Positions 1 through 64,000 of a DNA stretch of 64,000 nucleotides are shown here, one piece after another. A model generated the notes under the pieces. It made no database searches. It worked only from the letters and a program-made list of their open reading frames with translations, and was not told the origin of the DNA. The position numbers and the translations under genes were made by a program. How positions within the stretch are numbered: position 1 is the stretch's first letter; each line of letters starts with the position of its first letter. Source of the stretch: Singulisphaera sp. GP187 (lineage in GTDB: Bacteria > Planctomycetota > GCA-002687715); assembly GCA_945907755.1 (NCBI GenBank), contig CAMDTN010000008.1:1-64000 (forward strand), in the 5' to 3' direction.

Positions 1-388
1 ATTCAGCAGCGCTACGCACGGTGCCGCCGGCAACGATGCTCACTTGTTGCAACTGCGCTTGGTTGTTGCGGCCCGCCAAAGTCTTTAGCATGTTGGGCTC
101 GTCGAAGTGGAACGTGGCGGCATCGCGCGCCAAACGCAACACCATGCGGCCTGGGTCCTCCGTCAACAGAGTCAAACTGGTGGCAGTGCCCCTCTCGCGT
201 GCATTCACGCGCGCCTCAGCCAGCGCGGCTTTCACACGGCGCACACCCAAGTCCAACACGCTGCCGCGCCCCGCCTTCGCCAACGCACCCACCGAAAGCC
301 CTGCCAGAATCGAAAGAATGGCCATCACGGCCAAGAGCTCGACCATGCTGAATCCGGCTGCACAACTCTGGCGCTTGGTTCGCTGCAC
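1..388 (-). CDS. Pseudopilin (GspH-like), 3' end outside window
   Basis: The minus-strand frame runs open from a GTG at 388 to the window edge, so only the first ~129 residues are present. They contain a class III prepilin signal: a short basic leader (KRQSCAAG), then FSMVELLAVMAILSILAG with Glu at +5 of the mature protein, followed by a hydrophobic helix. Such proteins are cleaved and N-methylated by prepilin peptidase and assembled into a (pseudo)pilus. The GTG lies 2 nt after the stop of the GspG-like gene at 391, so the two are probably translationally coupled. The rest of the visible sequence (helix continuation, then a beta-rich part) resembles minor pseudopilins such as GspH, but the subtype cannot be fixed from a fragment. 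Confidence 0.85.
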   Translation of the reverse strand, partial: MQRTKRQSCAAGFSMVELLAVMAILSILAGLSVGALAKAGRGSVLDLGVRRVKAALAEARVNARERGTATSLTLLTEDPGRMVLRLARDAATFHFDEPNMLKTLAGRNNQAQLQQVSIVAGGTVRSAAE

Positions 389-390
389 GC

Positions 391-1041
391 TTATTGCCGT
401 TCGAAGTTGGTGATGTCGTCCTCGGTGTTGAACTTCATATCCGCACCAGCGGAGATCAGTTGGAATTTGTCGCGCTGATAGAAGCTGCGCGTCTTGGGGT
501 TGCGCCAAGGCACGGCTTTCAGCATCTCTTCAGCGGCGGTGGCGCGCCCGAGGTCGCGGTTCTCCACGATGCCGTAATCCCGATGGTGAAAATAAGCCAC
601 CGGTGTGCCCCAGACATCGACCAGCTCATAAAGCTCGCGGTCGTCGGGGCCGAAGCTGGTTAGAACCGCTTGCGTTCGGTCGGCATCGGTGTTGGTCAGA
701 CTGACGCCCTTCATGCCTTCGATGTCGAACAGGCTGCCGCGCCCGCGCCGGTTGAGGCACAGGATGATGGATTCATTGCCGCAGTTGTCGAGGTTGGTGC
801 GCTGCCCCACTCCGGGGAACTCATCGCTGTCTAACAGCGTGGGCGGATAGTCGCCGTTCTTGGCATCGGTCTCGTAGCTTTCCAAAGCGGCGTCCAATTG
901 CATCAGCACATTCTCCATCAACGACTGATCGCCCGCACGCATCATGCGCGGCAGGCCTATGACCGCCAGCCCACCCAACACTGACAAAATGGCCATCACC
1001 ACCAGCAACTCCACCAAAGAGAATCCAGCGCGACGCTTCAT
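391..1041 (-). CDS. GspG-like major pseudopilin
   Basis: 216 residues. Residues 1-30 are a type III prepilin signal: MKRRAG then FSLVELLVVMAILSVLGGL, with cleavage expected between Gly6 and Phe7 and Glu at +5. The C-terminal half has the GspG hallmarks: a DVWGTPVAYFH segment (family form DPWGNPY) and a terminal ISAGADMKFNTEDDITNFE resembling the calcium-site tail of GspG (SLGADG..GGE..DADI.NW). GspG is the main subunit of the type II secretion pseudopilus, built in the periplasm from the inner membrane. At 216 aa it is longer than the usual ~140 aa because of insertions in the middle. The gene lies 1 nt after the TPR gene and 2 nt before a second pseudopilin. A type IVa minor pilin is the alternative. 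Confidence 0.88.
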   Translation of the reverse strand: MKRRAGFSLVELLVVMAILSVLGGLAVIGLPRMMRAGDQSLMENVLMQLDAALESYETDAKNGDYPPTLLDSDEFPGVGQRTNLDNCGNESIILCLNRRGRGSLFDIEGMKGVSLTNTDADRTQAVLTSFGPDDRELYELVDVWGTPVAYFHHRDYGIVENRDLGRATAAEEMLKAVPWRNPKTRSFYQRDKFQLISAGADMKFNTEDDITNFERQ

Positions 1042-1042
1042 G

Positions 1043-3859
1043 TCATTTCTTCCAAGTCGTGAGAGTCACGCTGTCAGCGGAGAAGGCAACTGGCTTGTCC
1101 ACCGCCGCTTGGCAGAAGATTTGTGCTTCTACTGCGCCGGGCCTGCGGGCCAATCCGGCCACTTCAATATCTGCCATGGCGGGCTGCGCATCCAGTGACA
1201 CGCGCCACAGAGATTTCTGCACATCCACCAGTGCAATGCTGATGCGCCCGTTGCCTTCTGCAGGCCAGAGTGTGCCGGTGTCCGCCCATTCAGTGGGTTT
1301 GCCTTGCACCACCTTGCGCCACATCAGACGCGCTTCGGGAGAGATTGCAACTTGCAAACCGACATGGGCGTACTGCCCACCATCACGCTTCATCAAACCT
1401 GGCCACGGGTCTGGCTCGCGCGACGATTTGTTGAAGGCCATGACGCTCAAGCCCGCGATGACACCGGGCGCTGGCTTCACTTCCAAATCCGCTTCGAACG
1501 ATTGCAACAGTCGCGCGGTGCGTTCTTGCCATGCCACAGTGGGCTGATCGGAAACGCCACCCTGCTTGCCACGGAACACGAGGCGACCGTCGTCAATGGC
1601 GACATTCACGCCGCTCGGACGGCCATAACCGGTACCCACATCTTCCAGCCAGCCGCGCAGCAATTGGCCGCCGGTGCGATTGAACGCGTCGGTCCAAACT
1701 TCCTTGTTCAGGTTCTCTTCCACAGCTGACTGCATGCCCGCAGCCCACGCACCCAACTCGGCCAAGCCTTTGTTCTCTGCCAACAAACGCAAACGCCGCA
1801 GCGCTTCGTCGGTTTGTGCGCGCGCATAGTGGTGCATGGCTGTGGCGGCTTGCACCAAAGGCACACGCGCGACATCCGAGCTCATGTGGCGAATGCTGTC
1901 ATCGGCTTCCGTGAAGCGGCGGCGCTTGACGGAGCTCAGTAGATTGCGGCCAGCAAGCTCTGGATAGTTCGCATCCGCAGCCAACGCGCGCGCATGGAAA
2001 CGCGAGGCTTCCAGCCAACCGCCCAGTTTCATGTGGCAATCGCCAAGGGCCGCCAGCATGTCCGCGTCATTAGGCCGCGCTTCCAACACGCGCAAGTAAG
2101 TTTCGCGTGCTGCCGCATAGTCCCCCAGCAGGAACAAGATTCGCGCGCGCTGCGCCAACGCGTCCATGTCGTGCGGGTCTGCTGCCAAGGCCGCGTCAGC
2201 AGTGCCCAAGGCCGCTGTGGGCTTGCCTGCCTTCTCTTCCAGAATCGCCAACGCCGTGTAGGCCTTGGCGCAAGAAAGTGGGTCCAGTTCTACCGCCAGC
2301 AAGAGCGTTTCCCGCGCAGCGGCCCACTGACCTTTTTGAAACAGCGCTAATCCGTCCAGCAACGCCAAGCGCCCGTCGTAGGGGTTGGCTGCGCGTCCGC
2401 GGTCGATGAACACCTTCGCCGCATCGGCACCACCGCTGAGCAAGGCCAGCACCGCTGCGCCGCTCAAAGCGCGCGCATCCGTCGGGCCTTGGTCCATGGC
2501 GCGATCAAACGCGGCGCGCGCATTGCCTTCGTCGCCGAGGGTCAGCCACGCTTCGCCGAGGAGCACCAGCACTTCGCCAAGTTGCAGTTTGGAGAGGCCG
2601 GTGCCTGTTTCCGCATCGCGGAGCGCAGTCACTGCCGCCTTGGCATCGCCCTCGCGCAGTGCGATGCGAGCCAACCCCAAGTGCGCAAGCGCGCACACCT
2701 GGTCTTTTTCGAGCGCCGCACGGAACGCGCGCTGCGCTTCCGGAAACAGCCCTAAGCGCATCGAAAGCAGCCCATCTCGGGCCAGCAAACCTGCGTCCCC
2801 AGGGTATTCGCTCAGCGCCTTGGCCAGAGCAAGCCTCTCGCCGTCATAGCGCAGCAAGCGTTGCTCGCAGTCTGCCAGCAGGGTTTGCGCGCGCAGCGAG
2901 CCTTGGCCGCGCGTGATCATCGCGTTCAAGTGCGCCGCAGCGGTTGCAGCTTCGCCTGCATCGAACAGCTCGCGCGCCAATGTTTCTTGGGCGGCAATGT
3001 CGTCGGGCTTGGCGTCCAAGCGGCGCAGGTAATAACGGTTCAGCGCATTGGCTGCGAAATCGATGCGTTGCACCTGTGCGCCATGCAGCACTTGCCTCGT
3101 CGGTGGCTTGCCAGCACCACGATCTTCGCGGAACACCATCTGAATGGTTTCCAACTGACGGCGGCGCTCATCTTCCGTGATGGCCGAGTTCCCTCGGATT
3201 TGATCGATCTGGCGCTTCGCCTCGAAACGATCTTGCTTGCGGTCGAGCATGCTGAGCGCGCCCCAAGTTTGTTCGCCCCCTGACCAAACAATGGTGTCCA
3301 TGCCGAGACGGCGTTCTTGCACCGCCTTCTTTTGCTCCACCGCGTTGGTCTCGCGCTTCATGCGCTCTTCGGTGCTCAGGCGCAAGCGTTCGGCGAAAGT
3401 CAGCGCTGCAGGCACCGTCACGCTGTCCAAGTCTGAAGCGGCCGCAGGTGTTTCTGTGGATGCCCCCGCTGGGGCACTGCTGCGTGCCGACGGCGCCGCA
3501 AGATTGATTTTTGAATCTGAAACCAAAGCAAAACGCGCTTTGTCCGCCAGTGCTCCACCGGGCGCGGGCAGCAGCGGCAACCCAGGGTGCGCCAACGGCG
3601 GCAGCGGCGGCGTGGTCATCTCGATGGGCTGCAAGCTCTCGGTTTCCCGTGGGGCTTGATAGATGTTGCGTGCGCCGGGCGCCCAAGCCACATCGTTGTC
3701 GCCAAGAAAGAACCCGCCCAATTCCAGCGCTGCCACAGGATCAGGTCGTGCAGCGCCGCTGCGGCGTGCAGCCGCGGGCGCTTCTTGTGTCCCGCTAGTC
3801 AACCAAGCAATGCCCGCCAGCAGAAGCGCGCCAAAAAAAAGAATTTGCCCCTTGCTCAT
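1043..3859 (-). CDS. Membrane-anchored TPR protein with C-terminal jelly-roll-like domain
   Basis: About 938 residues from the ATG at 3859; a TTG at 3868 is in frame, but the GGAG Shine-Dalgarno is too close to it and better spaced for the ATG. One N-terminal membrane helix (GQILFFGALLLAGIAWLTSG, ~4-23) is followed by a Pro/Ala-rich linker, a charged coiled segment (~165-260) and a long array of TPR-like repeats (~270-660; e.g. AARETYLRVLEARPNDADML). The last ~220 residues are beta-rich (GVNVAIDDGRLVFRGKQGG; SFEADLEVKPAPGVIAGLSV), like a concanavalin/laminin-G-type sandwich. It starts inside the stop region of the PilO-like gene and precedes the pseudopilins, so it probably scaffolds or contacts that secretion machine in the periplasm. 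No enzymatic motif seen. Confidence 0.8.
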   Translation of the reverse strand: MSKGQILFFGALLLAGIAWLTSGTQEAPAAARRSGAARPDPVAALELGGFFLGDNDVAWAPGARNIYQAPRETESLQPIEMTTPPLPPLAHPGLPLLPAPGGALADKARFALVSDSKINLAAPSARSSAPAGASTETPAAASDLDSVTVPAALTFAERLRLSTEERMKRETNAVEQKKAVQERRLGMDTIVWSGGEQTWGALSMLDRKQDRFEAKRQIDQIRGNSAITEDERRRQLETIQMVFREDRGAGKPPTRQVLHGAQVQRIDFAANALNRYYLRRLDAKPDDIAAQETLARELFDAGEAATAAAHLNAMITRGQGSLRAQTLLADCEQRLLRYDGERLALAKALSEYPGDAGLLARDGLLSMRLGLFPEAQRAFRAALEKDQVCALAHLGLARIALREGDAKAAVTALRDAETGTGLSKLQLGEVLVLLGEAWLTLGDEGNARAAFDRAMDQGPTDARALSGAAVLALLSGGADAAKVFIDRGRAANPYDGRLALLDGLALFQKGQWAAARETLLLAVELDPLSCAKAYTALAILEEKAGKPTAALGTADAALAADPHDMDALAQRARILFLLGDYAAARETYLRVLEARPNDADMLAALGDCHMKLGGWLEASRFHARALAADANYPELAGRNLLSSVKRRRFTEADDSIRHMSSDVARVPLVQAATAMHHYARAQTDEALRRLRLLAENKGLAELGAWAAGMQSAVEENLNKEVWTDAFNRTGGQLLRGWLEDVGTGYGRPSGVNVAIDDGRLVFRGKQGGVSDQPTVAWQERTARLLQSFEADLEVKPAPGVIAGLSVMAFNKSSREPDPWPGLMKRDGGQYAHVGLQVAISPEARLMWRKVVQGKPTEWADTGTLWPAEGNGRISIALVDVQKSLWRVSLDAQPAMADIEVAGLARRPGAVEAQIFCQAAVDKPVAFSADSVTLTTWKK

Positions 3860-3864
3860 GGGTT

Positions 3865-4704
3865 TCAACGCTCCTTCGCGGCTTCGCCCGCTTCCACTTC
3901 AAGAGCCGCAAGCACCAAGGTGGCCTGGGTGCGTCCCGCATCGAGAGGGTCCATCCCCCGCGCACTCTTGGGCCCTGAACCTGGCGGTGCATCCAGACTT
4001 CGTTCTGTGCCTTGCGTCAACGCCAAAGCGCGTCCCACAGCGGGGCGTGCCAAGCGTTCGCGCACGGCACCAATGGCCAACGGATGGCCCACCAACACGA
4101 AGGTGACTGGCGTGCGCGCGATAGGCGCCGCAGGTGCGGAATCCTTACGGGCCTTGGGCGCTGGAGTGATCTCAATGCGGTCCACACGCGCAATGCCGCC
4201 TTCCAGCACTTCGGCGTTCACCGCCAGCACGGTGCCCAACATCTGCTTCACCACATCCAAACCGCGCAAGTACCAGTCAATCTCGCGGCGCGTGGTGGGG
4301 AATGCATCGGGCAACCCCAAGGACATGTCCACATGAATGTTGGCCACCGCGCAGCGCTCCAGTTCATTGCGCCGCACCGTGTCGGCCATGCGGTTGTAGT
4401 GCAAGTCCGCGTCATTGATAGAAGGCAGCAGCTTGAAGCCTTCGTCTTGCACGCGATTCAGGCGTTGCAACAGGGCTGTCACTTTTTGCTCGGCTTGCTC
4501 ACGCCCTGCGCGCACTTGTTTCAGCTCGTCCGCGCTCACTTTGAAGCGCTTCTCGTCGTCGCTTGCACGGCGAATATCGGTGCGCGCACGCGAAGTCACA
4601 TCGCCGTAGTGCCCCGCCACCAGCGAATGCACTACGAGGAATGCCACCAGCACCAGCGCAGCTGCAGCGATGGTGCGCTTGTGTTCTTGGAAGAACTCAG
4701 CCAT
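3865..4704 (-). CDS. PilO/GspM-like inner-membrane platform protein
   Basis: 279 residues. One N-terminal membrane helix (AAAALVLVAFLVVHSLVAG, ~12-31) is followed by a coiled coil (~50-95), then an alpha/beta periplasmic region with PAFPTTRREIDWYLRGLDVV-like character typical of PilO/GspM ferredoxin-like folds (a helix followed by strands around IDRIEITP). The tail from ~205 is low-complexity Ala/Pro. PilO/GspM proteins bind PilN/GspL and link the cytoplasmic actin-like protein to the periplasmic secretin. The gene sits 3 nt after the PilM/N fusion and overlaps the TPR gene start region, the standard order PilM-N-O. Assignment rests on topology and synteny more than on a strict sequence motif. 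Confidence 0.7.
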   Translation of the reverse strand: MAEFFQEHKRTIAAAALVLVAFLVVHSLVAGHYGDVTSRARTDIRRASDDEKRFKVSADELKQVRAGREQAEQKVTALLQRLNRVQDEGFKLLPSINDADLHYNRMADTVRRNELERCAVANIHVDMSLGLPDAFPTTRREIDWYLRGLDVVKQMLGTVLAVNAEVLEGGIARVDRIEITPAPKARKDSAPAAPIARTPVTFVLVGHPLAIGAVRERLARPAVGRALALTQGTERSLDAPPGSGPKSARGMDPLDAGRTQATLVLAALEVEAGEAAKER

Positions 4705-4707
4705 GAC

Positions 4708-6390
4708 TCAGTTTCCCCCCGCTGCATCAGTCACAGTTTCTGCCGTCTCTGGGAACAGATCCGCTTCGATCTGGAACCCCAACTTCTTCGAACCTGTCGC
4801 CGCACCCGCGCTCTGCTTGGTGATGCGCACCGCAGCGCCCTTGCGCTGTGTGCGAATGCCTTCGACTATCTGCTGCAAGCCGCGCTCGGATTGCGTGTCC
4901 ACGGACAAAATCTCACCACTCACCGTCAGCACGGTCTTAATCTCTTTGCCCTTCTTGGGGTCGTTATGGTCTTTCAGAAACGGCCCGCGGCGCGCGTCGA
5001 TTTGTTCAATCCACACGCCGTCTGGCGACGCTTGCTGCACCAGCAATGCGCCCAGCGCAAAAGCAAACGCCGTTTCTGTTTCGCCAGCCAGCATCTTTTG
5101 GCGCGCATTCAGCGTGCTCACTTGAGCGAGTTCGACGCGGTATTCCTCGTCGCGCCGCCGTGCCGCTTGTGCTCGGGACTTCGCGCGCGTGGCGTCCAGC
5201 GCCAATGTTTCTGCCTGGGTGCTCATGTCCCACCAAGTCCAACCGAGAAAGAGAACCAAGAACACGCCCGCCGCGTAGCGCCACACGCCCTCGCGCATGA
5301 AGGCTCGCGTCTTCAGAACTTTCTGCGGAGCGAGTTCCACCAAGAAACTCTGCTTGGCGCTGCCGCAAGCGGCCAAACCTAAAGCCACCACGAAACGGCC
5401 CGGGTCTCTCTCGAAAGCGACGCGCTCTTCCTCGGGCAGCTTGGATGTGTCCAAACCACTTTCCGGTTGGAAGCGACTGCACGGAGTGTTCAATGCAGAT
5501 TCGAGGTATGCCGCCAAGCCCTTCAAGCACGCGCCGCCGCCGCTCAAGAGAATGCGCGCGGGCTTCAAGTTGGGGTCTGCCAGTTGTGCACGCGAGAAAG
5601 CCAAGCTGGACTGCAACATGCTGGCCAGCTGCCCCGCTGCGGCGAGCATACTGCTGGACACTCGCTCTTCACGGCCGCTGGCCCATGATCCACGAGCGCG
5701 TGGATCGACATTGCCGCTGGTTTCTTTGGCTTGCTCCGCGTTCTCGTGATCGACGCCCAGGGCGCCGGCCACCGCATCGGTGAAGATGCCGCCGCCTGCG
5801 TTCAGATTGCGTGCGAACAATAGTTCGCCATCTTTCAGCAGCACAACTTCGGTGTTCTTCTCCCCGATGTCCACCAGCATCACGACTTCACCTTCGTGAA
5901 GCGCACCCGCCACCATCCATGTGTTGAACAGTGCGATGCTGGCTGGCATGGCGCAACGCGGTTCGCCCGCAGCAGCGCGCACCGCGGCAAAGCGTGCGTC
6001 CAAGAAATGCTCGCGCACCACTGCCACCAAGACCGTCTCCGTGTCGCGCGTGCCTGCGCCAACAAGGTTGTAATCCGCAGCCAGCGGCGAGCCCGCCTGA
6101 TGCGCCATCTCCTTCACTTCCAAATCCATCAGCAAACGCACGCGCCAAGGTGCCACAGGCGGCACTTGCGTGTAGCGGATGATCACATCCTTGCCCGACA
6201 CGCTGAAGCGCGCACCGGGGGCTTTGCCCAACGCCGTGAGCCCCGCTGTTGCTGCGAGGATTGAATCCTCTTCGCCTTCCGCGCAGGGGATTTCCACTGC
6301 GCGTTGCAATTCCAGCACTGGCCCTCGCTGCACGGCCACCACTGCCCGCACCGTGCGCGAGCCCAGGTCGATTCCAATGAGGCGGGCCAT
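4708..6390 (-). CDS. PilM-PilN fusion protein (GspL-like)
   Basis: 560 residues. The N-terminal ~350 residues are an actin-like ATPase fold of the PilM type: IGIDLGSRTVRAVV (phosphate 1), MLVDIGEKNTEVVLLKDGEL (phosphate 2) and ILLSGGGACLKGLAAYL (adenosine motif). A membrane helix follows at ~370-388 (YAAGVFLVLFLGWTWW), then a coiled coil and a periplasmic PilN-like ferredoxin fold (~440-545; VWIEQIDARRGPF, VSGEILSVDTQSE). PilM and PilN are usually separate proteins; a fusion with this order matches GspL architecture. Its start overlaps the stop of the FHA gene (TGATG) and the PilO-like gene follows by 3 nt. It should couple cytoplasmic signals to the periplasmic platform. A paralogue is at 30929-32554. 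Confidence 0.88.
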   Translation of the reverse strand: MARLIGIDLGSRTVRAVVAVQRGPVLELQRAVEIPCAEGEEDSILAATAGLTALGKAPGARFSVSGKDVIIRYTQVPPVAPWRVRLLMDLEVKEMAHQAGSPLAADYNLVGAGTRDTETVLVAVVREHFLDARFAAVRAAAGEPRCAMPASIALFNTWMVAGALHEGEVVMLVDIGEKNTEVVLLKDGELLFARNLNAGGGIFTDAVAGALGVDHENAEQAKETSGNVDPRARGSWASGREERVSSSMLAAAGQLASMLQSSLAFSRAQLADPNLKPARILLSGGGACLKGLAAYLESALNTPCSRFQPESGLDTSKLPEEERVAFERDPGRFVVALGLAACGSAKQSFLVELAPQKVLKTRAFMREGVWRYAAGVFLVLFLGWTWWDMSTQAETLALDATRAKSRAQAARRRDEEYRVELAQVSTLNARQKMLAGETETAFAFALGALLVQQASPDGVWIEQIDARRGPFLKDHNDPKKGKEIKTVLTVSGEILSVDTQSERGLQQIVEGIRTQRKGAAVRITKQSAGAATGSKKLGFQIEADLFPETAETVTDAAGGN

Positions 6391-8786
6391 CAGCGCACTC
6401 CCTTGCTTGCGATGCGTGTCAGTAGTTGTGCCGCTTCATCCGCGGCGTCTGTGCCGGGGTAGCGCTCCGAAACCGACTTCAGAAACGCAGCGGCCAGCGC
6501 TTCGCGTCCCAGTTCCAAATAATCCTTAGCACGCGCCAACAACGAGTCGGCCCGGGCGCGGCGCAGTGGTTCGTCCACCGCTTCGCGCGCTTGCTGCACG
6601 CGTTCGCGCAACGCCGTCAATTCTTGGCCTTGCACAGTGCCTTGGTAACGCTGCGACTCTGCTTCCAATTGCTCGGCCAAATCCGCTGCCTTGCGCCACT
6701 CGCGGAAGAACAAGGCGTCATCGACGCGCACAATGATTTCGTCGCAGAGCTTGCGGCCCTTCGCCGTGTGTTCTGTCAGCAAGGCTTGCGCCTCGCGCAC
6801 AATGTCGTCGTCGATGGGGAAGCGCTCGAGGATCTGCGCAGCCAAGCGCTGCACTTGCCCGGATTCGCCTTTGCGCGCAGCTTCGCGCGCACTGGCGCGC
6901 ATGGCTGTGGCCGCTGCGAGCTCTGTGTCGAATGCGACCGCCACATTCAGACGCAACTGCGCGTGGCCTTCCGTTCCGATGAACACGCGCGCGCTGCCGC
7001 CCGCCGCATTGGGCGTGTAGCTGAAGGGCAAACGCAACGCCGCACCGGCACCATCGTCGCAACTGATGCGAATTCGGTTGCCACCGACGCCCAGCACAAC
7101 GCTGGTCGCGGCCACTGCGCTGAAAGCCTCGCTCAGGCGGCGGCCCTTGTCACCATCGTTCAGCACCAGAGGCGCGTCACCGCCGGGGAAACTCAGACCA
7201 AGGCCATACGACGCCATCGCCATGTTCGCCGCTGCCACGCTCCAGTGCAGTCCCGCTTCATCAGCAAGCAGTGCTGGGTGCAACATGTCACCAGATTCGT
7301 CACTGGGCACCCACTGCTTGCCATCGATGCGCACAAGGTCCACTGAATCCAAGACCCGCGCGCCCAAGCGACTGACGCGCAAAGCGCCGCTGACGCCTGT
7401 GCGCCCCAAGAAATCGCCAGACTTTGCACCGTGTTCTGCACCTGCAACCGACTCCACCAGCACATCATCGAAACGAACCTCACCGGCACCTTGAACCCCC
7501 AAAACAATCTGCGCCAAGTTGGCGCCTTCGGGGACAACCACGCTTCCTTGCACTTCCCCACTGCTGGCTGCGGCACGCAACAAATCGCGTGCGAACACTG
7601 TGCCGAGGGTGCCGCGGTTCTCTTTGGATTCTTGGCCGAAGCGCACACCCAACAGGGCCTGCGCCTCGCCCGCTGTGCGCACACTCAACTGCCACACACT
7701 GCCACCGGTTACCGGCAGCAGCGCTGCGCAACCCACGAGAGTCATGCCTGAGTCTGAGGCACGACCTACTTGCAACACAGTGCCATTCGAATCTTTCTGC
7801 ACTTCGACATCGCCGGCTTCTTCCGCGTCGAGCTTGGCCCAAAGCGGCGGTTCAGCATCCATGCCGGATTCGAACGAAGCCGCAGCCTCTGGCAGCAGAT
7901 TCGAGCCGCGCTGCACGACACGCGTCTTGCCTTGGTTCGCATTGGGCTCGTAACCCATGAAGAACCACGCACCTGCGCCAGCAACCGCCAATACCGCCAC
8001 CAAACTGATCACGGTCCAGAGCTTCTCGCCTCGTGCCGCCACTGGCTGTGTCAGCGTGAAAGCCGTCTCATCGTTCCACTGAGCTTCAGCCGTAGCCGGC
8101 TCTGCTGCTGTGTCGGCGTGGGCCACCTGCGCCAATTCGGTGAAGAAATCTGCTGCTTCGCCCTTGCCGTAGATGCACAGGGCATCGCCGAATTGCACGC
8201 GTGCGCCGGGCTGCAACACCGCTTCGGCCACTTTGGCGCCATCGACACTGGTGCCGTTGCTGCTGCCAAGATCCCGCACCAATACTTCAGAGCCGCGGCG
8301 CACAACTTCAGCGTGGTCGCCACTGACACCAGTGCGCTTGAGCACCAAGGCATGTCGGGCGTTGCGCCCAACAGTCAAGCGGCCTTCGGGCAACGGCACC
8401 ACTTCGTTCAAGCGGCCTTCGAACGCCAGCACCAAGAAGTGTTTCTCTTCCAGCGAGAGGTCGTCTTCACCCCAAGCAGATTCCTCCATCGCGGGGGCTT
8501 CGTTCCCACCAGCAAGGAAGCGCAGTTGCATGCCGCCGATGCCAAGCACATCACCATCGGCGAGTTCGAACTTGGTCACCCGGCGCTTGTTGACTAGGGT
8601 GCCGTTGCTGGAGCCTTGGTCCTCTACGAACCAAGCGCCCTTCTCTTCAGTGAACTTGCAGTGGACGCGGGAGATCCCGTTCCCATCCAGTGCGACGGCA
8701 TTCTGAGAGGTGCGTCCCAGAGTGTCTCCGCTCTTGAGGATGAACTCGCGGACCGCCTCGCCTTCAATTGTGACGAGTTTGGGCAT
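6390..8786 (-). CDS. Double-FHA transmembrane protein
   Basis: 798 residues. Two forkhead-associated domains lie in the cytoplasmic N-terminus: ~1-95 (TLGRTSQNAV, ISRVHCKF, DQGSSNGTLVNKRRV) and ~115-210 (LTVGRNARHALV, VSGDHAEV, DLGSSNGTSVDGAKV). Both keep the GR, SxxH-type and GSSNGT residues that bind phosphothreonine, although the second has SGDH. One membrane helix follows (~262-282; VISLVAVLAVAGAGAWFFMG), then a large periplasmic part with a beta-sandwich stretch (~300-440, ...VRFDDVLVES) and C-terminal helical repeats (~640-795). It is the first gene of the secretion operon and abuts the PilM/N fusion, suggesting that Ser/Thr phosphorylation is sensed by or transmitted to the machine. 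No kinase lies nearby. Confidence 0.88.
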   Translation of the reverse strand: MPKLVTIEGEAVREFILKSGDTLGRTSQNAVALDGNGISRVHCKFTEEKGAWFVEDQGSSNGTLVNKRRVTKFELADGDVLGIGGMQLRFLAGGNEAPAMEESAWGEDDLSLEEKHFLVLAFEGRLNEVVPLPEGRLTVGRNARHALVLKRTGVSGDHAEVVRRGSEVLVRDLGSSNGTSVDGAKVAEAVLQPGARVQFGDALCIYGKGEAADFFTELAQVAHADTAAEPATAEAQWNDETAFTLTQPVAARGEKLWTVISLVAVLAVAGAGAWFFMGYEPNANQGKTRVVQRGSNLLPEAAASFESGMDAEPPLWAKLDAEEAGDVEVQKDSNGTVLQVGRASDSGMTLVGCAALLPVTGGSVWQLSVRTAGEAQALLGVRFGQESKENRGTLGTVFARDLLRAAASSGEVQGSVVVPEGANLAQIVLGVQGAGEVRFDDVLVESVAGAEHGAKSGDFLGRTGVSGALRVSRLGARVLDSVDLVRIDGKQWVPSDESGDMLHPALLADEAGLHWSVAAANMAMASYGLGLSFPGGDAPLVLNDGDKGRRLSEAFSAVAATSVVLGVGGNRIRISCDDGAGAALRLPFSYTPNAAGGSARVFIGTEGHAQLRLNVAVAFDTELAAATAMRASAREAARKGESGQVQRLAAQILERFPIDDDIVREAQALLTEHTAKGRKLCDEIIVRVDDALFFREWRKAADLAEQLEAESQRYQGTVQGQELTALRERVQQAREAVDEPLRRARADSLLARAKDYLELGREALAAAFLKSVSERYPGTDAADEAAQLLTRIASKGVR

Positions 8787-8972
8787 TGTTTTTTTGGCCG
8801 TGAAAACTGCGAGAAAAGCGGCGACGGAGGGATGTCGCGCGCGCGCGAAACTTGGTTTGACGCGAGCGGATCATACAGCAAGAGAAGGGCAGCGGCCAAA
8901 TCCACAAGCCTTTGATGCGCAGAGGCTTAGCGGCTGCGCGGCTGCGAGCTTCGTGCGACGCCTGCTGGAAAC
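8787..8972 (-). other. Gap between the FHA regulator and the FHA-pil operon
   Basis: 186 bp without a credible gene. The minus strand upstream of 8786 has an A-run (AAAAAAACA) directly before the ATG and no Shine-Dalgarno, which would fit a leaderless or weakly initiated message. I could not find a convincing -35/-10 pair. Confidence 0.4.
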
Positions 8973-8983
8973 TTAGTTTCCAG
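8965..8983. repeat. Perfect inverted repeat spanning the stop codon of the FHA-Fis gene
   Basis: CTGGAAACT T AGTTTCCAG is a 9-bp perfect inverted repeat with one central base. The TAA stop of the upstream regulator (8975-8973) lies at its centre. As RNA it would fold as a 7-bp stem with a 5-nt loop. There is no U-tract after it, so a terminator role is weak; a dimeric repressor site is an alternative. Confidence 0.5.
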
Positions 8984-10805
8984 TGGGCGGGTCTGAACGT
9001 AATCCGAGGCGCCTCAGCATCTTCCTCAATCCGGGCCGCGACAGACCTAACTGCCTTGCAGCCTCGGAGATACTCCCGCCGCACGCCGCCAAAGTGCGCT
9101 CCAAAGTGCGCCGTTCGAGGTCATCCACTGCGTCCTTCAGCGGCAGGGCTTGCTCGCCGATGCACACTTCCACGTCGGAACGGGTGGGGTTTCCGCGAGC
9201 ACGCAGCACCGCAAGGCGTTGCAGCGCCCCCTTCAGTTCCACGATGTTTCCGGGCCAAGTGTGCGCACAAAGTGCGCGTCGAGCTTCTGGCCCAAGGGTG
9301 AAAGGGCTGCCCAAGTCGGCCAGCACTTGGTCGATCAGTTCGGGGAGATCGGCCGCGCGCTGCGCCAAAGGCGGAAGAGTCACGGTCAGCCCCTCCAGGC
9401 GCAGGCGCAGATCCTCCAACAAACGGCTCGCTGCCACCAACTGCAGCAGCGGCAAGGTAGAGCCTGCCAGCAGACGCGCTGCGGGCCTGGCTCCGTCGGC
9501 AAGAGGTGGCTTCCCTTCCGCTTGAATCAGCATGCGAAGCAGAGCCGATTGCGCTTCGGCGCCTAAGTCTTGCAGACCGTCCAAGTACAGACAGCCCGTG
9601 GCGCCGCGCAGTTCTTGCACGACCAAGTCCGCTGGCAGCGAAGCGCAGAGGATTGCAACAAAGGGCGCCTCGCGGCGCGCACTCTGGGCGTGCACCGCAC
9701 GCGCTAAGTATTCCTTCCCGCTGCCGGCAGGGCCCGTGAAAACAACGGGCAAGTCTGTGCCTGCCGCGCGATCGGCCATGCGCAGCGCCGTACGCATGGC
9801 CCGTGAACGCGCTGGGATGTTGGCGAAGTCGTGCCGCAGTGGTTCTTCGCCGCGCACGCGGTCCAGCAGCGCGGTGGCCCGCACGAGGTCGTCACGGCCA
9901 TGCTGCACATCCTCTTCCAAGTCGCGCGAACGCGAGCGCTCTTCAGCGAAGCGTTCGCCGGTTTCCAGCGTGATCACCGCTAACTCAGCGAAGAACGGAA
10001 TCAGCGCAAGGTCGCGATGATCGAAGCCGCCGCGCTGCACGCGGTTGTCCAACCAGAGGGCGCCGCGCAACGCAGTTCCCGGCAGCGGCACACACAACAC
10101 CGAGCGCAATTGCAATGCGTGCACCGAACCCAACCCCGCCAGTTCGTCGTCGGTGCAGGCATCCTCCACCAACAGTGCAAGCCCTTCTTGCAACACACGA
10201 GAGACGATGCCGCGGCTGATACCGGCTTCTGCGGCGGCAATGTCTTCGCCACGCGCGTTGCGCGCCAAGTGCACCGCCGGTGCTCCCGCGCTTTCCAGCA
10301 CCAAGAAACCTCGTTCTGCACGCAACAGCGTGATGGCCGCATCGAGGATGCCTTGCAGCGATTTCTCGCGGTCCAGCCCACGCAACAGCGGCGCCAGCAT
10401 TTCCAACATGCGCTGCAAACGGTGCGCATCTGGGTTGGTGCCAGCAACCACAGGCCGCGCGCGCTCCAGCAGCAATTCCACGGTTTTCATGCCTGGATCG
10501 TCGGCGTCGGGCGCTTTCTCCATGCGCTCGAAAGTCAACACAGCATTGCCGCAAGTCACTCGCTCGCCAGGGCGCACTACAGATTTACTCACCACCTCGC
10601 CTTCGATGCGCGTGCCGTTGCGGCTGTTCAGATCGCGCACGAACAATCTTTGGCCGGTGCGCTCGAATTGGCAGTGCGTGCGTGAGAGGCCGATGTCGTC
10701 GATGACGATGGTGCAGCCGGTGGAGCGCCCCACAGTGATGGTGTCACGCTCGGTGCGGATCACGCGCTCGACTTGGCCGTGCAATACGCGCAAGGTGATG
10801 AGCAT
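8973..10805 (-). CDS. FHA-GAF-AAA+-Fis regulator lacking the GAFTGA loop
   Basis: 610 residues. Domains in order: FHA (~1-95; TVGRSTGCTIV, LSRTHCQF, DLNSRNGTRIEG), GAF (~135-295), AAA+ of the bacterial enhancer-binding type (~330-540) and a Fis-type helix-turn-helix (~565-605; GGSISEAARQLGLSRPGLRK). Walker A is intact (GPAGSGKE, ~355). The Walker B-like strand is CLYLDGLQDL, with Gly in place of the usual catalytic Glu of DE. The GAFTGA sigma-54 contact loop is absent: only ~46 residues separate Walker A and Walker B instead of ~70. It therefore probably binds DNA and a phosphoprotein but is unlikely to remodel sigma-54 holoenzyme. It lies between the TMTC-like gene and the FHA-secretion operon, which it may regulate. 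Confidence 0.88.
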   Translation of the reverse strand: MLITLRVLHGQVERVIRTERDTITVGRSTGCTIVIDDIGLSRTHCQFERTGQRLFVRDLNSRNGTRIEGEVVSKSVVRPGERVTCGNAVLTFERMEKAPDADDPGMKTVELLLERARPVVAGTNPDAHRLQRMLEMLAPLLRGLDREKSLQGILDAAITLLRAERGFLVLESAGAPAVHLARNARGEDIAAAEAGISRGIVSRVLQEGLALLVEDACTDDELAGLGSVHALQLRSVLCVPLPGTALRGALWLDNRVQRGGFDHRDLALIPFFAELAVITLETGERFAEERSRSRDLEEDVQHGRDDLVRATALLDRVRGEEPLRHDFANIPARSRAMRTALRMADRAAGTDLPVVFTGPAGSGKEYLARAVHAQSARREAPFVAILCASLPADLVVQELRGATGCLYLDGLQDLGAEAQSALLRMLIQAEGKPPLADGARPAARLLAGSTLPLLQLVAASRLLEDLRLRLEGLTVTLPPLAQRAADLPELIDQVLADLGSPFTLGPEARRALCAHTWPGNIVELKGALQRLAVLRARGNPTRSDVEVCIGEQALPLKDAVDDLERRTLERTLAACGGSISEAARQLGLSRPGLRKMLRRLGLRSDPPTGN

Positions 10806-10807
10806 GA

Positions 10808-13723
10808 TTAGTGCCCGAGGCGCTCCAACAGCTTCTTCAATCGGGTCACATCTTCTTCGAGTCCGGCATCTGGATGTTCTTCGGCCACACGCAAGAAGCG
10901 TTCGGCGCAGCGCCGCGCTTCATCTGCGTTGCCCTTCACGAAATACAACTGCGCTGCAGCCGCGTTCGCCGCGAGGTGCTTTGGATCAATGGCCAAGGTG
11001 GCTTGCAACGCCACCAATGCCGCACTTGGGTCTTCTGCCGCCAGTTCGATGCGGGCCAGCAGGAAATTCCCAGCAGCCGAGGCCCCATCGACTTTCAGTG
11101 CGCTGCGCGCCAAGGCTTGGGCCTCAGCAATTCTGCCGGCCGCCAGACTCGCTTGCGCGCGCTGCTGCAATTCCAACCCCGTTGTCCGGCGTTCGCGCTC
11201 AGTGACTTCCGCGATATGCCGTCGCGATAAAGACAGCTCGTCCCAATCGCCGCCCAATTCCAAGGCGCGGCGAAAATCTGCCCTCACGCGATCGCGCAAT
11301 TCTTGTTCTCGCTGCACGCGCTCAGCCTCGGGCACAGAGCGCAAGGCCCGCTGCAAATCTGCCAGTGTGCCCAGCCCTCGCGCTTGCAAGAAGCGCGCCA
11401 TGCCGCGCTGCGCATCGCGGTCATTCGCATTGATATCGAGAGCCGCTTGCCAAGCACCTTCAGCAGCTTCCCAGCGCCCCAGCGCAGCGAAGGCGTCGCC
11501 CATGGCCACATGGGTTTCGCAAACATCGGGCAACAAACGCAACGCTTCTTCCGCCGCACGCAAGGCCATGTCCGCCGCAGATGCGCCCAAATGACGGCGC
11601 GATTGCGCCAACAACAAGCTGCCCAGTTCGGTGCGCAACAGCGGCGAATTCGGGTCGACCCTCAGGCCCGCCCGCAGAATCTCTACCGCCTTGCGGTTCT
11701 CCCCCGCGCGTTGCAGCAGTGCGGCAGCCCGCGCGAACAGTGGGATCTCGCGCACATCCAATTCCAGTGCCTTCAGCAAGTCCTGTAACGAACCCGGCAA
11801 GTCGCCACCTTCTTCGCGCAAGCGCGACGACAGCAGCAGCCCATCGCTGCGCGTAGGAAAGCGCGCCAAAAGCTCCTCGACCATGAGTCTCGCCTCGGCA
11901 TAACGCCCCGCGACCCACGGCGCCACCAACAATGCTTCGCCCCGTTCGCGCAACGCGAGTGCAGCCTGCGCCGGGTCTGCGGAAGCCGCTGCTTCGAGCA
12001 ACAGCAACAGCGCTTCTTCCACTCGCTTGCGTGCTTGCGCCACGGCATCGGCATCGGTGTTTGTGGCGACAGCTTGCAGCCCGTCGCGCAGTAACAGGCG
12101 TCCCTGCAGCAGTTTCAATTCTGGGCTGGGGTGGGTGCGCAGCGCAGTGGCGATGGCTTCACGCGCAGCAGCCAATTCACCGGTGGCTATCAAGCCTGCC
12201 GCGTGATTCGCTCGCAACACCGTCAAGTTCAGACCCAATGCACTCACACGTTCACTGTGCTGGTTGACGATGGCCAACGCAGCCGCGTGGTGCGGCAGTG
12301 CTTCGCCCGCTCGGCCAGAGGCCAACAAAACATCGCCCAAGCGCACGTGAGCTCGCAAGGCCAACACCGCCTTGCCGCTGTTTTCCGCCAATGCCAACGA
12401 TTGACGCAACAGGGCCATCCCTTGTTCGCGTTGCGCGGCGCTGGATTCTGCACCCAATAATCCTTCCGCCAAGTGCGCGGGAATCATGGCGTCCTTTGGT
12501 TCTAAAAGCATGGCCGCGCCAAACAACGTCGCATCATCGCGAAACTCCGCTGTGCGCGCGCGGCTCAAGAACAACAACGCGCCTAACGCAGCAACGGCCA
12601 GCGAAGCAGCCAGCCAGCGCGGCAGCCGCAAGCAAGCCCACGCCAGCAGCATGCAGGCTCCAGGCAAGGCCATGCTGGCATAACGGTCGGCATACCAGAG
12701 GCTCGTTGCTGGAAAGACATTGTTGAAAGGCGCCAACGCTGCGGGAAACCACAGCATCAACGCAAGTACCAGCGAGGGCCTGCTGTGACGCAGCCACCAC
12801 GCGACGGCAAGAAGCAGGCAAAGCGCGAGCGCCGCAATGCTTGCCCATTCTGAAAACTGCGGCTCCGCTGCGTGAATGCTGAGGTCGTAGGGCAACAGTG
12901 CGTGCGAGCCATAGCGCAGCAGCGCCGTCGCCCCGAGGTGGCAGCGCTCAAGAAACTCATGCGTGCCGCCTGCCGTGCCTTGGTGGACGGCAATGCTCAT
13001 GTGCAGCGCCGCAGGCAGCGCCGCGGCGATGGTCAGCAACAACAGCGAGCCACGCAACTTTCGCTGCGCTGCGATGCTGCCCTGCGCGCGCAAGGCCATC
13101 CAAGTGAGTGCCGCTAGTGCTGGCGCCACCACCATGCTGCCTTTGGCGAAGGAGCCAACGAACACCAGCACCGCGGCGGCCCATGGCAACCCTCGCGGGA
13201 CGCGCCAACAACGCACACATGCGAGCAGCGCCAAAAGCAACAGCACCAGGCTCACTTGGTCTTTGCGTCCAGAAGCCCATGCAACGGATTCCGCCTGCAG
13301 CGGGTGCAGTGCAAACAACAAAGCCGCTATCAACGCAGCAGCACGGCTCTGCAACATCTGCTCGGCCAGCAGGAACACCAACCACGCCGCCAACAAGTGC
13401 CAACACAGCGACGCGATGTGCACTGCGCACGCGCGGTCGGCGCCCAATGCAGCACTTTGGCCTGCAGCAGCGCCACTGCCCGTGAAAAGCACTAACTCGG
13501 GGAAGTAGGCCAAGTACCACAGCGGCAAGTACGCTTCGTCGCGCACTTCACCGAACAGGGCAATTGCGTTGCTCCAACTCGGCTGCACCAATCGAGGGTT
13601 TTCGACCAGCACTGACTTGTCGTCGTAGGCCAAGAAACCATGGTGCACTGCGCCACCGAAGGCCGCGAAGATGGCTATGCCCAGAGTGACGCACACCAAC
13701 AGATCGCGCCCACTGCGTGTCAT
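10808..13723 (-). CDS. TMTC-like polytopic membrane protein with TPR tail
   Basis: 971 residues from the ATG at 13723, which overlaps the stop of the asparagine synthase gene (ATGA); an upstream in-frame ATG at 13894 would lie inside that gene. The N-terminal ~400 residues hold about 10 hydrophobic helices. The first exoplasmic loop has FLAYDDKSVLVENPRL (~30-45), the acidic signature of GT-C glycosyltransferases of the TMTC/PMT type (family form DD..i..NP.v). The C-terminal ~550 residues are TPR-like repeats (e.g. AVEILRAGLRVDPNSPLLRT). Eukaryotic TMTCs are O-mannosyltransferases; bacterial members with this architecture are uncharacterised, so substrate and activity are open. A second, divergent member is encoded at 48402-50564. 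Confidence 0.8.
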   Translation of the reverse strand: MTRSGRDLLVCVTLGIAIFAAFGGAVHHGFLAYDDKSVLVENPRLVQPSWSNAIALFGEVRDEAYLPLWYLAYFPELVLFTGSGAAAGQSAALGADRACAVHIASLCWHLLAAWLVFLLAEQMLQSRAAALIAALLFALHPLQAESVAWASGRKDQVSLVLLLLALLACVRCWRVPRGLPWAAAVLVFVGSFAKGSMVVAPALAALTWMALRAQGSIAAQRKLRGSLLLLTIAAALPAALHMSIAVHQGTAGGTHEFLERCHLGATALLRYGSHALLPYDLSIHAAEPQFSEWASIAALALCLLLAVAWWLRHSRPSLVLALMLWFPAALAPFNNVFPATSLWYADRYASMALPGACMLLAWACLRLPRWLAASLAVAALGALLFLSRARTAEFRDDATLFGAAMLLEPKDAMIPAHLAEGLLGAESSAAQREQGMALLRQSLALAENSGKAVLALRAHVRLGDVLLASGRAGEALPHHAAALAIVNQHSERVSALGLNLTVLRANHAAGLIATGELAAAREAIATALRTHPSPELKLLQGRLLLRDGLQAVATNTDADAVAQARKRVEEALLLLLEAAASADPAQAALALRERGEALLVAPWVAGRYAEARLMVEELLARFPTRSDGLLLSSRLREEGGDLPGSLQDLLKALELDVREIPLFARAAALLQRAGENRKAVEILRAGLRVDPNSPLLRTELGSLLLAQSRRHLGASAADMALRAAEEALRLLPDVCETHVAMGDAFAALGRWEAAEGAWQAALDINANDRDAQRGMARFLQARGLGTLADLQRALRSVPEAERVQREQELRDRVRADFRRALELGGDWDELSLSRRHIAEVTERERRTTGLELQQRAQASLAAGRIAEAQALARSALKVDGASAAGNFLLARIELAAEDPSAALVALQATLAIDPKHLAANAAAAQLYFVKGNADEARRCAERFLRVAEEHPDAGLEEDVTRLKKLLERLGH

Positions 13724-15417
13724 GGCAGGCAAGCCTCGCGGGTGAACGCGCATGCCAGCAGGAACCACTGTTCGCGTGGAGCAAGTCGGCCGCCATTGAG
13801 CGCGGCGCGCACTTCCGGCCGGAACCCGATGGCTTCCAATTCGCGGCCCACAGATGGGTCCAGCAAAGCGTCGCGCCATGGGCCCGCGCACCACTCGGCG
13901 AGGGGCACCGGAAAGCCCATCTTGTCGCGGCGGCGTGCGGCGGATTCGGGCAACAAATCTGCTGCTGCGGCGCGCAGCAAGGCGCGTGGCGCGTGTTCCG
14001 GGCTGCGTTCCTGCAACGGCACCCGCAGCGCCGCGTGCGCCAGCAGTGGATCGAGCAGCGGCACGCGCCCTTCCATGCCGAAGGCTGCAAAACAGCGGTC
14101 GTCGACTGCCAACAAACCTGGCAACAGCGCGCGCAGCTCGAACGCTTCAAGCTCTGTGGCCAAGTTCGGGCCATCGAGCGGCAACACGGCGCTCGCCTGC
14201 ATCACCGCGGCGGCCACTTCCGTTTCCAAGAGCGGCAACAAGCTGCGGCCACGGAACAGCAATGCTTGCGCCAACGGGCCGGTTGCAGCGGCGAGAGATT
14301 GATAGCCAGCGGCGGGCCGCAAGTGCACACCCGCCGCGCGCTGCTGCGCGAGACGCGTGCGCTCGTAGCCACCGAAAATCTCGTCGCCGCCGGTGCCACT
14401 GAAGACAATGCGACAGCCTTCGCGCGCGAGGGTTTGCGCGAGCACCCACTGGCTGGGCCCGCCGGGCCCTGCATTCGGACCACCGAGCGCGCGCAGTAGC
14501 GGCCGCAACGCAGCCAAGTGTTGCTGCGGCGTGATGCAGACCTCCAGCAGCGGCACAGCGCATTCCCGCGCAACGGCCCGAGCGGCGGCACGCTCGTCGC
14601 AATGCGGATGCTGCGGCCCGAAGTGCCCCACCACCGCCAGCCGAGGCAGCGCTCCCGCCGCACGCAGCAACCCCAACACCAACGAGGAATCGACGCCGCC
14701 GGAGAGCAGCAAGGCTGCATCAGCACTCCGCGGGCGCTGCAGCGCGCCGCTCTGCAGCAAGGCGCTGCGCAAGTCTTCGCTGCCTTCACACTGAAACGAG
14801 CCAGACCGCTGCGTCAGCCCCGAAGGCGTGTGCCGAAAACGCAGCCATGTGCCCGGCGCGACTTCGTTGATGCCTTGCCACAGCGTGGCGCCAGCAGGCT
14901 GGAACTGAAAAGCTAAGAGATGGGCCCAAGCAGCACTGTCGCGCGCTGGCGGGTTGTCGCCGAACAGCGCGACCGCCTCCGACGCCACGGAAACCACGCC
15001 GTCTTCGACGCGCCAGTACAGCGGGCGCACGCCAAACTCATCTCGCGCGATGAGCAGTGAGTCGTCGCGGCGGTCCCATAACGCCAGCGCAAAGGGCCCG
15101 CGCACGCGTGTCAGTGCACGCTCGCCTTCAACGGCCCACAGGTCCGCAAGGCCTTGCAGATCCGAATCCTGTTGCGTTGTGCCGAACAGCATTTCGTGAT
15201 TGAAAATTTCACCGTTGGCCACCAGCGCGATGCTCCCGCAGCGCGACTGCAATGGCATGTCGGCTTCGGCGCCGCCGTGGATGCGCAAACGCGCTGCCCC
15301 GAGACCAACGGAATTGGTGCCGATGCATTTGTGCGAATCTGGGCCGCGATGCGCGATCCGTTGCACCAAGGACTCCAGCACTACGCCGGATCCGAGGACC
15401 GCTGCGATGCCACACAT
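13720..15417 (-). CDS. asnB: Glutamine-hydrolysing asparagine synthase
   Basis: 565 residues. The protein starts MCGIAAVLGSG, so Cys2 becomes the N-terminal nucleophile of a class II glutamine amidotransferase; IAHRGPDS and VANGEIFNHEM are typical of that domain (~1-185). The C-terminal synthetase domain carries the ATP pyrophosphatase loop LLLSGGVDSSLVLGLL (~233-248) and FSGTGGDEIFGGYER (~345). Family members convert aspartate, ATP and glutamine to asparagine; relatives next to exopolysaccharide genes can amidate other substrates. The gene is 4 nt downstream of the HAD hydrolase and overlaps the TMTC-like gene, so the three form one unit. Whether the product is free asparagine or a modified glycan or peptide is not decided by sequence. 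Confidence 0.92.
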   Translation of the reverse strand: MCGIAAVLGSGVVLESLVQRIAHRGPDSHKCIGTNSVGLGAARLRIHGGAEADMPLQSRCGSIALVANGEIFNHEMLFGTTQQDSDLQGLADLWAVEGERALTRVRGPFALALWDRRDDSLLIARDEFGVRPLYWRVEDGVVSVASEAVALFGDNPPARDSAAWAHLLAFQFQPAGATLWQGINEVAPGTWLRFRHTPSGLTQRSGSFQCEGSEDLRSALLQSGALQRPRSADAALLLSGGVDSSLVLGLLRAAGALPRLAVVGHFGPQHPHCDERAAARAVARECAVPLLEVCITPQQHLAALRPLLRALGGPNAGPGGPSQWVLAQTLAREGCRIVFSGTGGDEIFGGYERTRLAQQRAAGVHLRPAAGYQSLAAATGPLAQALLFRGRSLLPLLETEVAAAVMQASAVLPLDGPNLATELEAFELRALLPGLLAVDDRCFAAFGMEGRVPLLDPLLAHAALRVPLQERSPEHAPRALLRAAAADLLPESAARRRDKMGFPVPLAEWCAGPWRDALLDPSVGRELEAIGFRPEVRAALNGGRLAPREQWFLLACAFTREACLP

Positions 15418-15421
15418 GGCT

Positions 15422-16141
15422 TTAGGGCGCGGCCGGCGGCTGCAACCGGTCGACGATTTCGAGCAAATCCCAGAAGTTGTGAATCACATGGTCTGGCACG
15501 GTGCGCCCCATGGATTCAAGGTGTCGCCCGTCGCGACGGTTCCACACTGTGGTCATCCCGGCGGCCTTGGCGGCATCCACATCATTCAACGGGTGGTCGC
15601 CCACATACATGGAGTGCTGTGGGTCCACTCGCGCCTTGGCGCAAGCGCGCAGAAACAGCTTGGGGTTGGGCTTGTTGATGCCTGCTTCCTCGCTGATGAG
15701 GATGGCGCTGTGGTCGATGTAACCCGTGACGCGCAGGCGGATGAGTTTCTCCATCTGCTTCAAAGTCAGGCCAGAGCTGATGATGCCGAGGATGAGCCCG
15801 CGCCGCGACAATATCTGCAGCACTTCAGTGACATCATCGTGCGCGGCCAGCTCGCGGAACTTGGTCTCGTGATAGGCCACCACCCCGCCCGCCACCACCA
15901 GCGCTTCGTTCACTCCGAAAAGATCTTCTTGCGGCAGGCGCGCCAGCAAGCGTTCAAAGTGATGCTCGTAGTTGGACGAGAACTCCGCGATGACTTCGTG
16001 GAACTCGCGCAGCAGCTTTTCACGCGGCGTGCGCAGGCCCAGTTCGATCATGGCGTCGATGGCATTGCCGCGGGCACGCGCGGCAAACGCCGAAGTGCTG
16101 AAGAGCGTGTCGTCGATATCGAAGAAAATCGCTTGCAGCAT
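15422..16141 (-). CDS. HAD-superfamily hydrolase (YjjG-like)
   Basis: 239 residues. All four HAD motifs are present: FFDIDDTLF (Asp nucleophile and acid/base, ~8-12), IISSGL (motif II, ~115), the lysine of NKPNPKLF (~150) and VGDHPLNDVDAAKAAGM (motif IV acidic pair, ~178). An alpha-helical C1 cap (~18-85) fits subfamily I phosphatases such as pyrimidine 5'-nucleotidases and haloacid dehalogenase-like enzymes. The exact substrate cannot be read from the sequence. It begins 14 nt beyond the secretin-1 hairpin and runs 4 nt into asnB, so it is the first gene of the asnB-TMTC unit. Confidence 0.9.
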   Translation of the reverse strand: MLQAIFFDIDDTLFSTSAFAARARGNAIDAMIELGLRTPREKLLREFHEVIAEFSSNYEHHFERLLARLPQEDLFGVNEALVVAGGVVAYHETKFRELAAHDDVTEVLQILSRRGLILGIISSGLTLKQMEKLIRLRVTGYIDHSAILISEEAGINKPNPKLFLRACAKARVDPQHSMYVGDHPLNDVDAAKAAGMTTVWNRRDGRHLESMGRTVPDHVIHNFWDLLEIVDRLQPPAAP

Positions 16142-16155
16142 GGCCCCTCATGGCA

Positions 16156-16189
16156 ACGGCCCGTCCCCGCTGGTGCGGGCACGGGCCGT
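16156..16189 (-). terminator. 34-nt hairpin after secretin 1
   Basis: Two 15-nt arms (left arm ACGGCCCGTCCCCGC on the plus strand) with one mismatch at position 10 enclose a 4-nt loop TGGT. It begins 29 nt after the secretin stop and ends 14 nt before the HAD gene start. There is no U-tract, so it may be a U-less terminator or an mRNA processing/stability element. A nearly identical hairpin follows secretin 2. Confidence 0.7.
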
Positions 16190-16218
16190 CACAGTGCGAA
16201 ACTATCGTCCCGCTCCGA

Positions 16219-18831
16219 TCACTTCACCAGAAGCGCTTCCTGCTCGTTGAGATCGAGGATCTTCACATGCAGGACGACGATCAAGTCCCGAATCTCATCT
16301 GAACGGCCCTTACGGCTGAAGAAGAAGGAGATGATCGGGATGTCAGACAGGATTGGTGTCTCGGAGCGGAAGTCTTCGGTCTTGACATACTTCATGCCAC
16401 CGATGACCACATAGCCGCCGTCCGGAACACGCACATTGGTTTGAGCCCGGGTGAAGCTCAGCTCGGGCATCTCAATGACCACCGCCGAGGTCAGGCCCGA
16501 AAGCCCCGACTCGAAGGTCTTCATCGGACGCTTGATAGTGGCCACCGCTGGCTGCACTTCGAGCTCCACATACTTGCGGTCGTGTGTGACGGTGGGGCGC
16601 ACATCCAAGGTGAGCCCGTCCTGCACAACATCGATGACTGGATCGGCGATGTACGCCGTCTGAGCCACTTCCACATCGTAGTCACGCACATACGAGATCT
16701 GGTTCACCAGAGTCAGGTTCGCGCGCTGGTTGTTGTAGATGGTCAGGCGCGGCGCATTCACGACGCTGGAGTCGAGAGTCTTCTCCACAGCGCGCATGAG
16801 CATGCCGAGTTGCACATCGTCGAGGATCGAGAACGACAAGCTCATACCGCCACGGGCGCTGAGCAAGCCACCGAGAGCGCGGTTGAAGATGTTCTCCGTG
16901 CGCGCACGAATGTCGCCGTTGTTGCCAACGTTGTAGAAAGCGCCCGCGCTGGGCGAAAGGCTAGCGCCGCCCGGCAAACCGGGGCCGCCGTTGTCATTGG
17001 CCGCCGACGCGTTGTAGGGCGCGCCGTTGGTCACATCATCTAGCAGTGCAAGCGTGCCGGGGTTCTGAAGACCGCGGAAGTCCGTGCCTACATCGAGCAG
17101 CTCAGCCTTGTTGATGCTGATGAAGCGCGCTTCCACGTGCACCGACACCTTGGTGAAGCGGCGCAAGTCATCTAAGAAACGCTCCACCTCTTTGTGGATT
17201 TCAGGTGTGGCCGTGGCCACAATCTGGCCAGAGCCAGGCTGCAGTTGGAATCCTGGTACTTCGCCCCACAAACCCTTGCCCACGTTTTCGCGCAGCAGGT
17301 CCAGCAAGCGATCGAGGGTGGTGTCGGTGGTCTTTTCCAAATCCTCGCCCCAGATGGCGGCCTTTGCGGCTTCGCCAGTACCGGAGTTACGCAAGGTCAG
17401 GTCGGGCGCCTTGAAGTGCGGCAGTGCGACGGTGAGGTCGCGCACTTCATAGATGCGCGGGAAGGTCTTGCCGTAGGCCTTTTCCTTGGTGGTGATGTAG
17501 AGCACATCATCGCGGAAAGTGTGAGCCAGCCCGAGGTTCTCGAGGATTGTCTTGAGCACCACGCCAAGTCTCTGGTTCACCAGAGTCAGGCTGACGGGCT
17601 CTTCACCCTTTGCAGTGCGCGCTTCGCTGTCCACCACAATGTTCAGGCCCTGCGTTGCGCGCAGGTTACGGATGACATCGTTGAAGCTGGCGGGCTCTGC
17701 ACCGTAATCGATGCTGACGGTTTCATTCGCGAGCTTGGCTTTGATGATCTTGATGGCCTCGCTGTCTTCAGCGGCCATGTCCACCGCGTCACCGCGGCGG
17801 CGCTTGCGGCCCAGTTCCTCCCAACGATCTGCATCCATCATCTGGAGGAGTTCGGTGTAGGGAACCTGAGTCTCGCGCACTTGTTCCAGCCAACGCGTGT
17901 ATTCCTCGCGGCGCTGTTCGAAGAAGCTCGCGCGCCATGCGGCGTGGCGGGCGCGTTCGCAAACATCCAGCAGTTCGCGCGCCTTGGAGATGCGCGGATC
18001 CTTCGCCAGAACCTTGCGGGCCAGTAGCTCAGCGTTGTCGAAGTCCTGGCGCTGGAAGCTCTCGATGGCCTCCACCAGCATGATGCGCAACTGTTCTGCT
18101 TCGCGCGCAACGCGGCGGTCTTCCTGCTCGCGCATAGCGTCATAGGCATCGCGGTATGCAGATTCTTCGCCGGCCTTACGCGATGACACCAACTCGGCGT
18201 TAACGCGCGCCAGCATCGTGTTCACATCATCACGGGCCCCACCAAAGTCCGTCTGATAGGGGTCGTAATCCATCAGCAGTTTGGCGTTTTCCAGTTCGAT
18301 GCGCGCTTCGTCCAATTCCTTGCGCGCGTGCGCCTGATTGGCCTTCACCCAAGCGTCATTGACCAATGCCAACTGCTGTTGACGAATCAGTGCTCGCTTG
18401 TTGGTGATGTAGGTGCCCATCTCCTCCAAGGTGTCCACGCTGTGGCCTTGGAGTGCGCGCACCTGCTTCAGCATTTCGATGCCCGCCACATCTGTGGGGC
18501 GCACTTGCAGTGCCTGCAGAATGCTGGCTTCCGCCTTTTCGAAATCGCTGCCAGCAACCAATTGCCGCGCAGCAGCGAGGTAGCTGTCCACCAGCAAGTC
18601 TTGCTTCTGCGTAGAGAGGCGGCGTTCCTCTTGCTCGCGCACGAAGGCAGCAGTGTCTTGGTCAGCAGCGGGGGCAACAGCCACCTCAACCGCTGTCTCG
18701 ACAGCAACAGCCGCGGGCGCGGTGGATTCCTCTGCGCGCTGCGAGCAGGCGAACAGGAATGCAACGGCAACAAGTGCGAAGGAAGGGGCAGCGCTGGCTA
18801 CCAACGACTTAAGGTCTCGACCTTGATTCAC
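16219..18831 (-). CDS. Lipoprotein secretin with TPR-like N-terminus (secretin 1)
   Basis: 870 residues from the GTG at 18831, chosen over the GTG at 18864 because a GGAGA lies 7 nt upstream. The signal peptide ends in a lipobox (AFLFAC, Cys29). Residues ~50-330 are charged helical repeats (coiled coil/TPR-like). A secretin N0/STN-like module follows (~375-460; FNDVIRNLRATQGLNIVVDS), then N1-type modules and the outer-membrane secretin barrel (~560-860), ending with DGGYVVIGGMKYVK and LSDIPIISFFF, the classical C-terminal secretin signature. It forms a multimeric outer-membrane gate for pilus or type II substrates. It is separated from both platform operons, has its own promoter and ends in a hairpin. 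It is about as long as, and organised like, the secretin at 26192-28801. Confidence 0.92.
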   Translation of the reverse strand: MNQGRDLKSLVASAAPSFALVAVAFLFACSQRAEESTAPAAVAVETAVEVAVAPAADQDTAAFVREQEERRLSTQKQDLLVDSYLAAARQLVAGSDFEKAEASILQALQVRPTDVAGIEMLKQVRALQGHSVDTLEEMGTYITNKRALIRQQQLALVNDAWVKANQAHARKELDEARIELENAKLLMDYDPYQTDFGGARDDVNTMLARVNAELVSSRKAGEESAYRDAYDAMREQEDRRVAREAEQLRIMLVEAIESFQRQDFDNAELLARKVLAKDPRISKARELLDVCERARHAAWRASFFEQRREEYTRWLEQVRETQVPYTELLQMMDADRWEELGRKRRRGDAVDMAAEDSEAIKIIKAKLANETVSIDYGAEPASFNDVIRNLRATQGLNIVVDSEARTAKGEEPVSLTLVNQRLGVVLKTILENLGLAHTFRDDVLYITTKEKAYGKTFPRIYEVRDLTVALPHFKAPDLTLRNSGTGEAAKAAIWGEDLEKTTDTTLDRLLDLLRENVGKGLWGEVPGFQLQPGSGQIVATATPEIHKEVERFLDDLRRFTKVSVHVEARFISINKAELLDVGTDFRGLQNPGTLALLDDVTNGAPYNASAANDNGGPGLPGGASLSPSAGAFYNVGNNGDIRARTENIFNRALGGLLSARGGMSLSFSILDDVQLGMLMRAVEKTLDSSVVNAPRLTIYNNQRANLTLVNQISYVRDYDVEVAQTAYIADPVIDVVQDGLTLDVRPTVTHDRKYVELEVQPAVATIKRPMKTFESGLSGLTSAVVIEMPELSFTRAQTNVRVPDGGYVVIGGMKYVKTEDFRSETPILSDIPIISFFFSRKGRSDEIRDLIVVLHVKILDLNEQEALLVK

Positions 18832-19044
18832 GGATGCTTCTCCAGATGCGAACAAGTGACTCACCGACGCTATTGCTCGCGCGTGCGACGGCAGGTTTCA
18901 CAGCGCGGCCGTTCCAACTCGGCGACGCGGCCCCGCAGGCGGAGCCACCCCCTTGGGGGCGCGGGATTGTAAGCAGCGATTGCGGATAGCGTCAACCACC
19001 TGCGTCTGCGAACGCAATCCATTGCCGTGCAATAGGTTGCGGAC
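18832..19044 (-). other. Leader and promoter region between the sulfatase and secretin 1 genes
   Basis: 213 bp. Contains the promoter at 18966-18995, a CCCCC-TT-GGGGG hairpin (~18948-18959) at the very 5' end of the predicted transcript, and a leader of about 125 nt. No open frame with a ribosome binding site was found. Confidence 0.5.
18966..18995 (-). promoter_or_regulatory. Sigma-70-type promoter for secretin 1
   Basis: On the minus strand TTGACG (18995-18990), an 18-nt spacer and TACAAT (18971-18966). Both boxes match the consensus in five of six positions. It is the only good match between the sulfatase gene and secretin 1 and would start a transcript near 18959. Confidence 0.6.
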
Positions 19045-20877
19045 TTACCGGGCAGCAAGCCGCTGAACATCTTGACGCAGGCGCTGGTCGTCGGGCACCA
19101 ATTGGCTCGCGGCCTGGTAGTCGTCCAATGCCCCCGCGAGGTTCCCAGCGCGTTCTCGTGCGCGGCCTCGCAGCGCCAATGTCAGTCCGCGGGGACCGCG
19201 CACATTGAGCGCGCCGGTAGCGCGCCGCTCTGCATCGGCCAAAGCGTGCGCAGCGCCAGTGATGGCGTGGCGCTCCAGCAGCACGCGCAAACTCGCATCC
19301 AACGAGCGAGGATCTGCGAAGAGTTCTTGGTGGCGGTCGTAGTGCTTCAAAGCCAATTCTGTGAAGGCCACACGCGAAGTGGGTTCGAGACTGGTGTCGC
19401 GCGCAGCAAGGTCCGCGCAGCGGCCCATCCAGAAAAGCACCGCCGGGTTCTTGTCGGCCTCGGCCGCGCACGGCTCCAACAACAACAAACCCTCTGCGGG
19501 TTTGCCGGCGCGAATGCGTTCGCGCGCTGCTTCCAGCAGCTCCAACGTTGTGAAGATCGAGGTGACTCGCGGCAGTCGACGGTTTTCGGCGTCGCTGGGG
19601 CTAACGCGTTGCGTCAAACTGCGCCCGCCCATGTACGGCGCATGAGCGCTGGGTTCGACTTCACGCTGCGCGGCCGAGCCACGACTTGCGCCCGCGCGCG
19701 CACGCACTGCGTGGGCCTCCATTTCTGCGCGCAAGCGTTGCAGCACTGCACTCTGCGCTGGCGCGCAATCCTGCAACTCCTGCGCATCCGCAGGCCACGC
19801 GTGCAAGCTCGTCGCCGCTGCGCTTTCGCTCAATTTCCAAACGGCATCGCGAAAACTGCGCTCGCGTGCGCAGCGGTATTGGTACCAGGGGTACAGCGTT
19901 TCAGCAGAACTACGCCAGTTTTGCGAATCGCAGGCATCCAGCAGGCTGGCACCATCGCCGGCTTGCGCTGGGATTCCCGTCACTGCCCGTACCGTCGCGG
20001 CCACATCTTCCAAACGCGCTGGTGGCTGGCTCTGCCGCTCCGAATTGATGCCCTGCGGCAGCACCATCAGGAACGGCACGCTCAAAGTGGCGTCATGCAC
20101 CAGATGTCCGTGAGTTTCTTCGCCGTGCTCACCCAGTCCTTCACCATGGTCCGATAGCACGATCACGAGAGTGCGTTCTCTGTTCGGCAATGCTGCAAGC
20201 AATTGCCCGATGGATCGATCCACCGCCATGATTTCAGATTGATAATCCTGATGCGCGCCCGCTGGCAACGCTGCGCCTTCGGAGCGCCGCTGCCAGGGCT
20301 GATGCGGATCGAAGTAGTGCACGAACAAGAACCACGGAGTCTTGTGTTCGCTCTGCAGCCAAGCGCTAGCCAGCGTTGTGGTTTCGCTGCAGTCGCGCTC
20401 GCGAAAGCGCAGCTCACCTTCGGGGGCCAGCCCACGCTCGGGCGCACTGTAGATGCGAAAGCCTGCATCCAGTCCGGCGGAGCGCTCCAGCGGTTGGCCA
20501 GAAACAAACGCAGCGGTGTCGTAGCCAGCGCCGCGCAATTCCTCGGCGAGCAAGCAGTAGCCGCGTTCGCTTTGGGGCGGCACACTAAATGAATCGTTCT
20601 CGCGCACGCCGGTCGCATCGGGCAGCAGACCGCTGAACAGCGTGGCGTGGGCGGGCAAAGTCAGCGGCACGCAGGAGCGCGCTTCCTTGGGCCCGCTCGC
20701 CTTGGCCGCAAGAGCATCCAACACCGGCGTCGGCGAAGTGCCATCGGGCAAACGCGCGCCCAGCCAACCGCAGTGGTCCGCGCGGCAGGTGTCGATGCAC
20801 ACAACCAACACCGAAGGGGCGTCAGGATCGGCGCTGCAAGCGCTCAGAATCAGCAAGAGCGCGAGGAAGCGTGGCAT
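19045..20877 (-). CDS. Sulfatase-superfamily lipoprotein with TPR C-terminus
   Basis: 610 residues. A short signal peptide ends in a lipobox (LSAC14). Residues ~20-330 form an alkaline phosphatase/sulfatase fold: VLVVCIDTCRADHCGWLG (first metal Asp), SCVPLTLPAHATLFSGLLP (active-site helix, ~68-86), LSDHGEGLGEHGE and HGHLVHDATLSVPFL (metal ligands). The classical formylglycine motif C-x-P-x-R is not complete: Cys69 is followed by V-P-L-T, with Thr where Arg belongs. This resembles sulfatase-like proteins with a Ser/Thr nucleophile (phosphotransferases or phosphodiesterases). Residues ~440-610 are TPR-like. It is the last gene of the ExbBD operon, 15 nt after exbD2. Substrate unknown. Confidence 0.82.
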   Translation of the reverse strand: MPRFLALLLILSACSADPDAPSVLVVCIDTCRADHCGWLGARLPDGTSPTPVLDALAAKASGPKEARSCVPLTLPAHATLFSGLLPDATGVRENDSFSVPPQSERGYCLLAEELRGAGYDTAAFVSGQPLERSAGLDAGFRIYSAPERGLAPEGELRFRERDCSETTTLASAWLQSEHKTPWFLFVHYFDPHQPWQRRSEGAALPAGAHQDYQSEIMAVDRSIGQLLAALPNRERTLVIVLSDHGEGLGEHGEETHGHLVHDATLSVPFLMVLPQGINSERQSQPPARLEDVAATVRAVTGIPAQAGDGASLLDACDSQNWRSSAETLYPWYQYRCARERSFRDAVWKLSESAAATSLHAWPADAQELQDCAPAQSAVLQRLRAEMEAHAVRARAGASRGSAAQREVEPSAHAPYMGGRSLTQRVSPSDAENRRLPRVTSIFTTLELLEAARERIRAGKPAEGLLLLEPCAAEADKNPAVLFWMGRCADLAARDTSLEPTSRVAFTELALKHYDRHQELFADPRSLDASLRVLLERHAITGAAHALADAERRATGALNVRGPRGLTLALRGRARERAGNLAGALDDYQAASQLVPDDQRLRQDVQRLAAR

Positions 20878-20892
20878 CAGAGGAGCAGCCTA

Positions 20893-21462
20893 TCAGCGCG
20901 GCGCGGCAGCGCGCGCAATGGCACCAGCACTAAAATCGACGCGCCGAAACCCGGCTTCGAGCACCGTGTCAATGACCGCGACCACTGCCGCGTGCGCGCA
21001 CTGGTCCCCCGCCTCTACACGCACCACCAAGTCGCCGAGTTCGCGACGAATGTCTGCAAGCCATGCCTCGAAACGGGGCAATGTGTCGGGCGGATCGGCC
21101 AGTAGCAGTGTGCGTCGTGGGTCGGTGGGGTCTGGCATCACACCAGTGATGCGACCGATGGGCGTCTTGGCACCGCGACGGCGCAACAGCAGCGGCCACG
21201 CGGCTTCGCCAGACTTCGCGGCGCCGGCTGGAACCACTTCGATGCGCAACGGCTCTTGGTGTTCCGCCCCAACAAGGCCGCCGAGGCCGCGATCCATGGG
21301 CAACTCCAAAGCAAGGCGCGCTTCCGTTGCCCGAAAACGCAGCGTGCATAGGAAAAATATCAGCAGCAAGAAAACCACATCAATGAGCGGCGTCGTGGTG
21401 ACGCCGGGCGTCACTTCCAACATGCGCTGCAGAGTGCCGCGTTGCCATCTGTTGGATTTCAT
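20893..21462 (-). CDS. ExbD/TolR-family protein (second copy)
   Basis: 189 residues. A basic cytoplasmic N-terminus is followed by one membrane helix with the conserved proton-pathway aspartate (TTPLIDVVFLLLIFFL, Asp at ~28). The periplasmic part (~50-185) has the ExbD fold, with a DLVVRVEAGDQCAHAAVVAV stretch. ExbD/TolR dimers sit in an ExbB/TolQ pentamer and convert proton flow to mechanical work on periplasmic partners. The start overlaps the stop of the first exbD gene (ATGA). Two different ExbD copies behind one ExbB are common in systems other than TonB. Confidence 0.88.
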   Translation of the reverse strand: MKSNRWQRGTLQRMLEVTPGVTTTPLIDVVFLLLIFFLCTLRFRATEARLALELPMDRGLGGLVGAEHQEPLRIEVVPAGAAKSGEAAWPLLLRRRGAKTPIGRITGVMPDPTDPRRTLLLADPPDTLPRFEAWLADIRRELGDLVVRVEAGDQCAHAAVVAVIDTVLEAGFRRVDFSAGAIARAAAPR

Positions 21463-22004
21463 CGCGGTGGCGCCAGTTGCATTACTGCAATTTCAATGTG
21501 CCGCAACATCGGGCTCGCAAGAAGCTCCTGCTCCAGTGGCGCGCTACGGCGCACGGTGCACAGTTCCATGATTGCGCTGACCCAACCCCAGAGTTGTGCG
21601 CGGTCGCAACGAATGCGCAGGCGGCGCGCCGAAGGGTGCATGTCCGTTCCAGGGATCATTGGCGCAGCGCGATCGGGGAAGCGCTTGGGGTCGCTGCGAT
21701 GGCGCAGCAAACGGCGCAATTCTTCAAGGCTCGCCACGGGGCGTCCTTCCAGCAGAATCGGTAGTGGCTGTGCAGCGCCACCCGGTTGTTCCGATGCTTC
21801 CACCACATCCACAATCAGAGTGTGCGCCAACTCCGCTTCGTCTTCCGCCGTGGCTTTGCCTGCTTCTGGCAATTGCAATGAGGTGTGTGCACCCGCACCC
21901 ATGTCCGTCGAGACCATGAAGAAAATCATGAGCAAGAACACGCAGTCAATCATTGGGGTCATGTCCGGCCCGGGAAGATACGGGATCAGTCGCGGCACGC
22001 GCAT
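21459..22004 (-). CDS. ExbD/TolR-family protein (first copy)
   Basis: 181 residues. The membrane helix has the diagnostic MTPMIDCVFLLMIFFMV with Asp at ~19, preceded by a short basic N-terminus, followed by a periplasmic domain (~40-180; LELTHTLIVDVV-like strand and helix RCDRAQLWGWVSAIME). It lies 3 nt downstream of exbB and overlaps exbD2. Its partner is the ExbB protein encoded upstream; the periplasmic target may be one of the repeat proteins of the same operon, which is inference. Confidence 0.88.
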   Translation of the reverse strand: MRVPRLIPYLPGPDMTPMIDCVFLLMIFFMVSTDMGAGAHTSLQLPEAGKATAEDEAELAHTLIVDVVEASEQPGGAAQPLPILLEGRPVASLEELRRLLRHRSDPKRFPDRAAPMIPGTDMHPSARRLRIRCDRAQLWGWVSAIMELCTVRRSAPLEQELLASPMLRHIEIAVMQLAPPR

Positions 22005-22007
22005 GGA

Positions 22008-22700
22008 TCACTCCGTCTCAGCGCAGATGTCATCGATGAGCGCACTCACCGCAGTGTTGGCATCCAGCCCCATCATCACGATGCGATCACGAAAAAAGAA
22101 GAACCCGATGGTGAGAGGAATGGCTACGCACAACCCGAGCAGTGTGGTGACAAGCGCTTCTTTGATGCCGCCGGCAAGGTCTGCCGGAGCAGGATTGGTC
22201 ATGGATTCGATGACACCGAAAGACCACAACATGCCGCTGACCGTGCCCAGCAGGCCCAAGAGCGGAGACAGATTCGCCAACAACGCGACCCAGCCGATGC
22301 GCGAGTGCAAGCGCACGCTGTCTTCTTCCAGCCGCTCGCTGGCTGCGCGTTCCATAGACTCCCGCCCTTGTTTGCTGCGAGCCAGCGCTGCGCCCATGGC
22401 TGCTGGGATCAAGCCTTTATTGCTGGCGCAAAACGCTCTCGCTTGATCGGTATCACCAGCCAAAACCAGCGCACGCAAGGCTGCGGCGTCTTCGGCACGC
22501 AACAGCCGTCGGCGCGAGATCGAAAACGCGTGCTCCAACAGCAGCCCCAAGCCGATTACAGAACACGCGAGAATGCACCAGCCGAAGAAGCCGCCTGCAC
22601 GCAGACACATTGCCACAAAGCTCTCGCGCTCCGGTGCCGCCGCACACAGCGGCGACGCCATGCAAGCCAAGAGCACACACCACCCCAGTAGATGCTTCAT
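22008..22700 (-). CDS. ExbB/TolQ/MotA-family proton channel
   Basis: 230 residues. A cleavable signal-like N-terminus (~1-23) precedes three membrane helices at ~38-57, ~137-160 and ~176-200. The conserved MotA/TolQ/ExbB core is seen in IGWVALLANLSPLLGLLGTV (helix 2, Thr facing the pore) and TTLLGLCVAIPLTIGFFFF (helix 3). A cytoplasmic helical domain (~62-130) lies between helices 1 and 2. GGAG lies 5 nt before the ATG. The extra N-terminal signal peptide is typical of ExbB proteins in operons with secreted TPR proteins. It is followed by two exbD genes, giving a complete proton-motive-force-driven motor. Confidence 0.92.
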   Translation of the reverse strand: MKHLLGWCVLLACMASPLCAAAPERESFVAMCLRAGGFFGWCILACSVIGLGLLLEHAFSISRRRLLRAEDAAALRALVLAGDTDQARAFCASNKGLIPAAMGAALARSKQGRESMERAASERLEEDSVRLHSRIGWVALLANLSPLLGLLGTVSGMLWSFGVIESMTNPAPADLAGGIKEALVTTLLGLCVAIPLTIGFFFFRDRIVMMGLDANTAVSALIDDICAETE

Positions 22701-22820
22701 GCTGACTCCATCACCACGTGCTGCGCAGGACCGTCAATGACTGCCCGGACGCGAGAGCATACACGACGGCGTTTCCGTTGATCTGCGTAGCGTCGAGTGT
22801 TTTGCAAGAGCGCACAGCAA

Positions 22821-23843
22821 TCACGAATCACCGCGCAGGAGGCGCGCTGCGCTGCCCGCGCTGAGCGGGTCTTCACAACGGTTGGCGCAACTCCGCAGCT
22901 GCGCCAAACCTGCAAGGCGCAATCGTTCCTCCCCTGCCGCAGCCAGTAAAAGCGTGGCCCGAGCGCAAAGCAGTGTGTTGCGCGCGTCATGCGCAGGCCC
23001 TGCTTGATCAGCCATGAGGTGCAGTGCTTGCTCGGGCCGGCCCAAACGGCAGTGGTCTTCGGCCTCCAACAGTGCGGCTTCACGGCTTGCGGCGCCGCCG
23101 GGGAACGCACGCAATCGTTGCAATGCTTGATCCACGCGTACGCCGGCAGCGCGTAGCACCTTCACTCGTGCTACCGCTAACAGCATTTGCTGCTCGGTGC
23201 TCAGCGACCCGGAGGCACCAGCGAACAGTTTTTCCAACAAAGCCTCCGCATCCGCTAAGGCCCCGCTCGCCCCCAACGCCGTTGCTTCCGCCAAGCGCAA
23301 CAAGACGGCTTCGTCTTGTTCAAGACGCGCAAATGCCTCGTGACGCGTGGCCCGCAGCAGCAATGCTGCGGCTGCTGGCGCCCCTGCATATCGAGCCAGC
23401 GCTGTGTGACACCAGTGCAGCGCATCCAACGCCAGGGGCCCGTCTTGCTGCGGCCATGCGATCTTTGACAATGCCGATTCAGCGGCGGCGTCATGCCCAA
23501 GACAGATGCGTGCGCGGCCTAAGACATAACGCGCAGCCATCTGCGTCTGTAGCGCGGCGGCCTGATCCAAAGCCAACGCAGCAAAGCGCGCGGCCGCACC
23601 AGGTTCTCCTGCGCGCAAGTGTTCGACTGCGAGTGTCAACGCCAGTGGTGCACCGGCGGGAATCCACGCCAGCAGCGCGCCGCGCTTCACAGTCTGAGGC
23701 CTGCCTGCGGCTGCGGCCACCACCAAGGTGCTGCCAGCAACGGCCACCGTTCCACGCAGTGCCGTGCCATCCAGCATCCAAACCACATCCACGCCTTGCG
23801 CGGGCAACAGTTGGCACACCACGAGCAATGCGAGAAGTTTCAC
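22821..23843 (-). CDS. Secreted helical-repeat protein
   Basis: 340 residues from the GTG at 23843, which overlaps the stop of the upstream gene (GTGA) and gives a compact signal peptide (MKLLALLVVCQLLPAQG). A short beta stretch (~20-55; WMLDGTALRGTVAVAGSTLV, SH3-like in look) precedes Ala-rich TPR-like helices to the C-terminus. No catalytic motif is seen. It is probably periplasmic and, by position 120 nt upstream of exbB, a candidate partner of the ExbBD motor. Proteins of this shape accompany ExbBD in several lineages, but their role is not established. Confidence 0.72.
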   Translation of the reverse strand: MKLLALLVVCQLLPAQGVDVVWMLDGTALRGTVAVAGSTLVVAAAAGRPQTVKRGALLAWIPAGAPLALTLAVEHLRAGEPGAAARFAALALDQAAALQTQMAARYVLGRARICLGHDAAAESALSKIAWPQQDGPLALDALHWCHTALARYAGAPAAAALLLRATRHEAFARLEQDEAVLLRLAEATALGASGALADAEALLEKLFAGASGSLSTEQQMLLAVARVKVLRAAGVRVDQALQRLRAFPGGAASREAALLEAEDHCRLGRPEQALHLMADQAGPAHDARNTLLCARATLLLAAAGEERLRLAGLAQLRSCANRCEDPLSAGSAARLLRGDS

Positions 23844-26104
23844 GGTTGACGCTCCAACCATTGGAACGACACCGCCCACACGCCGTCGTCAAACTTGCCT
23901 TCGCTCAGCAATGACAACCTGCGCAGTGCCAATTGCAGCGCTGCACGATCACCAGTTCCCGCACGCACCAGCGCGTGGTGAGCTAACAGCATGTGAAAGC
24001 GCGCTTCCCAGCAGGCGGCACTGTCCACTTCTTGCGCCCGCAACACGCGGCCCCACAGCTCCGCTGCGCGGCGGAACTCCGCAGCCCCTTCGAAGTGCTG
24101 CGCACCTGCAGGACGCCAGAGCAAGTGCCCACCAGCAGCAAGCGCGAGCGCACGCAGTGTGCTTGTTGCGCGCGTGTCGGCACTTTCCGGTGCATGCACC
24201 CGCACCGCCAAGCCTTGCGCCTCGCGCCAACGAGCATGCGCTTCGCCATCTTGGCCCGCGGCCGCGGCCTCCAGTGCTAACGCCACTGCCGCACGCAACG
24301 CTGCTGCTTCCAGCGAGCTTGCTCCTTGAGCGCCCCGCGCTGGGAAGCGCCGCGCTAACTCCAACGCAGCCGACAGTTGACCACTGTCTTCTTCAAGATT
24401 CACGGCAGCATCCCAGAGGACCGCATCGCTACTGGCCACGAGCGCGGCCGCGAGGCAGCGGCGCAACTGTTCGCAGGCGGCTGCATTTTCCTGCGTCACT
24501 GCGCCGCGCGCGCCCCATGCGCCCAACGCTTTATGCGCCAAACGCTGCCGCGCCTCAGTCAACAGCGCTACCGGCACCGCCGCCGCCGCGAGTGCAGCAA
24601 CGCAGTCCTCCGCAGTTACAAGATCAGGCCCAGCGAGAGCTTCATCGCAGCGGCGCACGAGCGCTTCCGTTTCGCTGGGGCGCGCTGGCTCGGGCACCAC
24701 TGCCGCTGCTTCGCCATGAGTGGCACGCAGCAATGCTTGCAGTTTTTCGCGCGCCGCTGCAGCCAACGGCGTGCCTTGCGCCGCTGCAAACGCAGCCAAT
24801 TGGCGCGCTTCTGGAGCGCCCCGCGCAAGCGCCGCACGAGCCGCATCTAATGCGTGCTGTTGTGCCAACCAACGGTTTCCGGCCGCTGCGTAAAGCTCCG
24901 CGAGAATCGTGCTGCACGCTTCGCGTTCCGCAGTGCTGCTGCGCTGACGCTGTACGGTCAGTTCGATGGCTTGCTCACGCGCTTCGGGCCAGTGCAGCGC
25001 TTTGGCCGCAAAGTTGCGCACGCTGTCTATGGGCACAACATGGTTGGCCGCTAACGGCACAATCCGATGCGCGGCGCGCACACAGGTGTCGTCAATCGCC
25101 AACGCCTGCAACAAGTGCTGTAACGCTGCTGGGACGCGCCCCAAGAGCAGCGCTGCGTCGGCACACAGCAACAGCAGTGGCCCGCGCGCCGCGGACGCCG
25201 AATTGCCCAAGCTGCGCTCGCAGCGCTCCAAGCAAATTTGCAGCAGTGCCAGATCAGCAGCAGCGCTGCGCAACTGCACGAACAGTGCCGCCTCGGCTAG
25301 CGCAGCCACTGCGGGCTCCAGTGTTTGCCCCGCCAAAATGCGCCCGAGGATTTCATCACAGAGGCTGGCTGCACTCTCTGTGCGCCCTGAGTGCAAGGCG
25401 AGGCGCGCCAGGAGTACATGACCGCGCAGGGCGACTAAGAGCGCTTCGGAGTCCGCTTCACCGACGCGCAGCACGAGTTCTTCCGCCGCCGCGGTCAGTT
25501 CCGCTTCCTTGCCGGCGCACGCCATGCCGTCCTCTAACGCCTGCACTTCGCCTTCAAGACAGCGCAACTCTGCCGTGTTGCACAAACGCCAATCGCGCAG
25601 CCGCGTTGCGCGCGGTGCGTTGTCCAGTTCTCGCAACACCCTTTGCAACTGGCTGCGCCCTGCCTGCAGAGCTTCTTCTGCTGCGCGCCGCGCAGCTCCC
25701 GCTTCTGCTGCGCTCACACCAACACCTTCCGCGTCCTTCCAAAAGGAACAGGCCAACCACTGCTGTGCCTCAGCGCGCTGCACCAAGACTTCGCGCGCAG
25801 CGGCGGGGTCTACCGCACGCAGTGCTTCTATGTTGCGTTCCGTAGCCGCCAGCCACTCGAGCAGTTTTTCACGCTCGCCGCGCAGCAAAGTGCGTCGTGC
25901 AGCATGGCGCGCACTGCGCGAGGCTTCGACGCGGACATCTGGTGCTTGGCGCGCATCGCCGACGCAGCGCAACAGCACCTCCCAACCCAAGTCTGCGTAG
26001 CCGTGTACCAACAGGGCATTGCCAAAAGGCACGTCGGAAACTTGAGCGCCGATCACCGAACGCAGCACAAACAAGAACAGAGCGATGCGGCAAAAGCTTG
26101 TCAC
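23840..26104 (-). CDS. Large secreted TPR-like protein
   Basis: 754 residues from the GTG at 26104, which gives MTSFCRIALFLFVLRSVIGAQ as signal peptide; a TTG at 26128 is also in frame and neither has a clear Shine-Dalgarno. The whole mature protein is Ala/Leu/Arg-rich helices arranged as degenerate TPRs (e.g. LLCADAALLLGRVPAALQHL). No enzyme motif, membrane helix or lipobox is visible. It is the first gene of the repeat protein-ExbB-ExbD-ExbD-sulfatase unit and lies just beyond the secretin-2 hairpin. Function unknown; a periplasmic scaffold or adaptor is the simplest reading. Confidence 0.72.
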   Translation of the reverse strand: MTSFCRIALFLFVLRSVIGAQVSDVPFGNALLVHGYADLGWEVLLRCVGDARQAPDVRVEASRSARHAARRTLLRGEREKLLEWLAATERNIEALRAVDPAAAREVLVQRAEAQQWLACSFWKDAEGVGVSAAEAGAARRAAEEALQAGRSQLQRVLRELDNAPRATRLRDWRLCNTAELRCLEGEVQALEDGMACAGKEAELTAAAEELVLRVGEADSEALLVALRGHVLLARLALHSGRTESAASLCDEILGRILAGQTLEPAVAALAEAALFVQLRSAAADLALLQICLERCERSLGNSASAARGPLLLLCADAALLLGRVPAALQHLLQALAIDDTCVRAAHRIVPLAANHVVPIDSVRNFAAKALHWPEAREQAIELTVQRQRSSTAEREACSTILAELYAAAGNRWLAQQHALDAARAALARGAPEARQLAAFAAAQGTPLAAAAREKLQALLRATHGEAAAVVPEPARPSETEALVRRCDEALAGPDLVTAEDCVAALAAAAVPVALLTEARQRLAHKALGAWGARGAVTQENAAACEQLRRCLAAALVASSDAVLWDAAVNLEEDSGQLSAALELARRFPARGAQGASSLEAAALRAAVALALEAAAAGQDGEAHARWREAQGLAVRVHAPESADTRATSTLRALALAAGGHLLWRPAGAQHFEGAAEFRRAAELWGRVLRAQEVDSAACWEARFHMLLAHHALVRAGTGDRAALQLALRRLSLLSEGKFDDGVWAVSFQWLERQP

Positions 26105-26143
26105 GCGATGGCCATGGTAAGGCCGCAAGGCGCATCAACGGAA

Positions 26144-26177
26144 ACGGCCCGCGCCAGCAGGTGCTGGAGCGGGCCGT
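26144..26177 (-). terminator. 34-nt hairpin after secretin 2
   Basis: Two 15-nt arms (left arm ACGGCCCGCGCCAGC on the plus strand) with one mismatch at position 10 and a 4-nt loop AGGT. It lies 14 nt after the stop of secretin 2 and has no U-tract. Length, loop size, mismatch position and the outer eight bases equal those of the hairpin at 16156-16189. Confidence 0.7.
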
Positions 26178-26191
26178 GACCTCGGATCGGG

Positions 26192-28801
26192 TCAGTTGTT
26201 GCCGCCCGGTTCCAGCTCTTCGAGGATCACGATCTGCACGCGCAACAGGATCAAGAGATCCTTCATTTGGGTGTGCTTGCCCTTGTGGGAGAAGAAGAAC
26301 CCAAGGATCGGGATGTCTGACAGCACCGGAATGCCCGACATCATGTCTTGCTCGACGTAGTACTTCAGACCGCCGAGGAGCAGCGTGCCGCCGTCAGGAA
26401 CCACCACGGTGGTCTTCAGCGATTGCTTGTTCAGCTCGGGCATGTCGATGGTGACCGCCGAGCCGACACCAAGAGTGGTGACCAGCTTGCGGATTGGGCG
26501 CACCAGCGTGGCCACGGTCGGGCGCAGTTCCAAGGTGACGAAGCGACGATCGTTGCTGACGATGGGGCGCACATCCAGCACAACGCCTTCGCGCACGATG
26601 TCCACCACCGGGTCGGCGATGGTTGACGCCTGAGCGATCTCGACGTCGTAGTCCTTCACATAGGCTTCTTGACGCGAGACTTCGATGTTGGCGCGCTGGG
26701 TGTTGTAAACCAGCAGCGTGGGCGAGTTGACCGTGTTGACGCGGTCGTACTTCTGCACGGCGCGCAAGATGGCTTCCAACTGCGCGTCGTCGAGGTAGGT
26801 CCACTGCACCGACATGCCGCCGCTCGGATCCATGATCGCGGGATTGCCCAAAGCCTGGTCGAACAGGTTCTGAGTACGGCCGCGGATGTCGCCGTTGCCG
26901 CCGCCTAATTGATAGTAGGCGCCGGAAGAAGTGTCGGTGCCCAAGGGCAAGTTGGCGCTGCCACCAAAGCCGAAATCGTCAAAGGGACGGTTGAGGCCGA
27001 GACCTGGGACGCCCGCACCACCCGAGTTGTCGCCCAGCCCGCGCAGGTCGACGCCAACATCCTGAAGGAAGTTGTTTTCCACCGTGAGGAAGCGGCTCTC
27101 GATTTGCACTTGGATGCCGGAGTACTTGCGCAGGTCGGCGAGGAGCGCGCGAATCAGGCGCTGATTCTCTGGCGTCTGCTTGATCACCAAGGTGCCGCTC
27201 TTGTCGACGATGGTGTTCTCGGCGTCTTCAGTCCACGAAGTCGGATCGACAGTGGCTTGAATCAGCTCGCGCAGGCGGTCGACTTCGACGATGCGATTTT
27301 CATCAGTGGCATCGCCTTCTTCTTCGCCACCTGTGGTCGGGCTGAAACCCGAGGGTGAAAGGTTCAGTTCAATACCAGGGAAGTTGCTGATTTTCGCGGT
27401 GAGGTCGCGCACATCGTAGAACTCGGTGACCTTGCGCTTGCGCAACTGTTCCTTGGTGGTGATTTTGACCATGCCATCTTCAACCACGAATTCGAGGCTG
27501 AGTGCATTGGTGGCGTGGCGCAAAGTGGACCAAGCACTGATGTCATCCAGCTTCAGGTTGAGAATGCGCTCTTCGCGCGGCATGGCCTCGTCCACAGCGG
27601 CCGCAACAACGATGTTCACACCGGTGTTGTTGCGCAGGAACTTGATGGCGTCATCGAGAGTCTTGTCGGTCCAGTCAACGCTGGAGAGGTTGGTGCCTTC
27701 GAGAGTGGCCTTCACAGCGGCGTCGATTTCGGAGGTCTGCTCGCTGGCGCGCGACAAAGTGATCGGCCCGCGAGCCGCAATCTCGCGCCAACGATCGGCG
27801 CTGGGGAATGTCGCCGTGCGCGTGAATGGCATCGCGAGACTCTTCACTTCGTCCAGCGCGCGCTGCCACTCGGTGCGGTGACGATTGATGTTGTCGGAAT
27901 CGGCCTTGGCATGACGGGCTTGTCCCGCAGCAGCCTTCAGTTCGTGAGCAGCCTTGAAGCTGTAGTCGCGATCGACCAACTGATCGCACAGGCGCTCGCA
28001 ATCTTCGAAGCGCTCACGCTCGAAGGCTGCAACAGCCTCGTCCCAGAGGCGTTCGAGTTGGTGTGCCAGCTTGCGGCGCTCTTCGTCGTCGCGCGACTTG
28101 TTGATGCGCTCGATCTCCTGCAGGCGCGTGGCCTCGGCCCCGCGCGCCGCATCAGCCGCAGCCGCTTCAGACGCAGCAAGCATGCCGCGCAGTTGGTTCT
28201 CAGTAGGGACGCCATCCAGATTGGTATTGGCGGACACGATCACCAGCGCGTTGCGCAAGTTCTCGCTGGCCTTAGCGAAGTCGCGCGCTTCGGCTGCTGC
28301 ATGAGCGCGGCCCATGGACTCCTGCACCACCAACCCTGCCTGCTGACGGCGCAACAGCGCCTCGTTCCAAACATCGCGGGCCGCAGGCTTGTCTTGCGCG
28401 GAGGGGTCCCCCACCAAGCCTGAAACGCGGGTGTACAAGTCTTGCGCTTCCTTGTTCGCCGGATCGGCGCGCAGTGCGGCAGCGAAGGCTTGCAACGCAT
28501 CGCGGGCGCGGCCTTGCTCCAACAGCGTGCGGCCAGTGGCGATGTAGTCGGCGGCGATGACGCGCGCGCGAGCTTCCAATGCCTTCTGGCGTTCGGCCAA
28601 GTCTTGCAGCGCAGGTTGCGCATCTTGCGGCGCAACTTCCACAGCAACCAATTCAATCACCATCGGCTCCGCCGCCACGGCGACAGGGGCCGCAGCCACC
28701 GTGTCAGTGGCTTGCTCGGTACCGCTGCACGCACTGACAACCACAAGGCACGCACCAAGGGCAAAAACCATGGCACTGCGCATGTTCACGAGGAATCGCA
28801 T
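26192..28801 (-). CDS. Lipoprotein secretin with TPR-like N-terminus (secretin 2)
   Basis: 869 residues from the ATG at 28801, with GGGAGA 7 nt upstream; an upstream in-frame start at 28852 is less likely. The lipobox is VVVSAC (Cys25). Residues ~55-330 are helical repeats and coiled coil; an N0/STN-like module lies at ~395-475 (DAIKFLRNNTGVNIVVAAAV), N1 modules follow, and the secretin barrel occupies ~570-860 with VPDGGTLLLGGLKYYVE and LSDIPILGFFF. It is the last gene of the second PilM/N-PilO module, so it should be its outer-membrane pore. A 215-nt leader and a strong promoter precede it. It is clearly paralogous to secretin 1 along its whole length. Confidence 0.93.
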   Translation of the reverse strand: MRFLVNMRSAMVFALGACLVVVSACSGTEQATDTVAAAPVAVAAEPMVIELVAVEVAPQDAQPALQDLAERQKALEARARVIAADYIATGRTLLEQGRARDALQAFAAALRADPANKEAQDLYTRVSGLVGDPSAQDKPAARDVWNEALLRRQQAGLVVQESMGRAHAAAEARDFAKASENLRNALVIVSANTNLDGVPTENQLRGMLAASEAAAADAARGAEATRLQEIERINKSRDDEERRKLAHQLERLWDEAVAAFERERFEDCERLCDQLVDRDYSFKAAHELKAAAGQARHAKADSDNINRHRTEWQRALDEVKSLAMPFTRTATFPSADRWREIAARGPITLSRASEQTSEIDAAVKATLEGTNLSSVDWTDKTLDDAIKFLRNNTGVNIVVAAAVDEAMPREERILNLKLDDISAWSTLRHATNALSLEFVVEDGMVKITTKEQLRKRKVTEFYDVRDLTAKISNFPGIELNLSPSGFSPTTGGEEEGDATDENRIVEVDRLRELIQATVDPTSWTEDAENTIVDKSGTLVIKQTPENQRLIRALLADLRKYSGIQVQIESRFLTVENNFLQDVGVDLRGLGDNSGGAGVPGLGLNRPFDDFGFGGSANLPLGTDTSSGAYYQLGGGNGDIRGRTQNLFDQALGNPAIMDPSGGMSVQWTYLDDAQLEAILRAVQKYDRVNTVNSPTLLVYNTQRANIEVSRQEAYVKDYDVEIAQASTIADPVVDIVREGVVLDVRPIVSNDRRFVTLELRPTVATLVRPIRKLVTTLGVGSAVTIDMPELNKQSLKTTVVVPDGGTLLLGGLKYYVEQDMMSGIPVLSDIPILGFFFSHKGKHTQMKDLLILLRVQIVILEELEPGGNN

Positions 28802-29085
28802 CGAATTCTCCCTTTTCCGAATCCGGGCACATGGGGCAATCCCACGGGCCACGGGGCGCGGCTTTCTACCAGAAACGGCGCGGGTCCATCAGGGTGCATG
28901 CACCGCTGTTGGACTCGCTGACCGCGTCAGGCTTGATCCACAACTTCATCGTTGCGGGCGCTTTTGAACGCAACTCGTTGCATTGAAAAGGCTTCCGCAC
29001 CGAACCATCTTTTCCAGGGGCACGATTATAGGGGTGGAGCCGTTGCCTGCAATAGCCCGCGCTGCCGTTGGCATTCGTGCCATCT
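28802..29085 (-). other. 284-bp intergenic region with a long leader of secretin 2
   Basis: Holds the promoter at 29025-29052 and a predicted untranslated leader of ~215 nt. A 12-bp perfect palindrome GGTGCATGCACC lies at 28893-28904, and GGAAAAG...CTTTTC arms near 28985-29017 could pair. A 27-codon open frame (28946-28866) has no ribosome binding site. I recognise no known riboswitch class. Confidence 0.45.
29025..29052 (-). promoter_or_regulatory. Sigma-70-type promoter for secretin 2
   Basis: On the minus strand TTGCAG (29052-29047), a 16-nt spacer and a perfect TATAAT (29030-29025). It would start a transcript near 29018, giving secretin 2 its own message in addition to any read-through from the platform genes. 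Confidence 0.6.
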
Positions 29086-30132
29086 TCACGGCAGCCGGTG
29101 GCGCACTTCGAGCGCTGGCGCGTTGCCCGCAGGCTGCAGGCGAACGCAGGCGATGGAACTCGTGATTTCACGCATTTCCTGCACGGTCTGCGGGCGCCCA
29201 GCCACCAAGACAACGCGCCCCTGCGCGTCAAAAACCACTGCTGCCACGCTGCGTTGGCTCGTTTCCGTTTCCAAGCGGATGGACTCAAGCTTCATCCCCG
29301 TCCCGAAGTCGACCCCGCTAACAGGGTCTATCGCGCCCACCATTTCTCCCTGCTGCACGCGGAATTCCTTGGCGATAAAACCCTCGCCTTGCCAGCGCTC
29401 CACCGAGAAACGCGCAGCCGTCGCATCAGCGTGAATCAAACCCCAACGCAGGTCCGCTTCGCTACCGCAAGTCACTGGTGCGCTGAGTTCAGAGCGCGGC
29501 AAACTTGCAGCGAGCAGCGGGTCGGCGCACACAGCCACGATTCTGTAGTTGAAAAGAGTGCCGGGTGTGGCACTCGAGTCGGTCCATGTGGATTCCGTTG
29601 GCGCCACGCCAATGATGACTTCGTATTCGCCGCCTGGTGCGGCGCGCAAGATCTCTAAGAGTTTCACAGCCACATTGCTGCGTGCTGCTGCGCGCCATGT
29701 CAGACGCACCGCCCCGTGCAGCGCCACCGCAACCAGATCTTCCGGCGGCAACAGTCTGGCGACATTGCCTTCGTCGCGCAGCGCTGCCAACACCGAGGTC
29801 GGCCACACAGCGCCTTCATCCTTCACTTGTGGCACCGTGCCGGCGCCCGCGAGCGTGCCACGCAGCAGCGCCTGCGCTGCGTCACTGCGTTGCAGCAGTT
29901 CCCGCGGTTCAAAATGGCGCGAGCGCACGGCCGACTCTCTTTCCTGAGCCAGTTGCTCTAGTTGCTGCTGCAAGCGAGCAGATTCTGGCGGCACAGGCAA
30001 AAGCACATCGCTCACGCACAAGACCAAAACGAGCACGCCTAACCCTAGGCCTACAAAATCGAGCGAAGAGAACAGCGATGCCCAGACATCAACGCGACGT
30101 TCCTCTTCAGAGTGGAGTTGCTCTTCTTTCAT
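29086..30132 (-). CDS. Single-pass membrane protein of the second pilus platform
   Basis: 348 residues. A charged cytoplasmic N-terminus (~1-25) is followed by one membrane helix (VGLGLGVLVLVLCVSDVLL, ~26-46), a coiled coil (~53-72), and a beta-rich exoplasmic region with an FN3-like stretch (~135-205; AVRLTWRAAARSNVAVKLLE, TPGTLFNYRIVAV). The C-terminal ~110 residues contain EGFIAKEFRVQQGEMVGAI, resembling the secretin-contacting beta domain of PilP/GspC-type proteins. Its position between the PilO-like gene and the secretin matches PilP in a PilMNOPQ order, but its sequence does not show a PilP lipobox. PilP analogue is an inference from position and topology. Confidence 0.65.
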   Translation of the reverse strand: MKEEQLHSEEERRVDVWASLFSSLDFVGLGLGVLVLVLCVSDVLLPVPPESARLQQQLEQLAQERESAVRSRHFEPRELLQRSDAAQALLRGTLAGAGTVPQVKDEGAVWPTSVLAALRDEGNVARLLPPEDLVAVALHGAVRLTWRAAARSNVAVKLLEILRAAPGGEYEVIIGVAPTESTWTDSSATPGTLFNYRIVAVCADPLLAASLPRSELSAPVTCGSEADLRWGLIHADATAARFSVERWQGEGFIAKEFRVQQGEMVGAIDPVSGVDFGTGMKLESIRLETETSQRSVAAVVFDAQGRVVLVAGRPQTVQEMREITSSIACVRLQPAGNAPALEVRHRLP

Positions 30133-30932
30133 TATTCAGCCTTGGGCCGAAGCCGTTCCAGCACCACTCTGGCATCCACCAACAGCAGGGGCGTCGCCGC
30201 GCTGGCCTGCGCTTCCGCTGCTGGCGGGCTGAATTCAAAACCCACCAAACGCAGTCGCAAGTTCCAGCCGGGCGCTAACAATGCGCGGGCCAAGGCTTGC
30301 AGGGATTTCGCTTCGACACCTAAGTGCAGTTGCACTTCGGTTGCATCCCACGCACTGGCTGCAACGCGTGGCAAAGCGCGGAACTCTGGCGGCGCCGTTG
30401 GCACCGCGCGGCAACGAGCAGCCGCCAACAAAAACATGCGCTGCAAATTGAGACGCTGCTGGTCGCGCTGCATGCGCGCTGCATCGACTTCGGTGCCGGC
30501 GGCGAAGAATTCTGGGACATGCAACGGCCACGACCCGGGGCGCGGCGGCTCGCGCCCAGTGAGGCTGCTGATTTCACGGCGCAGTTCGTCGCAATCGAAC
30601 TCGCTGGCGGCACGAAAGTCCTCTGGCGCGGGGCTCTGCGAAGTCAAGCGCGCAGAGAATTGGTCGACATCGTCGTACTGCTGATTCACCCAAGCGTGCA
30701 GTGTTCGTTCCTCTTGCTCCAAGCGCACACGGGCCCCTTGCGCCTCCACGACGAATGGCTCGCCCACCAGTTCCTTGATGTCATCGCTGGTGTAGCTGAG
30801 CGTTTGCGCCGCAACGCTGAGAACAGTTTCAGCCTCGGATTTCGCCGGCAGCACAATTATCAACCATGTGCCCGCCATGGCGAGCGCGCTGCACACCGCT
30901 AACAGCATCAACCCTAGGGTGCGCGGGCTCAT
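30132..30932 (-). CDS. PilO/GspM-like membrane protein (second module)
   Basis: 266 residues from the ATG at 30932, which overlaps the stop of the PilM/N gene (ATGA). One N-terminal membrane helix (TLGLMLLAVCSALAMAGTWL, ~4-23) is followed by a segment rich in charged helices (~30-130) and a C-terminal alpha/beta region (~165-265; EVQLHLGVEAKSLQALARAL, LLLVDARVVLERL) with the strand-helix-strand look of the PilO/GspM ferredoxin fold. It should pair with the periplasmic part of the PilM/N fusion. Sequence conservation with the first module's protein (3865-4704) is low, so the assignment leans on synteny. Confidence 0.68.
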   Translation of the reverse strand: MSPRTLGLMLLAVCSALAMAGTWLIIVLPAKSEAETVLSVAAQTLSYTSDDIKELVGEPFVVEAQGARVRLEQEERTLHAWVNQQYDDVDQFSARLTSQSPAPEDFRAASEFDCDELRREISSLTGREPPRPGSWPLHVPEFFAAGTEVDAARMQRDQQRLNLQRMFLLAAARCRAVPTAPPEFRALPRVAASAWDATEVQLHLGVEAKSLQALARALLAPGWNLRLRLVGFEFSPPAAEAQASAATPLLLVDARVVLERLRPKAE

Positions 30933-32554
30933 GGCGCACCTCCATGCACTTCCAGCGTGTAAGCACGGTGCACCAGCGGCACGCGAATGACGCCTGCGGG
31001 AGCCGCGATGGGCGGGCGCGCGCACAAGTACCCGGCTACCCACGATGCGCCCGGCAGTGCCGCGCTGATCAAGGGGCCGTTGCGCGCCAAGCCTGCGGCC
31101 ACTGCGTCCAACTTGGCCGTGGTCGCTGCATCCGCCGCGCCCACTGTCGCCAGAACCAATCGAGCCGTGGGGCCGTCCGATGCTTCCAGCGCCGCAACAT
31201 GCACGCCGCCCGCGCCAGCGTTAGCCATCACGGCATCCAGTACGCGCCGAGGTAAGTCGCGCTCGCCGTTCTTCTCTGCCAACGCGGTCATGCGCCGCAG
31301 CGGCGCTTCCACATCGATGCTGCGCAATTCGACATCTTGGTTGCGCGCGCCGGCGGGCGGCTGCCGCAAGACATCGACCCGTGCGCGCAGCGCTTCAGCA
31401 CTTTCGCCGTGGCGCTGAGCCGCCAACACCAGCCCTACGCAAACGAGCAACACCGCAGCCACCCACCAGCGCAAACGCACGCCCAAGTCGCGCTGCAGCG
31501 TTGCTGGGAAAAGTTGCACTTTCACATCTGCGACGCCCGCGCCTTGCAAGGCGAGGCCAGTAGCCCGCGCGAACGCACCAAAATTCTCTTGCAGTCCAGG
31601 GCCAACCACATCGGGGTCCACGCGCACATGCTTGAAACCACGCGGCACGATCACCGGGACTTCCAGTCGACCAGCAATCATGGCTTCCATGGACGGCACA
31701 CAGCGATGGCTCTCGAATAGAACCACCTTGCGAATGCGGCACGAAGGCCGTGCACTGACATAGAAGCGGATCACTCGCGTTGCTTCTTCTAACAGCATGC
31801 CTTGCACGCGGCGTTTCACTTGGTCCAACGCTGCGCCATCGGGGCAACGGCTTTGCCCAGCGGCGAGATTCACCGCTTCGGCGTGGTTGATGCTGAAACG
31901 CTCACGCAGCGCGGCTACATAGTCCGCCCCGCCTGCGGGCACCACACGGAACCACGAGCGACCTTCGTGATGCAGGATCACATGCACGCCGGCATAATCG
32001 AAATCCAGCACCAAGGTGCCGTCTTCCAGCAAGCGCTCCCATGCGCAGAAATTGAGGAGCGCCAGTGGCCGCAGTTGAATGCCGTCAGCGGGCAACCCGC
32101 ACTGAGCAAACTTGCGCACGCGGTCGTCCACGATTTGGCGGCGCACTGCATAGAAGGTGGCTTCCACCCTCGTTTCGCCGCTCAGATCCGACAGGCGCTG
32201 ATCCCAATACACCTCGTGCAGTGGGTATGGAATGTTCTGCTCAGCTTCGCGTTGCAGCACCGCCGGCAAGGTCTTGTCGGTGGCCTCGGGCAGCACCACG
32301 GTGCGGTTGAATCCTGTTTCGCCGCGCAGCGACACCCACACCCGCGAGTTGCGCAGGTGCTTGCTGCTGACGAACTGACGGATGGCCCGCGACATGGGCC
32401 CCACCCTCGCGCTGGAGCCGATGTTCTCGACATCAGTGGTGAAATCGAGAACGTCCCAAGCCACGATGCGGGGCACGCCATCGTCTTCCATGACGACGCG
32501 CACGCCGCGCAGCGCAACTGCGGTGACATCGATTCCCCAGACGGAGTAGGCCAT
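30929..32554 (-). CDS. PilM-PilN fusion protein (second module)
   Basis: 541 residues from the ATG at 32554; the open frame extends upstream, but only this start gives the PilM N-terminus (AYSVWGIDVTAVALRGVRV). The actin-like domain (~1-345) shows LEDGTLVLDFDYAGVHVIL (phosphate 2) and RKVVLFESHRCVPSMEAMI; the classical Gly-rich adenosine loop is poorly conserved, so nucleotide binding may be weak. A membrane helix lies at ~361-380 (WWVAAVLLVCVGLVLAAQ), followed by a coiled stretch and a PilN-like periplasmic domain. Domain order equals the fusion at 4708-6390. It heads the platform-secretin module ending at 26192. Confidence 0.82.
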   Translation of the reverse strand: MAYSVWGIDVTAVALRGVRVVMEDDGVPRIVAWDVLDFTTDVENIGSSARVGPMSRAIRQFVSSKHLRNSRVWVSLRGETGFNRTVVLPEATDKTLPAVLQREAEQNIPYPLHEVYWDQRLSDLSGETRVEATFYAVRRQIVDDRVRKFAQCGLPADGIQLRPLALLNFCAWERLLEDGTLVLDFDYAGVHVILHHEGRSWFRVVPAGGADYVAALRERFSINHAEAVNLAAGQSRCPDGAALDQVKRRVQGMLLEEATRVIRFYVSARPSCRIRKVVLFESHRCVPSMEAMIAGRLEVPVIVPRGFKHVRVDPDVVGPGLQENFGAFARATGLALQGAGVADVKVQLFPATLQRDLGVRLRWWVAAVLLVCVGLVLAAQRHGESAEALRARVDVLRQPPAGARNQDVELRSIDVEAPLRRMTALAEKNGERDLPRRVLDAVMANAGAGGVHVAALEASDGPTARLVLATVGAADAATTAKLDAVAAGLARNGPLISAALPGASWVAGYLCARPPIAAPAGVIRVPLVHRAYTLEVHGGAP

Positions 32555-32615
32555 GGTGTAGTCGGCGCCGCGCAACCGGCCGGCGCAAGATGTTAGTGCT
32601 GCACAGCGTGAAGGG

Positions 32616-33413
32616 TCAAGCGCCGTCGCGCGCGGGCAGCAACGACAGTGCGAACTTGAGGTCTTGCCACGCCGCACGCTTCATGTCTGGCGAACGCAAC
32701 AGATACGAGGGGTGATAAGTGGCAACCACCTGAGCGCGCCCCAGTGTGTGCACCTTGCCGCGCATCGCACCCAACGGCCCCGTCAGTTGCAGCAGATTGC
32801 GCGCTGCATGGGCGCCCAAGGCGACGATCACATCTGGGTCGACGATGGCCAACTGACGCAGCAAGAACCCGCGGCAGGCTTGTGCTTCATCCACTGCTGG
32901 CTCGCGATTTTCCGGCGGGCGGCACTTCAGCACATTGGCGATGAAAACATCCTCGCGCTGCAAGCCCATGGCTTGGATCATGCGCGTCAGCAACTGCCCT
33001 GCTTCGCCCACGAAGGCCAAGCCAGTGCGGTCTTCTTCGGCGCCAGGGGCTTCGCCCACAAACATGAGGCGCGCCGTGGCCGCACCTTGCCCCGGCACGA
33101 CTTGCGTGCGGCCAGTCGCTAGCCCGCAGGCGCTGCACGCAGCCGCCTCTGCCGCCACACACTGCAGCGCAGCGCTGCGTTCCACAGCGGATGCCGTCGT
33201 AGCAGTTCGCTGCGTGCTCGGCGCCGTTGGCTGCACCGGCGCGCGCTGCTGCGTGCTCGGCGCCGCCGCTGCGACAGCGGCAGATTCGCCCGCCACGCGA
33301 CGCGGCAGCAGATCAATGCCGAAGGCCTCCATGTCCAGCAGCCATGCTTGCGCCGCCGCCATTGCGTCAACCGCAATGGCATCTGGTGCAGCTGTGCCGT
33401 CAACAAAGCTCAT
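32616..33413 (-). CDS. Family-4 uracil-DNA glycosylase (Fe-S)
   Basis: 265 residues. The catalytic region (~95-260) has GEAPGAEEDRTGLAFVGEAG (water-activating loop and uracil pocket) and TYHPSYLLRSP (second catalytic loop), with NVLKCRPPENREP between. Four cysteines in the family-4 pattern (CSACGL near ~97, KCRPP, and AQACRGF) should bind a 4Fe-4S cluster. The enzyme excises uracil from DNA in base-excision repair. The N-terminal ~90 residues form an unusual Ala/Thr/Pro-rich linker with a duplicated APSTQ segment. It is divergent from the GT2 gene (45 bp apart) and lies 62 nt upstream of the second PilM/N gene. Confidence 0.92.
   Translation of the reverse strand: MSFVDGTAAPDAIAVDAMAAAQAWLLDMEAFGIDLLPRRVAGESAAVAAAAPSTQQRAPVQPTAPSTQRTATTASAVERSAALQCVAAEAAACSACGLATGRTQVVPGQGAATARLMFVGEAPGAEEDRTGLAFVGEAGQLLTRMIQAMGLQREDVFIANVLKCRPPENREPAVDEAQACRGFLLRQLAIVDPDVIVALGAHAARNLLQLTGPLGAMRGKVHTLGRAQVVATYHPSYLLRSPDMKRAAWQDLKFALSLLPARDGA
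33209..33265. repeat. 18-bp direct repeat inside the uracil-DNA glycosylase linker
   Basis: GCTGCGTGCTCGGCGCCG occurs at 33209-33226 and exactly again at 33248-33265. The 39-nt period equals 13 codons, so the two copies encode the same APSTQ segment in frame. It looks like a recent tandem duplication in the disordered linker. Confidence 0.8.
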
Positions 33414-33457
33414 CGTTGCTCATGCTACCTTCGCCCAACCGCGAGAGCAGCCAGAGC

Positions 33458-34159
33458 ATGCTGGTCACCATCATCATTCCCTGCTGCAACGAAGTGGACA
33501 GCTTGCCCCGGCTGTTCAACGAACTGCAGCGCTTGCCGCATTTGCTGGGGCCCGCACATTTTCCCGAGCTACTGCTGTTGGATGATGGCAGCACCGACGG
33601 CACTGCCGTTGTTGCTCGCGCATGGTGCGATCGTTCGCCCTTCCCCATGCGCATCATCGGTTTCGATGCCAATCGCGGCCTCGGCGCCATGCTGCGCGAA
33701 GCTGCTGAATTCGCGCAAGGCGACGCGCTGGTCACTTACGACGCAGACCTGCCCTACCCGTTAGAAGATCTGCCCGCCATGCTCGCGGCGCTGTTAGCGG
33801 GCGCAGATGTGGTCACCGCCTCGCCGTGGCACCCCGCAGGTAGCGCGCAAGTGTCGTGGTGGCGCGCCGCGTTGTCGCGCACGATATCCAAGCTCTACCG
33901 CTTGCGGCTCGGGCGGCGCGCGCAGGGCTTGCACACATTCACTTGCGGTTACCGCGTCTGGCGCGCTGCTACCTATCGCGCCAGCTTGCCCACTCGCGAC
34001 GGTTTTGTAGCCACGGCGGAAATGCTGCTGCGCGCGCTGCGTTCCGGCGCACGCGCTGTTGAATTGCCTTCAGCGTTGCGCCCGCGCTTGGAAGGTGTCA
34101 GCAAATTGCGCGTTCTGCGCACAGCGTGCGCCCACTTGCGCCTGCTGCTCCGTGGATAG
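33458..34159 (+). CDS. Family-2 glycosyltransferase (dolichol-phosphate-mannose-synthase-like)
   Basis: 233 residues from the ATG at 33458; an in-frame ATG at 33422 would add a non-conserved leader. The GT-A fold begins at once: VTIIIPCCNEVDSLPRLFNE (nucleotide-binding strand and helix), LLLDDGSTDGTA, FDANRGLGAML, and TYDADLPYPLEDLPAML, the DxD-like metal site. The usual C-terminal membrane helices of DPM1/GtrB enzymes are not obvious, so it may be a soluble or peripheral transferase. It is a single plus-strand gene, divergent from the glycosylase gene and convergent with the lipoprotein gene (3 nt apart). Donor and acceptor are unknown. Confidence 0.85.
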   Translation: MLVTIIIPCCNEVDSLPRLFNELQRLPHLLGPAHFPELLLLDDGSTDGTAVVARAWCDRSPFPMRIIGFDANRGLGAMLREAAEFAQGDALVTYDADLPYPLEDLPAMLAALLAGADVVTASPWHPAGSAQVSWWRAALSRTISKLYRLRLGRRAQGLHTFTCGYRVWRAATYRASLPTRDGFVATAEMLLRALRSGARAVELPSALRPRLEGVSKLRVLRTACAHLRLLLRG

Positions 34160-34162
34160 AAC

Positions 34163-36127
34163 TCACCAGCTCAGCGTGCCACCCGGCAACTGCGCAGCCA
34201 TGTTCAGCAGTGCTGGAGAAGTTGTGTTGGTGCTCAGCGGCAGCGAACCGGTCAGCACCACCCACGGCGAAGGCGCTGTGGGCACTGTGCCATTGGGTTC
34301 CAAAGTGACGAGCGTGATCCACGCGCCATCGGTGAACTGCGGCAATGCCGGGCTCGTTGCACCGGGGCTGGTTGCCGTCAGCGCCGTCAGAAAATCTTGC
34401 CCGGGTGCTGCGTAACCGCTGCTCGTAGTGGCACCGAGAATGCCGCCAGTGCCGGAGCCCGGCCAAGTGGTGGCATCTTCATCCGCTGCAAATCCACTGC
34501 GGAACTTTCCCGTGCTGTAGAGCGCGCCGGTGCTGCTGTTGCGCACCCAACCTTCATACACCCAACCGGCGGGCAGCGCGGGCAACACGAGAGTGGGCGC
34601 ACGCGTCGTGAAATCGACAAACCAAATGCCGTTGCGATCCACTGCCGGCGCGGCCGGCGCCAGCACTGCGGTAGGAGCTGCCAAGATGCACGCGCCTGCC
34701 ACTGCGCTGAAATTTGCGAGCCCAATGCCGCCTTGAGCGCTGAGGCCTGCGACGGTGAGTGTCGCAACGCCCGCAACTGCGTTGCCAGACAACAGCGTGG
34801 CTGCGCTGGGTTGCACGCCGGTAGCTCCAAAGGATGCAGGCAGCGGCCCGCCCTGCGCTTCGACGGTGAGAAACACCAGCACTGCTTGGGTCGGGTCTGG
34901 GAAACCCGAGCCGAGCCCAGTGCTCAAACTGTTCACAGCAAAGTTCGAAGGCGTGCCTAAAAGCGATCCGGTAGCTGGGCAAGTCACCAGCGGGCCAGCG
35001 ACGCGCAAACGGCCGAGCAACGCAGGCTGCAGCGCAGTGGGCAGCATCACCCATAGCGCCAGTTCCCCCGCGCTGGCGCCGCCGAGATCCGCAGGCAAGC
35101 TGCCCGTGAATGCGGCGGAAGTCGCGGAGGCTGCGTTCATCGTCAATTGTGGCAAGGCTGCTGTGGCGATGAGAGGCACATTGGCAGCGGTCTCGCCAGA
35201 TGCATTAACCGCAGTGGTTGGAATGGTTGCGCTCAGCAGGAGCAGCGGGAACGGCGCCATGGAATTGTCCACCGCGGGTTCGACCGTGACCTCTACGGAC
35301 CAAGTGCCAGACGCGAGGTCCAACGCGGGCGTCGTATTCGCCACTGCATTGATGAAATCTTGGCCAGGCACCATGGGACCGATGTTGAGGCTGCCGCGTG
35401 TTGGCGTGCTTTGTGCGTCGTTGTCCGGCCGTACCGCGCTGGTGAATTGCCCGGTGCTGAATGTGTTCGGAGTTGCGCCGCTGTTGCGCACCCAACCTTG
35501 CACGCGCCATGCACCGGTGGGCGTTGGAATGCTGAGGCCTGGCGTGATGATGCCAGCGTCAGTCGATGCGCCATTGATGAACCACACGCCACTTGCGTTG
35601 GTGCTCGCGCCGTTGGTCGGTGTCATCAAAGTCACCACTCCGCTGGCGCTGGTCCAGTCACCAAGTGCCCAATTCACCGCGCCAGTCGCGACGCCCGCCG
35701 CGGTGAGTACGCAGCCCGTGGCATTCATATCTGCCGCCATCAGCACATCGCCGGGGACGCCGTCATTCGCACCTGCAGGTTCCACTGCGATGAAAAAACC
35801 TGTGGCCAGCGTGATGAACGGAAACGAGGTTCCGAGGCCTGTGTTCGCCGGGCCGAAACTGGCACTCGCAGTGGTGCCGTACAGCGTGGCGCCGTCCACG
35901 GAGGTGACGCGCTTGGGGGTAACACTCGCATCCAGCACAAACTGGCCGGTGCTCACGGGCTGTCCGGAGACCAACGCCCAACCTTCGAACATGCGCCCTG
36001 CTGTGTCGATGCTTTCGAATTGCGGCAACGCCAAGTTGAACGCGATGCGCCCGGGGGATTGATCGCCGCCGCACGCGGCGCACAACAAAAGCATGGAACA
36101 GAACGCAATCAGGTGGTGACGCCGCAT
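34163..36127 (-). CDS. Lipoprotein with four RskA-like repeats
   Basis: 654 residues from the ATG at 36127, with GGAGAG upstream. The lipobox is LLCAAC (Cys ~19). The mature protein has four related beta-sandwich repeats of ~150-170 residues. Each begins with a GW-V motif followed by STG-F (FEGWALVSGQPVSTGQF, VQGWVRNSG...STGQF, a weaker LALWVMLP copy, YEGWVRNSS...STGKF) and ends in a VTVEP-like strand (FIAVEPAG, VEVTVEPAV, FLTVEAQGG, LVTLEPNG). This is the shape of the extracytoplasmic domain of anti-sigma-K factor RskA (yE-W...TvEPaGGS). No sigma-binding domain or membrane helix is present, so it is not an anti-sigma factor in the usual sense. Role unknown; probably outer-membrane or surface. 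Confidence 0.7.
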   Translation of the reverse strand: MRRHHLIAFCSMLLLCAACGGDQSPGRIAFNLALPQFESIDTAGRMFEGWALVSGQPVSTGQFVLDASVTPKRVTSVDGATLYGTTASASFGPANTGLGTSFPFITLATGFFIAVEPAGANDGVPGDVLMAADMNATGCVLTAAGVATGAVNWALGDWTSASGVVTLMTPTNGASTNASGVWFINGASTDAGIITPGLSIPTPTGAWRVQGWVRNSGATPNTFSTGQFTSAVRPDNDAQSTPTRGSLNIGPMVPGQDFINAVANTTPALDLASGTWSVEVTVEPAVDNSMAPFPLLLLSATIPTTAVNASGETAANVPLIATAALPQLTMNAASATSAAFTGSLPADLGGASAGELALWVMLPTALQPALLGRLRVAGPLVTCPATGSLLGTPSNFAVNSLSTGLGSGFPDPTQAVLVFLTVEAQGGPLPASFGATGVQPSAATLLSGNAVAGVATLTVAGLSAQGGIGLANFSAVAGACILAAPTAVLAPAAPAVDRNGIWFVDFTTRAPTLVLPALPAGWVYEGWVRNSSTGALYSTGKFRSGFAADEDATTWPGSGTGGILGATTSSGYAAPGQDFLTALTATSPGATSPALPQFTDGAWITLVTLEPNGTVPTAPSPWVVLTGSLPLSTNTTSPALLNMAAQLPGGTLSW

Positions 36128-36216
36128 GGATGAACTCTCCGGGCTCCAAGTCGAGGCGAAGCCCGCGGCCTTGCAGCAACGACGGGATCCTACGATGGGC
36201 TGACAGGCTGCGAAAC

Positions 36217-37761
36217 TCAGCCCTCCGATAACGCGCACAGAGCCCGGGTGAGCGGATGCGCAGAAGCCGCGAGTTGCGCAGCGGCACCACCATCCACGCA
36301 GCGCCCAGCGTCGAGCACCATGTAGCGATCCGCCAGCGCGGCTACCGGGGCGGGGTCATGCAGCACCAGCACCGCCGCCATCCCCCGCCGCTGTCTTTCA
36401 GCCGCTACAAGTCGGAACAACGCTGCTGATGCCAGAGGATCTAACGCGGCGACAGGCTCGTCGGCCAACAACAAATCGGGTTCGGTGATCAGCGCGCGCG
36501 CCAATCCCAAACGCTGCCTCTGCCCCGCGCTGAGCTGCCCTGGCAATGTTTCAAGGCCAATCGTTGGCAGGCCCACTAGTTCCAACATCCGTTCCGCAGC
36601 GTCCAGCGCCGCAGAGCGCGTGCCGCCACACAAAGACAGCCGTGCATCCAGCAGTGTTTGCAACACAGGCACACGCGGGTTGAGACTGCCCAACGGGTCT
36701 TGGAACACGCGGCGCACACGCCGCAGATGTTCGCGCTCTGTAGCGGCGCTTGCGCCGTGCGCGCTCGATATCGGATTCCGCGCGGCACCTGTTTCCCACT
36801 CGGATTCGCGCCAACGCAGCGAGCCTGTTGTTGGCGGAACCATTCCAGCCAGCACCGACAGCAATGTGGTTTTTCCGGCGCCAGATGGCCCAAGCACTGC
36901 GATGATCTCGCCTTCTGCGACCGTGAGATTGCAATCCTGCAATGCGTGGCGTGCGCCGAAGTGCACGCTCACATGCTGCAACTGCGCCAGCGCTGTTTGC
37001 GTGGCGCGCGCCACTGAATGGCGCGGCCCTGCAAACCACTCGTGCGGTGGCGCCTGTTCCACCACGCGTCCAGCGCTCAAGAACTGAACGCTGCCACCGA
37101 GTCTGCGCGCAAAGGCCGCATCATGAGTGGCCACCAACAGCGCGAGACCATCAGCCATGAGTTCGCGCAGTAGCGTTGCGAGCGCGGCAGCACTCCTGCG
37201 ATCCAACGCACTGGTGGGTTCGTCCAACATCAACAAGCGCGGCTGCGTTGCAAGCGTGGCCGCAATTTGCACGCGTTGCGCCATGCCCACCGACAGTTCG
37301 TGGGTGCGCAACCGATGCGTGCTCGCGTCCAAACCTAGGCGCGCCAACAAATCTGCGGCGCGTTGCGGTTGCGCCGATGCGTCCAACATTTCCCGCACCG
37401 CATGCAGCGCGCTTTGCGCTGGGTCCAGCCCACTGCCCGGGTCTTGCGGCAGGAACGCCATGCCACGGCCTCGCAGCGCGGCAGCAGCGATTGGCAACAC
37501 TTGTGTGTGCCCATCGACGCAGAAGACTGCACGCCCTTGCACCACCCAGCGCGCCGCGGGTCGCACCGCGCGCTCCCATCCGGGCAACAGTCCCGCCAGC
37601 GCTAACAGCAGCGTGGTCTTGCCTGCACCCGATTCGCCCAGCAGCGCGCAGCACTCGCCGGGCGCGAGGCTCATGGTCACACCAGTCACGATTTCTCGCG
37701 GCGCGCGCGCTTCGCGGCGCAGGGCCACGCCGAAGTCTGTTAGTTGCAGCAGTGCGCTCAT
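36217..37761 (-). CDS. Fused dual ABC ATPase of an oligopeptide-type transporter (minus operon)
   Basis: 514 residues from the ATG at 37761, which overlaps the stop of the permease gene (ATGA). Two ABC ATPase domains are fused in DppD-DppF order. Domain 1 (~1-255): Walker A GESGAGKTTL, Q-loop PQDPGSGLDP, Walker B LLMLDEPTSALD; its signature is LSVGM rather than LSGGQ. Domain 2 (~265-510): GPSGAGKTTL, FQDPLGSLNP, LSAGQRQRL, LLLADEPVAALD and a switch His in VLHD. Energises uptake of peptides or similar solutes with the permeases and binding protein upstream. It is the last gene of a four-gene operon. The altered signature may make one site weakly hydrolytic. Confidence 0.9.
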   Translation of the reverse strand: MSALLQLTDFGVALRREARAPREIVTGVTMSLAPGECCALLGESGAGKTTLLLALAGLLPGWERAVRPAARWVVQGRAVFCVDGHTQVLPIAAAALRGRGMAFLPQDPGSGLDPAQSALHAVREMLDASAQPQRAADLLARLGLDASTHRLRTHELSVGMAQRVQIAATLATQPRLLMLDEPTSALDRRSAAALATLLRELMADGLALLVATHDAAFARRLGGSVQFLSAGRVVEQAPPHEWFAGPRHSVARATQTALAQLQHVSVHFGARHALQDCNLTVAEGEIIAVLGPSGAGKTTLLSVLAGMVPPTTGSLRWRESEWETGAARNPISSAHGASAATEREHLRRVRRVFQDPLGSLNPRVPVLQTLLDARLSLCGGTRSAALDAAERMLELVGLPTIGLETLPGQLSAGQRQRLGLARALITEPDLLLADEPVAALDPLASAALFRLVAAERQRRGMAAVLVLHDPAPVAALADRYMVLDAGRCVDGGAAAQLAASAHPLTRALCALSEG

Positions 37762-38798
37762 GAGCGCTCCTCGGCGGCAGCGCGCCGCAACAGCGTGCCC
37801 GTGTGCAGCGTTAGTGCCGTGACGCCAGTGATCAGCACGCAAGGCAGCAACAGCAGCCGCGTCCACTGCGGCAACAACGCGCGCCCTTGTTGCAGCATTT
37901 CACCCAGTGATGGCAACGGCGCAGGCACGCCAAACCCCAAGAACGACAACGAGCTTTCCACCAAGATCACCGCCGCCACACCGAAGGCGAAGTTCACTGC
38001 CATGGGTGCCAGCAAGTGCGGCAGCAATTCGCGCCGCAGCAACATCCACAAAGAGAGTCCATCGGCGCGGGCGGCGGCCATCCAAGGGCGGCCCAGCAGC
38101 CGCGCCGTTTCCCCACGCATCAAGCGATAAACCCCGGCCACGCGAAATAAAACCAACAGCAGCAGCAGCCATCCAATCGACGGCAGCGCCATCCCTTGCA
38201 GCAGCAACACCACCAACAGCACGGGGAACGCGCTCAATGCCTGCGCTGCGAGTGTGAGCACCATGTCTAACCAGCCTCGGGCCACAGCCGCAGCCACGCC
38301 TGCGAAGGCTCCCAACAGCAACGCGCAAGTTGCAGCGGCCAAAGCCAGCCCGACGCTGTCACGCAATCCGTGCAACAAGCGCGCCGCCACATCGCGCCCA
38401 ATGTGATCGGTGCCGAGTGGGTGGACGGCACTGCACGAAGCCAGTGGGCCAGCGTTGGAATCGATGCTGCGTGGACTGAACGCGATGGGCGCACGCAGCA
38501 ACACATGCGCGCCGTCCAGCGCCAACACATTGTGCGCTGGGGCCAAGATTGCGAGCACACATGCCAGCAGCGCCACTGTCATCACCGCGCGCATGCGGCA
38601 ACGCGCGTGCAGCATCCATCCGATGATTAGCAATGCCAGCGCCGCAACATCCCATGCAGTGGTTGCTTGCCAAGCAGGCGACAACGCAGCGCTGCCTGAA
38701 GCCAACAACGGCAGTGTGTTGCACAGCAACGGTGCGCAGGCTGCAGGTGTCAGCAGCAACAGCATCCAACGGCAAGCGCGGCGCAGTGATGTGTTCAC
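37758..38798 (-). CDS. DppC-like permease (minus operon)
   Basis: 346 residues from the GTG at 38798, which overlaps the stop of the DppB-like gene (GTGA); the open frame upstream of it is a shadow of that gene. N-terminal helices are followed by HPLGTDHIGRDVAARLLHGL, the DppC/OppC hallmark (LGTD..GRD...), six membrane helices, and the EAA-type cytoplasmic loop (AARADGLSLWMLLRRELLPH) that contacts the ATPase, then VESSLSFLGFGVPAPLPSLG near the C-terminus. It is somewhat longer than a usual DppC (~300 aa) because of extra hydrophobic N-terminal sequence. Confidence 0.9.
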   Translation of the reverse strand: MNTSLRRACRWMLLLLTPAACAPLLCNTLPLLASGSAALSPAWQATTAWDVAALALLIIGWMLHARCRMRAVMTVALLACVLAILAPAHNVLALDGAHVLLRAPIAFSPRSIDSNAGPLASCSAVHPLGTDHIGRDVAARLLHGLRDSVGLALAAATCALLLGAFAGVAAAVARGWLDMVLTLAAQALSAFPVLLVVLLLQGMALPSIGWLLLLLVLFRVAGVYRLMRGETARLLGRPWMAAARADGLSLWMLLRRELLPHLLAPMAVNFAFGVAAVILVESSLSFLGFGVPAPLPSLGEMLQQGRALLPQWTRLLLLPCVLITGVTALTLHTGTLLRRAAAEERS

Positions 38799-40366
38799 GA
38801 GCGCCTCCCGTAGGTGGCGCGGCGCGGGTCTAACCACGCTGCAACGAGGTCCGCCAGCAACCATCCGAGCAGTGCGAGTGCGCTGCCTAAAGCGACGCAA
38901 GCCATCGCCAAGGCAACATCGCCATTGCTGGCGGCAACCCACGAGACTTCGCCCATGCCTTGCAGGCCGAAGATGTGTTCGACCACGACAGAGCCACCCA
39001 CCAACACGGGCAGCGCTGCGCCCAACAATGTGACCACCGGGCTTAGCGCGTGGCGCAACAGATGCCGCGTCAGAATGCGCCGTTCTGGCACGCCGCGCCC
39101 GCGCAGCGCCAACACCCACGGTTCGCGTTGCAAGTCTTGCAACGCTGCGTGCAGATGTGTCGCCAGCACAAGTGCCCCACCTAGTCCGAGGACGATGACG
39201 GGGGCCACTTGAATCGTGCCGTCATTGCCGCGGCTAACGAGCAACAGCAGCGTGCCTAGGACAACTTCTGGAGTGCTTGCGGCCAGTGCAGCCAGCAATG
39301 CCAAGCTGCGCCGCATGATGGCGCTGCGCGTGTTGCTCCACAGAATGCCGAGCGGCACGGCCAGCAACAGCATGAACAGCAGCGCGGATGCGCCGAGTCG
39401 CAGCGTTGCAGGCAAATGCTGCGCCAACACGCTGCTGACGGGTTGGCGGTATTCCAGAGATTCACCGAGGTCACCAGCCGAAGCCGCTGCACACCAGCGC
39501 CAGAAACGGGTGTGAGTGATGTAACGGGTTGCAGCAGTGAATGCGCTGGGTTTGGTGAAGCCCGCGCGTTCGCGCCGCCACCAGCGTTGGAGGCGCGCCT
39601 CCAGCGTTTGCACCGCCACACTATGTTCTCCTTCGCGCGCCGCGGCTTGAGTGTCCAACGCGAGGCCACTGATGTGCGCGATGCAGTCCCAAGCGGCAAG
39701 GCGCGAGGCGAAGGGCGCCGTCGCTTGGCGCGCCATCAGGCTTTCCAATGCGAGGCCACCAAGCGCCAGCACGCGTTCAGTTTCTCGGCGCAAGATTTCG
39801 CTTTGAACGGTTGGGTTCATCGACGCAGCAGTCACCGCGTCCATGAACGCCGCAACCGAAGCGTCCACGCCAGCGCTGGCCCAAGCCTGCGACAGTTTTG
39901 AATCGGCATTACCGGCGGCGGCCGTGTAGATGCGTGCGACGAAACTATCCCACTGCGCCCCAAACGCAGCGTCCTCCGCTGCCCAGCGCGCATTCGGCGG
40001 CGCTGCGTGGCGCGCCCATCTTTCGACCAACACCGATCCGTTCAGCACTGCGAGAGCCCCGTAGTGTTCCACGCGTGGCCAAGCTGCCATGTCCGCGCGA
40101 GCAGCAGCTATCGCCGTGGCCGCGGTGCGCTCGGGGCACGGCTCACTTGTGTTCCACAGCAACGGTAAGTGCAGCCCCAGAGATTCGCGCACCATCTCGC
40201 GTTCTTCCGGCGTGTAAGTGCGCCGCGCAGTGACCATGGGCGCATCCGCCGCAATTGGCCCATCTGGCAACAGCGTGGACAACGCCGCAAAGGCCAGCAG
40301 CAGCACCAGCACAAAAACGAAGCTGGCTGTCAACAAGCGCAGCAGCACCGCGCGCGCGAAGCTCAT
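38795..40366 (-). CDS. DppB-like permease with large periplasmic insertion (minus operon)
   Basis: 523 residues, against ~310-340 for the family. The N-terminus has the first helix (FVFVLVLLLAFAALSTLLPDG) and an ESLGLHLPLLWN motif equal to the family LGLD.P. An inserted stretch of ~190 residues (~75-265) follows, rich in Ala and charged helices and without membrane segments. The normal sequence resumes at FWRWCAAASAGDLGESL and runs through five helices and the EAA loop (ALRGRGVPERRILTRHLLRH) to IFGLQGMGEV. The insertion should lie in the first periplasmic loop, facing the binding protein. The start overlaps the stop of the binding-protein gene. Confidence 0.88.
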   Translation of the reverse strand: MSFARAVLLRLLTASFVFVLVLLLAFAALSTLLPDGPIAADAPMVTARRTYTPEEREMVRESLGLHLPLLWNTSEPCPERTAATAIAAARADMAAWPRVEHYGALAVLNGSVLVERWARHAAPPNARWAAEDAAFGAQWDSFVARIYTAAAGNADSKLSQAWASAGVDASVAAFMDAVTAASMNPTVQSEILRRETERVLALGGLALESLMARQATAPFASRLAAWDCIAHISGLALDTQAAAREGEHSVAVQTLEARLQRWWRRERAGFTKPSAFTAATRYITHTRFWRWCAAASAGDLGESLEYRQPVSSVLAQHLPATLRLGASALLFMLLLAVPLGILWSNTRSAIMRRSLALLAALAASTPEVVLGTLLLLVSRGNDGTIQVAPVIVLGLGGALVLATHLHAALQDLQREPWVLALRGRGVPERRILTRHLLRHALSPVVTLLGAALPVLVGGSVVVEHIFGLQGMGEVSWVAASNGDVALAMACVALGSALALLGWLLADLVAAWLDPRRATYGRRS

Positions 40367-42141
40367 GGAGGTGGTGCGCGTTCGAAGGCTTCACGCAGCA
40401 CGAAATCGCGATACCAGATGCCGAGGTCGTGCACTTTCACATTGGCGAAGCGGCGGCTCACCGCCACGCACGAAGCGGAGGTGTACAAGAACGCGCAAGG
40501 TTGCAGTGCTGCGAGGCGTCGGTGCAACGCGCGGCGCGCTTCGCTGCGTTCGCTGCGCTCGGGGGCGGTGCGTGCGCGGTCCAACAGAGCATCCACTTCG
40601 CTATCCACCAACCCGCTCAGATTCGCGGCGGGCGTGCTTGCGAAGCGCGAATGAAAGTCTGCGGTGAAATCGTATTCCACTGGCGGTCGCAACGAATTCA
40701 AGAACAGCGCCGCTTCGTGACGCTTGGCTTGCACTTCAGTCACCAGCGTGCCGAAGGGCACCTTGCGCAGCACCACTTCGACACCGATGGATCGCGCGGC
40801 TTCTTGGAAACGCAGCGCGGGTGCCTCAGCCCAAGCCACACCCTGAGGCAGCAGCAGTTGCAATGTCGCCTTCACGCCTTTGCGCTCCAACCAACCGTCG
40901 GCATTGGCAACGAAACCTGCGGCTTCCAGTTGCTTGCGCGCGAGCGGCGGATCGAAGGCCGGAACCGGAACTGTGGCGTCGTAGTCCGCATCGCCGCGCC
41001 ATGCTGGGCCGCTCACTGGCCGCGCACGCTCGCCGTGAAGGCTGCGGCACAATTCCTCGCGCGGGAACAGCAGTGACAATGCCTGACGCACCGCCACATC
41101 CCCCAGGAGCGCATGAGGCTTCGAAGAATCCTGCGTGTCGCGCAGGTTCCACAACACGATGGATTGATTGGGCAGGAAATACCAAGTGAGCCAGCACTGT
41201 TCGCGCAAGCGAGCGTCGGCCTCCATGCTGGCGAAGTTTTCGTGGCGCACGGTGTCCACGTGGATGCTGCCGTCGCGCAAGCCAGCAGCGCGCACTTCTT
41301 CTGGTTGGAAACGAAACTCCACACGCTCCAAATATGCCGGGCCCGTGGGGTGCATGCGCTCGCGCCATTCTGGGCGCAGTTCAAACACCAAGTGCGCAGG
41401 CGTCCAATCAGCGACGCTGTAAGGCCCGAACCCCGCGTGGCGCTGCTGCATGTTCAACGCAGCGCGGTCTGCGGGCAGCGTATGTGCCGGTGCCACCGTG
41501 AACTGCATGCCGAAATGAATGGGCGCAAGTTCGTGGTCTTCGCTGAACTCCACACTGAAGCGTTGCGCATCGAGCGCGGTCACGGCAACCACGCCATCCA
41601 ATTGTGCGCGGCGTGCATCTGCGCGCACTTCGGGGTCGCGGATGGCGGCAAAACTTGCCGCGTAGTCTGCGGATGTCACCGGCACACCGTCGTCCCACGC
41701 AAGGCCTGCTTTCAGCGTGAAGATCCAAGTGCGCGGCGCCGCAGCGCGCACAGGCATGGCCGCAGCGGCACAGGGGCTGACGCTGAGCACGCCATCAACG
41801 CGGTCGGGCTCTTCCATGAGCAGATAGGGCACCAAGAAGAACTTGAACCATGCGCGGTCTTCTTCACTGGACCAAAGCAGGTTGTTCAGCGTGGTCGGCG
41901 AACGCCCGCGCCCAACCACCAAGGTGCCGCCCACCCACTCCTTGCGGAAAGGCAGCTTGCGCAGGTCGTGCCAGCGACCGATGTCTGGGTTGTCGATTTC
42001 GGCAGCAGGCGCGGCAGCAGGCACTGCGGATGGTGCGCTCGTTGATGGCGATGCATCAGCGCCACACGCACCAAACGAGCACAGGCAGGCGCAGAACAGC
42101 ACCAAGAAACCAAACCGAAGCGAATCTGTTGCGGCCAGCAT
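40363..42141 (-). CDS. Family-5 solute-binding lipoprotein (minus operon)
   Basis: 592 residues. A signal peptide ends in a lipobox (CSFGAC, Cys ~26). The mature protein has the SBP family-5 (DppA/OppA) layout: TTLNNLLWSSEEDRAWFKFF (start of lobe I), WIFTLKAGLAWDDGVPVTSA (the W-F-L-r-l-r..v-ws-DG-P-vta signature), DVAVRQALSLLFPREELCRS and a C-terminal FHSRFASTPAANLSG. It captures peptides or other solutes for the DppB/DppC/ATPase genes that follow with 4-nt overlaps. It is divergent from a second binding protein, with only 52 bp between the two start codons. The ligand cannot be inferred. Confidence 0.9.
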   Translation of the reverse strand: MLAATDSLRFGFLVLFCACLCSFGACGADASPSTSAPSAVPAAAPAAEIDNPDIGRWHDLRKLPFRKEWVGGTLVVGRGRSPTTLNNLLWSSEEDRAWFKFFLVPYLLMEEPDRVDGVLSVSPCAAAAMPVRAAAPRTWIFTLKAGLAWDDGVPVTSADYAASFAAIRDPEVRADARRAQLDGVVAVTALDAQRFSVEFSEDHELAPIHFGMQFTVAPAHTLPADRAALNMQQRHAGFGPYSVADWTPAHLVFELRPEWRERMHPTGPAYLERVEFRFQPEEVRAAGLRDGSIHVDTVRHENFASMEADARLREQCWLTWYFLPNQSIVLWNLRDTQDSSKPHALLGDVAVRQALSLLFPREELCRSLHGERARPVSGPAWRGDADYDATVPVPAFDPPLARKQLEAAGFVANADGWLERKGVKATLQLLLPQGVAWAEAPALRFQEAARSIGVEVVLRKVPFGTLVTEVQAKRHEAALFLNSLRPPVEYDFTADFHSRFASTPAANLSGLVDSEVDALLDRARTAPERSERSEARRALHRRLAALQPCAFLYTSASCVAVSRRFANVKVHDLGIWYRDFVLREAFERAPPP

Positions 42142-42193
42142 GTTCGTGCGGGCACGAGTTTATCAGCCGCGCGGTACCATCGCGGCACACACC
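42142..42193. promoter_or_regulatory. 52-bp divergent control region between two ABC transporter operons
   Basis: Separates start codons of two opposing operons. It contains a perfect 14-nt palindrome TCGTGCGGGCACGA (42144-42157), two bases from the minus-strand start codon, and CCGCG...CGCGG arms (42167-42171, 42181-42185). The space is too small for two full promoters plus leaders, suggesting shared or overlapping promoters, leaderless messages, or starts inside the annotated genes. Confidence 0.5.
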
Positions 42194-43801
42194 ATGCCCG
42201 CGCTGCGCACGCTGCTGCTTTCATCGCTCGCACTTGGAGCCATCGTCTTCTGGTGCTGCGGTCTTGGTGGTGAAGAGCGCGCGGAATTGGTGATTGGCAA
42301 CGGCCCAGACCCCATGAGTTTGGACCCGGCGCAGTGTCAAAGCGTGGCGGATGGACGCCTGATGGCTGCACTGTTTTCTGGGTTGGTCACCCTCGACCCA
42401 ACGGGTGGGCCGCCGCAGCAAGGCATGGCTCGGCAATGGACGGTTTCTGAACATGGGAAACGGTGGAGCTTCAATCTGCGGCCCGAATTGCGTTGGAGCG
42501 ACGGCACAGCACTCATCGCCCCCGATTTGGTGTGGAGCTATCTGCGTTTCTTGCAACCCAGCACCGGCGCGCGCATGGCGGACTTGCTCGACTGCGTTGT
42601 CGGCGCAGCAGATCATCGGCGCGGACTGGCTCCGGCCTCCGCCGTTGGCATCACAGCGAGCAGCGCTCATGAAATCGTCTTTCAACTGCGCGAGATCCAC
42701 CCGTGTTTCTTGACACTGCTGGCCCAGTTCCCGTTGTTCCCAGTGCCGCGTCATGTCATCGAACGCCATGGCAGCGCTTGGACGCGCACCGAAAACTTTG
42801 TCTCGAATGGAAGCATGCGCCTTGTCAGTCGCCGCTTGCGCGACAGCATCCGCCTAGAGCCCAACCCGCACTGGCTCTCCAAAACCCCCAACGGTTTGCA
42901 GAGCCTCGAATTCCGTTGCGTCGATAACCCCGCAACGCTGCTGAACCTGTATGTGGCCGGCGAAGTGGACATTGCGATGGATGTGCCCATGGCCGCGATG
43001 CCCACGCTGCTGGCGTCGCCCCACGCAGCGCCCGGCAGCGAACTGCGCCGCCATACGCGCTTGGGCACCTATTTCTTGCGCCTGAATGTGCGCCACCCTA
43101 GTTTTGAAAACGCCGCAGTTCGCAGCGCACTCGCGCTGGCAGTGGACCGCGTAGCACTGACCACGCGCTTGCTGCGCGGGGGCGAAGCCCCCGCATGGAA
43201 CTTCACGCCGCCGGGAATCCACTGCGGCACCCTGCTGCACCAAGCTCCCCCGCCGCAGCACGCCACGCTTGCAGCCGCACAGAAGTTGCTGCAAACGGGG
43301 TTGGCCTCGCAAGGACTGCGCGAACTCCCGCCCTTCGAATTACTGCACACCACCGATCCGTTGGACGCCGCCGTTTCAGAATGGCTGCAACAGCGCTGGC
43401 AAGAGATCGGCGTCACATGCCGTGCTGTGGCGCTGGACGCACGCACGCTGCGCACAAGAATGGCCGCTGGGGATTACGCCGCCGCGCGCTCGACTTGGAT
43501 GGCGGATTACGACGACGCTTCAAACTTTTTGGAGTGCTTCGAGAGCACCAGTGCGGCCAACCGCACTGGCTGGATAAGCCCCGCTTACGACGCGCTGCTG
43601 CGCGAAGCCCGCACCTTGGTGGGCGACGACGCCGCTCGCAGCGCGAAGCTACGCGAAGCAGAAACACTGTTGCTGTCCGCGGGCCCCATAGTGCCGCTGT
43701 TCCATCACGCCAGCCGCACGCTGGTGAAACCTTGGGTGCGCGGTTTCACGCCCAATCCACTGGAATGGGTGAACCCCGCTGCACTCTGGGTGCAGCGCTG
43801 A
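42194..43801 (+). CDS. Family-5 solute-binding lipoprotein (plus operon)
   Basis: 535 residues from the ATG at 42194, giving a signal peptide with a short hydrophobic core (TLLLSSLALGAIVFWCCG); the adjacent Cys pair could be a lipid attachment site, but the box is not canonical. The mature part shows DPMSLDPAQCQSVADGRLM, the family-5 N-terminal motif, then WSFNLRPELRWSDGTALIAP, the SBP_bac_5 signature, and SALALAVDRVALTTRLLRGG. It precedes DppB with a stop/start overlap (TGATG). It is the counterpart of the protein at 40363-42141 but clearly diverged from it. Confidence 0.9.
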   Translation: MPALRTLLLSSLALGAIVFWCCGLGGEERAELVIGNGPDPMSLDPAQCQSVADGRLMAALFSGLVTLDPTGGPPQQGMARQWTVSEHGKRWSFNLRPELRWSDGTALIAPDLVWSYLRFLQPSTGARMADLLDCVVGAADHRRGLAPASAVGITASSAHEIVFQLREIHPCFLTLLAQFPLFPVPRHVIERHGSAWTRTENFVSNGSMRLVSRRLRDSIRLEPNPHWLSKTPNGLQSLEFRCVDNPATLLNLYVAGEVDIAMDVPMAAMPTLLASPHAAPGSELRRHTRLGTYFLRLNVRHPSFENAAVRSALALAVDRVALTTRLLRGGEAPAWNFTPPGIHCGTLLHQAPPPQHATLAAAQKLLQTGLASQGLRELPPFELLHTTDPLDAAVSEWLQQRWQEIGVTCRAVALDARTLRTRMAAGDYAAARSTWMADYDDASNFLECFESTSAANRTGWISPAYDALLREARTLVGDDAARSAKLREAETLLLSAGPIVPLFHHASRTLVKPWVRGFTPNPLEWVNPAALWVQR

Positions 43802-44802
43802 TGCAACATCTGCCCGCAGTGCTCTTGTTCGTTGTGCTGCCATGCGTGCTGCTATGGCTCGCGCGCAATGCAGCGCGCCGCACACAGCGCCGCGCCGCGT
43901 TGCTGCGCCGCGCAGCATGGCTGCCACTGACGGTGCTCTGCGTGCATGGCTTGTCATTCCTGCTCATTCATGCCGTGCCCGGCGGCCCCTTCGATGACGA
44001 GCGCCCGCTGCCAGCCGAAACGCGCGCGGGGCTTGAAGCACGCTTCGGACTGGACCGGCCCATGTTGGTGCAGTGGGCCGCCGGAGTTTCCGGCATGGCG
44101 CGCGGCGATTTCGGCCCGTCGTTGGCGCACCGCGACTACAGCGTGAGTGAAGTTGTGATCACCGCGTTGCCGCCTTCACTATTGTTGGGCGCGCTCGCCC
44201 TCGCGTGGACATTACTGCTGGGCATTCCCGCAGGTGTCTGGGCTGCGTGCCGCCGCGGAAAAGCGGCAGATCATGCGGTGAATGCTGCCATCGCGTTATT
44301 GCTTGCCTTGCCCACATTTGTGCTGGCAGGACTGTTGATGATCCCGCTGGTGTTTCAGTGGCGCTTGCTGCCCGCAGCGGGCTTGCATGAACCCGCTGCT
44401 GTGCTGTTGCCCTCGCTGTGCTTGGGCCTGCCATTAGCTGCGCAAGTGGCGCGACTGGTGCGCAGCGGCATGTTGGAAGCGTTGCGCGGCGAATGGGTGC
44501 GCACGCTGCGCGCCGCAGGGCTACCAGAGCGGCGCGTCGCCGCGGGCGCGTTGCGCCTCGCCATGGTCAGCGTCGTTGCATTCTTGGGCCAAGCCGCTGC
44601 GGCGGTGCTCACCGGTTCGCTGGTCATCGAACAGCTCTTCGCCATTCCGGGGCTGGGCGCACATTTTGTGGAAAGCGCACTCAACCGCGATTTCACCTTG
44701 GCCCTTGGCGTGGTGATTCTTTACACCGCTCTCGCCTATGTGCTGAATTGGACTGCAGACCTGCTGTTGCCAGTGGTGGACCCACGCGCGGAGGTTTCAT
44801 GA
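43801..44802 (+). CDS. DppB-like permease (plus operon)
   Basis: 333 residues, a normal length for the family. The ATG at 43801 uses the last base of the preceding stop. Motifs: FLLIHAVPGGPFDDERPLP (first helix and loop), ARFGLDRPMLVQWAAGV, GDFGPSLAHRDYSV, then five helices and the EAA loop (TLRAAGLPERRVAAGALRLA), ending IEQLFAIPGLGAHFVESALN. An extra N-terminal hydrophobic segment (~1-24) precedes the conserved first helix. It pairs with the DppC-like protein downstream. Confidence 0.92.
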   Translation: MQHLPAVLLFVVLPCVLLWLARNAARRTQRRAALLRRAAWLPLTVLCVHGLSFLLIHAVPGGPFDDERPLPAETRAGLEARFGLDRPMLVQWAAGVSGMARGDFGPSLAHRDYSVSEVVITALPPSLLLGALALAWTLLLGIPAGVWAACRRGKAADHAVNAAIALLLALPTFVLAGLLMIPLVFQWRLLPAAGLHEPAAVLLPSLCLGLPLAAQVARLVRSGMLEALRGEWVRTLRAAGLPERRVAAGALRLAMVSVVAFLGQAAAAVLTGSLVIEQLFAIPGLGAHFVESALNRDFTLALGVVILYTALAYVLNWTADLLLPVVDPRAEVS

Positions 44803-45734
44803 AAGCGCGCTTGTGGTTGCTCGCTTGCATTGGCCTCGCGGCACTGTTGGTGCCACTGCTGCCTCTAGCAGACCCAGCAGCAGTAGATTTAGAACGCGCG
44901 TTGCAACCACCCTCCGCCGCGGCGTGGCTGGAGCATGGACGCACGCTGCCGCAATGGCATGGCCCACTCGCAGGCCCTTGCGCTGCACTGCGCCGCGCGT
45001 GCTTCGGCGACGCACAAATCGCACCACTGTTAGGCACCGACGCGCTGGGACGCTGCGTGCTGGCACGCATCGCCAATGGCGCGCGCATTTCGTTACTCAT
45101 CGCGCTGGTGGCGTCGTTGGCTTCATTGAGCGTGGGCACACTCTGGGGCGCGAGTGCGGGTCTGGCTGGAGGGCGCGGCGACCAGTTGCTGATGCGCGGT
45201 GCCGACATTTTGGGAGCACTGCCTCTGACTTTCTTGGTGATCTTCGTGGTGGCGCTGCTGCGTTCGTGGCGTGCAGAAAACCCGGAATCCAGTTTGGACC
45301 AGACCGCCGTGTTGCTGTTGGTGACCGCTGTGGTGTCGTGGATTCCTGCGGCCCGCATGGTGCGCGCCGAAGTCCTCAGCCTGCGCAGCGCAGTGTTCGT
45401 AGATGCTGCACGCTTGGCAGGCGCAACACCCGCGCGCATTCTGAGGCAGCACATCCTGCCGAACACCGCGCCCGTGGCCATTGCCGCGTGGACGCTGACG
45501 GTGCCGCGCATTCTGGTGCTGGAATCGTTCCTTTCATTCCTTGGCTTGGGCGTGGAAGCGCCTGGAGTTTCGTGGGGCTTGCAACTGCGCCAAGGCTGCG
45601 ACGCGCTGACCGCCGTGCACGCGAGTTGGTGGCTGATCGTTTTTCCCGGCCTCGCGTTGGCGCTGACGCTGCTGTTGCTGGGCTCTGTGGGCGAAGCGCT
45701 GCGAGTGAGATTACAGCCCGGGGGCGCAGCGTGA
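44799..45734 (+). CDS. DppC-like permease (plus operon)
   Basis: 311 residues from the ATG at 44799, inside the end of dppB, with GGAGG 4 nt before it. The family motif LLGTDALGRCVLARI (~80; GRC replaces the usual GRD) is followed by helices, the EAA loop (AARLAGATPARILRQHILPN) and ESFLSFLGLGVEAPGVSWG. It overlaps the ATPase gene by 4 nt. The Asp-to-Cys change in the LGTD..GRD motif is unusual but lies in a loop of uncertain importance. Confidence 0.92.
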   Translation: MKARLWLLACIGLAALLVPLLPLADPAAVDLERALQPPSAAAWLEHGRTLPQWHGPLAGPCAALRRACFGDAQIAPLLGTDALGRCVLARIANGARISLLIALVASLASLSVGTLWGASAGLAGGRGDQLLMRGADILGALPLTFLVIFVVALLRSWRAENPESSLDQTAVLLLVTAVVSWIPAARMVRAEVLSLRSAVFVDAARLAGATPARILRQHILPNTAPVAIAAWTLTVPRILVLESFLSFLGLGVEAPGVSWGLQLRQGCDALTAVHASWWLIVFPGLALALTLLLLGSVGEALRVRLQPGGAA

Positions 45735-47356
45735 GCCCTCTGCTGGAAATGAATGGCCTTTGCCTCGCCAGCGGCGCGCTGCCGCTGGTGCACGGAGTGA
45801 GTTTGAGTGTTGCGCAAGGCGAATGTCTTGCGCTGGTGGGTGAATCTGGCAGCGGCAAGTCGCTCACTGCGCTGAGCATTCTGCGCTTGCTGCCCGAGCC
45901 CGAAGTGCGCATCACCGCCGGCACGATTCATCTGGCCGGTGTGGATGTGGCCGCAGGCACAGCAGACGCAGCGTGCAACCTGCGCGGCCGCGTGGCAGGC
46001 ATGGTTTTCCAAGACCCGCAAAGCGCCCTGCACCCTTGTGTGCCGGTGGGCCAAGCCGTCGCCGCCATCGTGCGCCATCACTTGCAGTGCAGCAACGCCG
46101 CAGCGCGGCAACGTGCGCTCGAATTGCTCAAAGAAGTGAGCATCGACGACCCCGCGCGTCGCGCGCAACAGTGGCCGCACCAACTTTCGGGTGGTTTGCG
46201 CCAACGCGTGGCACTGGCCATGGCGTTGGCCGGGAATTCGCAATTGTTGATCGCCGACGAGCCCACCACAGCGCTGGATGTCACTGTGCAAGCGCAGCTC
46301 TTGGGTTTGATTGCGCACTTGCAGCGAGAGCGCGGCTTGGCTGTGCTCCTCATCTCGCATGACTTTGGAGTAGTGGCAGCAGCGGCGGACCGCGTGGCTG
46401 TGATGCAAGCTGGGCGCATCGTGGAAACGGGCTCGGTGGCCACAGTGCTGGCAGCACCGCAGCATGTTTACACGCAGACGCTGCTGGCAGCGGTGCCGCG
46501 CCTCGACGCTGCGCCGCGCAGCACCGAGCGCGCACAACTCGCGAGCGCGCGCAGCACAGTGTTGGTGCGCACGGAAAACTTGTCGGTGGCCTTCAACGGC
46601 GCAGCGCCAGTGCTGCAAGGAGTGGACCTCGAAATCCGTACTGGCGAAGCGCTGCTCATCGTGGGCGAATCGGGGTCTGGGAAATCCACCTTGCTGCGCG
46701 CGCTGCTCGCATTGGAACGCCCTGCGACGGGCCGCGTGCTGTGGCAGCGCGGCGAGGCCGGCACGCAAGACCCGTGGGCACTGCCTCCCGCTGCGCTGCG
46801 CCGCGAACGCGCGCAAATGGGCATGGTGTTCCAAGATTCCCTTGCCGCCTTCGACCCGCGCTTGCCCTTGCGCGCATCGGTGGAACTGCCGCTGCGTGCC
46901 AGCGGTCAAGTTGTAGACCGCGCGCGCGTTGATGCCCTCGCGCGGGAAGTCGGCTTAGAGCCCGCGCTGCTGGAGCGCTTCCCGCGCCAACTCAGCGGCG
47001 GGCAACGCCAGCGTGTCGCCATTGCGCGCGCGCTGATCACCGAGCCTTCGCTTTTATTGCTCGACGAAGCCGTTGCGGCGTTGGATGTGTCGTTGCGCGC
47101 TCAGGTGTTGACACTGCTGCTGGAACTGCGCGCGCGGCGCTCACTCACTCTTGTCTTCGTCACGCACGACCTTGCAGTGGCGCGGATGCTGGCCGACCGC
47201 ATCCTTGTCATGCAGCGCGGCCGCGTGGTGGAGGCGGCGCCTGCTGATGTATTTTTCTCCGGCCCGCAGCAACCCTACTCCGCCGAACTCTTGCGCGCGG
47301 TATTGCCGCCAGACCCCGTGCGCGCGCGCGCGGTTATCGCCGCCGCTGCTCTGTGA
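45731..47356 (+). CDS. Fused dual ABC ATPase of an oligopeptide-type transporter (plus operon)
   Basis: 541 residues from the GTG at 45731, overlapping the permease stop (GTGA). Two complete ABC domains in DppD-DppF order. Domain 1: GESGSGKSLTALSIL, FQDPQSALHP, LSGGLRQRVALA, LLIADEPTTALD, ISHD. Domain 2: GESGSGKSTLLRAL, FQDSLAAFDP, LSGGQRQRVAIA, LLLLDEAVAALD (Ala in place of Pro after DE), VTHD. Both active sites look intact, unlike the degenerate first signature of the minus-operon paralogue. It ends 5 bp before the stop of the convergent zinc-ribbon gene, so termination of both is likely shared or within the coding ends. Confidence 0.93.
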   Translation: MSPLLEMNGLCLASGALPLVHGVSLSVAQGECLALVGESGSGKSLTALSILRLLPEPEVRITAGTIHLAGVDVAAGTADAACNLRGRVAGMVFQDPQSALHPCVPVGQAVAAIVRHHLQCSNAAARQRALELLKEVSIDDPARRAQQWPHQLSGGLRQRVALAMALAGNSQLLIADEPTTALDVTVQAQLLGLIAHLQRERGLAVLLISHDFGVVAAAADRVAVMQAGRIVETGSVATVLAAPQHVYTQTLLAAVPRLDAAPRSTERAQLASARSTVLVRTENLSVAFNGAAPVLQGVDLEIRTGEALLIVGESGSGKSTLLRALLALERPATGRVLWQRGEAGTQDPWALPPAALRRERAQMGMVFQDSLAAFDPRLPLRASVELPLRASGQVVDRARVDALAREVGLEPALLERFPRQLSGGQRQRVAIARALITEPSLLLLDEAVAALDVSLRAQVLTLLLELRARRSLTLVFVTHDLAVARMLADRILVMQRGRVVEAAPADVFFSGPQQPYSAELLRAVLPPDPVRARAVIAAAAL

Positions 47357-47361
47357 TCTGC

Positions 47362-48378
47362 TCAGCGGGACTTGGCGAGGTCCGCCGCTAACTCGGCGTA
47401 AAAGCCCGCGATGCCAGTAATTCCTGGACACAATTGGCGCAGTCGCTTCAATTCAGTGCGCAGCGCGGCGCGCTCACTGCCTTGGGACATTATTTCCAGC
47501 GTGGCTTGCGCGATGATGGCGCGGCGCGGCGCCAACGCTGCGGCCTTACGCAGCGACACCAACGCCGCAGCATCCACGCTGTGCGCGCGCACTGCGGCCA
47601 GCGCACTGAACAGGCCCACATTCAACAAGCGCTCGGCTTCCATCGCTGCATCCGCCAACACGGGCAGCGCGCGCACTCGTGCTTCGGCCTCTGCAGGCCG
47701 CCCCATCCGCAGCAACACTTGTGCGGCCAGTGCCATGAGAGCCGCGTCGGCGGCGTGCGCGTCGGCCACCCGCAACGCATCGCGCCATTTGCCCAGCGCC
47801 AGCCAATGCTGCGCCGCTTGCAAAGGGCGCTGCTGTTCCTCCGCCGCCGTGCCGCGACCGATGCGCCCCAACAAGTAGCCCGCGGTGGTGACGTCCCCGC
47901 TGCGCACCCACAAATACGCTTGCCCAACGGGCCCTGCTGGGTCGATGCCGTCGTGGCCCAAGAAACCAGTGAGCCCGAGCGAGGCCAACTCCCTGAGCGC
48001 CGCATCCGCCGCGAAAGGCCCCTCGAAGGTGCCCACGCGCACGAGTCCCTTGGGCAGCAAAGGCAATGCCGCCTTCGCGCAAGACGCAAGCTCTGTTAAA
48101 GGGCGGCAACGCAGTAGCGCTTCATAATCCATGCGCGTGCAGCGCACCAGATCGCGCCCGCAGGGACGACAGCGCCGCACATCCTCGCGGTATTCGCGCA
48201 GGCAGCTGCTGCAATGCAGCAGGCGCTCTTCGCGCTCGAACAGCGCCATTTCCTGATCGACGATGGGTGCAGGGCGCGCGCCAGGTTGCAGCGCCGCCAC
48301 GCGCACCATGGTGCCGCACAGCGGACAGCGCACCGCATCGCGGTGCAGATCGGCTTGGCATTTGGGACAGCGTTGCAT
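47362..48378 (-). CDS. Double zinc-ribbon protein with helical repeats
   Basis: 338 residues from the ATG at 48378 (MQRCPKC); an ATG at 48387 would add three residues. Two zinc ribbons lie at the N-terminus: C-P-K-C...C-P-L-C (~4-22) and C-S-S-C...C-R-P-C (~56-75). Residues ~100-165 are an alpha/beta segment (VRVGTFEGPFAADAALRELA) that may be a substrate or DUF2007-like domain (the family fold puts two such strands after a ribbon). The rest is TPR-like helix. No membrane segment is visible, so it is probably cytoplasmic. It is divergent from, and only ~23 bp away from, the second TMTC-like gene. Function unknown. Confidence 0.75.
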   Translation of the reverse strand: MQRCPKCQADLHRDAVRCPLCGTMVRVAALQPGARPAPIVDQEMALFEREERLLHCSSCLREYREDVRRCRPCGRDLVRCTRMDYEALLRCRPLTELASCAKAALPLLPKGLVRVGTFEGPFAADAALRELASLGLTGFLGHDGIDPAGPVGQAYLWVRSGDVTTAGYLLGRIGRGTAAEEQQRPLQAAQHWLALGKWRDALRVADAHAADAALMALAAQVLLRMGRPAEAEARVRALPVLADAAMEAERLLNVGLFSALAAVRAHSVDAAALVSLRKAAALAPRRAIIAQATLEIMSQGSERAALRTELKRLRQLCPGITGIAGFYAELAADLAKSR

Positions 48379-48401
48379 CGCGCCCATTATGCTGGCGAAC
48401 C

Positions 48402-50564
48402 ATGCCCGCAACGATACCCCGCTGGAATTTGCGCCGCTGGTGGTGGGCGGCGTTGGTTGGGGCCATGGCCCTGGGCTGCGCTTGGCCCTGCATAGATGGC
48501 GATTTCATCCGCGACGACCATTTGTACATCGTGGCCAACCCGCATGTTGTTGCCGCCGCGCCGCTCACCGAAATTTTCGCCGCGCCATTTGCTCCGGACC
48601 AAGATCTCGGTCTGTGGCGCCCACTGACCACGCTGTCATTTCGCATGGACATGCTGTTAGCCCACGCATTCGGACGCGAACTGCCAGACCCACGCACAGC
48701 GCACCTGACCAACTTGCTGTTAGCTGCCCTATCAAGTGCGCTCTTGGTGCGCCTAGCGCTGCAACTGGGAATTGCTCCAACAGCGGCCCTGCTCGCAGGG
48801 CTTTTTTTCGCGGTGGCTGCTGCACGCACAGAAGCCGTGTGCTGGATGAGCGGCCGCGCCGAAAACTTGATGACAGCGGCAACTCTCGCTGCGCTGCTCG
48901 CTGCCGGCTTGCGCGGATGGAAGCGAACCTTCGGTGTTGCTGCTGCCTGCGCCTGCGCAGTGCTGTCGAAAGAGCAAGGCTTGCTGGTGCCTGTGCTCGT
49001 CGCATTGCTTCCGAGCGCGAACGGCGTCGCACCACTAACTGGCGTAGCACAATGGCGCTTTCGTTGGCAACGCACTTGGCCTGCACTCGCGGTGGCCGCG
49101 GCTTTGTTGCTGCTGCGCTGGAATGTCTTGGGCAACTTCGGGCCTACAGGTCTGCAACAAGTGCTGCGGGGCAGCAGCTTCGGCGAGCGCCTGCATTACG
49201 GGCTGGAAAACCTTGGGAATTACGCGCGCCTCTGCTTGCTGCCGTGGCCTTTGAGCAACGACTACGACGCGCCCGATGGCAGCGTCCATTGGAGCGCACT
49301 GCTGTGGTGCGCAGCAGCGTTCGCAGCGCTGCTGCTGGCCGCACTGCGCTCGCAACGCGGTTGCTTTGCGGCAGCACTGTGGCTCGTTCCACTGATTCCC
49401 GTGCTGAACATCTTCGTGCGCACCGGCGAAGTTTTCGCCGAACGATTCCTCGCCCTGCCTGTAGCAGGCGCTGCCTTGCTGTTAGCGCACGCGGCCAGCG
49501 GAGCGCGCATGCTGCGCTCACTACGACCCCATTGGTACCTGTTGCCTCTAACGCTGCTGGTGGCGCTGAACTTGCCTTTGACGCAACAGCGCGCGCGAGC
49601 GTGGCAAAGCGAGGCCGCACTGGTGCAGTCGATGCAAGCGGCGGATGTCCCCGACGCGGGTGCGTTGCGCCTCGCGGCCTATTTGCAGCGCGGTGCCTTG
49701 GTGTCGCAGGCGGCCCTTGGCGCTGCAGACCCAGCGGCAGCAGAACAACTCGCGTCTAGCTATCGCGCTGTGCTGGCCCGCGCACCCCATGATGTGGAAA
49801 CGGCGCTGGATTTGGCCAAGCACATGAAGGCCATGGCAATGGCGCCCGAAAGTCCAACGCCGAGAAAAACGCAACTGCGCGCCGCTGCAGAAAGCACTGT
49901 GCTCGGTGTGATTGCGCGGGATGCGAGCAACGCCCACGCCTTCGCGGTCCTTGGCGAGATTTTGAGTGCGCAAGGACGCCCCGAAGAGAGCATCGTGGCA
50001 TTTCGACGAGCCCGCGAGTTGGACGGACGCGACGCCAATGCTGCGCTGTGGTTGGCGCGATTGCTGCGAGCCTTGGGGCGAGAGAGCGAAGCGCGCATGG
50101 AACTGGCCGTCGCGAGAGCGGTGATCGAAGGCTTACAGCGCGAGCGTTGGTGGGACACGCAACCGTGCTTCGCGTTAGCGCGCCTGTGCGTAGCGCAAGA
50201 GGACAGCGTCGGCACCTGCGCGGCATTTACCGTGGCGCATGAACGCGCGCGTTCGGCCCCGGTGGTAGCCCAGGCGGCTATGGAACACGCCGAAGTCTTA
50301 CGCGCCTTGAAACGCAACGACGAAGCCAACCGCGTGTTGCTGACGGCCAGCGCAAAGTTGGAAGACGACGAGCACGAGAATGCACCAACACCGCGCTCCG
50401 ACCGCTACGCCGCGCTCACGCAGTTGGCCATGGCACTGGGCCAACGCGATGCCGCTCTGCACTGGCTGGAGAAAAATTCAACCGTCGCACGCGACGCGCA
50501 GGCACTGCGCGGGCTGGCGTTGTTGCGGGAACGCTTGCAGCAAGCGACGCCTGCAGCGCGTTGA
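48402..50564 (+). CDS. TMTC-like polytopic membrane protein with TPR tail (second copy)
   Basis: 720 residues from the ATG at 48402. About ten hydrophobic helices occupy ~12-440; the first loop has DGDFIRDDHLYIVANPHVV (~32-50), the acidic signature of GT-C/TMTC-type transferases, and LWRPLTTLSFRMDMLL follows, close to the family pattern. A YGLENLGNYARLCLLPWPLS segment (~255-275) is also typical. Residues ~470-715 are TPR-like. It is the second member of this family in the window (other: 10808-13723) but not adjacent. The activity is untested in bacteria, so only family membership is claimed. Confidence 0.8.
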   Translation: MPATIPRWNLRRWWWAALVGAMALGCAWPCIDGDFIRDDHLYIVANPHVVAAAPLTEIFAAPFAPDQDLGLWRPLTTLSFRMDMLLAHAFGRELPDPRTAHLTNLLLAALSSALLVRLALQLGIAPTAALLAGLFFAVAAARTEAVCWMSGRAENLMTAATLAALLAAGLRGWKRTFGVAAACACAVLSKEQGLLVPVLVALLPSANGVAPLTGVAQWRFRWQRTWPALAVAAALLLLRWNVLGNFGPTGLQQVLRGSSFGERLHYGLENLGNYARLCLLPWPLSNDYDAPDGSVHWSALLWCAAAFAALLLAALRSQRGCFAAALWLVPLIPVLNIFVRTGEVFAERFLALPVAGAALLLAHAASGARMLRSLRPHWYLLPLTLLVALNLPLTQQRARAWQSEAALVQSMQAADVPDAGALRLAAYLQRGALVSQAALGAADPAAAEQLASSYRAVLARAPHDVETALDLAKHMKAMAMAPESPTPRKTQLRAAAESTVLGVIARDASNAHAFAVLGEILSAQGRPEESIVAFRRARELDGRDANAALWLARLLRALGRESEARMELAVARAVIEGLQRERWWDTQPCFALARLCVAQEDSVGTCAAFTVAHERARSAPVVAQAAMEHAEVLRALKRNDEANRVLLTASAKLEDDEHENAPTPRSDRYAALTQLAMALGQRDAALHWLEKNSTVARDAQALRGLALLRERLQQATPAAR

Positions 50565-50574
50565 CGACGCTGCA

Positions 50575-50967
50575 TCAGCCGCGCTGGCGCGCGAGCGCAT
50601 CAATCTCCACACGAGCGCCGCGCGGCAAAGCCGCTACTTGCACCGTGGAGCGTGCTGGCCGATGCTCGCCGAAATACTCGCCATAGATGCGATTGACAGC
50701 GGCAAAATCGGCCAAGTCTGCGAGGAACACTGTGCAGCGCAGCACCAACGCGCGCTGCGAACCTGCGGCTTCCAATACGGCATCGAGATTGGCGAAGACG
50801 CGCTGGGTTTCGGCCTCGACACCACCGCTGACGAGCTGCCCGCTCTGCGGATCCAGCGCGATTTGCCCGCTGGTGTAAACAACACCGTCGCACACCACCG
50901 CTTGCGAATAAGGCCCGATGGCGGCGGGCGCCCCGGGCGTGCTAACGGCTTCAAGTCGCGTGCTCAT
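50575..50967 (-). CDS. ridA: RidA-family imine/enamine deaminase
   Basis: 130 residues from the ATG at 50967, with GGAG upstream; the longer open frame is a shadow of coaD. Motifs: PAAIGPYSQAVVCDGVVYTSGQ (N-terminal), LVLRCTVFLADLADFAAVN and a C-terminal RSTVQVAALPRGARVEIDAL, where the Arg of PARS/RST binds the substrate carboxylate. RidA hydrolyses reactive 2-aminoacrylate-type enamines. The start overlaps the end of coaD (ATGA), so they form a two-gene unit. Trimeric and cytoplasmic by family knowledge. Confidence 0.93.
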   Translation of the reverse strand: MSTRLEAVSTPGAPAAIGPYSQAVVCDGVVYTSGQIALDPQSGQLVSGGVEAETQRVFANLDAVLEAAGSQRALVLRCTVFLADLADFAAVNRIYGEYFGEHRPARSTVQVAALPRGARVEIDALARQRG

Positions 50968-51458
50968 TTGGAACTCCGTGGCAAGCGCGCCTGCAGAGCT
51001 GCGGCCACACCGGCGGGGATATAGCGGGAAAGATCGCCGCCGGCGTGGGCGATCTCGCGAATCAAGCGGCTGGACACATGGGCGTAACTGGCGGCGGGCA
51101 GCAACAACACCGTTTCGACATCCGGGGCCAATTCGCGGTTGGTGAAAGCCATGTCGGCTTCGTCTTCGAGGTCTGAGCCCGAACGCACGCCGCGCACCAA
51201 CACGCGGCACTTGAGCGTGCGGCAGAAGCTGGTGGCCAAACCATCAAAGACGGCAACATCGGCTTGGTTGCCAAGAGGTGCCAGCGCTTCGCGCAGCAAC
51301 AACTCGCGAGTTTCGACGCTGAGCATCGGGTGCTTGGCGGCGTTGCGGCCGATGGCCACGGTGACATGTCCGAAGAGAAGCGCCGCGCGACGGGCGATGT
51401 CTAAGTGCCCAAGGGTGGGCGGGTCGAAGGTGCCGCAGAAGCAGGCGCCAGTAGTCAT
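50964..51458 (-). CDS. coaD: Phosphopantetheine adenylyltransferase
   Basis: 164 residues, the usual CoaD length, from the ATG at 51458 with GGGAG upstream. Nucleotidyl-transferase signature GTFDPPTLGHLDIARRA (T-x-G-H motif), VAIGRNAAKHP, the pantetheine-binding RVLVRGVRSGSDLEDEADMA and a C-terminal VSSRLIREIAHAGGDLS (family form S-S-S-x-V-R-E). Catalyses ATP + 4'-phosphopantetheine to dephospho-CoA, the penultimate step of CoA synthesis. The Cys-rich start (ACFCG) is unusual. Divergent from metG (75 bp). Confidence 0.95.
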   Translation of the reverse strand: MTTGACFCGTFDPPTLGHLDIARRAALLFGHVTVAIGRNAAKHPMLSVETRELLLREALAPLGNQADVAVFDGLATSFCRTLKCRVLVRGVRSGSDLEDEADMAFTNRELAPDVETVLLLPAASYAHVSSRLIREIAHAGGDLSRYIPAGVAAALQARLPRSSK

Positions 51459-51532
51459 GTCAGCTCCCGTGTCCTCTCGAAGCCAATGGCTAAGATGATG
51501 CGGGACGGCCAACGAAGGGGGTCCCAGATCGC

Positions 51533-53056
51533 TTGCGATATTACATCACCACCGCCATCGACTATGTGAACTCGCGTCCACACTTGGGCACAGCCTACGA
51601 AAAGATCACGGCTGATGTCTTAGCGCGCTACCAGCGCGGATTGGGCAACGAAGTGCGCTTCTTGATGGGCAACGACGAGCACAGCCAAAAAGTGGCCGCC
51701 GCCGGGCGCAAAGAAGGGCTGACGCCGTTGGAATGGTGCGAGCGCATGGAAGGTGTGTTCCGCGAAGCGTGGAGCGCACTGGAAATCGAACCGGATGTGT
51801 TCATCCGCACCAGCGAAGCACGCCACCGCACGGCGGTGCAAGCCCTAGCGCAGCGCATCAAAGATGCTGGCGACTTCTACGAGGGCGAATACGAAGGTTG
51901 GTACTGCGTGGGTTGCGAGGCGTTCAAGCGCGAAGAAGACTTGAAGGATGGGCTGTGCCCCGACCACGCCGCGCGCAAACCAGAGTGGTTGAAAGAGAAG
52001 AACTGGTTCTTCAAATTGTCGCGCTGGAGCGACGCGTTGAAAGCGCACTACGCAGCGCACCCAGATTTCGTGCAGCCAGATTCGCGGCGCAACGAATTGC
52101 TCGCGCTGCTCGAACGCGGCTTGGATGACATTTCCGTCAGCCGCGCCGGCACCGACTGGGGCATCCCCTTCCCGTTCGATTCGCGCGTTGTTGTCTATGT
52201 CTGGTTCGATGCGCTCATCAACTACATCACCGCCACAGGCTGGCCGGTGGACGAAGCCGAAAGCGCCAAGTGGTGGCCGGCAGATTTGCATCTCGTGGGC
52301 AAAGACATCACACGCTTCCACGGAGTGGTGTGGCCTGCCATGTTGCTGAGCGCAGGGCTGCCACTGCCGCGCAAGATTTTTGGCCACGGCTTCGTGAACT
52401 CGGGCGGCGGGCGCATGAGCAAGGACGCAGGCCGCGTCACGGATCCGCTGGAACTCAGCCGCACCTACGGCGTGGCTGCGCTGCGCTACTACCTCTGCGC
52501 CGAAGCTGTTTTCGGCACCGATCTGGATTTCTCCGAAGAGCGCCTCCTCGCCCGCGCTAATTCCGATTTGGCTAACGGCCTCGGCAACCTCGCCGCCCGC
52601 ACTGCAGGCATGTTGGTGCGTTGGCGCGAAGGCGTGGTCGCGGCTGCCCCTGCAAGTTCTGCGCTGCTCGCCAGAGCCGACGCCGCCGTGGACACTTACC
52701 GCACTTGCATGGACGCGCTCGACCTGCGCGGCGCGCTGGCCGCAGCAACGCTCATCGTCACTGAAGCCAACGCCCATGTGGATCGCACGCAGCCTTTCGC
52801 TATGGCGAAAGACCCAGCGCGGGCCGCAGAGTTAGACGCCGTGCTGGCAGAGCTTTCCAATTCGTTGCTGCTCGCATGCCGTTTGCACCACCCTTTCATG
52901 CCCGCCAAGATGGAGCAGCTCCACTTGGAGTTAACGGGCTTGCCACTCGACCGCAGCAGCAGCATCCGCACAGCGCGTGGTGCCCGCATCGCCGCAGGCA
53001 CACGCATCGCCAAAGGCGCTCCGCTGTTCCCGCGCATCGAGGTTGCCAAGGGCTGA
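51533..53056 (+). CDS. metG: Methionyl-tRNA synthetase
   Basis: 507 residues. The start is a TTG (the only one in frame near the motif), with GGGGG 12 nt upstream. YITTAIDYVNSRPHLGTAYE holds the HIGH-type sequence (HLGT). The connective peptide has C-V-G-C and C-P-D-H knuckles (YCVGCEAFKREEDL, CPDHAARKPEWL) for zinc. MSKDAGR near residue 305 is the KMSKS loop. The protein ends at ~505 without the C-terminal tRNA-binding OB domain found in some MetGs. It charges initiator and elongator tRNA-Met. A histidine kinase gene begins 1 nt after its stop. Confidence 0.96.
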   Translation: MRYYITTAIDYVNSRPHLGTAYEKITADVLARYQRGLGNEVRFLMGNDEHSQKVAAAGRKEGLTPLEWCERMEGVFREAWSALEIEPDVFIRTSEARHRTAVQALAQRIKDAGDFYEGEYEGWYCVGCEAFKREEDLKDGLCPDHAARKPEWLKEKNWFFKLSRWSDALKAHYAAHPDFVQPDSRRNELLALLERGLDDISVSRAGTDWGIPFPFDSRVVVYVWFDALINYITATGWPVDEAESAKWWPADLHLVGKDITRFHGVVWPAMLLSAGLPLPRKIFGHGFVNSGGGRMSKDAGRVTDPLELSRTYGVAALRYYLCAEAVFGTDLDFSEERLLARANSDLANGLGNLAARTAGMLVRWREGVVAAAPASSALLARADAAVDTYRTCMDALDLRGALAAATLIVTEANAHVDRTQPFAMAKDPARAAELDAVLAELSNSLLLACRLHHPFMPAKMEQLHLELTGLPLDRSSSIRTARGARIAAGTRIAKGAPLFPRIEVAKG

Positions 53057-53057
53057 C

Positions 53058-55103
53058 ATGCGCTTGCCGCGCGGGTTCTTTTTCAAGCTCGTCCTGATCT
53101 TCCTCTGCATCGGTTTGTTGCCGCTCGCGGTTGTGTCGGTCACCGCTTGGAACGAAGCGCGCGACGCCATGAGCGAATCTGCCGCGCGCTTTTGGTTGTT
53201 GCGCACAGCGCGAGAAACTGCGTCCATGCTGGACGGCGCCCTCGATGACATGCGCGTGTTGGCGCGTTCGTGGGCAGACGACGATTCTCTCGCGGCAGAC
53301 TTGCGCGAGGCGGCCGGCGCCCAAGGCGGCGCAGCGTCCGATGCGCAACGCAACGCAGCGGCCACGCGCTTGCGACGCTTTTTGGACAACCGCAGGCGCT
53401 ACCGCCCCGACCTTCAAGGCCTGCTGTTTGTGACCAGCGACGGAATCATCGCAGCACAAAGCACAACCAAGACTGGCGGTGGCACCGACAGCGAACGCCG
53501 TTTGGAAGGGCGCCCCTTGGCCCAAGTGCTGGTGGACCCGCAAGAGCGTGCATGGATTGAAACGGCGTTGGCACCAGGCGCAGCCGCTTTGGCGGAACAG
53601 CAAGTGCCTGTGTCGGCGCGCGACTGGCACCAATCGCGGCTGCTGCGTGCGGCGCGCGGCGATGGTGCTGCGCCCGAGAAGGTGCGCCCGGAAGTGTCCG
53701 ACTGTTCCATCGGTTTCGCCTGCACCGTTCTTGCAGAAGACCGCCGCCAAGTCAGCGGCGTGTTGGTGGCCATCTTCGATTGGAAACGCATCCAAGACGC
53801 GCTGGATGAAGTGGGCCGAAGATTCCGCGTTGAAGACCACCCCGAAGATGGCGGGCGGCGCTACGCCACGGGATACCCCTTCTTGTTCGCGCGGGATCGC
53901 GACACCATCATCGCGCACCACAACAAGAAATTGCTGGGAAGCAGCCTCACGCGCGACCATGATTTGAAAGTGCTGCAAGACGCCACCAGCGCGGCGCGCT
54001 CTGGAGTGTTCGCATACGACTACCCCAAGGGCACACCGAAAATATCTGGCTTTGCGCACTTGAAGGGCCCCGAACTGAAGAGTTTCGGTTGGGTTGTTGG
54101 CGTCGGCATCAACGAAGGAGAAATTTTCGCTGAAGTGAACAGCCTCGGCGAATTCATGCTGTATGCAGCGCTGATTACAGCAGCCATGGTGGTGATTCTG
54201 GCCGCGGTGTTTTCGCACCGTCTCACCGATCCGCTGCGACGACTGGTGGAACACACACAGCGCGTGGCCCACGGAGACTTGCACACCAAACTCGACTTGC
54301 AGCGCAACGACGAATTGGCTGTCTTGGCCAGCGCCTTCAACCGCATGACCGACGATTTGGAGCGCTCGCGGATCGCCCTCGTGGAGGCGGAGAAATCTGC
54401 CGCGTGGCGCGAGATGGCGCGGCAAGTAGCGCACGAAATCAAAAACCCGCTCACTCCGATTCTGTTAGGGGCGCAGCAGATTCGCCAAGCCAGCCACGAC
54501 CGGCATCCACAATTGCAAGCACTCGTGGACGCCAATGTGGAAGCCATCTTGGACCAGTGTGAACACCTGCGCCGCATTGCCGCTGATTTCGGCGCGTTCG
54601 CCGGAGCTGCTCGTCGCGAAGTTGCGCCCCGCGCACTCTCGCCGCTTCTGCAAAAAGTGTTGGCTCCCTATCTGGATGGCCGGACCGGAGCAGTGCTGTG
54701 CACCTTCGAAAACCACTTGCCAGAAGGCACGCACTTGCTGGCCGACGATCGCGAAATCCAGCGCCTGTTCCTGAATCTGCTGAACAACGCACTGGAAGCG
54801 TGCGGCGCACGAGGCGGCACCATTCGCATTGTTGCAGGCCTCGACAGCACGCAGCAGCGCATCAACATCCAAGTCAGCGACAGCGGGCCGGGCATGTCGG
54901 CCGAAGTGCGGGCGCGCCTGTTCGAGCCATACTTCTCCACGCGCACCAGCGGCACAGGCTTGGGGTTGGCGCTTTGTCGCCGCATCGTCGAAGACCACGG
55001 CGGCAGCATCGCCTGCAACGACAGCGGCCCCAGTGGCACGACCTTCGTCGTAGACCTGCCACTCTTGCGCACTTCCTCCGAGCCCGCGAAGCCGCAGGCA
55101 TAG
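53058..55103 (+). CDS. NtrY-like sensor histidine kinase with dCache-type sensor
   Basis: 681 residues from the ATG at 53058. Helix 1 (FFKLVLIFLCIGLLPLAVVS, ~8-27) and helix 2 (~366-388) enclose a ~330-residue periplasmic sensor with tandem-Cache character (LLFVTSDGIIAAQS, FLFARDRDTIIAHHNKKLLG). HAMP (~389-440) is followed by HisKA with AWREMARQVAHEIKNPLTPI (phospho-acceptor His), a sequence close to NtrY, and HATPase_c with N box LFLNLLNNALEA, G1 DSGPGM, F FEPYFST and G2 GTGLGLAL. It senses an extracellular ligand and phosphorylates an NtrX-type regulator, which is not in the window. It is 1 nt from metG and 39 nt from comEC, so probably in one transcript. Confidence 0.92.
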   Translation: MRLPRGFFFKLVLIFLCIGLLPLAVVSVTAWNEARDAMSESAARFWLLRTARETASMLDGALDDMRVLARSWADDDSLAADLREAAGAQGGAASDAQRNAAATRLRRFLDNRRRYRPDLQGLLFVTSDGIIAAQSTTKTGGGTDSERRLEGRPLAQVLVDPQERAWIETALAPGAAALAEQQVPVSARDWHQSRLLRAARGDGAAPEKVRPEVSDCSIGFACTVLAEDRRQVSGVLVAIFDWKRIQDALDEVGRRFRVEDHPEDGGRRYATGYPFLFARDRDTIIAHHNKKLLGSSLTRDHDLKVLQDATSAARSGVFAYDYPKGTPKISGFAHLKGPELKSFGWVVGVGINEGEIFAEVNSLGEFMLYAALITAAMVVILAAVFSHRLTDPLRRLVEHTQRVAHGDLHTKLDLQRNDELAVLASAFNRMTDDLERSRIALVEAEKSAAWREMARQVAHEIKNPLTPILLGAQQIRQASHDRHPQLQALVDANVEAILDQCEHLRRIAADFGAFAGAARREVAPRALSPLLQKVLAPYLDGRTGAVLCTFENHLPEGTHLLADDREIQRLFLNLLNNALEACGARGGTIRIVAGLDSTQQRINIQVSDSGPGMSAEVRARLFEPYFSTRTSGTGLGLALCRRIVEDHGGSIACNDSGPSGTTFVVDLPLLRTSSEPAKPQA

Positions 55104-55142
55104 ACTGCACGGCCATCGCCTCCACTGCTGGGGGTTTCTGCG

Positions 55143-56963
55143 TTGCTGCTGGCCTCCGCTTTAGGTGTGTTGGCTCAAAGTTTGTTGAGTGCGCTCTGCC
55201 CGCAGAGTGTTCAAGCTGCGCTGCAACTGTGCTTGGCGGCGTTGCTGCTTCTAAGCCTGCGCTTCGAACGCGCCCTCGCCTTCGCGCTGGGAGGTTGCGC
55301 CATCGTGCTGTTGCCCGCGGCGCCGCCACTCGCAACGGATGCTGAAGATTGGTCGATGGCAGTGGAGGGTTTCGTGGCGCGAGTGCTGCCGGCCGAGGCG
55401 GAATATGGGCCGATGCTGCGCTTGCACAGTGGGTTGTTGCTGCGCGTTCCTCGCATCGGCGCACTGCCACCGGTGGGCGCCCTCGTGCGTGCGCGCGGCA
55501 TCCTCGCCGGCACTGGCCGCTCGCTCCGCTGCACCGTTGCGCCGAAAGTGCTGGACCCAGCGCCCAGCGGATTCACCCCCACCCTGCTGCGCCTTAGCGA
55601 GCGCATGGGCGAACGCATTGCTCGTGGGCTCGGCAGTGCTGACGCCCATTTGCTGCGCGCGTTGCTCTTAGGCGACAGCAGCATCGACCCCGAGCGCCGC
55701 GAACGGCTGGTCCTGACAGGAACTCTGCATTTCTTCGCCATCTCCGGCATGCACCTCGTGCTGTTGATGGCGCTTGCGCAGCGCGCCATTGGACGCCACC
55801 GATTTCTGTTGCTGTTGCTGATCACCACCTATGCCGCGTTGTGTGGCTTTGCCGTGCCGATCCAACGCGCGTTCATCAGCACCGCGCTGTTCTTGCTGGC
55901 GGGGCTGCTGCAACGGCCCGCTTGCGGCCAACGGCATTGGTGGCTGGCGCTGGCGGCGGTGGTGCTTGGATCGCCTCGGGCCAGCGAATCGCCGGGGTTT
56001 TGGCTGACTTTCGCTGCAACCGCGGGCATCCTGTGGGGCGCGCGCGCACGCGGCGCGCAAGCTGACGACGCCGCACCGTTGCGACACATGCAGGCAACGC
56101 GCACTGCCAGCGTGTGGCAACGACTGATCACCTGGGTTGCAGACAATTTGCGCGTCACTCTGTGCGCCACCTGCGCAAGCGCGCCAGTGACCGTGGTGTT
56201 TTTCCGCCAGCTCACCCCTGCCGCCATCATGGGATCGTTGCTGCTCGCACCCGTGGTGACCGTGTTGATGATCTTGGCGTTGGCGAAGCTCGTCTTCCCC
56301 GATCTCGCGCTGTTAGGCGGCGCAATCAAAGGCAGTTTGCATGCTCTCGACACAACCCTGTTGTGGTTGGAGCAGGTGCCTTGTGGCAATGTGCCGGTGG
56401 CGACGCCGGCGCTGACCGCGTGGATCGGCGTGTTTGCAGCTTGTGCATTGCTCGCGGCCGCTCGCACGCGCTGGGCACCGCTACTCGCCTGTGCACTGGT
56501 GCACTGTGCGTTACTGATGCCCGCAAGCACGCCGCCGCGAGTGGTGCTGCTTCACAACGCCGCTGGGGGTGCGGTCATCGACGTGCGTGAAGCCAACACC
56601 CACACGGGCCATCTGATTCACGGAAAAGTCACCAGCGCGGATGCGCCGACGCTGCGGCAAGTGGATGTGCTGCGCGTGGTCAGCGGCGCACCGGATGCGC
56701 AAGCGCCGCGCGGTGGCGCGTGGCCGCGTGCGGTGTCGCTGCAAGCGGCCGCCCACTTCGCGCCGAGATTGGGCATGAACTTCGGCCTGTTTGAAGCCGG
56801 CGGCATGTTGCCATTGTTGCGCTCGTGCCCACGCCAACTCGGAGCGTGCTCGACCATGCGCAAACTCGCGGACGCCGCAATGGCAGCCGCTGCGGGGACG
56901 CCGCTCCAAAACGCACGACGCGGCAAGCCGCTCGTCTTTGAGCAACCTGCCGCCACGTGGTGA
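55143..56963 (+). CDS. comEC: ComEC/Rec2-type DNA channel protein without beta-lactamase domain
   Basis: 606 residues, from a TTG at 55143 with GGGGG 8 nt upstream (a stop lies 39 nt before it in frame). The N-terminus has hydrophobic helices and a beta-rich OB-like part (DUF4131-like, ~60-140). The Competence domain (~160-420) shows LLLGDSSIDPERRERLVLTG and HFFAISGMHLVLLMAL, the family hallmark, with about six further helices. The C-terminal ~140 residues lack the HxHxDH motif of the metallo-beta-lactamase domain found in full-length ComEC (~750 aa). It should form the inner-membrane channel for single-stranded DNA uptake. Other competence genes are absent here, but the pilus-type genes in the window could act in the same process. 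Confidence 0.88.
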   Translation: MLLASALGVLAQSLLSALCPQSVQAALQLCLAALLLLSLRFERALAFALGGCAIVLLPAAPPLATDAEDWSMAVEGFVARVLPAEAEYGPMLRLHSGLLLRVPRIGALPPVGALVRARGILAGTGRSLRCTVAPKVLDPAPSGFTPTLLRLSERMGERIARGLGSADAHLLRALLLGDSSIDPERRERLVLTGTLHFFAISGMHLVLLMALAQRAIGRHRFLLLLLITTYAALCGFAVPIQRAFISTALFLLAGLLQRPACGQRHWWLALAAVVLGSPRASESPGFWLTFAATAGILWGARARGAQADDAAPLRHMQATRTASVWQRLITWVADNLRVTLCATCASAPVTVVFFRQLTPAAIMGSLLLAPVVTVLMILALAKLVFPDLALLGGAIKGSLHALDTTLLWLEQVPCGNVPVATPALTAWIGVFAACALLAAARTRWAPLLACALVHCALLMPASTPPRVVLLHNAAGGAVIDVREANTHTGHLIHGKVTSADAPTLRQVDVLRVVSGAPDAQAPRGGAWPRAVSLQAAAHFAPRLGMNFGLFEAGGMLPLLRSCPRQLGACSTMRKLADAAMAAAAGTPLQNARRGKPLVFEQPAATW

Positions 56964-56979
56964 TTGAAACTTTGAAGGA

Positions 56980-57375
56980 TCAGCGCTTGCTGAACTGGAA
57001 GGAGCGCCGGGCGCCGCGGCGACCGTACTTCTTGCGTTCCTTCATGCGCGAATCGCGCGTGAGCATGCCACCTTGGCGCATGACCGCCTTGTGGGCCTCA
57101 ACGTCGATTTCGACCAACGCACGAGCGATGCCCAAGGAGATGGCACCGGCTTGGCCAGTGAGGCCTCCGCCGTTGACACTCACATGCACATCGAACGCTT
57201 TGCGCTTGTCCACTGCCAGCAGCGGGGCTTCCGCCGTGCGCAGCCACTCTGCGCCGGGAAAGTACTCAGCCACTTCACGCTTGTTGACGAGGAAGGTGCC
57301 TGTGCCGGGCCGGACGCGAACTTGCGCCACGGAGGACTTGCGCCTGCCAGTTGCCGTTGTGTATGCGATGCTCAC
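56980..57375 (-). CDS. rpsI: 30S ribosomal protein S9
   Basis: 131 residues, a GTG start at 57375 with GAGGAAA upstream. YTTATGRRKSSVAQVRVRPG is the S9 N-terminal motif and RDSRMKERKKYGRRGARRSF, followed by QFSKR, is the invariant C-terminal tail that reaches the P-site tRNA. It lies 14 nt after rplM, the universal rplM-rpsI order, and is convergent with comEC with 16 bp between stops. Confidence 0.97.
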   Translation of the reverse strand: MSIAYTTATGRRKSSVAQVRVRPGTGTFLVNKREVAEYFPGAEWLRTAEAPLLAVDKRKAFDVHVSVNGGGLTGQAGAISLGIARALVEIDVEAHKAVMRQGGMLTRDSRMKERKKYGRRGARRSFQFSKR

Positions 57376-57389
57376 TGGGTTTCCTCAGC

Positions 57390-57824
57390 TCAGGACAGCT
57401 TGACGGTCTTGGGGTTTTGGGCCTCGTGCGGATGTTCGTTACCCGCATAGACCTTGAGTTTGTAGAACATGGCGCGGCCGAGTTTGGTCTTCGGCAGCAT
57501 CCGGCGAACCGCCAGTTCGATGACTTGAGTGGGATGCTTGGCCAGCACTTCGGCGTAGGGGCGGCGCACCAAGCCACCGATCCACCCGGTGTGGTGGATG
57601 TAAACCTTCTGCTTCGCCTTGTTGCCCGTGACCACAATGGAGCTGGCATCCGTGATGACCACGAAGTCGCCAACGTCACAGTGGGGGGTGTAAGTGGGCT
57701 TGTGCTTGCCCATCAGAATCTGAGCGACCCGAGCCGCGAGGCGGCCGAGTACCTGATCCTTGGCGCTGATATGGAGCCACTTGCGGTTGGCAGTGGCAGC
57801 GTTCGCATGTGTCGTGCAGTTCAT
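57390..57824 (-). CDS. rplM: 50S ribosomal protein L13
   Basis: 144 residues from the ATG at 57824, with a GGATGAGA-like Shine-Dalgarno; an ATG at 57833 is also possible. RKWLHISAKDQVLGRLAARV, VVITDASSIVVTGNKAKQKVY and IELAVRRMLPKTKLGRAMFY are L13 hallmarks. First gene of the rplM-rpsI operon and part of the large-subunit assembly core. The first ~10 residues are longer than usual for the family. Confidence 0.96.
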   Translation of the reverse strand: MNCTTHANAATANRKWLHISAKDQVLGRLAARVAQILMGKHKPTYTPHCDVGDFVVITDASSIVVTGNKAKQKVYIHHTGWIGGLVRRPYAEVLAKHPTQVIELAVRRMLPKTKLGRAMFYKLKVYAGNEHPHEAQNPKTVKLS

Positions 57825-57896
57825 CGGTCTCATCCAGGAGGGGCGGCCAAACTGGGGGAAGATCCACCAGTCAGCGCGTCGCCCCAAGGGGTGCGC

Positions 57897-57924
57897 ACTC
57901 TATCAGCGCGCGTGGCGCCACCAA
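57897..57924 (-). promoter_or_regulatory. Putative promoter of rplM-rpsI
   Basis: On the minus strand TTGGTG (57924-57919), a 16-nt spacer and TAGAGT (57902-57897). A modest match to the sigma-70 consensus in the only non-coding region upstream of a gene pair that must be transcribed. The predicted leader is ~65 nt. Confidence 0.35.
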
Positions 57925-58019
57925 AGGGGAGAAAAACTGCCCCGTTTTCGGCCCCGCAGCCTACCCCGGCCGATCCACCGGCCCAAGCGTTGCGGATCGG
58001 TGGCAACTGGCGCTCGTTC

Positions 58020-60149
58020 TCATGGCCGCGGCCACGGGAGCATCCAGAAGCAACCGAGGTCGCGTTGGACGAGCCAATCGGCGCTGATGTCGCCACGGGC
58101 GACGCCATCGAGAGCCACTAACAAGTGACGCGGCATCTGTGTGCCATAGCGCCCCTGCAATTTGCGGAACGAGGCCTCTACGCCCGGCGCGAAGAAGGAA
58201 TCTGCGGCGACGGCAATTAAGCGTTCACCCTCGCGGCGGTAGTGCGCCACCACACGGCCGTCCTCCACCAACAACGCCGCGCGCACCGATGCCCCTGCGA
58301 AGGCACCATCGTGCTGCAGCGCGTGGATGCCGATGCTGCCATCGACGCGCGCTTCGAAGCGCCACGGCGCCGCCTCCGCGCTGTCGATACGCGCCAGCAC
58401 TTTGTCTTGATGCCTATCGAGCGACAGCCCCCAGCGCGTGTGCTCCTGCGGCACCAACTCGCGCGGCACTTGCAGCGCATGGGTGCCCGCCAACACCGTC
58501 ACATCTGCATTGCGCGGAAATTCCATCACGCGCTCTTCTGCACTCATGGATGCGTACGCCAAGAAGCGCCGCAGCACCAAAGGTGGCGCAGCACTCGCTG
58601 CACTTTGTTCCGCTGTGCGCGGAGACAGCAGCAAGCCCATGGACTGGGTGTAGACCTGATTGTCTTTGAGGAAGATGCTCTTCAACACGCGGTAGCCACC
58701 GCCCGCGATGATCACCACCACGAAGCTGACCGAGATGAGATACACCGTCGGCGATTTGTGCGCATCCAAACTGAGCGGCAGCAAGAAGGCCAGCAAGAAC
58801 GCGAGGTGATAGACCACCACAAACCAGAACACCGACGACAAATCTAATTCTTGCCACTGCAAGGGCACGAAGGTGTCCAAGAACTCGCGGTCTGCGGAAC
58901 CGAGCAGCGGGCGCCGCCACAGACGCCACGCACCGTCGGTAACCGCGCCCTGCGTGATGCGACGCACGCAACCATTGCCCCACAGCGTTTCGGATGCCGC
59001 GCGGGATTGCTCCAACAACACCAAGGCCCCTGCTGCCGCAGCGCCTTGCAACACCGCGCGCTGCTGCGGCGCCAACGCATCCCAGTGAGATTCTTGCAGC
59101 ACGATGCAATCGAATGCTTCGCATGCGCCTGCACCCAACGCCAAGGCGCGTGCGTCCAAGGAGACAGCATGAACTGCGCCGCCAGGTCCAGCGCCCAAAG
59201 AGCTGCCGGGCCCTAAGCGCGCAAATAAACCTGAATCACGCCCGATCAAGCGCCACGGTGCGCTGATGCGCTGCGCCGCAGTTCCTGCACTGGTGCGCAG
59301 GTGATCTTGCTCGGCAGAAGGCGTCAGCAGCACCAAATGCTCGAGACCATCTGCAGGAACCTCCACGGCACCGCAGCCAGTGGAGAGACTGCACACTCCC
59401 GCGCCTTCAGGCACAACGACAACCACTGGTGTGCGACCGCCGCTGCGGGCCATGCCGCCAGCCAAACTCTCCACGCGCGGCGCTGCTTGCGGCATCGGGA
59501 GCAAGCACAGCAGCACACCGGCCACTGCAACGCCTACGCGACGGCGCGGCGGCAATGCCACCATCCACGCAGCAGCAGCCAACGCAAGAAAGGGCACTAA
59601 TGATGGAACTTCGCGCTGCAAGCAAATGCGCTGCACCCAATCCAGCGGCGAAAGCAGCGCGATGCCATGGGACAGTTGCGCCGCACCGCTACCCCGCGAG
59701 AGCAGCGCCGCGCACGGCGCAACGACCATCCATCCGGCAACAAATGCGCAGACGCGCATGCCGCAGTCTGCGCTGCGGCTCCAGCGCGCCAGCACTAAAG
59801 GCAGCGCTGCCGCCGTGGCCGCCATGGCCGCAGCGCAAGCAAGGCCCTGCAAACTGACCGCGCTGATGTAGGCGCAAAAGACTAGCGGCACGCTGGAAAA
59901 AATGAGGCTGTCGCAAGCCAGCACCATGGCGGCACGGCGGCCTCCGCCGCGTGGCGTGCGTTGCAGCACCCAAGGCAAAGTGAATAGCGGAAAAAACAGC
60001 AGCAGTGCGGTGTAGGCCGCGAGTGCACGCTCGCGCGGCAGCACAGCTAACAAGGGCGCTCCATCGGCGCGCACCAAGACCAAAGCCACTAGCAAGGCCC
60101 CGGAAATGGCCACAAAGCCGAGGATCCAAAGAGTGATGATCCTGTTCAC
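58020..60149 (-). CDS. Polytopic membrane protein with amidotransferase-like soluble domain
   Basis: 709 residues; GTG start at 60149. About seven hydrophobic helices lie in the first ~225 residues (no motif I recognise), then a soluble stretch (~245-440) with alternating strands and helices (CIVLQESHWDALAPQQRAVL, AGALVLLEQSRAASETLWG) that resembles the glutamine-amidotransferase-like folds of GldG-type and aerotolerance-associated membrane proteins. Two more helices follow (~455-505) and a final ~200-residue beta-rich domain. It begins 25 nt after ftsQ and is the last gene of the cell-wall cluster. Function unknown; it could be a membrane-bound regulator or an ABC-accessory protein. Confidence 0.6.
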   Translation of the reverse strand: MNRIITLWILGFVAISGALLVALVLVRADGAPLLAVLPRERALAAYTALLLFFPLFTLPWVLQRTPRGGGRRAAMVLACDSLIFSSVPLVFCAYISAVSLQGLACAAAMAATAAALPLVLARWSRSADCGMRVCAFVAGWMVVAPCAALLSRGSGAAQLSHGIALLSPLDWVQRICLQREVPSLVPFLALAAAAWMVALPPRRRVGVAVAGVLLCLLPMPQAAPRVESLAGGMARSGGRTPVVVVVPEGAGVCSLSTGCGAVEVPADGLEHLVLLTPSAEQDHLRTSAGTAAQRISAPWRLIGRDSGLFARLGPGSSLGAGPGGAVHAVSLDARALALGAGACEAFDCIVLQESHWDALAPQQRAVLQGAAAAGALVLLEQSRAASETLWGNGCVRRITQGAVTDGAWRLWRRPLLGSADREFLDTFVPLQWQELDLSSVFWFVVVYHLAFLLAFLLPLSLDAHKSPTVYLISVSFVVVIIAGGGYRVLKSIFLKDNQVYTQSMGLLLSPRTAEQSAASAAPPLVLRRFLAYASMSAEERVMEFPRNADVTVLAGTHALQVPRELVPQEHTRWGLSLDRHQDKVLARIDSAEAAPWRFEARVDGSIGIHALQHDGAFAGASVRAALLVEDGRVVAHYRREGERLIAVAADSFFAPGVEASFRKLQGRYGTQMPRHLLVALDGVARGDISADWLVQRDLGCFWMLPWPRP

Positions 60150-60173
60150 GACGCGCTGATAGTAGCGGAGGGT

Positions 60174-61052
60174 TTAGTGCGCTTTGACTTCGCGAATGTC
60201 GCAGCCGCCCGGATAGCTCAAGTTCACTTCTGCAACACCGACCAGCCCTTCGAAACGCACCAGCGCCAAGCGCAGCGCGTCCAACTTTGCGCGCGTGTCG
60301 GCGCGCCCTGCTGTGGGGTCGGAACCCGGTGCAATCCCCCACACGATGCGCGCAGGTTTGTCGGTGATGAGTACAAGATCGCAGTCGCCCGCTTTGCGCG
60401 GCGTGCCCGCGACGCCGACGCGCACTTCTTTCACTTGCAACGATTCAAGGGCCGGGTGATCGCCACTGCTGCGCAGCGCGTTCAGCAGCGCGATGGCCTC
60501 CAGCCATGCTGCGTGTTGCGGCAGCGTGAGTCGGCCTCCAGCAATGGGTGCCGCGCCCGCTGTTGCCGTGACCAACGGCAGCACTCCAGCTTGCACCTTC
60601 GCATGACGCTCGATGACGAAACCCTCGGCATCAACCATGATGCGTTCGTTGCCACTGGTTAGGAGCGCCACCGGCGTGCGCAACTCGACCTCAAGTTCCA
60701 CTGCGTTCGGAAACACCCGCTGCACTGTGCGCACTTCACGCACCCACGGTTTTTTCGACGCCGCTTCTGCAGCGAGGCGCGGCAAATTTGCATCGAACAC
60801 CGAACATTCGCCTGAGAGCAGCGCGCGGTCGAGCCCGGTTTCAGCAGCGCCGCCTGACAACCAACTCGGCACCGAGGCCACCGTAATCGTCGCCGCAGGC
60901 ACGCGATAGCGCGGCATGTCGACGGCCCGGCGCGTCAGCAACACGGTCAACCCCATCAAGGCGATCAGCGTGATGACTGGCGCGATGCGTCCGCGAGACA
61001 GCGCGCCCCACGCTGCGCGCGTGGAGTCGCTGGGTTTGGCAGTGCGAGCCAC
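60174..61052 (-). CDS. ftsQ: FtsQ/DivIB-like cell-division protein
   Basis: 292 residues; GTG start at 61052. A short cytoplasmic N-terminus precedes one membrane helix (APVITLIALMGLTVLLTRRA, ~25-44). A POTRA-like domain follows (~55-130; WVREVRTVQRVFPNAVELEV with ELRTPVALL) and then the beta domain (~130-280; GGNERIMVDAEGFVIE-like). This order and the RTVQRVFPNAVEL segment match FtsQ/DivIB (WV..v.V.r.wP..l.v...er.PvA). It scaffolds FtsB/FtsL and the septal synthase at division. It lies 11 nt after a small gene and downstream of murB in a dcw-like cluster. Sequence similarity is modest, the location is strong support. Confidence 0.78.
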   Translation of the reverse strand: MARTAKPSDSTRAAWGALSRGRIAPVITLIALMGLTVLLTRRAVDMPRYRVPAATITVASVPSWLSGGAAETGLDRALLSGECSVFDANLPRLAAEAASKKPWVREVRTVQRVFPNAVELEVELRTPVALLTSGNERIMVDAEGFVIERHAKVQAGVLPLVTATAGAAPIAGGRLTLPQHAAWLEAIALLNALRSSGDHPALESLQVKEVRVGVAGTPRKAGDCDLVLITDKPARIVWGIAPGSDPTAGRADTRAKLDALRLALVRFEGLVGVAEVNLSYPGGCDIREVKAH

Positions 61053-61063
61053 GGCCGCGAAGC

Positions 61064-61309
61064 TCAGCCGACCTTGGGCTGAACCGCGCCTGACTGCGCA
61101 AACTTCTTCTGATTCTGTTCGCGCACCGCGCGCCAGCTCACATCGAAGTCTTCCACGAACATGCTCATGGTCTCGATGATGCTCTTCAACTGTTCGCGCT
61201 CGAGCGTCACCGCTGCTTCATTGCGCGATGTTTCCAACTCGTGGTTGAGGAGATTCACCGCCACGCGCACTGCATGCAGCCGACGATCCACAAATTTGCC
61301 CATGTCCAT
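61064..61309 (-). CDS. Small coiled-coil protein between murB and ftsQ
   Basis: 81 residues with a strong GGGAGGA ribosome binding site 6 nt before the ATG. Predicted almost entirely helical (LLNHELETSRNEAAVTLERE, IIETMSMFVEDFDVSWRAVR); no signal peptide, membrane helix or cysteine. I do not recognise the family. Its position immediately upstream of ftsQ (11 nt) suggests a division or cell-wall role. FtsB/FtsL-like short proteins are normally membrane-anchored, so it is probably not one of those. Confidence 0.7.
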   Translation of the reverse strand: MDMGKFVDRRLHAVRVAVNLLNHELETSRNEAAVTLEREQLKSIIETMSMFVEDFDVSWRAVREQNQKKFAQSGAVQPKVG

Positions 61310-61390
61310 GAGACATCCTCCCGCTCCAGCCCGGAGCCGTCACAAAACCGCTTCTGAATTCTTGAGATCGCGCGCATCGCAGCGTGCGCT

Positions 61391-61411
61391 GCGCGGACTC
61401 AAAGTCCGCGC
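61391..61411 (-). terminator. Strong hairpin between murB and the small protein gene
   Basis: GCGCGGACT - CAA - AGTCCGCGC: a perfect 9-bp stem with a 3-nt loop. It lies downstream of the murB stop. No U-tract follows, so termination or RNA-end protection are both possible. Confidence 0.6.
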
Positions 61412-61454
61412 GGAGTCTATGGGCCGTCTTCGGAACATGCAACAAGGAATGGTG

Positions 61455-61480
61455 GGCCCGCGGCTGCCGCCCGCGGCCCG
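61455..61480 (-). terminator. Second GC-rich hairpin downstream of murB
   Basis: GGGCCCGCGG and CCGCGGCCC arms (one bulged C) enclose a 7-nt loop, 53 nt after the murB stop and 44 nt before the perfect hairpin at 61391. The two hairpins in series probably mark the end of the ftsW-LysM-murB transcript. Confidence 0.5.
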
Positions 61481-61532
61481 TAGTGCTCTGTGCGGTAGGC
61501 GCGGCACGGCAGCGTTGAAAGCAGGCGGTTGC

Positions 61533-62447
61533 CTATGTCCAAACGCGCACTTCGCGCTCCAAACCGATGCCGCATTGCCGCCGCACCAAATCCTCGGCGC
61601 GCTCCAGCAGCGTAAGAATGTCCGCGGCCCGAGCAGCCCCGAGATTCTCGATGAAATTGCCGTGCTTGGGGGAAATCCGCGCGTCACCCTGCTGCGCTCC
61701 CTTCAGACCAACGCTTTCGATCAGTTTCCCAGCGCTTTGCCCCGGCGGGTTCTTGAACATGCAGCCGAAGTTCCAAGCCTGAGTGGGCTGGGCTTCGTTC
61801 TTTTCTTTCAGGATGCGCCCGGCCTCGCGCTTCAATGATCTGGCATCGTCATTGGGCTGCAGTTTCCAGCACACTTGAGTCACCACGGCGCCCTGCGGCA
61901 GGCGGCTGAAGCGATACCCGAAAGCCAAGTCCACGGCTTCGATCCGGTGCAGCTCTCCGTCGGGCAGCGCCACTTCCGCCCAAGCGACGACATCCGCCAT
62001 GGCGCCGTAGCGCCCACCGGCGTTCATGGCGAGGGCTCCACCGATTTGCCCAGGGATACCGGTCAACACCTGCGCCCCCGCCAATCCGAGGTCGGTGCTG
62101 TGATTCACCGCGCGCTGCAACACATGTCCGGCACCGAGCACTAATTCAGATCCGTCTTGCACGCAGGCATCCAAGCGGTCCGGGTGGATGATCACATCGG
62201 TTTGCGGCGCATCGCTTATCAGCAAGTTGCTGCCGCCACCGAGGACGCGCCAGCCGCGACCTGCCTGCTGCAACGCTCGCAGCAACTGGGCCAGTTCTTG
62301 CGCGCTTCTTGGGCGCACGAAATCTTTGGCCACACCGCCAACGCGCACTCTGGTGCGCTGGCGCAAGTCCACATCATGCTCTGCGGCGAACGCCTGCTCC
62401 CAGCCTTGGCCGTCCGTCGCAGGCGTTCTTTCATTCTCCGTTGGCAT
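61533..62447 (-). CDS. murB: UDP-N-acetylenolpyruvoylglucosamine reductase
   Basis: 304 residues from the ATG at 62447, which overlaps the stop of the LysM gene (TGATG). FAD-binding region WRVLGGGSNLLISDAPQ, substrate/FAD motif TGIPGQIGGALAMNAGGRYG, and FKNPPGQSAGKLIESVGLKG with AWNFGCMF ahead of it (Ser or Cys acid position of type I enzymes). It reduces UDP-GlcNAc enolpyruvate to UDP-MurNAc with NADPH in peptidoglycan precursor synthesis. Length and motifs fit a type I/IIa MurB. Its presence argues that the organism makes peptidoglycan. Confidence 0.95.
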   Translation of the reverse strand: MPTENERTPATDGQGWEQAFAAEHDVDLRQRTRVRVGGVAKDFVRPRSAQELAQLLRALQQAGRGWRVLGGGSNLLISDAPQTDVIIHPDRLDACVQDGSELVLGAGHVLQRAVNHSTDLGLAGAQVLTGIPGQIGGALAMNAGGRYGAMADVVAWAEVALPDGELHRIEAVDLAFGYRFSRLPQGAVVTQVCWKLQPNDDARSLKREAGRILKEKNEAQPTQAWNFGCMFKNPPGQSAGKLIESVGLKGAQQGDARISPKHGNFIENLGAARAADILTLLERAEDLVRRQCGIGLEREVRVWT

Positions 62448-63151
62448 CAGGGGATGCGCAGCTTCATCCCCGCAACCAACTTGTTGGGGTTCGACAATTT
62501 GTCGCGGTTCGCATCGTAGATGCGCTTCCAAGCGCTCTCGCTGCCATAACGCGATTTGGCAATGGTGCCGAGGCGTTCGCCTTTCGCCACCACATGAGTG
62601 CGGCCCGTTACAGCGGGCGCCACAGTGGTGTTCGGCGCGCCTTGCACCACGGGGCCCACCGTTGGGGTTACTCCCGGGCCAGCATTAACAAGCACGGCAG
62701 AACTGCCCGTGCGCGTCGGTGCGCGCGGCAGTTTCAATTCCTGCCCGATCTTCAGACGCTTCGGGTTCACACCCGGGTTGGCCGCGAGGATCTCTGACAC
62801 CGCACCAGGCCGGCCATACAAACGGCGCGCGATGATTTCCAAAGTTTCGCCCGCAGCCACGCGCACTGTGGTGGGCACAACTACTGAAATGGCTGGCGCC
62901 GCAGGCGCGGCACCCTTGTTGTTGGGCTTGGCTGCGAGTTGCGTCGCTGCGCCGCCATCGAGGATTTCTTGCAAGCCTAGCGGGGCCGCTCCGCCCTGCA
63001 CCGTCGTGTCGCTGGGCGCGGGCACTGCTTCAATCTTTGGCGCATCGGCAACTTCTGTCACCGGTGTGCCGGGGCTGGACAGCAAGGTCAATGAAAGCAA
63101 CACCGCGATGACCACGGTGACAACAAGAACTGCAATCTTTTCTGGTGTCAT
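62447..63151 (-). CDS. Membrane-anchored double-LysM protein
   Basis: 234 residues from the ATG at 63151, chosen for its GGGAGA (7 nt upstream); longer open-frame starts at 63229 and 63355 have no Shine-Dalgarno. One N-terminal membrane helix (AVLVVTVVIAVLLSLTLLSS, ~8-27) is followed by a Pro/Ala/Thr linker and two LysM domains: ~95-140 (VAAGETLEIIARRLYGRPGA, KIGQELKLP) and ~185-232 (VVAKGERLGTIAKSRYGSES, VAGMKLRIP). LysM binds GlcNAc in peptidoglycan, so it probably tethers the division machinery to the wall. Lying between ftsW and murB, overlapping the latter, is uncommon in dcw clusters. Confidence 0.88.
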   Translation of the reverse strand: MTPEKIAVLVVTVVIAVLLSLTLLSSPGTPVTEVADAPKIEAVPAPSDTTVQGGAAPLGLQEILDGGAATQLAAKPNNKGAAPAAPAISVVVPTTVRVAAGETLEIIARRLYGRPGAVSEILAANPGVNPKRLKIGQELKLPRAPTRTGSSAVLVNAGPGVTPTVGPVVQGAPNTTVAPAVTGRTHVVAKGERLGTIAKSRYGSESAWKRIYDANRDKLSNPNKLVAGMKLRIP

Positions 63152-63317
63152 GGACGAATCTCCCTCTGGCTTGGTTGATTGAGCAGGTTTCCTTCCGGGC
63201 TGCGTGGTGGAGTTGGAATTTGTCGGCATGAGCCGACGTGCGCGATACGAATGGTGTGGTTTTTTGACGTGACCACGGAGCCCGGAAGGACCCCCTGTGT
63301 GTTGCGTGCAGGCGCGC
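63152..63317 (-). other. Gap between ftsW and the LysM gene
   Basis: 166 bp. An in-frame extension of the LysM gene runs through it but lacks a ribosome binding site. No hairpin with a U-tract or convincing promoter was found; a run of six Ts near 63262 on the plus strand is the only low-complexity feature. Confidence 0.4.
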
Positions 63318-64000
63318 TCATGAAGCGGCTCCCTGCAATTGCGCTGCACTAGCAAGCGCCGGTTCTTCTTCGCCCTTGGCCACTGAAAGCAACAGCCCGA
63401 CGGCGATGCCCAGCATCAACAAGGACGATCCACCGAAAGAGAGGAACGGAATGCTCATGCCCTTCGGTGGCACAGAGCCCGTCACCACGCTGATGTTGAT
63501 GGCAGCTTGCAGCGCGATCATGAAGCTGGCCCCGAAGGCCACTGTGAAACCGGCGCGGTCGCGCGCGGCCATGGCGATGCGGAAGCCGCTCCAGCACAGA
63601 CCGAGAAACAGAGCCACCACGCAGAGCGAACCGAAAAACCCCGCTTGTTCGGCTACAGCCACCAGCGCAAAGTCGTTGTGGATTTCTGGAACGAACAGTT
63701 GGCTGCGGCCTTCGCCGACGCCCGTGCCCAGCGGGCCACCTTCAGCAAAGAAGATCAATCCTTGGCGCACTTGGTAGCTGCCTTCGCCAAGAAAACCTTC
63801 GATGCGCGCGCGCACATAATCCCAGCGGTCGCCCATGAAAGCGATCAGGCCGGGCACACCCAACGAGATCAGCAGCAAGAAGTACTGCAGCTTCACACCA
63901 TTCACCACCAGCAACACCGCCGCAAGAATGAACAACAACACCGTTTGCCCGAGGTCCGGTTCCAACAGCACCAGAAAGCAGGTGAAACCCACCCAGCCCA
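63318..64000 (-). CDS. ftsW: FtsW (SEDS glycosyltransferase), 5' end outside window
   Basis: The frame is open from the window edge to the stop at 63318, giving at least 227 residues of the C-terminal half. Motifs: EPDLGQTVLLFILAAVLL, YQVRQGLIFFAEGGPLGTGV (the SEDS loop with G-x-G), HNDFALVAVAEQAGFFGSLC (conserved E/H region) and ISVVTGSVPPKGMSIPFLSF-GGSS, the FtsW/RodA C-terminal signature. FtsW polymerises lipid II with a class B PBP at the septum. Its neighbours murB and ftsQ make FtsW more likely than RodA. The gene ends with a 166-nt gap before the LysM gene. Confidence 0.93.
   Translation of the reverse strand, partial: GWVGFTCFLVLLEPDLGQTVLLFILAAVLLVVNGVKLQYFLLLISLGVPGLIAFMGDRWDYVRARIEGFLGEGSYQVRQGLIFFAEGGPLGTGVGEGRSQLFVPEIHNDFALVAVAEQAGFFGSLCVVALFLGLCWSGFRIAMAARDRAGFTVAFGASFMIALQAAINISVVTGSVPPKGMSIPFLSFGGSSLLMLGIAVGLLLSVAKGEEEPALASAAQLQGAAS

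Follow-up and report, generated by a model that had tools for sequence, protein, structure and literature searches.

Graded loss of the GAFTGA loop in a regulator, and of the predicted sigma-54 promoter of its neighbouring pilus-type operon, within one order of Planctomycetota

What becomes of an NtrC-type activator, and of the promoter beside it, once the GAFTGA region of its AAA+ domain is gone? The question is raised by a regulator gene in a 64,000-nucleotide stretch of DNA, here called the window, from contig C8 of assembly G000 (2.68 Mb, 97% complete, 94 contigs). We give a probability of about 0.6 to the reading that the protein is a former sigma-54 activator that now regulates a single operon independently of sigma-54, binding ATP and probably being phospho-gated. 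The argument starts from the anatomy of the protein, synteny, graded losses and a kept palindrome, and reasons from these to probable DNA binding, ATP binding, use of sigma-70, phospho-control and the sign of regulation.

Features of the window are collected in Table 1. A sequence-only reading of this DNA had described a protein that starts with an FHA domain and ends in a Fis helix-turn-helix, with Walker A kept, the Walker B glutamate replaced by Gly, and about 25 residues, including GAFTGA, missing between the two motifs. Pfam recovers both ends of the protein (HTH_8, E 7.6e-10), and Walker A (GPAGSGKE) and Walker B (LYLDGLQDL, with DG at the catalytic position) read as described. Alignment with orthologues confirms that the GAFTGA-bearing stretch is absent, but the gap comes to 20 residues rather than about 25. 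The best Sigma54_activat stretch, residues 332-402, corresponds to profile positions 3-73; in the genome search the match falls into two pieces, 3-73 and 94-167, with positions 74-93 absent. The AAA lid spans residues 482-544. The motif table shows Leu in place of both the switch Asn and the first arginine finger, and Val in place of the sensor II Arg; the Walker A Lys and second arginine finger are retained. Motif names follow in part a review (PMC7175178). The loop loss is not due to a frameshift, since the reading frame stays open and G001, the nearest relative at 79% identity, is scrambled at the loop position.

An AlphaFold model of the regulator was built from six sequences (mean pLDDT 75.7, pTM 0.45). 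Despite the missing loop, its AAA+ fold is predicted to be intact (against FleQ, Z 20.4 and rmsd 2.4 over 215 residues), and its predicted FHA fold compares well with OdhI (Z 17.2) and GarA (Z 16.7). FHA domains that bind phosphothreonine carry the hallmark residues Gly-Arg, Ser-Arg-x-His and Asn-x-x-Asn-Gly. In the alignment of the seven orthologues, Gly26-Arg27, Ser41-Arg42, His44, Asn60 and Asn63-Gly64 are invariant. From these residues and from 11 Ser/Thr-kinase domain matches in the genome, which show only that kinases exist, we infer the phospho-dependence that had been proposed for the protein.

Table 1. Coordinates of the regulator, its domains and motifs, the predicted regulatory sites and the neighbouring genes in the window.
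Feature	Position	Strand	Basis or remark
Protein with prepilin N-methylation motif (operon)	391..1041	-	
TPR protein (operon)	1043..3868	-	
279-aa protein at PilN/PilO position (operon)	3865..4704	-	without Pfam match
PilM-like ATPase (operon)	4708..6390	-	
FHA2, gene 1 of operon; two FHA domains, YscD-like	6390..8786	-	in 12/12 genomes of order
Degenerate relic CTGTATGATCCGCTCG, aligned with relatives' -24/-12 promoter	8863..8878	-	score 10.0 of 21.8, not above chance; 104 bp from palindrome
TTGGCC-18-TATGAT, sole consensus sigma-70 match in 8700-9100; overlaps lost -24 element	8870..8899	-	consensus scan
Perfect palindrome CTGGAAACTNAGTTTCCAG across regulator stop codon; predicted upstream activator site	8965..8983	.	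sequence searches
FHA-GAF-AAA+-Fis regulator, 610 aa; loop-less descendant of sigma-54 activator	8973..10805	-	ORF, Pfam, alignment
Fis-type helix-turn-helix (HTH_8), residues 560-599	9009..9128	-	Pfam
AAA+ domain and lid, about residues 329-544	9174..9821	-	Pfam, predicted fold
Walker B LYLDG; Asp retained, catalytic Glu replaced by Gly	9576..9590	-	alignment, motif table
Gly401/Ala402 junction, site of 20 missing residues including GAFTGA loop	9602..9603	-	Pfam, alignment
Walker A GPAGSGKE, retained	9711..9734	-	orthologue alignment, motif table
GAF domain (GAF_2), residues 145-281	9963..10373	-	Pfam
FHA domain, residues 23-84	10554..10739	-	Pfam; predicted fold match to GarA/OdhI FHA domains
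TPR membrane protein, 2-bp gap upstream of regulator; syntenic in relatives	10808..13894	-	
Secretin of same cluster	16219..18864	-	

Twelve genomes of the order (Planctomycetota), with three genomes of the genus, were compared; a search at class level returned the same 12. A full-length orthologue of the regulator is present in seven of them (E 1e-105 or better). A contig scan found eight loci, of which five are orthologues from genomes already counted and three are partial or distant. The seven orthologues form one clade (SH-aLRT 97) in a 33-protein tree made by a quick method. A tree of three operon proteins, with a midpoint root and eight of nine inner branches starred, resolves the genomes as (G006,(G008,G010)), (G009,(G007,G011)) and ((G004,G005),(G003,(G002,(G000,G001)))).

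The f2 genomes have loops reading GAFSGA (G006), GAYSGL (G008) and GAFSGG (G010); all three have Walker B DE and the sensor II Arg, and the switch residue is Asn in G008 and G010 and Asp in G006. The regulator of G004 has the loop GAYTGA with Walker B DN, switch Ala and sensor II Leu, and that of G002 has GSFSGA with DG, Leu and Val. In G001 the loop is scrambled, Walker B, switch and sensor II again read DG, Leu and Val, and the first finger is Asp. The window regulator shares these three states, with the loop deleted and Leu at the first finger. The clade is thus one of graded decay, in which loop, catalytic residues and predicted promoter (described below) are lost by degrees; the states follow the tree and so amount to few independent events. 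Loop-bearing orthologues support the descent from a sigma-54 activator that had been proposed. The nearest relative likewise lacks a recognisable loop, but a scrambled stretch stands there rather than a deletion. The regulator, palindrome and sigma-54 site are all absent from G003, G007, G009 and G011, where the operon is present, and in G003 (L106, 6765-6924) the regulator gene is missing from between the TPR protein and FHA2. For G005, a genome 76% complete, the palindrome and sigma-54 site are present and no regulator orthologue was found.

The same motifs were tabulated across activators more widely, from 60 loci of which 58 gave a protein (L041 and L069 gave none) and 55 were distinct. 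A recognisable G[AS][FY][ST] loop occurs in 53 of the 55, the exceptions being the window regulator and its nearest relative in G001. These two loop-less proteins are also the only two without the first arginine finger. The sensor II Arg is absent from four, all in the clade of the window regulator, and the Walker A Lys is present in all 55. The Walker B Glu is absent from eight of the 55, so that its loss is not special by itself. Several other unusual activators appear in the table. Another FHA-GAF activator, on a long branch of the tree (L010/L064 on C20 of the window's own genome, L073 on C4 of G001), has a GAFTGA or GAYTGA loop, Walker B DG and switch Ser, without the catalytic Glu. L005 (own genome, C4, 34932-35429) has the loop GAFTDA, switch Ser and Walker B DD, and L025, an FHA-type activator from G026, has GAFSGA with Walker B DR.

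The window's own genome holds 11 other strong Sigma54_activat matches, and the ten that were read (all but that on C25) have a GAFTGA-type loop, in one case GAFTDA. A check for rpoN found it present and complete, with AID, CBD and DBD Pfam domains. A search for strict -24/-12 sites gives 12 in G000 and 0 in a reversed control. Sigma-54 therefore appears to be in use in this genome, and among the activators read only the window regulator appears to have left it.

The neighbouring operon, with its FHA, PilM-like and prepilin-motif proteins, is of the kind found in type IV pilus or type II secretion systems. Within the limits set by contig ends, the conserved order is asnB, TPR protein, regulator, FHA2, PilM, the protein at the PilN position, TPR protein and prepilin; G004 has the regulator at the end of one contig and the operon on another. 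Secretion-system genes are reported to be enriched under predicted sigma-54 promoters in classes that include Planctomycetia (PMC12316311). The TPR reading frame upstream of the regulator, taken from its first GTG (10808-15417), overlaps asnB by 175 bp, and its true start is probably later. A second secretin and a second PilM-like gene occur at 26192-32677, giving the window two pilus- or secretion-type sets.

The predicted activator site has no second match at three or fewer mismatches in the window (expected 0.00), and genome searches find one perfect copy in G000 and one in G001. Its core, read off these same sequences, scores 11/11 in seven of the eight genomes that have the palindrome and 10/11 in G006; where regulator, palindrome and promoter are all missing, as in four genomes, it reaches 7/11, which is what chance would give. 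Only G001 and the window have the palindrome in perfect form, better than in any loop-bearing relative. All 18 of its aligned bases match between these two genomes, compared with 104 of 176 across the remainder of the gap (Fisher 0.0002); the right, non-coding arm alone gives 7/7 (P 0.04). Across genomes it lies 104-122 bp upstream of the aligned -24/-12 site. In G008 a Transposase_31 gene (YhgA-like; L046:4983-6047) sits between regulator and palindrome and the palindrome stays with the promoter, as expected of an enhancer. The conserved helix-turn-helix and the perfect palindrome retained between regulator and operon support the continued DNA binding that had been predicted for the protein. 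A role as terminator was rejected: the scan does not list the palindrome, which in G008, G004 and G005 stays with the promoter, away from the regulator end. A wide regulon was rejected as well, two-mismatch copies elsewhere being about as frequent as in a reversed-pattern control.

Scores for sigma-54 and sigma-70 sites come from hand-weighted matrices on consensus sequences and are predictions only. Six genomes have GG-N10-GC sites upstream of FHA2, 110-122 bp past the palindrome (start to start): TGGTATGTTCTTTGCT in G010, TGGTATGTTCTTTGCA in G008 and AGGTATAAGGTTTGCG in G006, all f2, then CGGTATGCTGTTTGCG in G004, CGGTATGATGCTTGCG in G005 and CGGTAAGCTGTTTGCG in G002. The predicted promoters of G006, G008, G010, G004 and G002 score 17.9-21.0 of 21.8, and the best site between -150 and -60 in each of the six genomes has a shuffle P of 0 to 0.024. 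The aligned site of G001, CGGTAAGATTCCAGCG, 114 bp from the palindrome, scores 14.9 of 21.8, not above chance; it retains GG-N10-GC, and residual use of sigma-54 could persist in that genome. Between -150 and -60 the window has nothing better than a site scoring 15.4 (shuffle P 0.29). One site out of alignment, TCGCACGAAGCTCGCA, reaches 17.3 (shuffle P 0.11), but it has no GG and is 24 bp away from the palindrome. The window thus has no predicted sigma-54 promoter at the aligned place, and that of G001 is weakened. The proposal that the regulator no longer acts on sigma-54 gains support here, as the predicted promoter of the neighbouring operon decays in the same two genomes that lack the loop while rpoN and other activators are intact.

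A consensus scan for sigma-70 finds one site in positions 8700-9100 of the window, where shuffles give 0.1. The corresponding 401-base regions of G001, G002, G003, G004, G005, G006, G008 and G010 yield no site, so that one region in nine has a match. By weighted score, P is 0.005 in the window, 0.04 at the same place in G001, 0.015 elsewhere in the region of G003, and 0.025 in G005, where TATGAT falls within the sigma-54 site. Since the scan finds no site in G001 or G003, the window provides most of the case for the proposed switch to sigma-70. It is the weakest step of our reading, and the consensus may not be the preference of this organism.

On the reading we favour, an ancestral regulator bound at the palindrome would have opened a -24/-12 promoter with sigma-54 polymerase, dedicated to the FHA/PilM/prepilin operon. 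In family f1 the ATP-hydrolysis residues (switch Asn, Walker B Glu and sensor II Arg) would have been lost first, loop and promoter staying. PspF variants E108Q, E108D and E108A are defective in hydrolysis, and their loop still engages and remodels sigma-54 polymerase on ATP binding, E108A less well and with poor opening of duplex DNA (PMC4132715). G004 and G002, without the catalytic Glu yet with loop and promoter, may keep both in a similar way, through ATP binding without a canonical active site, which suggests that catalytic loss alone need not end sigma-54 action. PspF is a model for these two states with a difference: its mutants were made in the laboratory, and G002 and G004 have lost the switch Asn and the sensor II Arg besides. 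On the branch leading to G001 and the window, the loop would then have broken and the promoter weakened, until in the window the loop was deleted and the promoter gone. The window regulator most likely still assembles on the palindrome, ATP-bound, non-hydrolysing and gated by FHA and GAF, because Walker A, the second arginine finger, FHA, GAF, the helix-turn-helix and the palindrome are all retained. It would now modulate a sigma-70-type promoter that arose at the old -24 element. The full stepwise series, in which hydrolysis is lost first with loop and promoter persisting on ATP binding, both then decay together, a -10 grows from the old -24 and the enhancer becomes a perfect palindrome, is proposed tentatively, at somewhat less than even odds.

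With the site some 110 bp upstream of the predicted start, activation seems likelier than repression. A palindrome-bound repressor or anti-activator that limits read-through or transcription of the operon would be in keeping with the overlap of palindrome and regulator stop codon, and Caulobacter NtrC, likewise loop-less, represses some sigma-70 genes (PMC10274813). For simple repression, however, a site about 75 bp upstream of the predicted -35 is far, and the palindrome of G008 has stayed with its promoter past the inserted transposase gene like an enhancer; we regard this account as unlikely.

Slightly less probable still is that regulator and sigma-54 promoter are relics on their way out, the operon being constitutive from a sigma-70 promoter, as may hold in G003. 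The operon does persist without regulator, palindrome or promoter in G003 and the three f3 genomes, and the AAA+ part after the loop evolves fast between the window and G001, with 44 of 75 residues identical (58.7%) against 436 of 533 elsewhere (Fisher 1.7e-5). In the loop-bearing pair G010/G008 the corresponding figures are 73.1% and 71.3% (P 0.79). However, the frame is open in both G000 and G001, the palindrome is better than in any loop-bearing relative, and FHA, GAF and helix-turn-helix are 87.5%, 84.0% and 88.2% identical, with dN/dS of about 0.06-0.10. The per-domain values were set aside, as dS is saturated in several parts; for the whole gene dN/dS against G001 is 0.10, a rough value given the high dS. 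From the domain identities set against the AAA+ part after the loop, and from the G010/G008 contrast, the regulator is judged to be subject to purifying selection, the constraint on its motor having been relaxed or redirected.

There is little to recommend a third account, in which the regulator still works on sigma-54 in mixed rings with an intact activator and supplies only DNA binding and sensing. Its Walker A and second arginine finger, the rpoN and loop-bearing activators of the genome, and the tolerance of PspF rings for hydrolysis-defective alternate subunits in DNA remodelling (PMC4132715) would all allow such rings, but two adjacent functional loops are needed (PMC4132715) and no -24/-12 promoter is found beside the palindrome in the window. 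That the deletion is an artefact of a metagenome-type assembly in 94 contigs is the least probable account, since the loss is in-frame, the nearest relative also has no recognisable loop, and promoter and first arginine finger are lost in step with the loop. The nearest relative likewise makes an alternative contact loop or a sequencing error unlikely.

Our preferred reading, a sigma-54-independent regulator, has known counterparts. The NtrC proteins of Rhodobacter capsulatus and Caulobacter have the GAFTGA loop deleted and work at sigma-70 promoters, and in R. capsulatus this requires ATP binding, not hydrolysis (PMC10274813). The window regulator likewise is NtrC-type with a loop-removing deletion. 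Those proteins, however, are two-component nitrogen regulators; in the window regulator the sensors are FHA and GAF domains, the Walker B Glu and sensor II Arg are missing too, and the gene stands at a pilus-type operon. TyrR, DhaR, HupR, VpsR and YplP are activators with a defective GAFTGA, the link to sigma-54 having been lost several times, and TyrR, DhaR and HupR are stated to be sigma-70 dependent (PMC3162934). The window regulator resembles them in its descent from sigma-54 activators and its defective GAFTGA region. The FHA domain has 0 occurrences in the main text of that paper, and the part cited describes no set of orthologues in which promoter decay runs in parallel. Neisseria pilE, a type IV pilus gene, has a sigma-54 promoter sequence beside a sigma-70 promoter, with the activator Npa truncated in N. 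meningitidis, and so resembles the window, where a predicted sigma-70 site overlaps the relic of a sigma-54 one; in Neisseria, however, rpoN itself is damaged (PMC6755734). Here rpoN is intact, and only regulator and promoter have changed. FHA-domain enhancer-binding proteins of Myxococcus are reportedly the subject of a 2005 study by Jelsbak and colleagues; they share the FHA domain but by its title belong to a sigma-54 regulon.

Literature searches, judged from listings and the first lines of abstracts, found no earlier report of such an ordered series of regulator and promoter. Loop-less activators are known, and the window regulator, with its GAFTGA region deleted and otherwise NtrC-type, is one of them; as far as the searches show, what is new is the domain architecture, the phylum, and the ordered series in which protein and promoter change together. 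A Pfam Sigma54_activat match over-calls sigma-54 regulators. Activators without GAFTGA have been known mostly as isolated end products, whereas a single order here shows regulator, enhancer and promoter at several stages. G002 and G004, natural activators with loop and promoter but without the Walker B Glu, bear on whether ATP binding alone drives sigma-54 remodelling. The order of losses would make the dismantling or conversion of sigma-54 control testable with natural pairs of protein and promoter.
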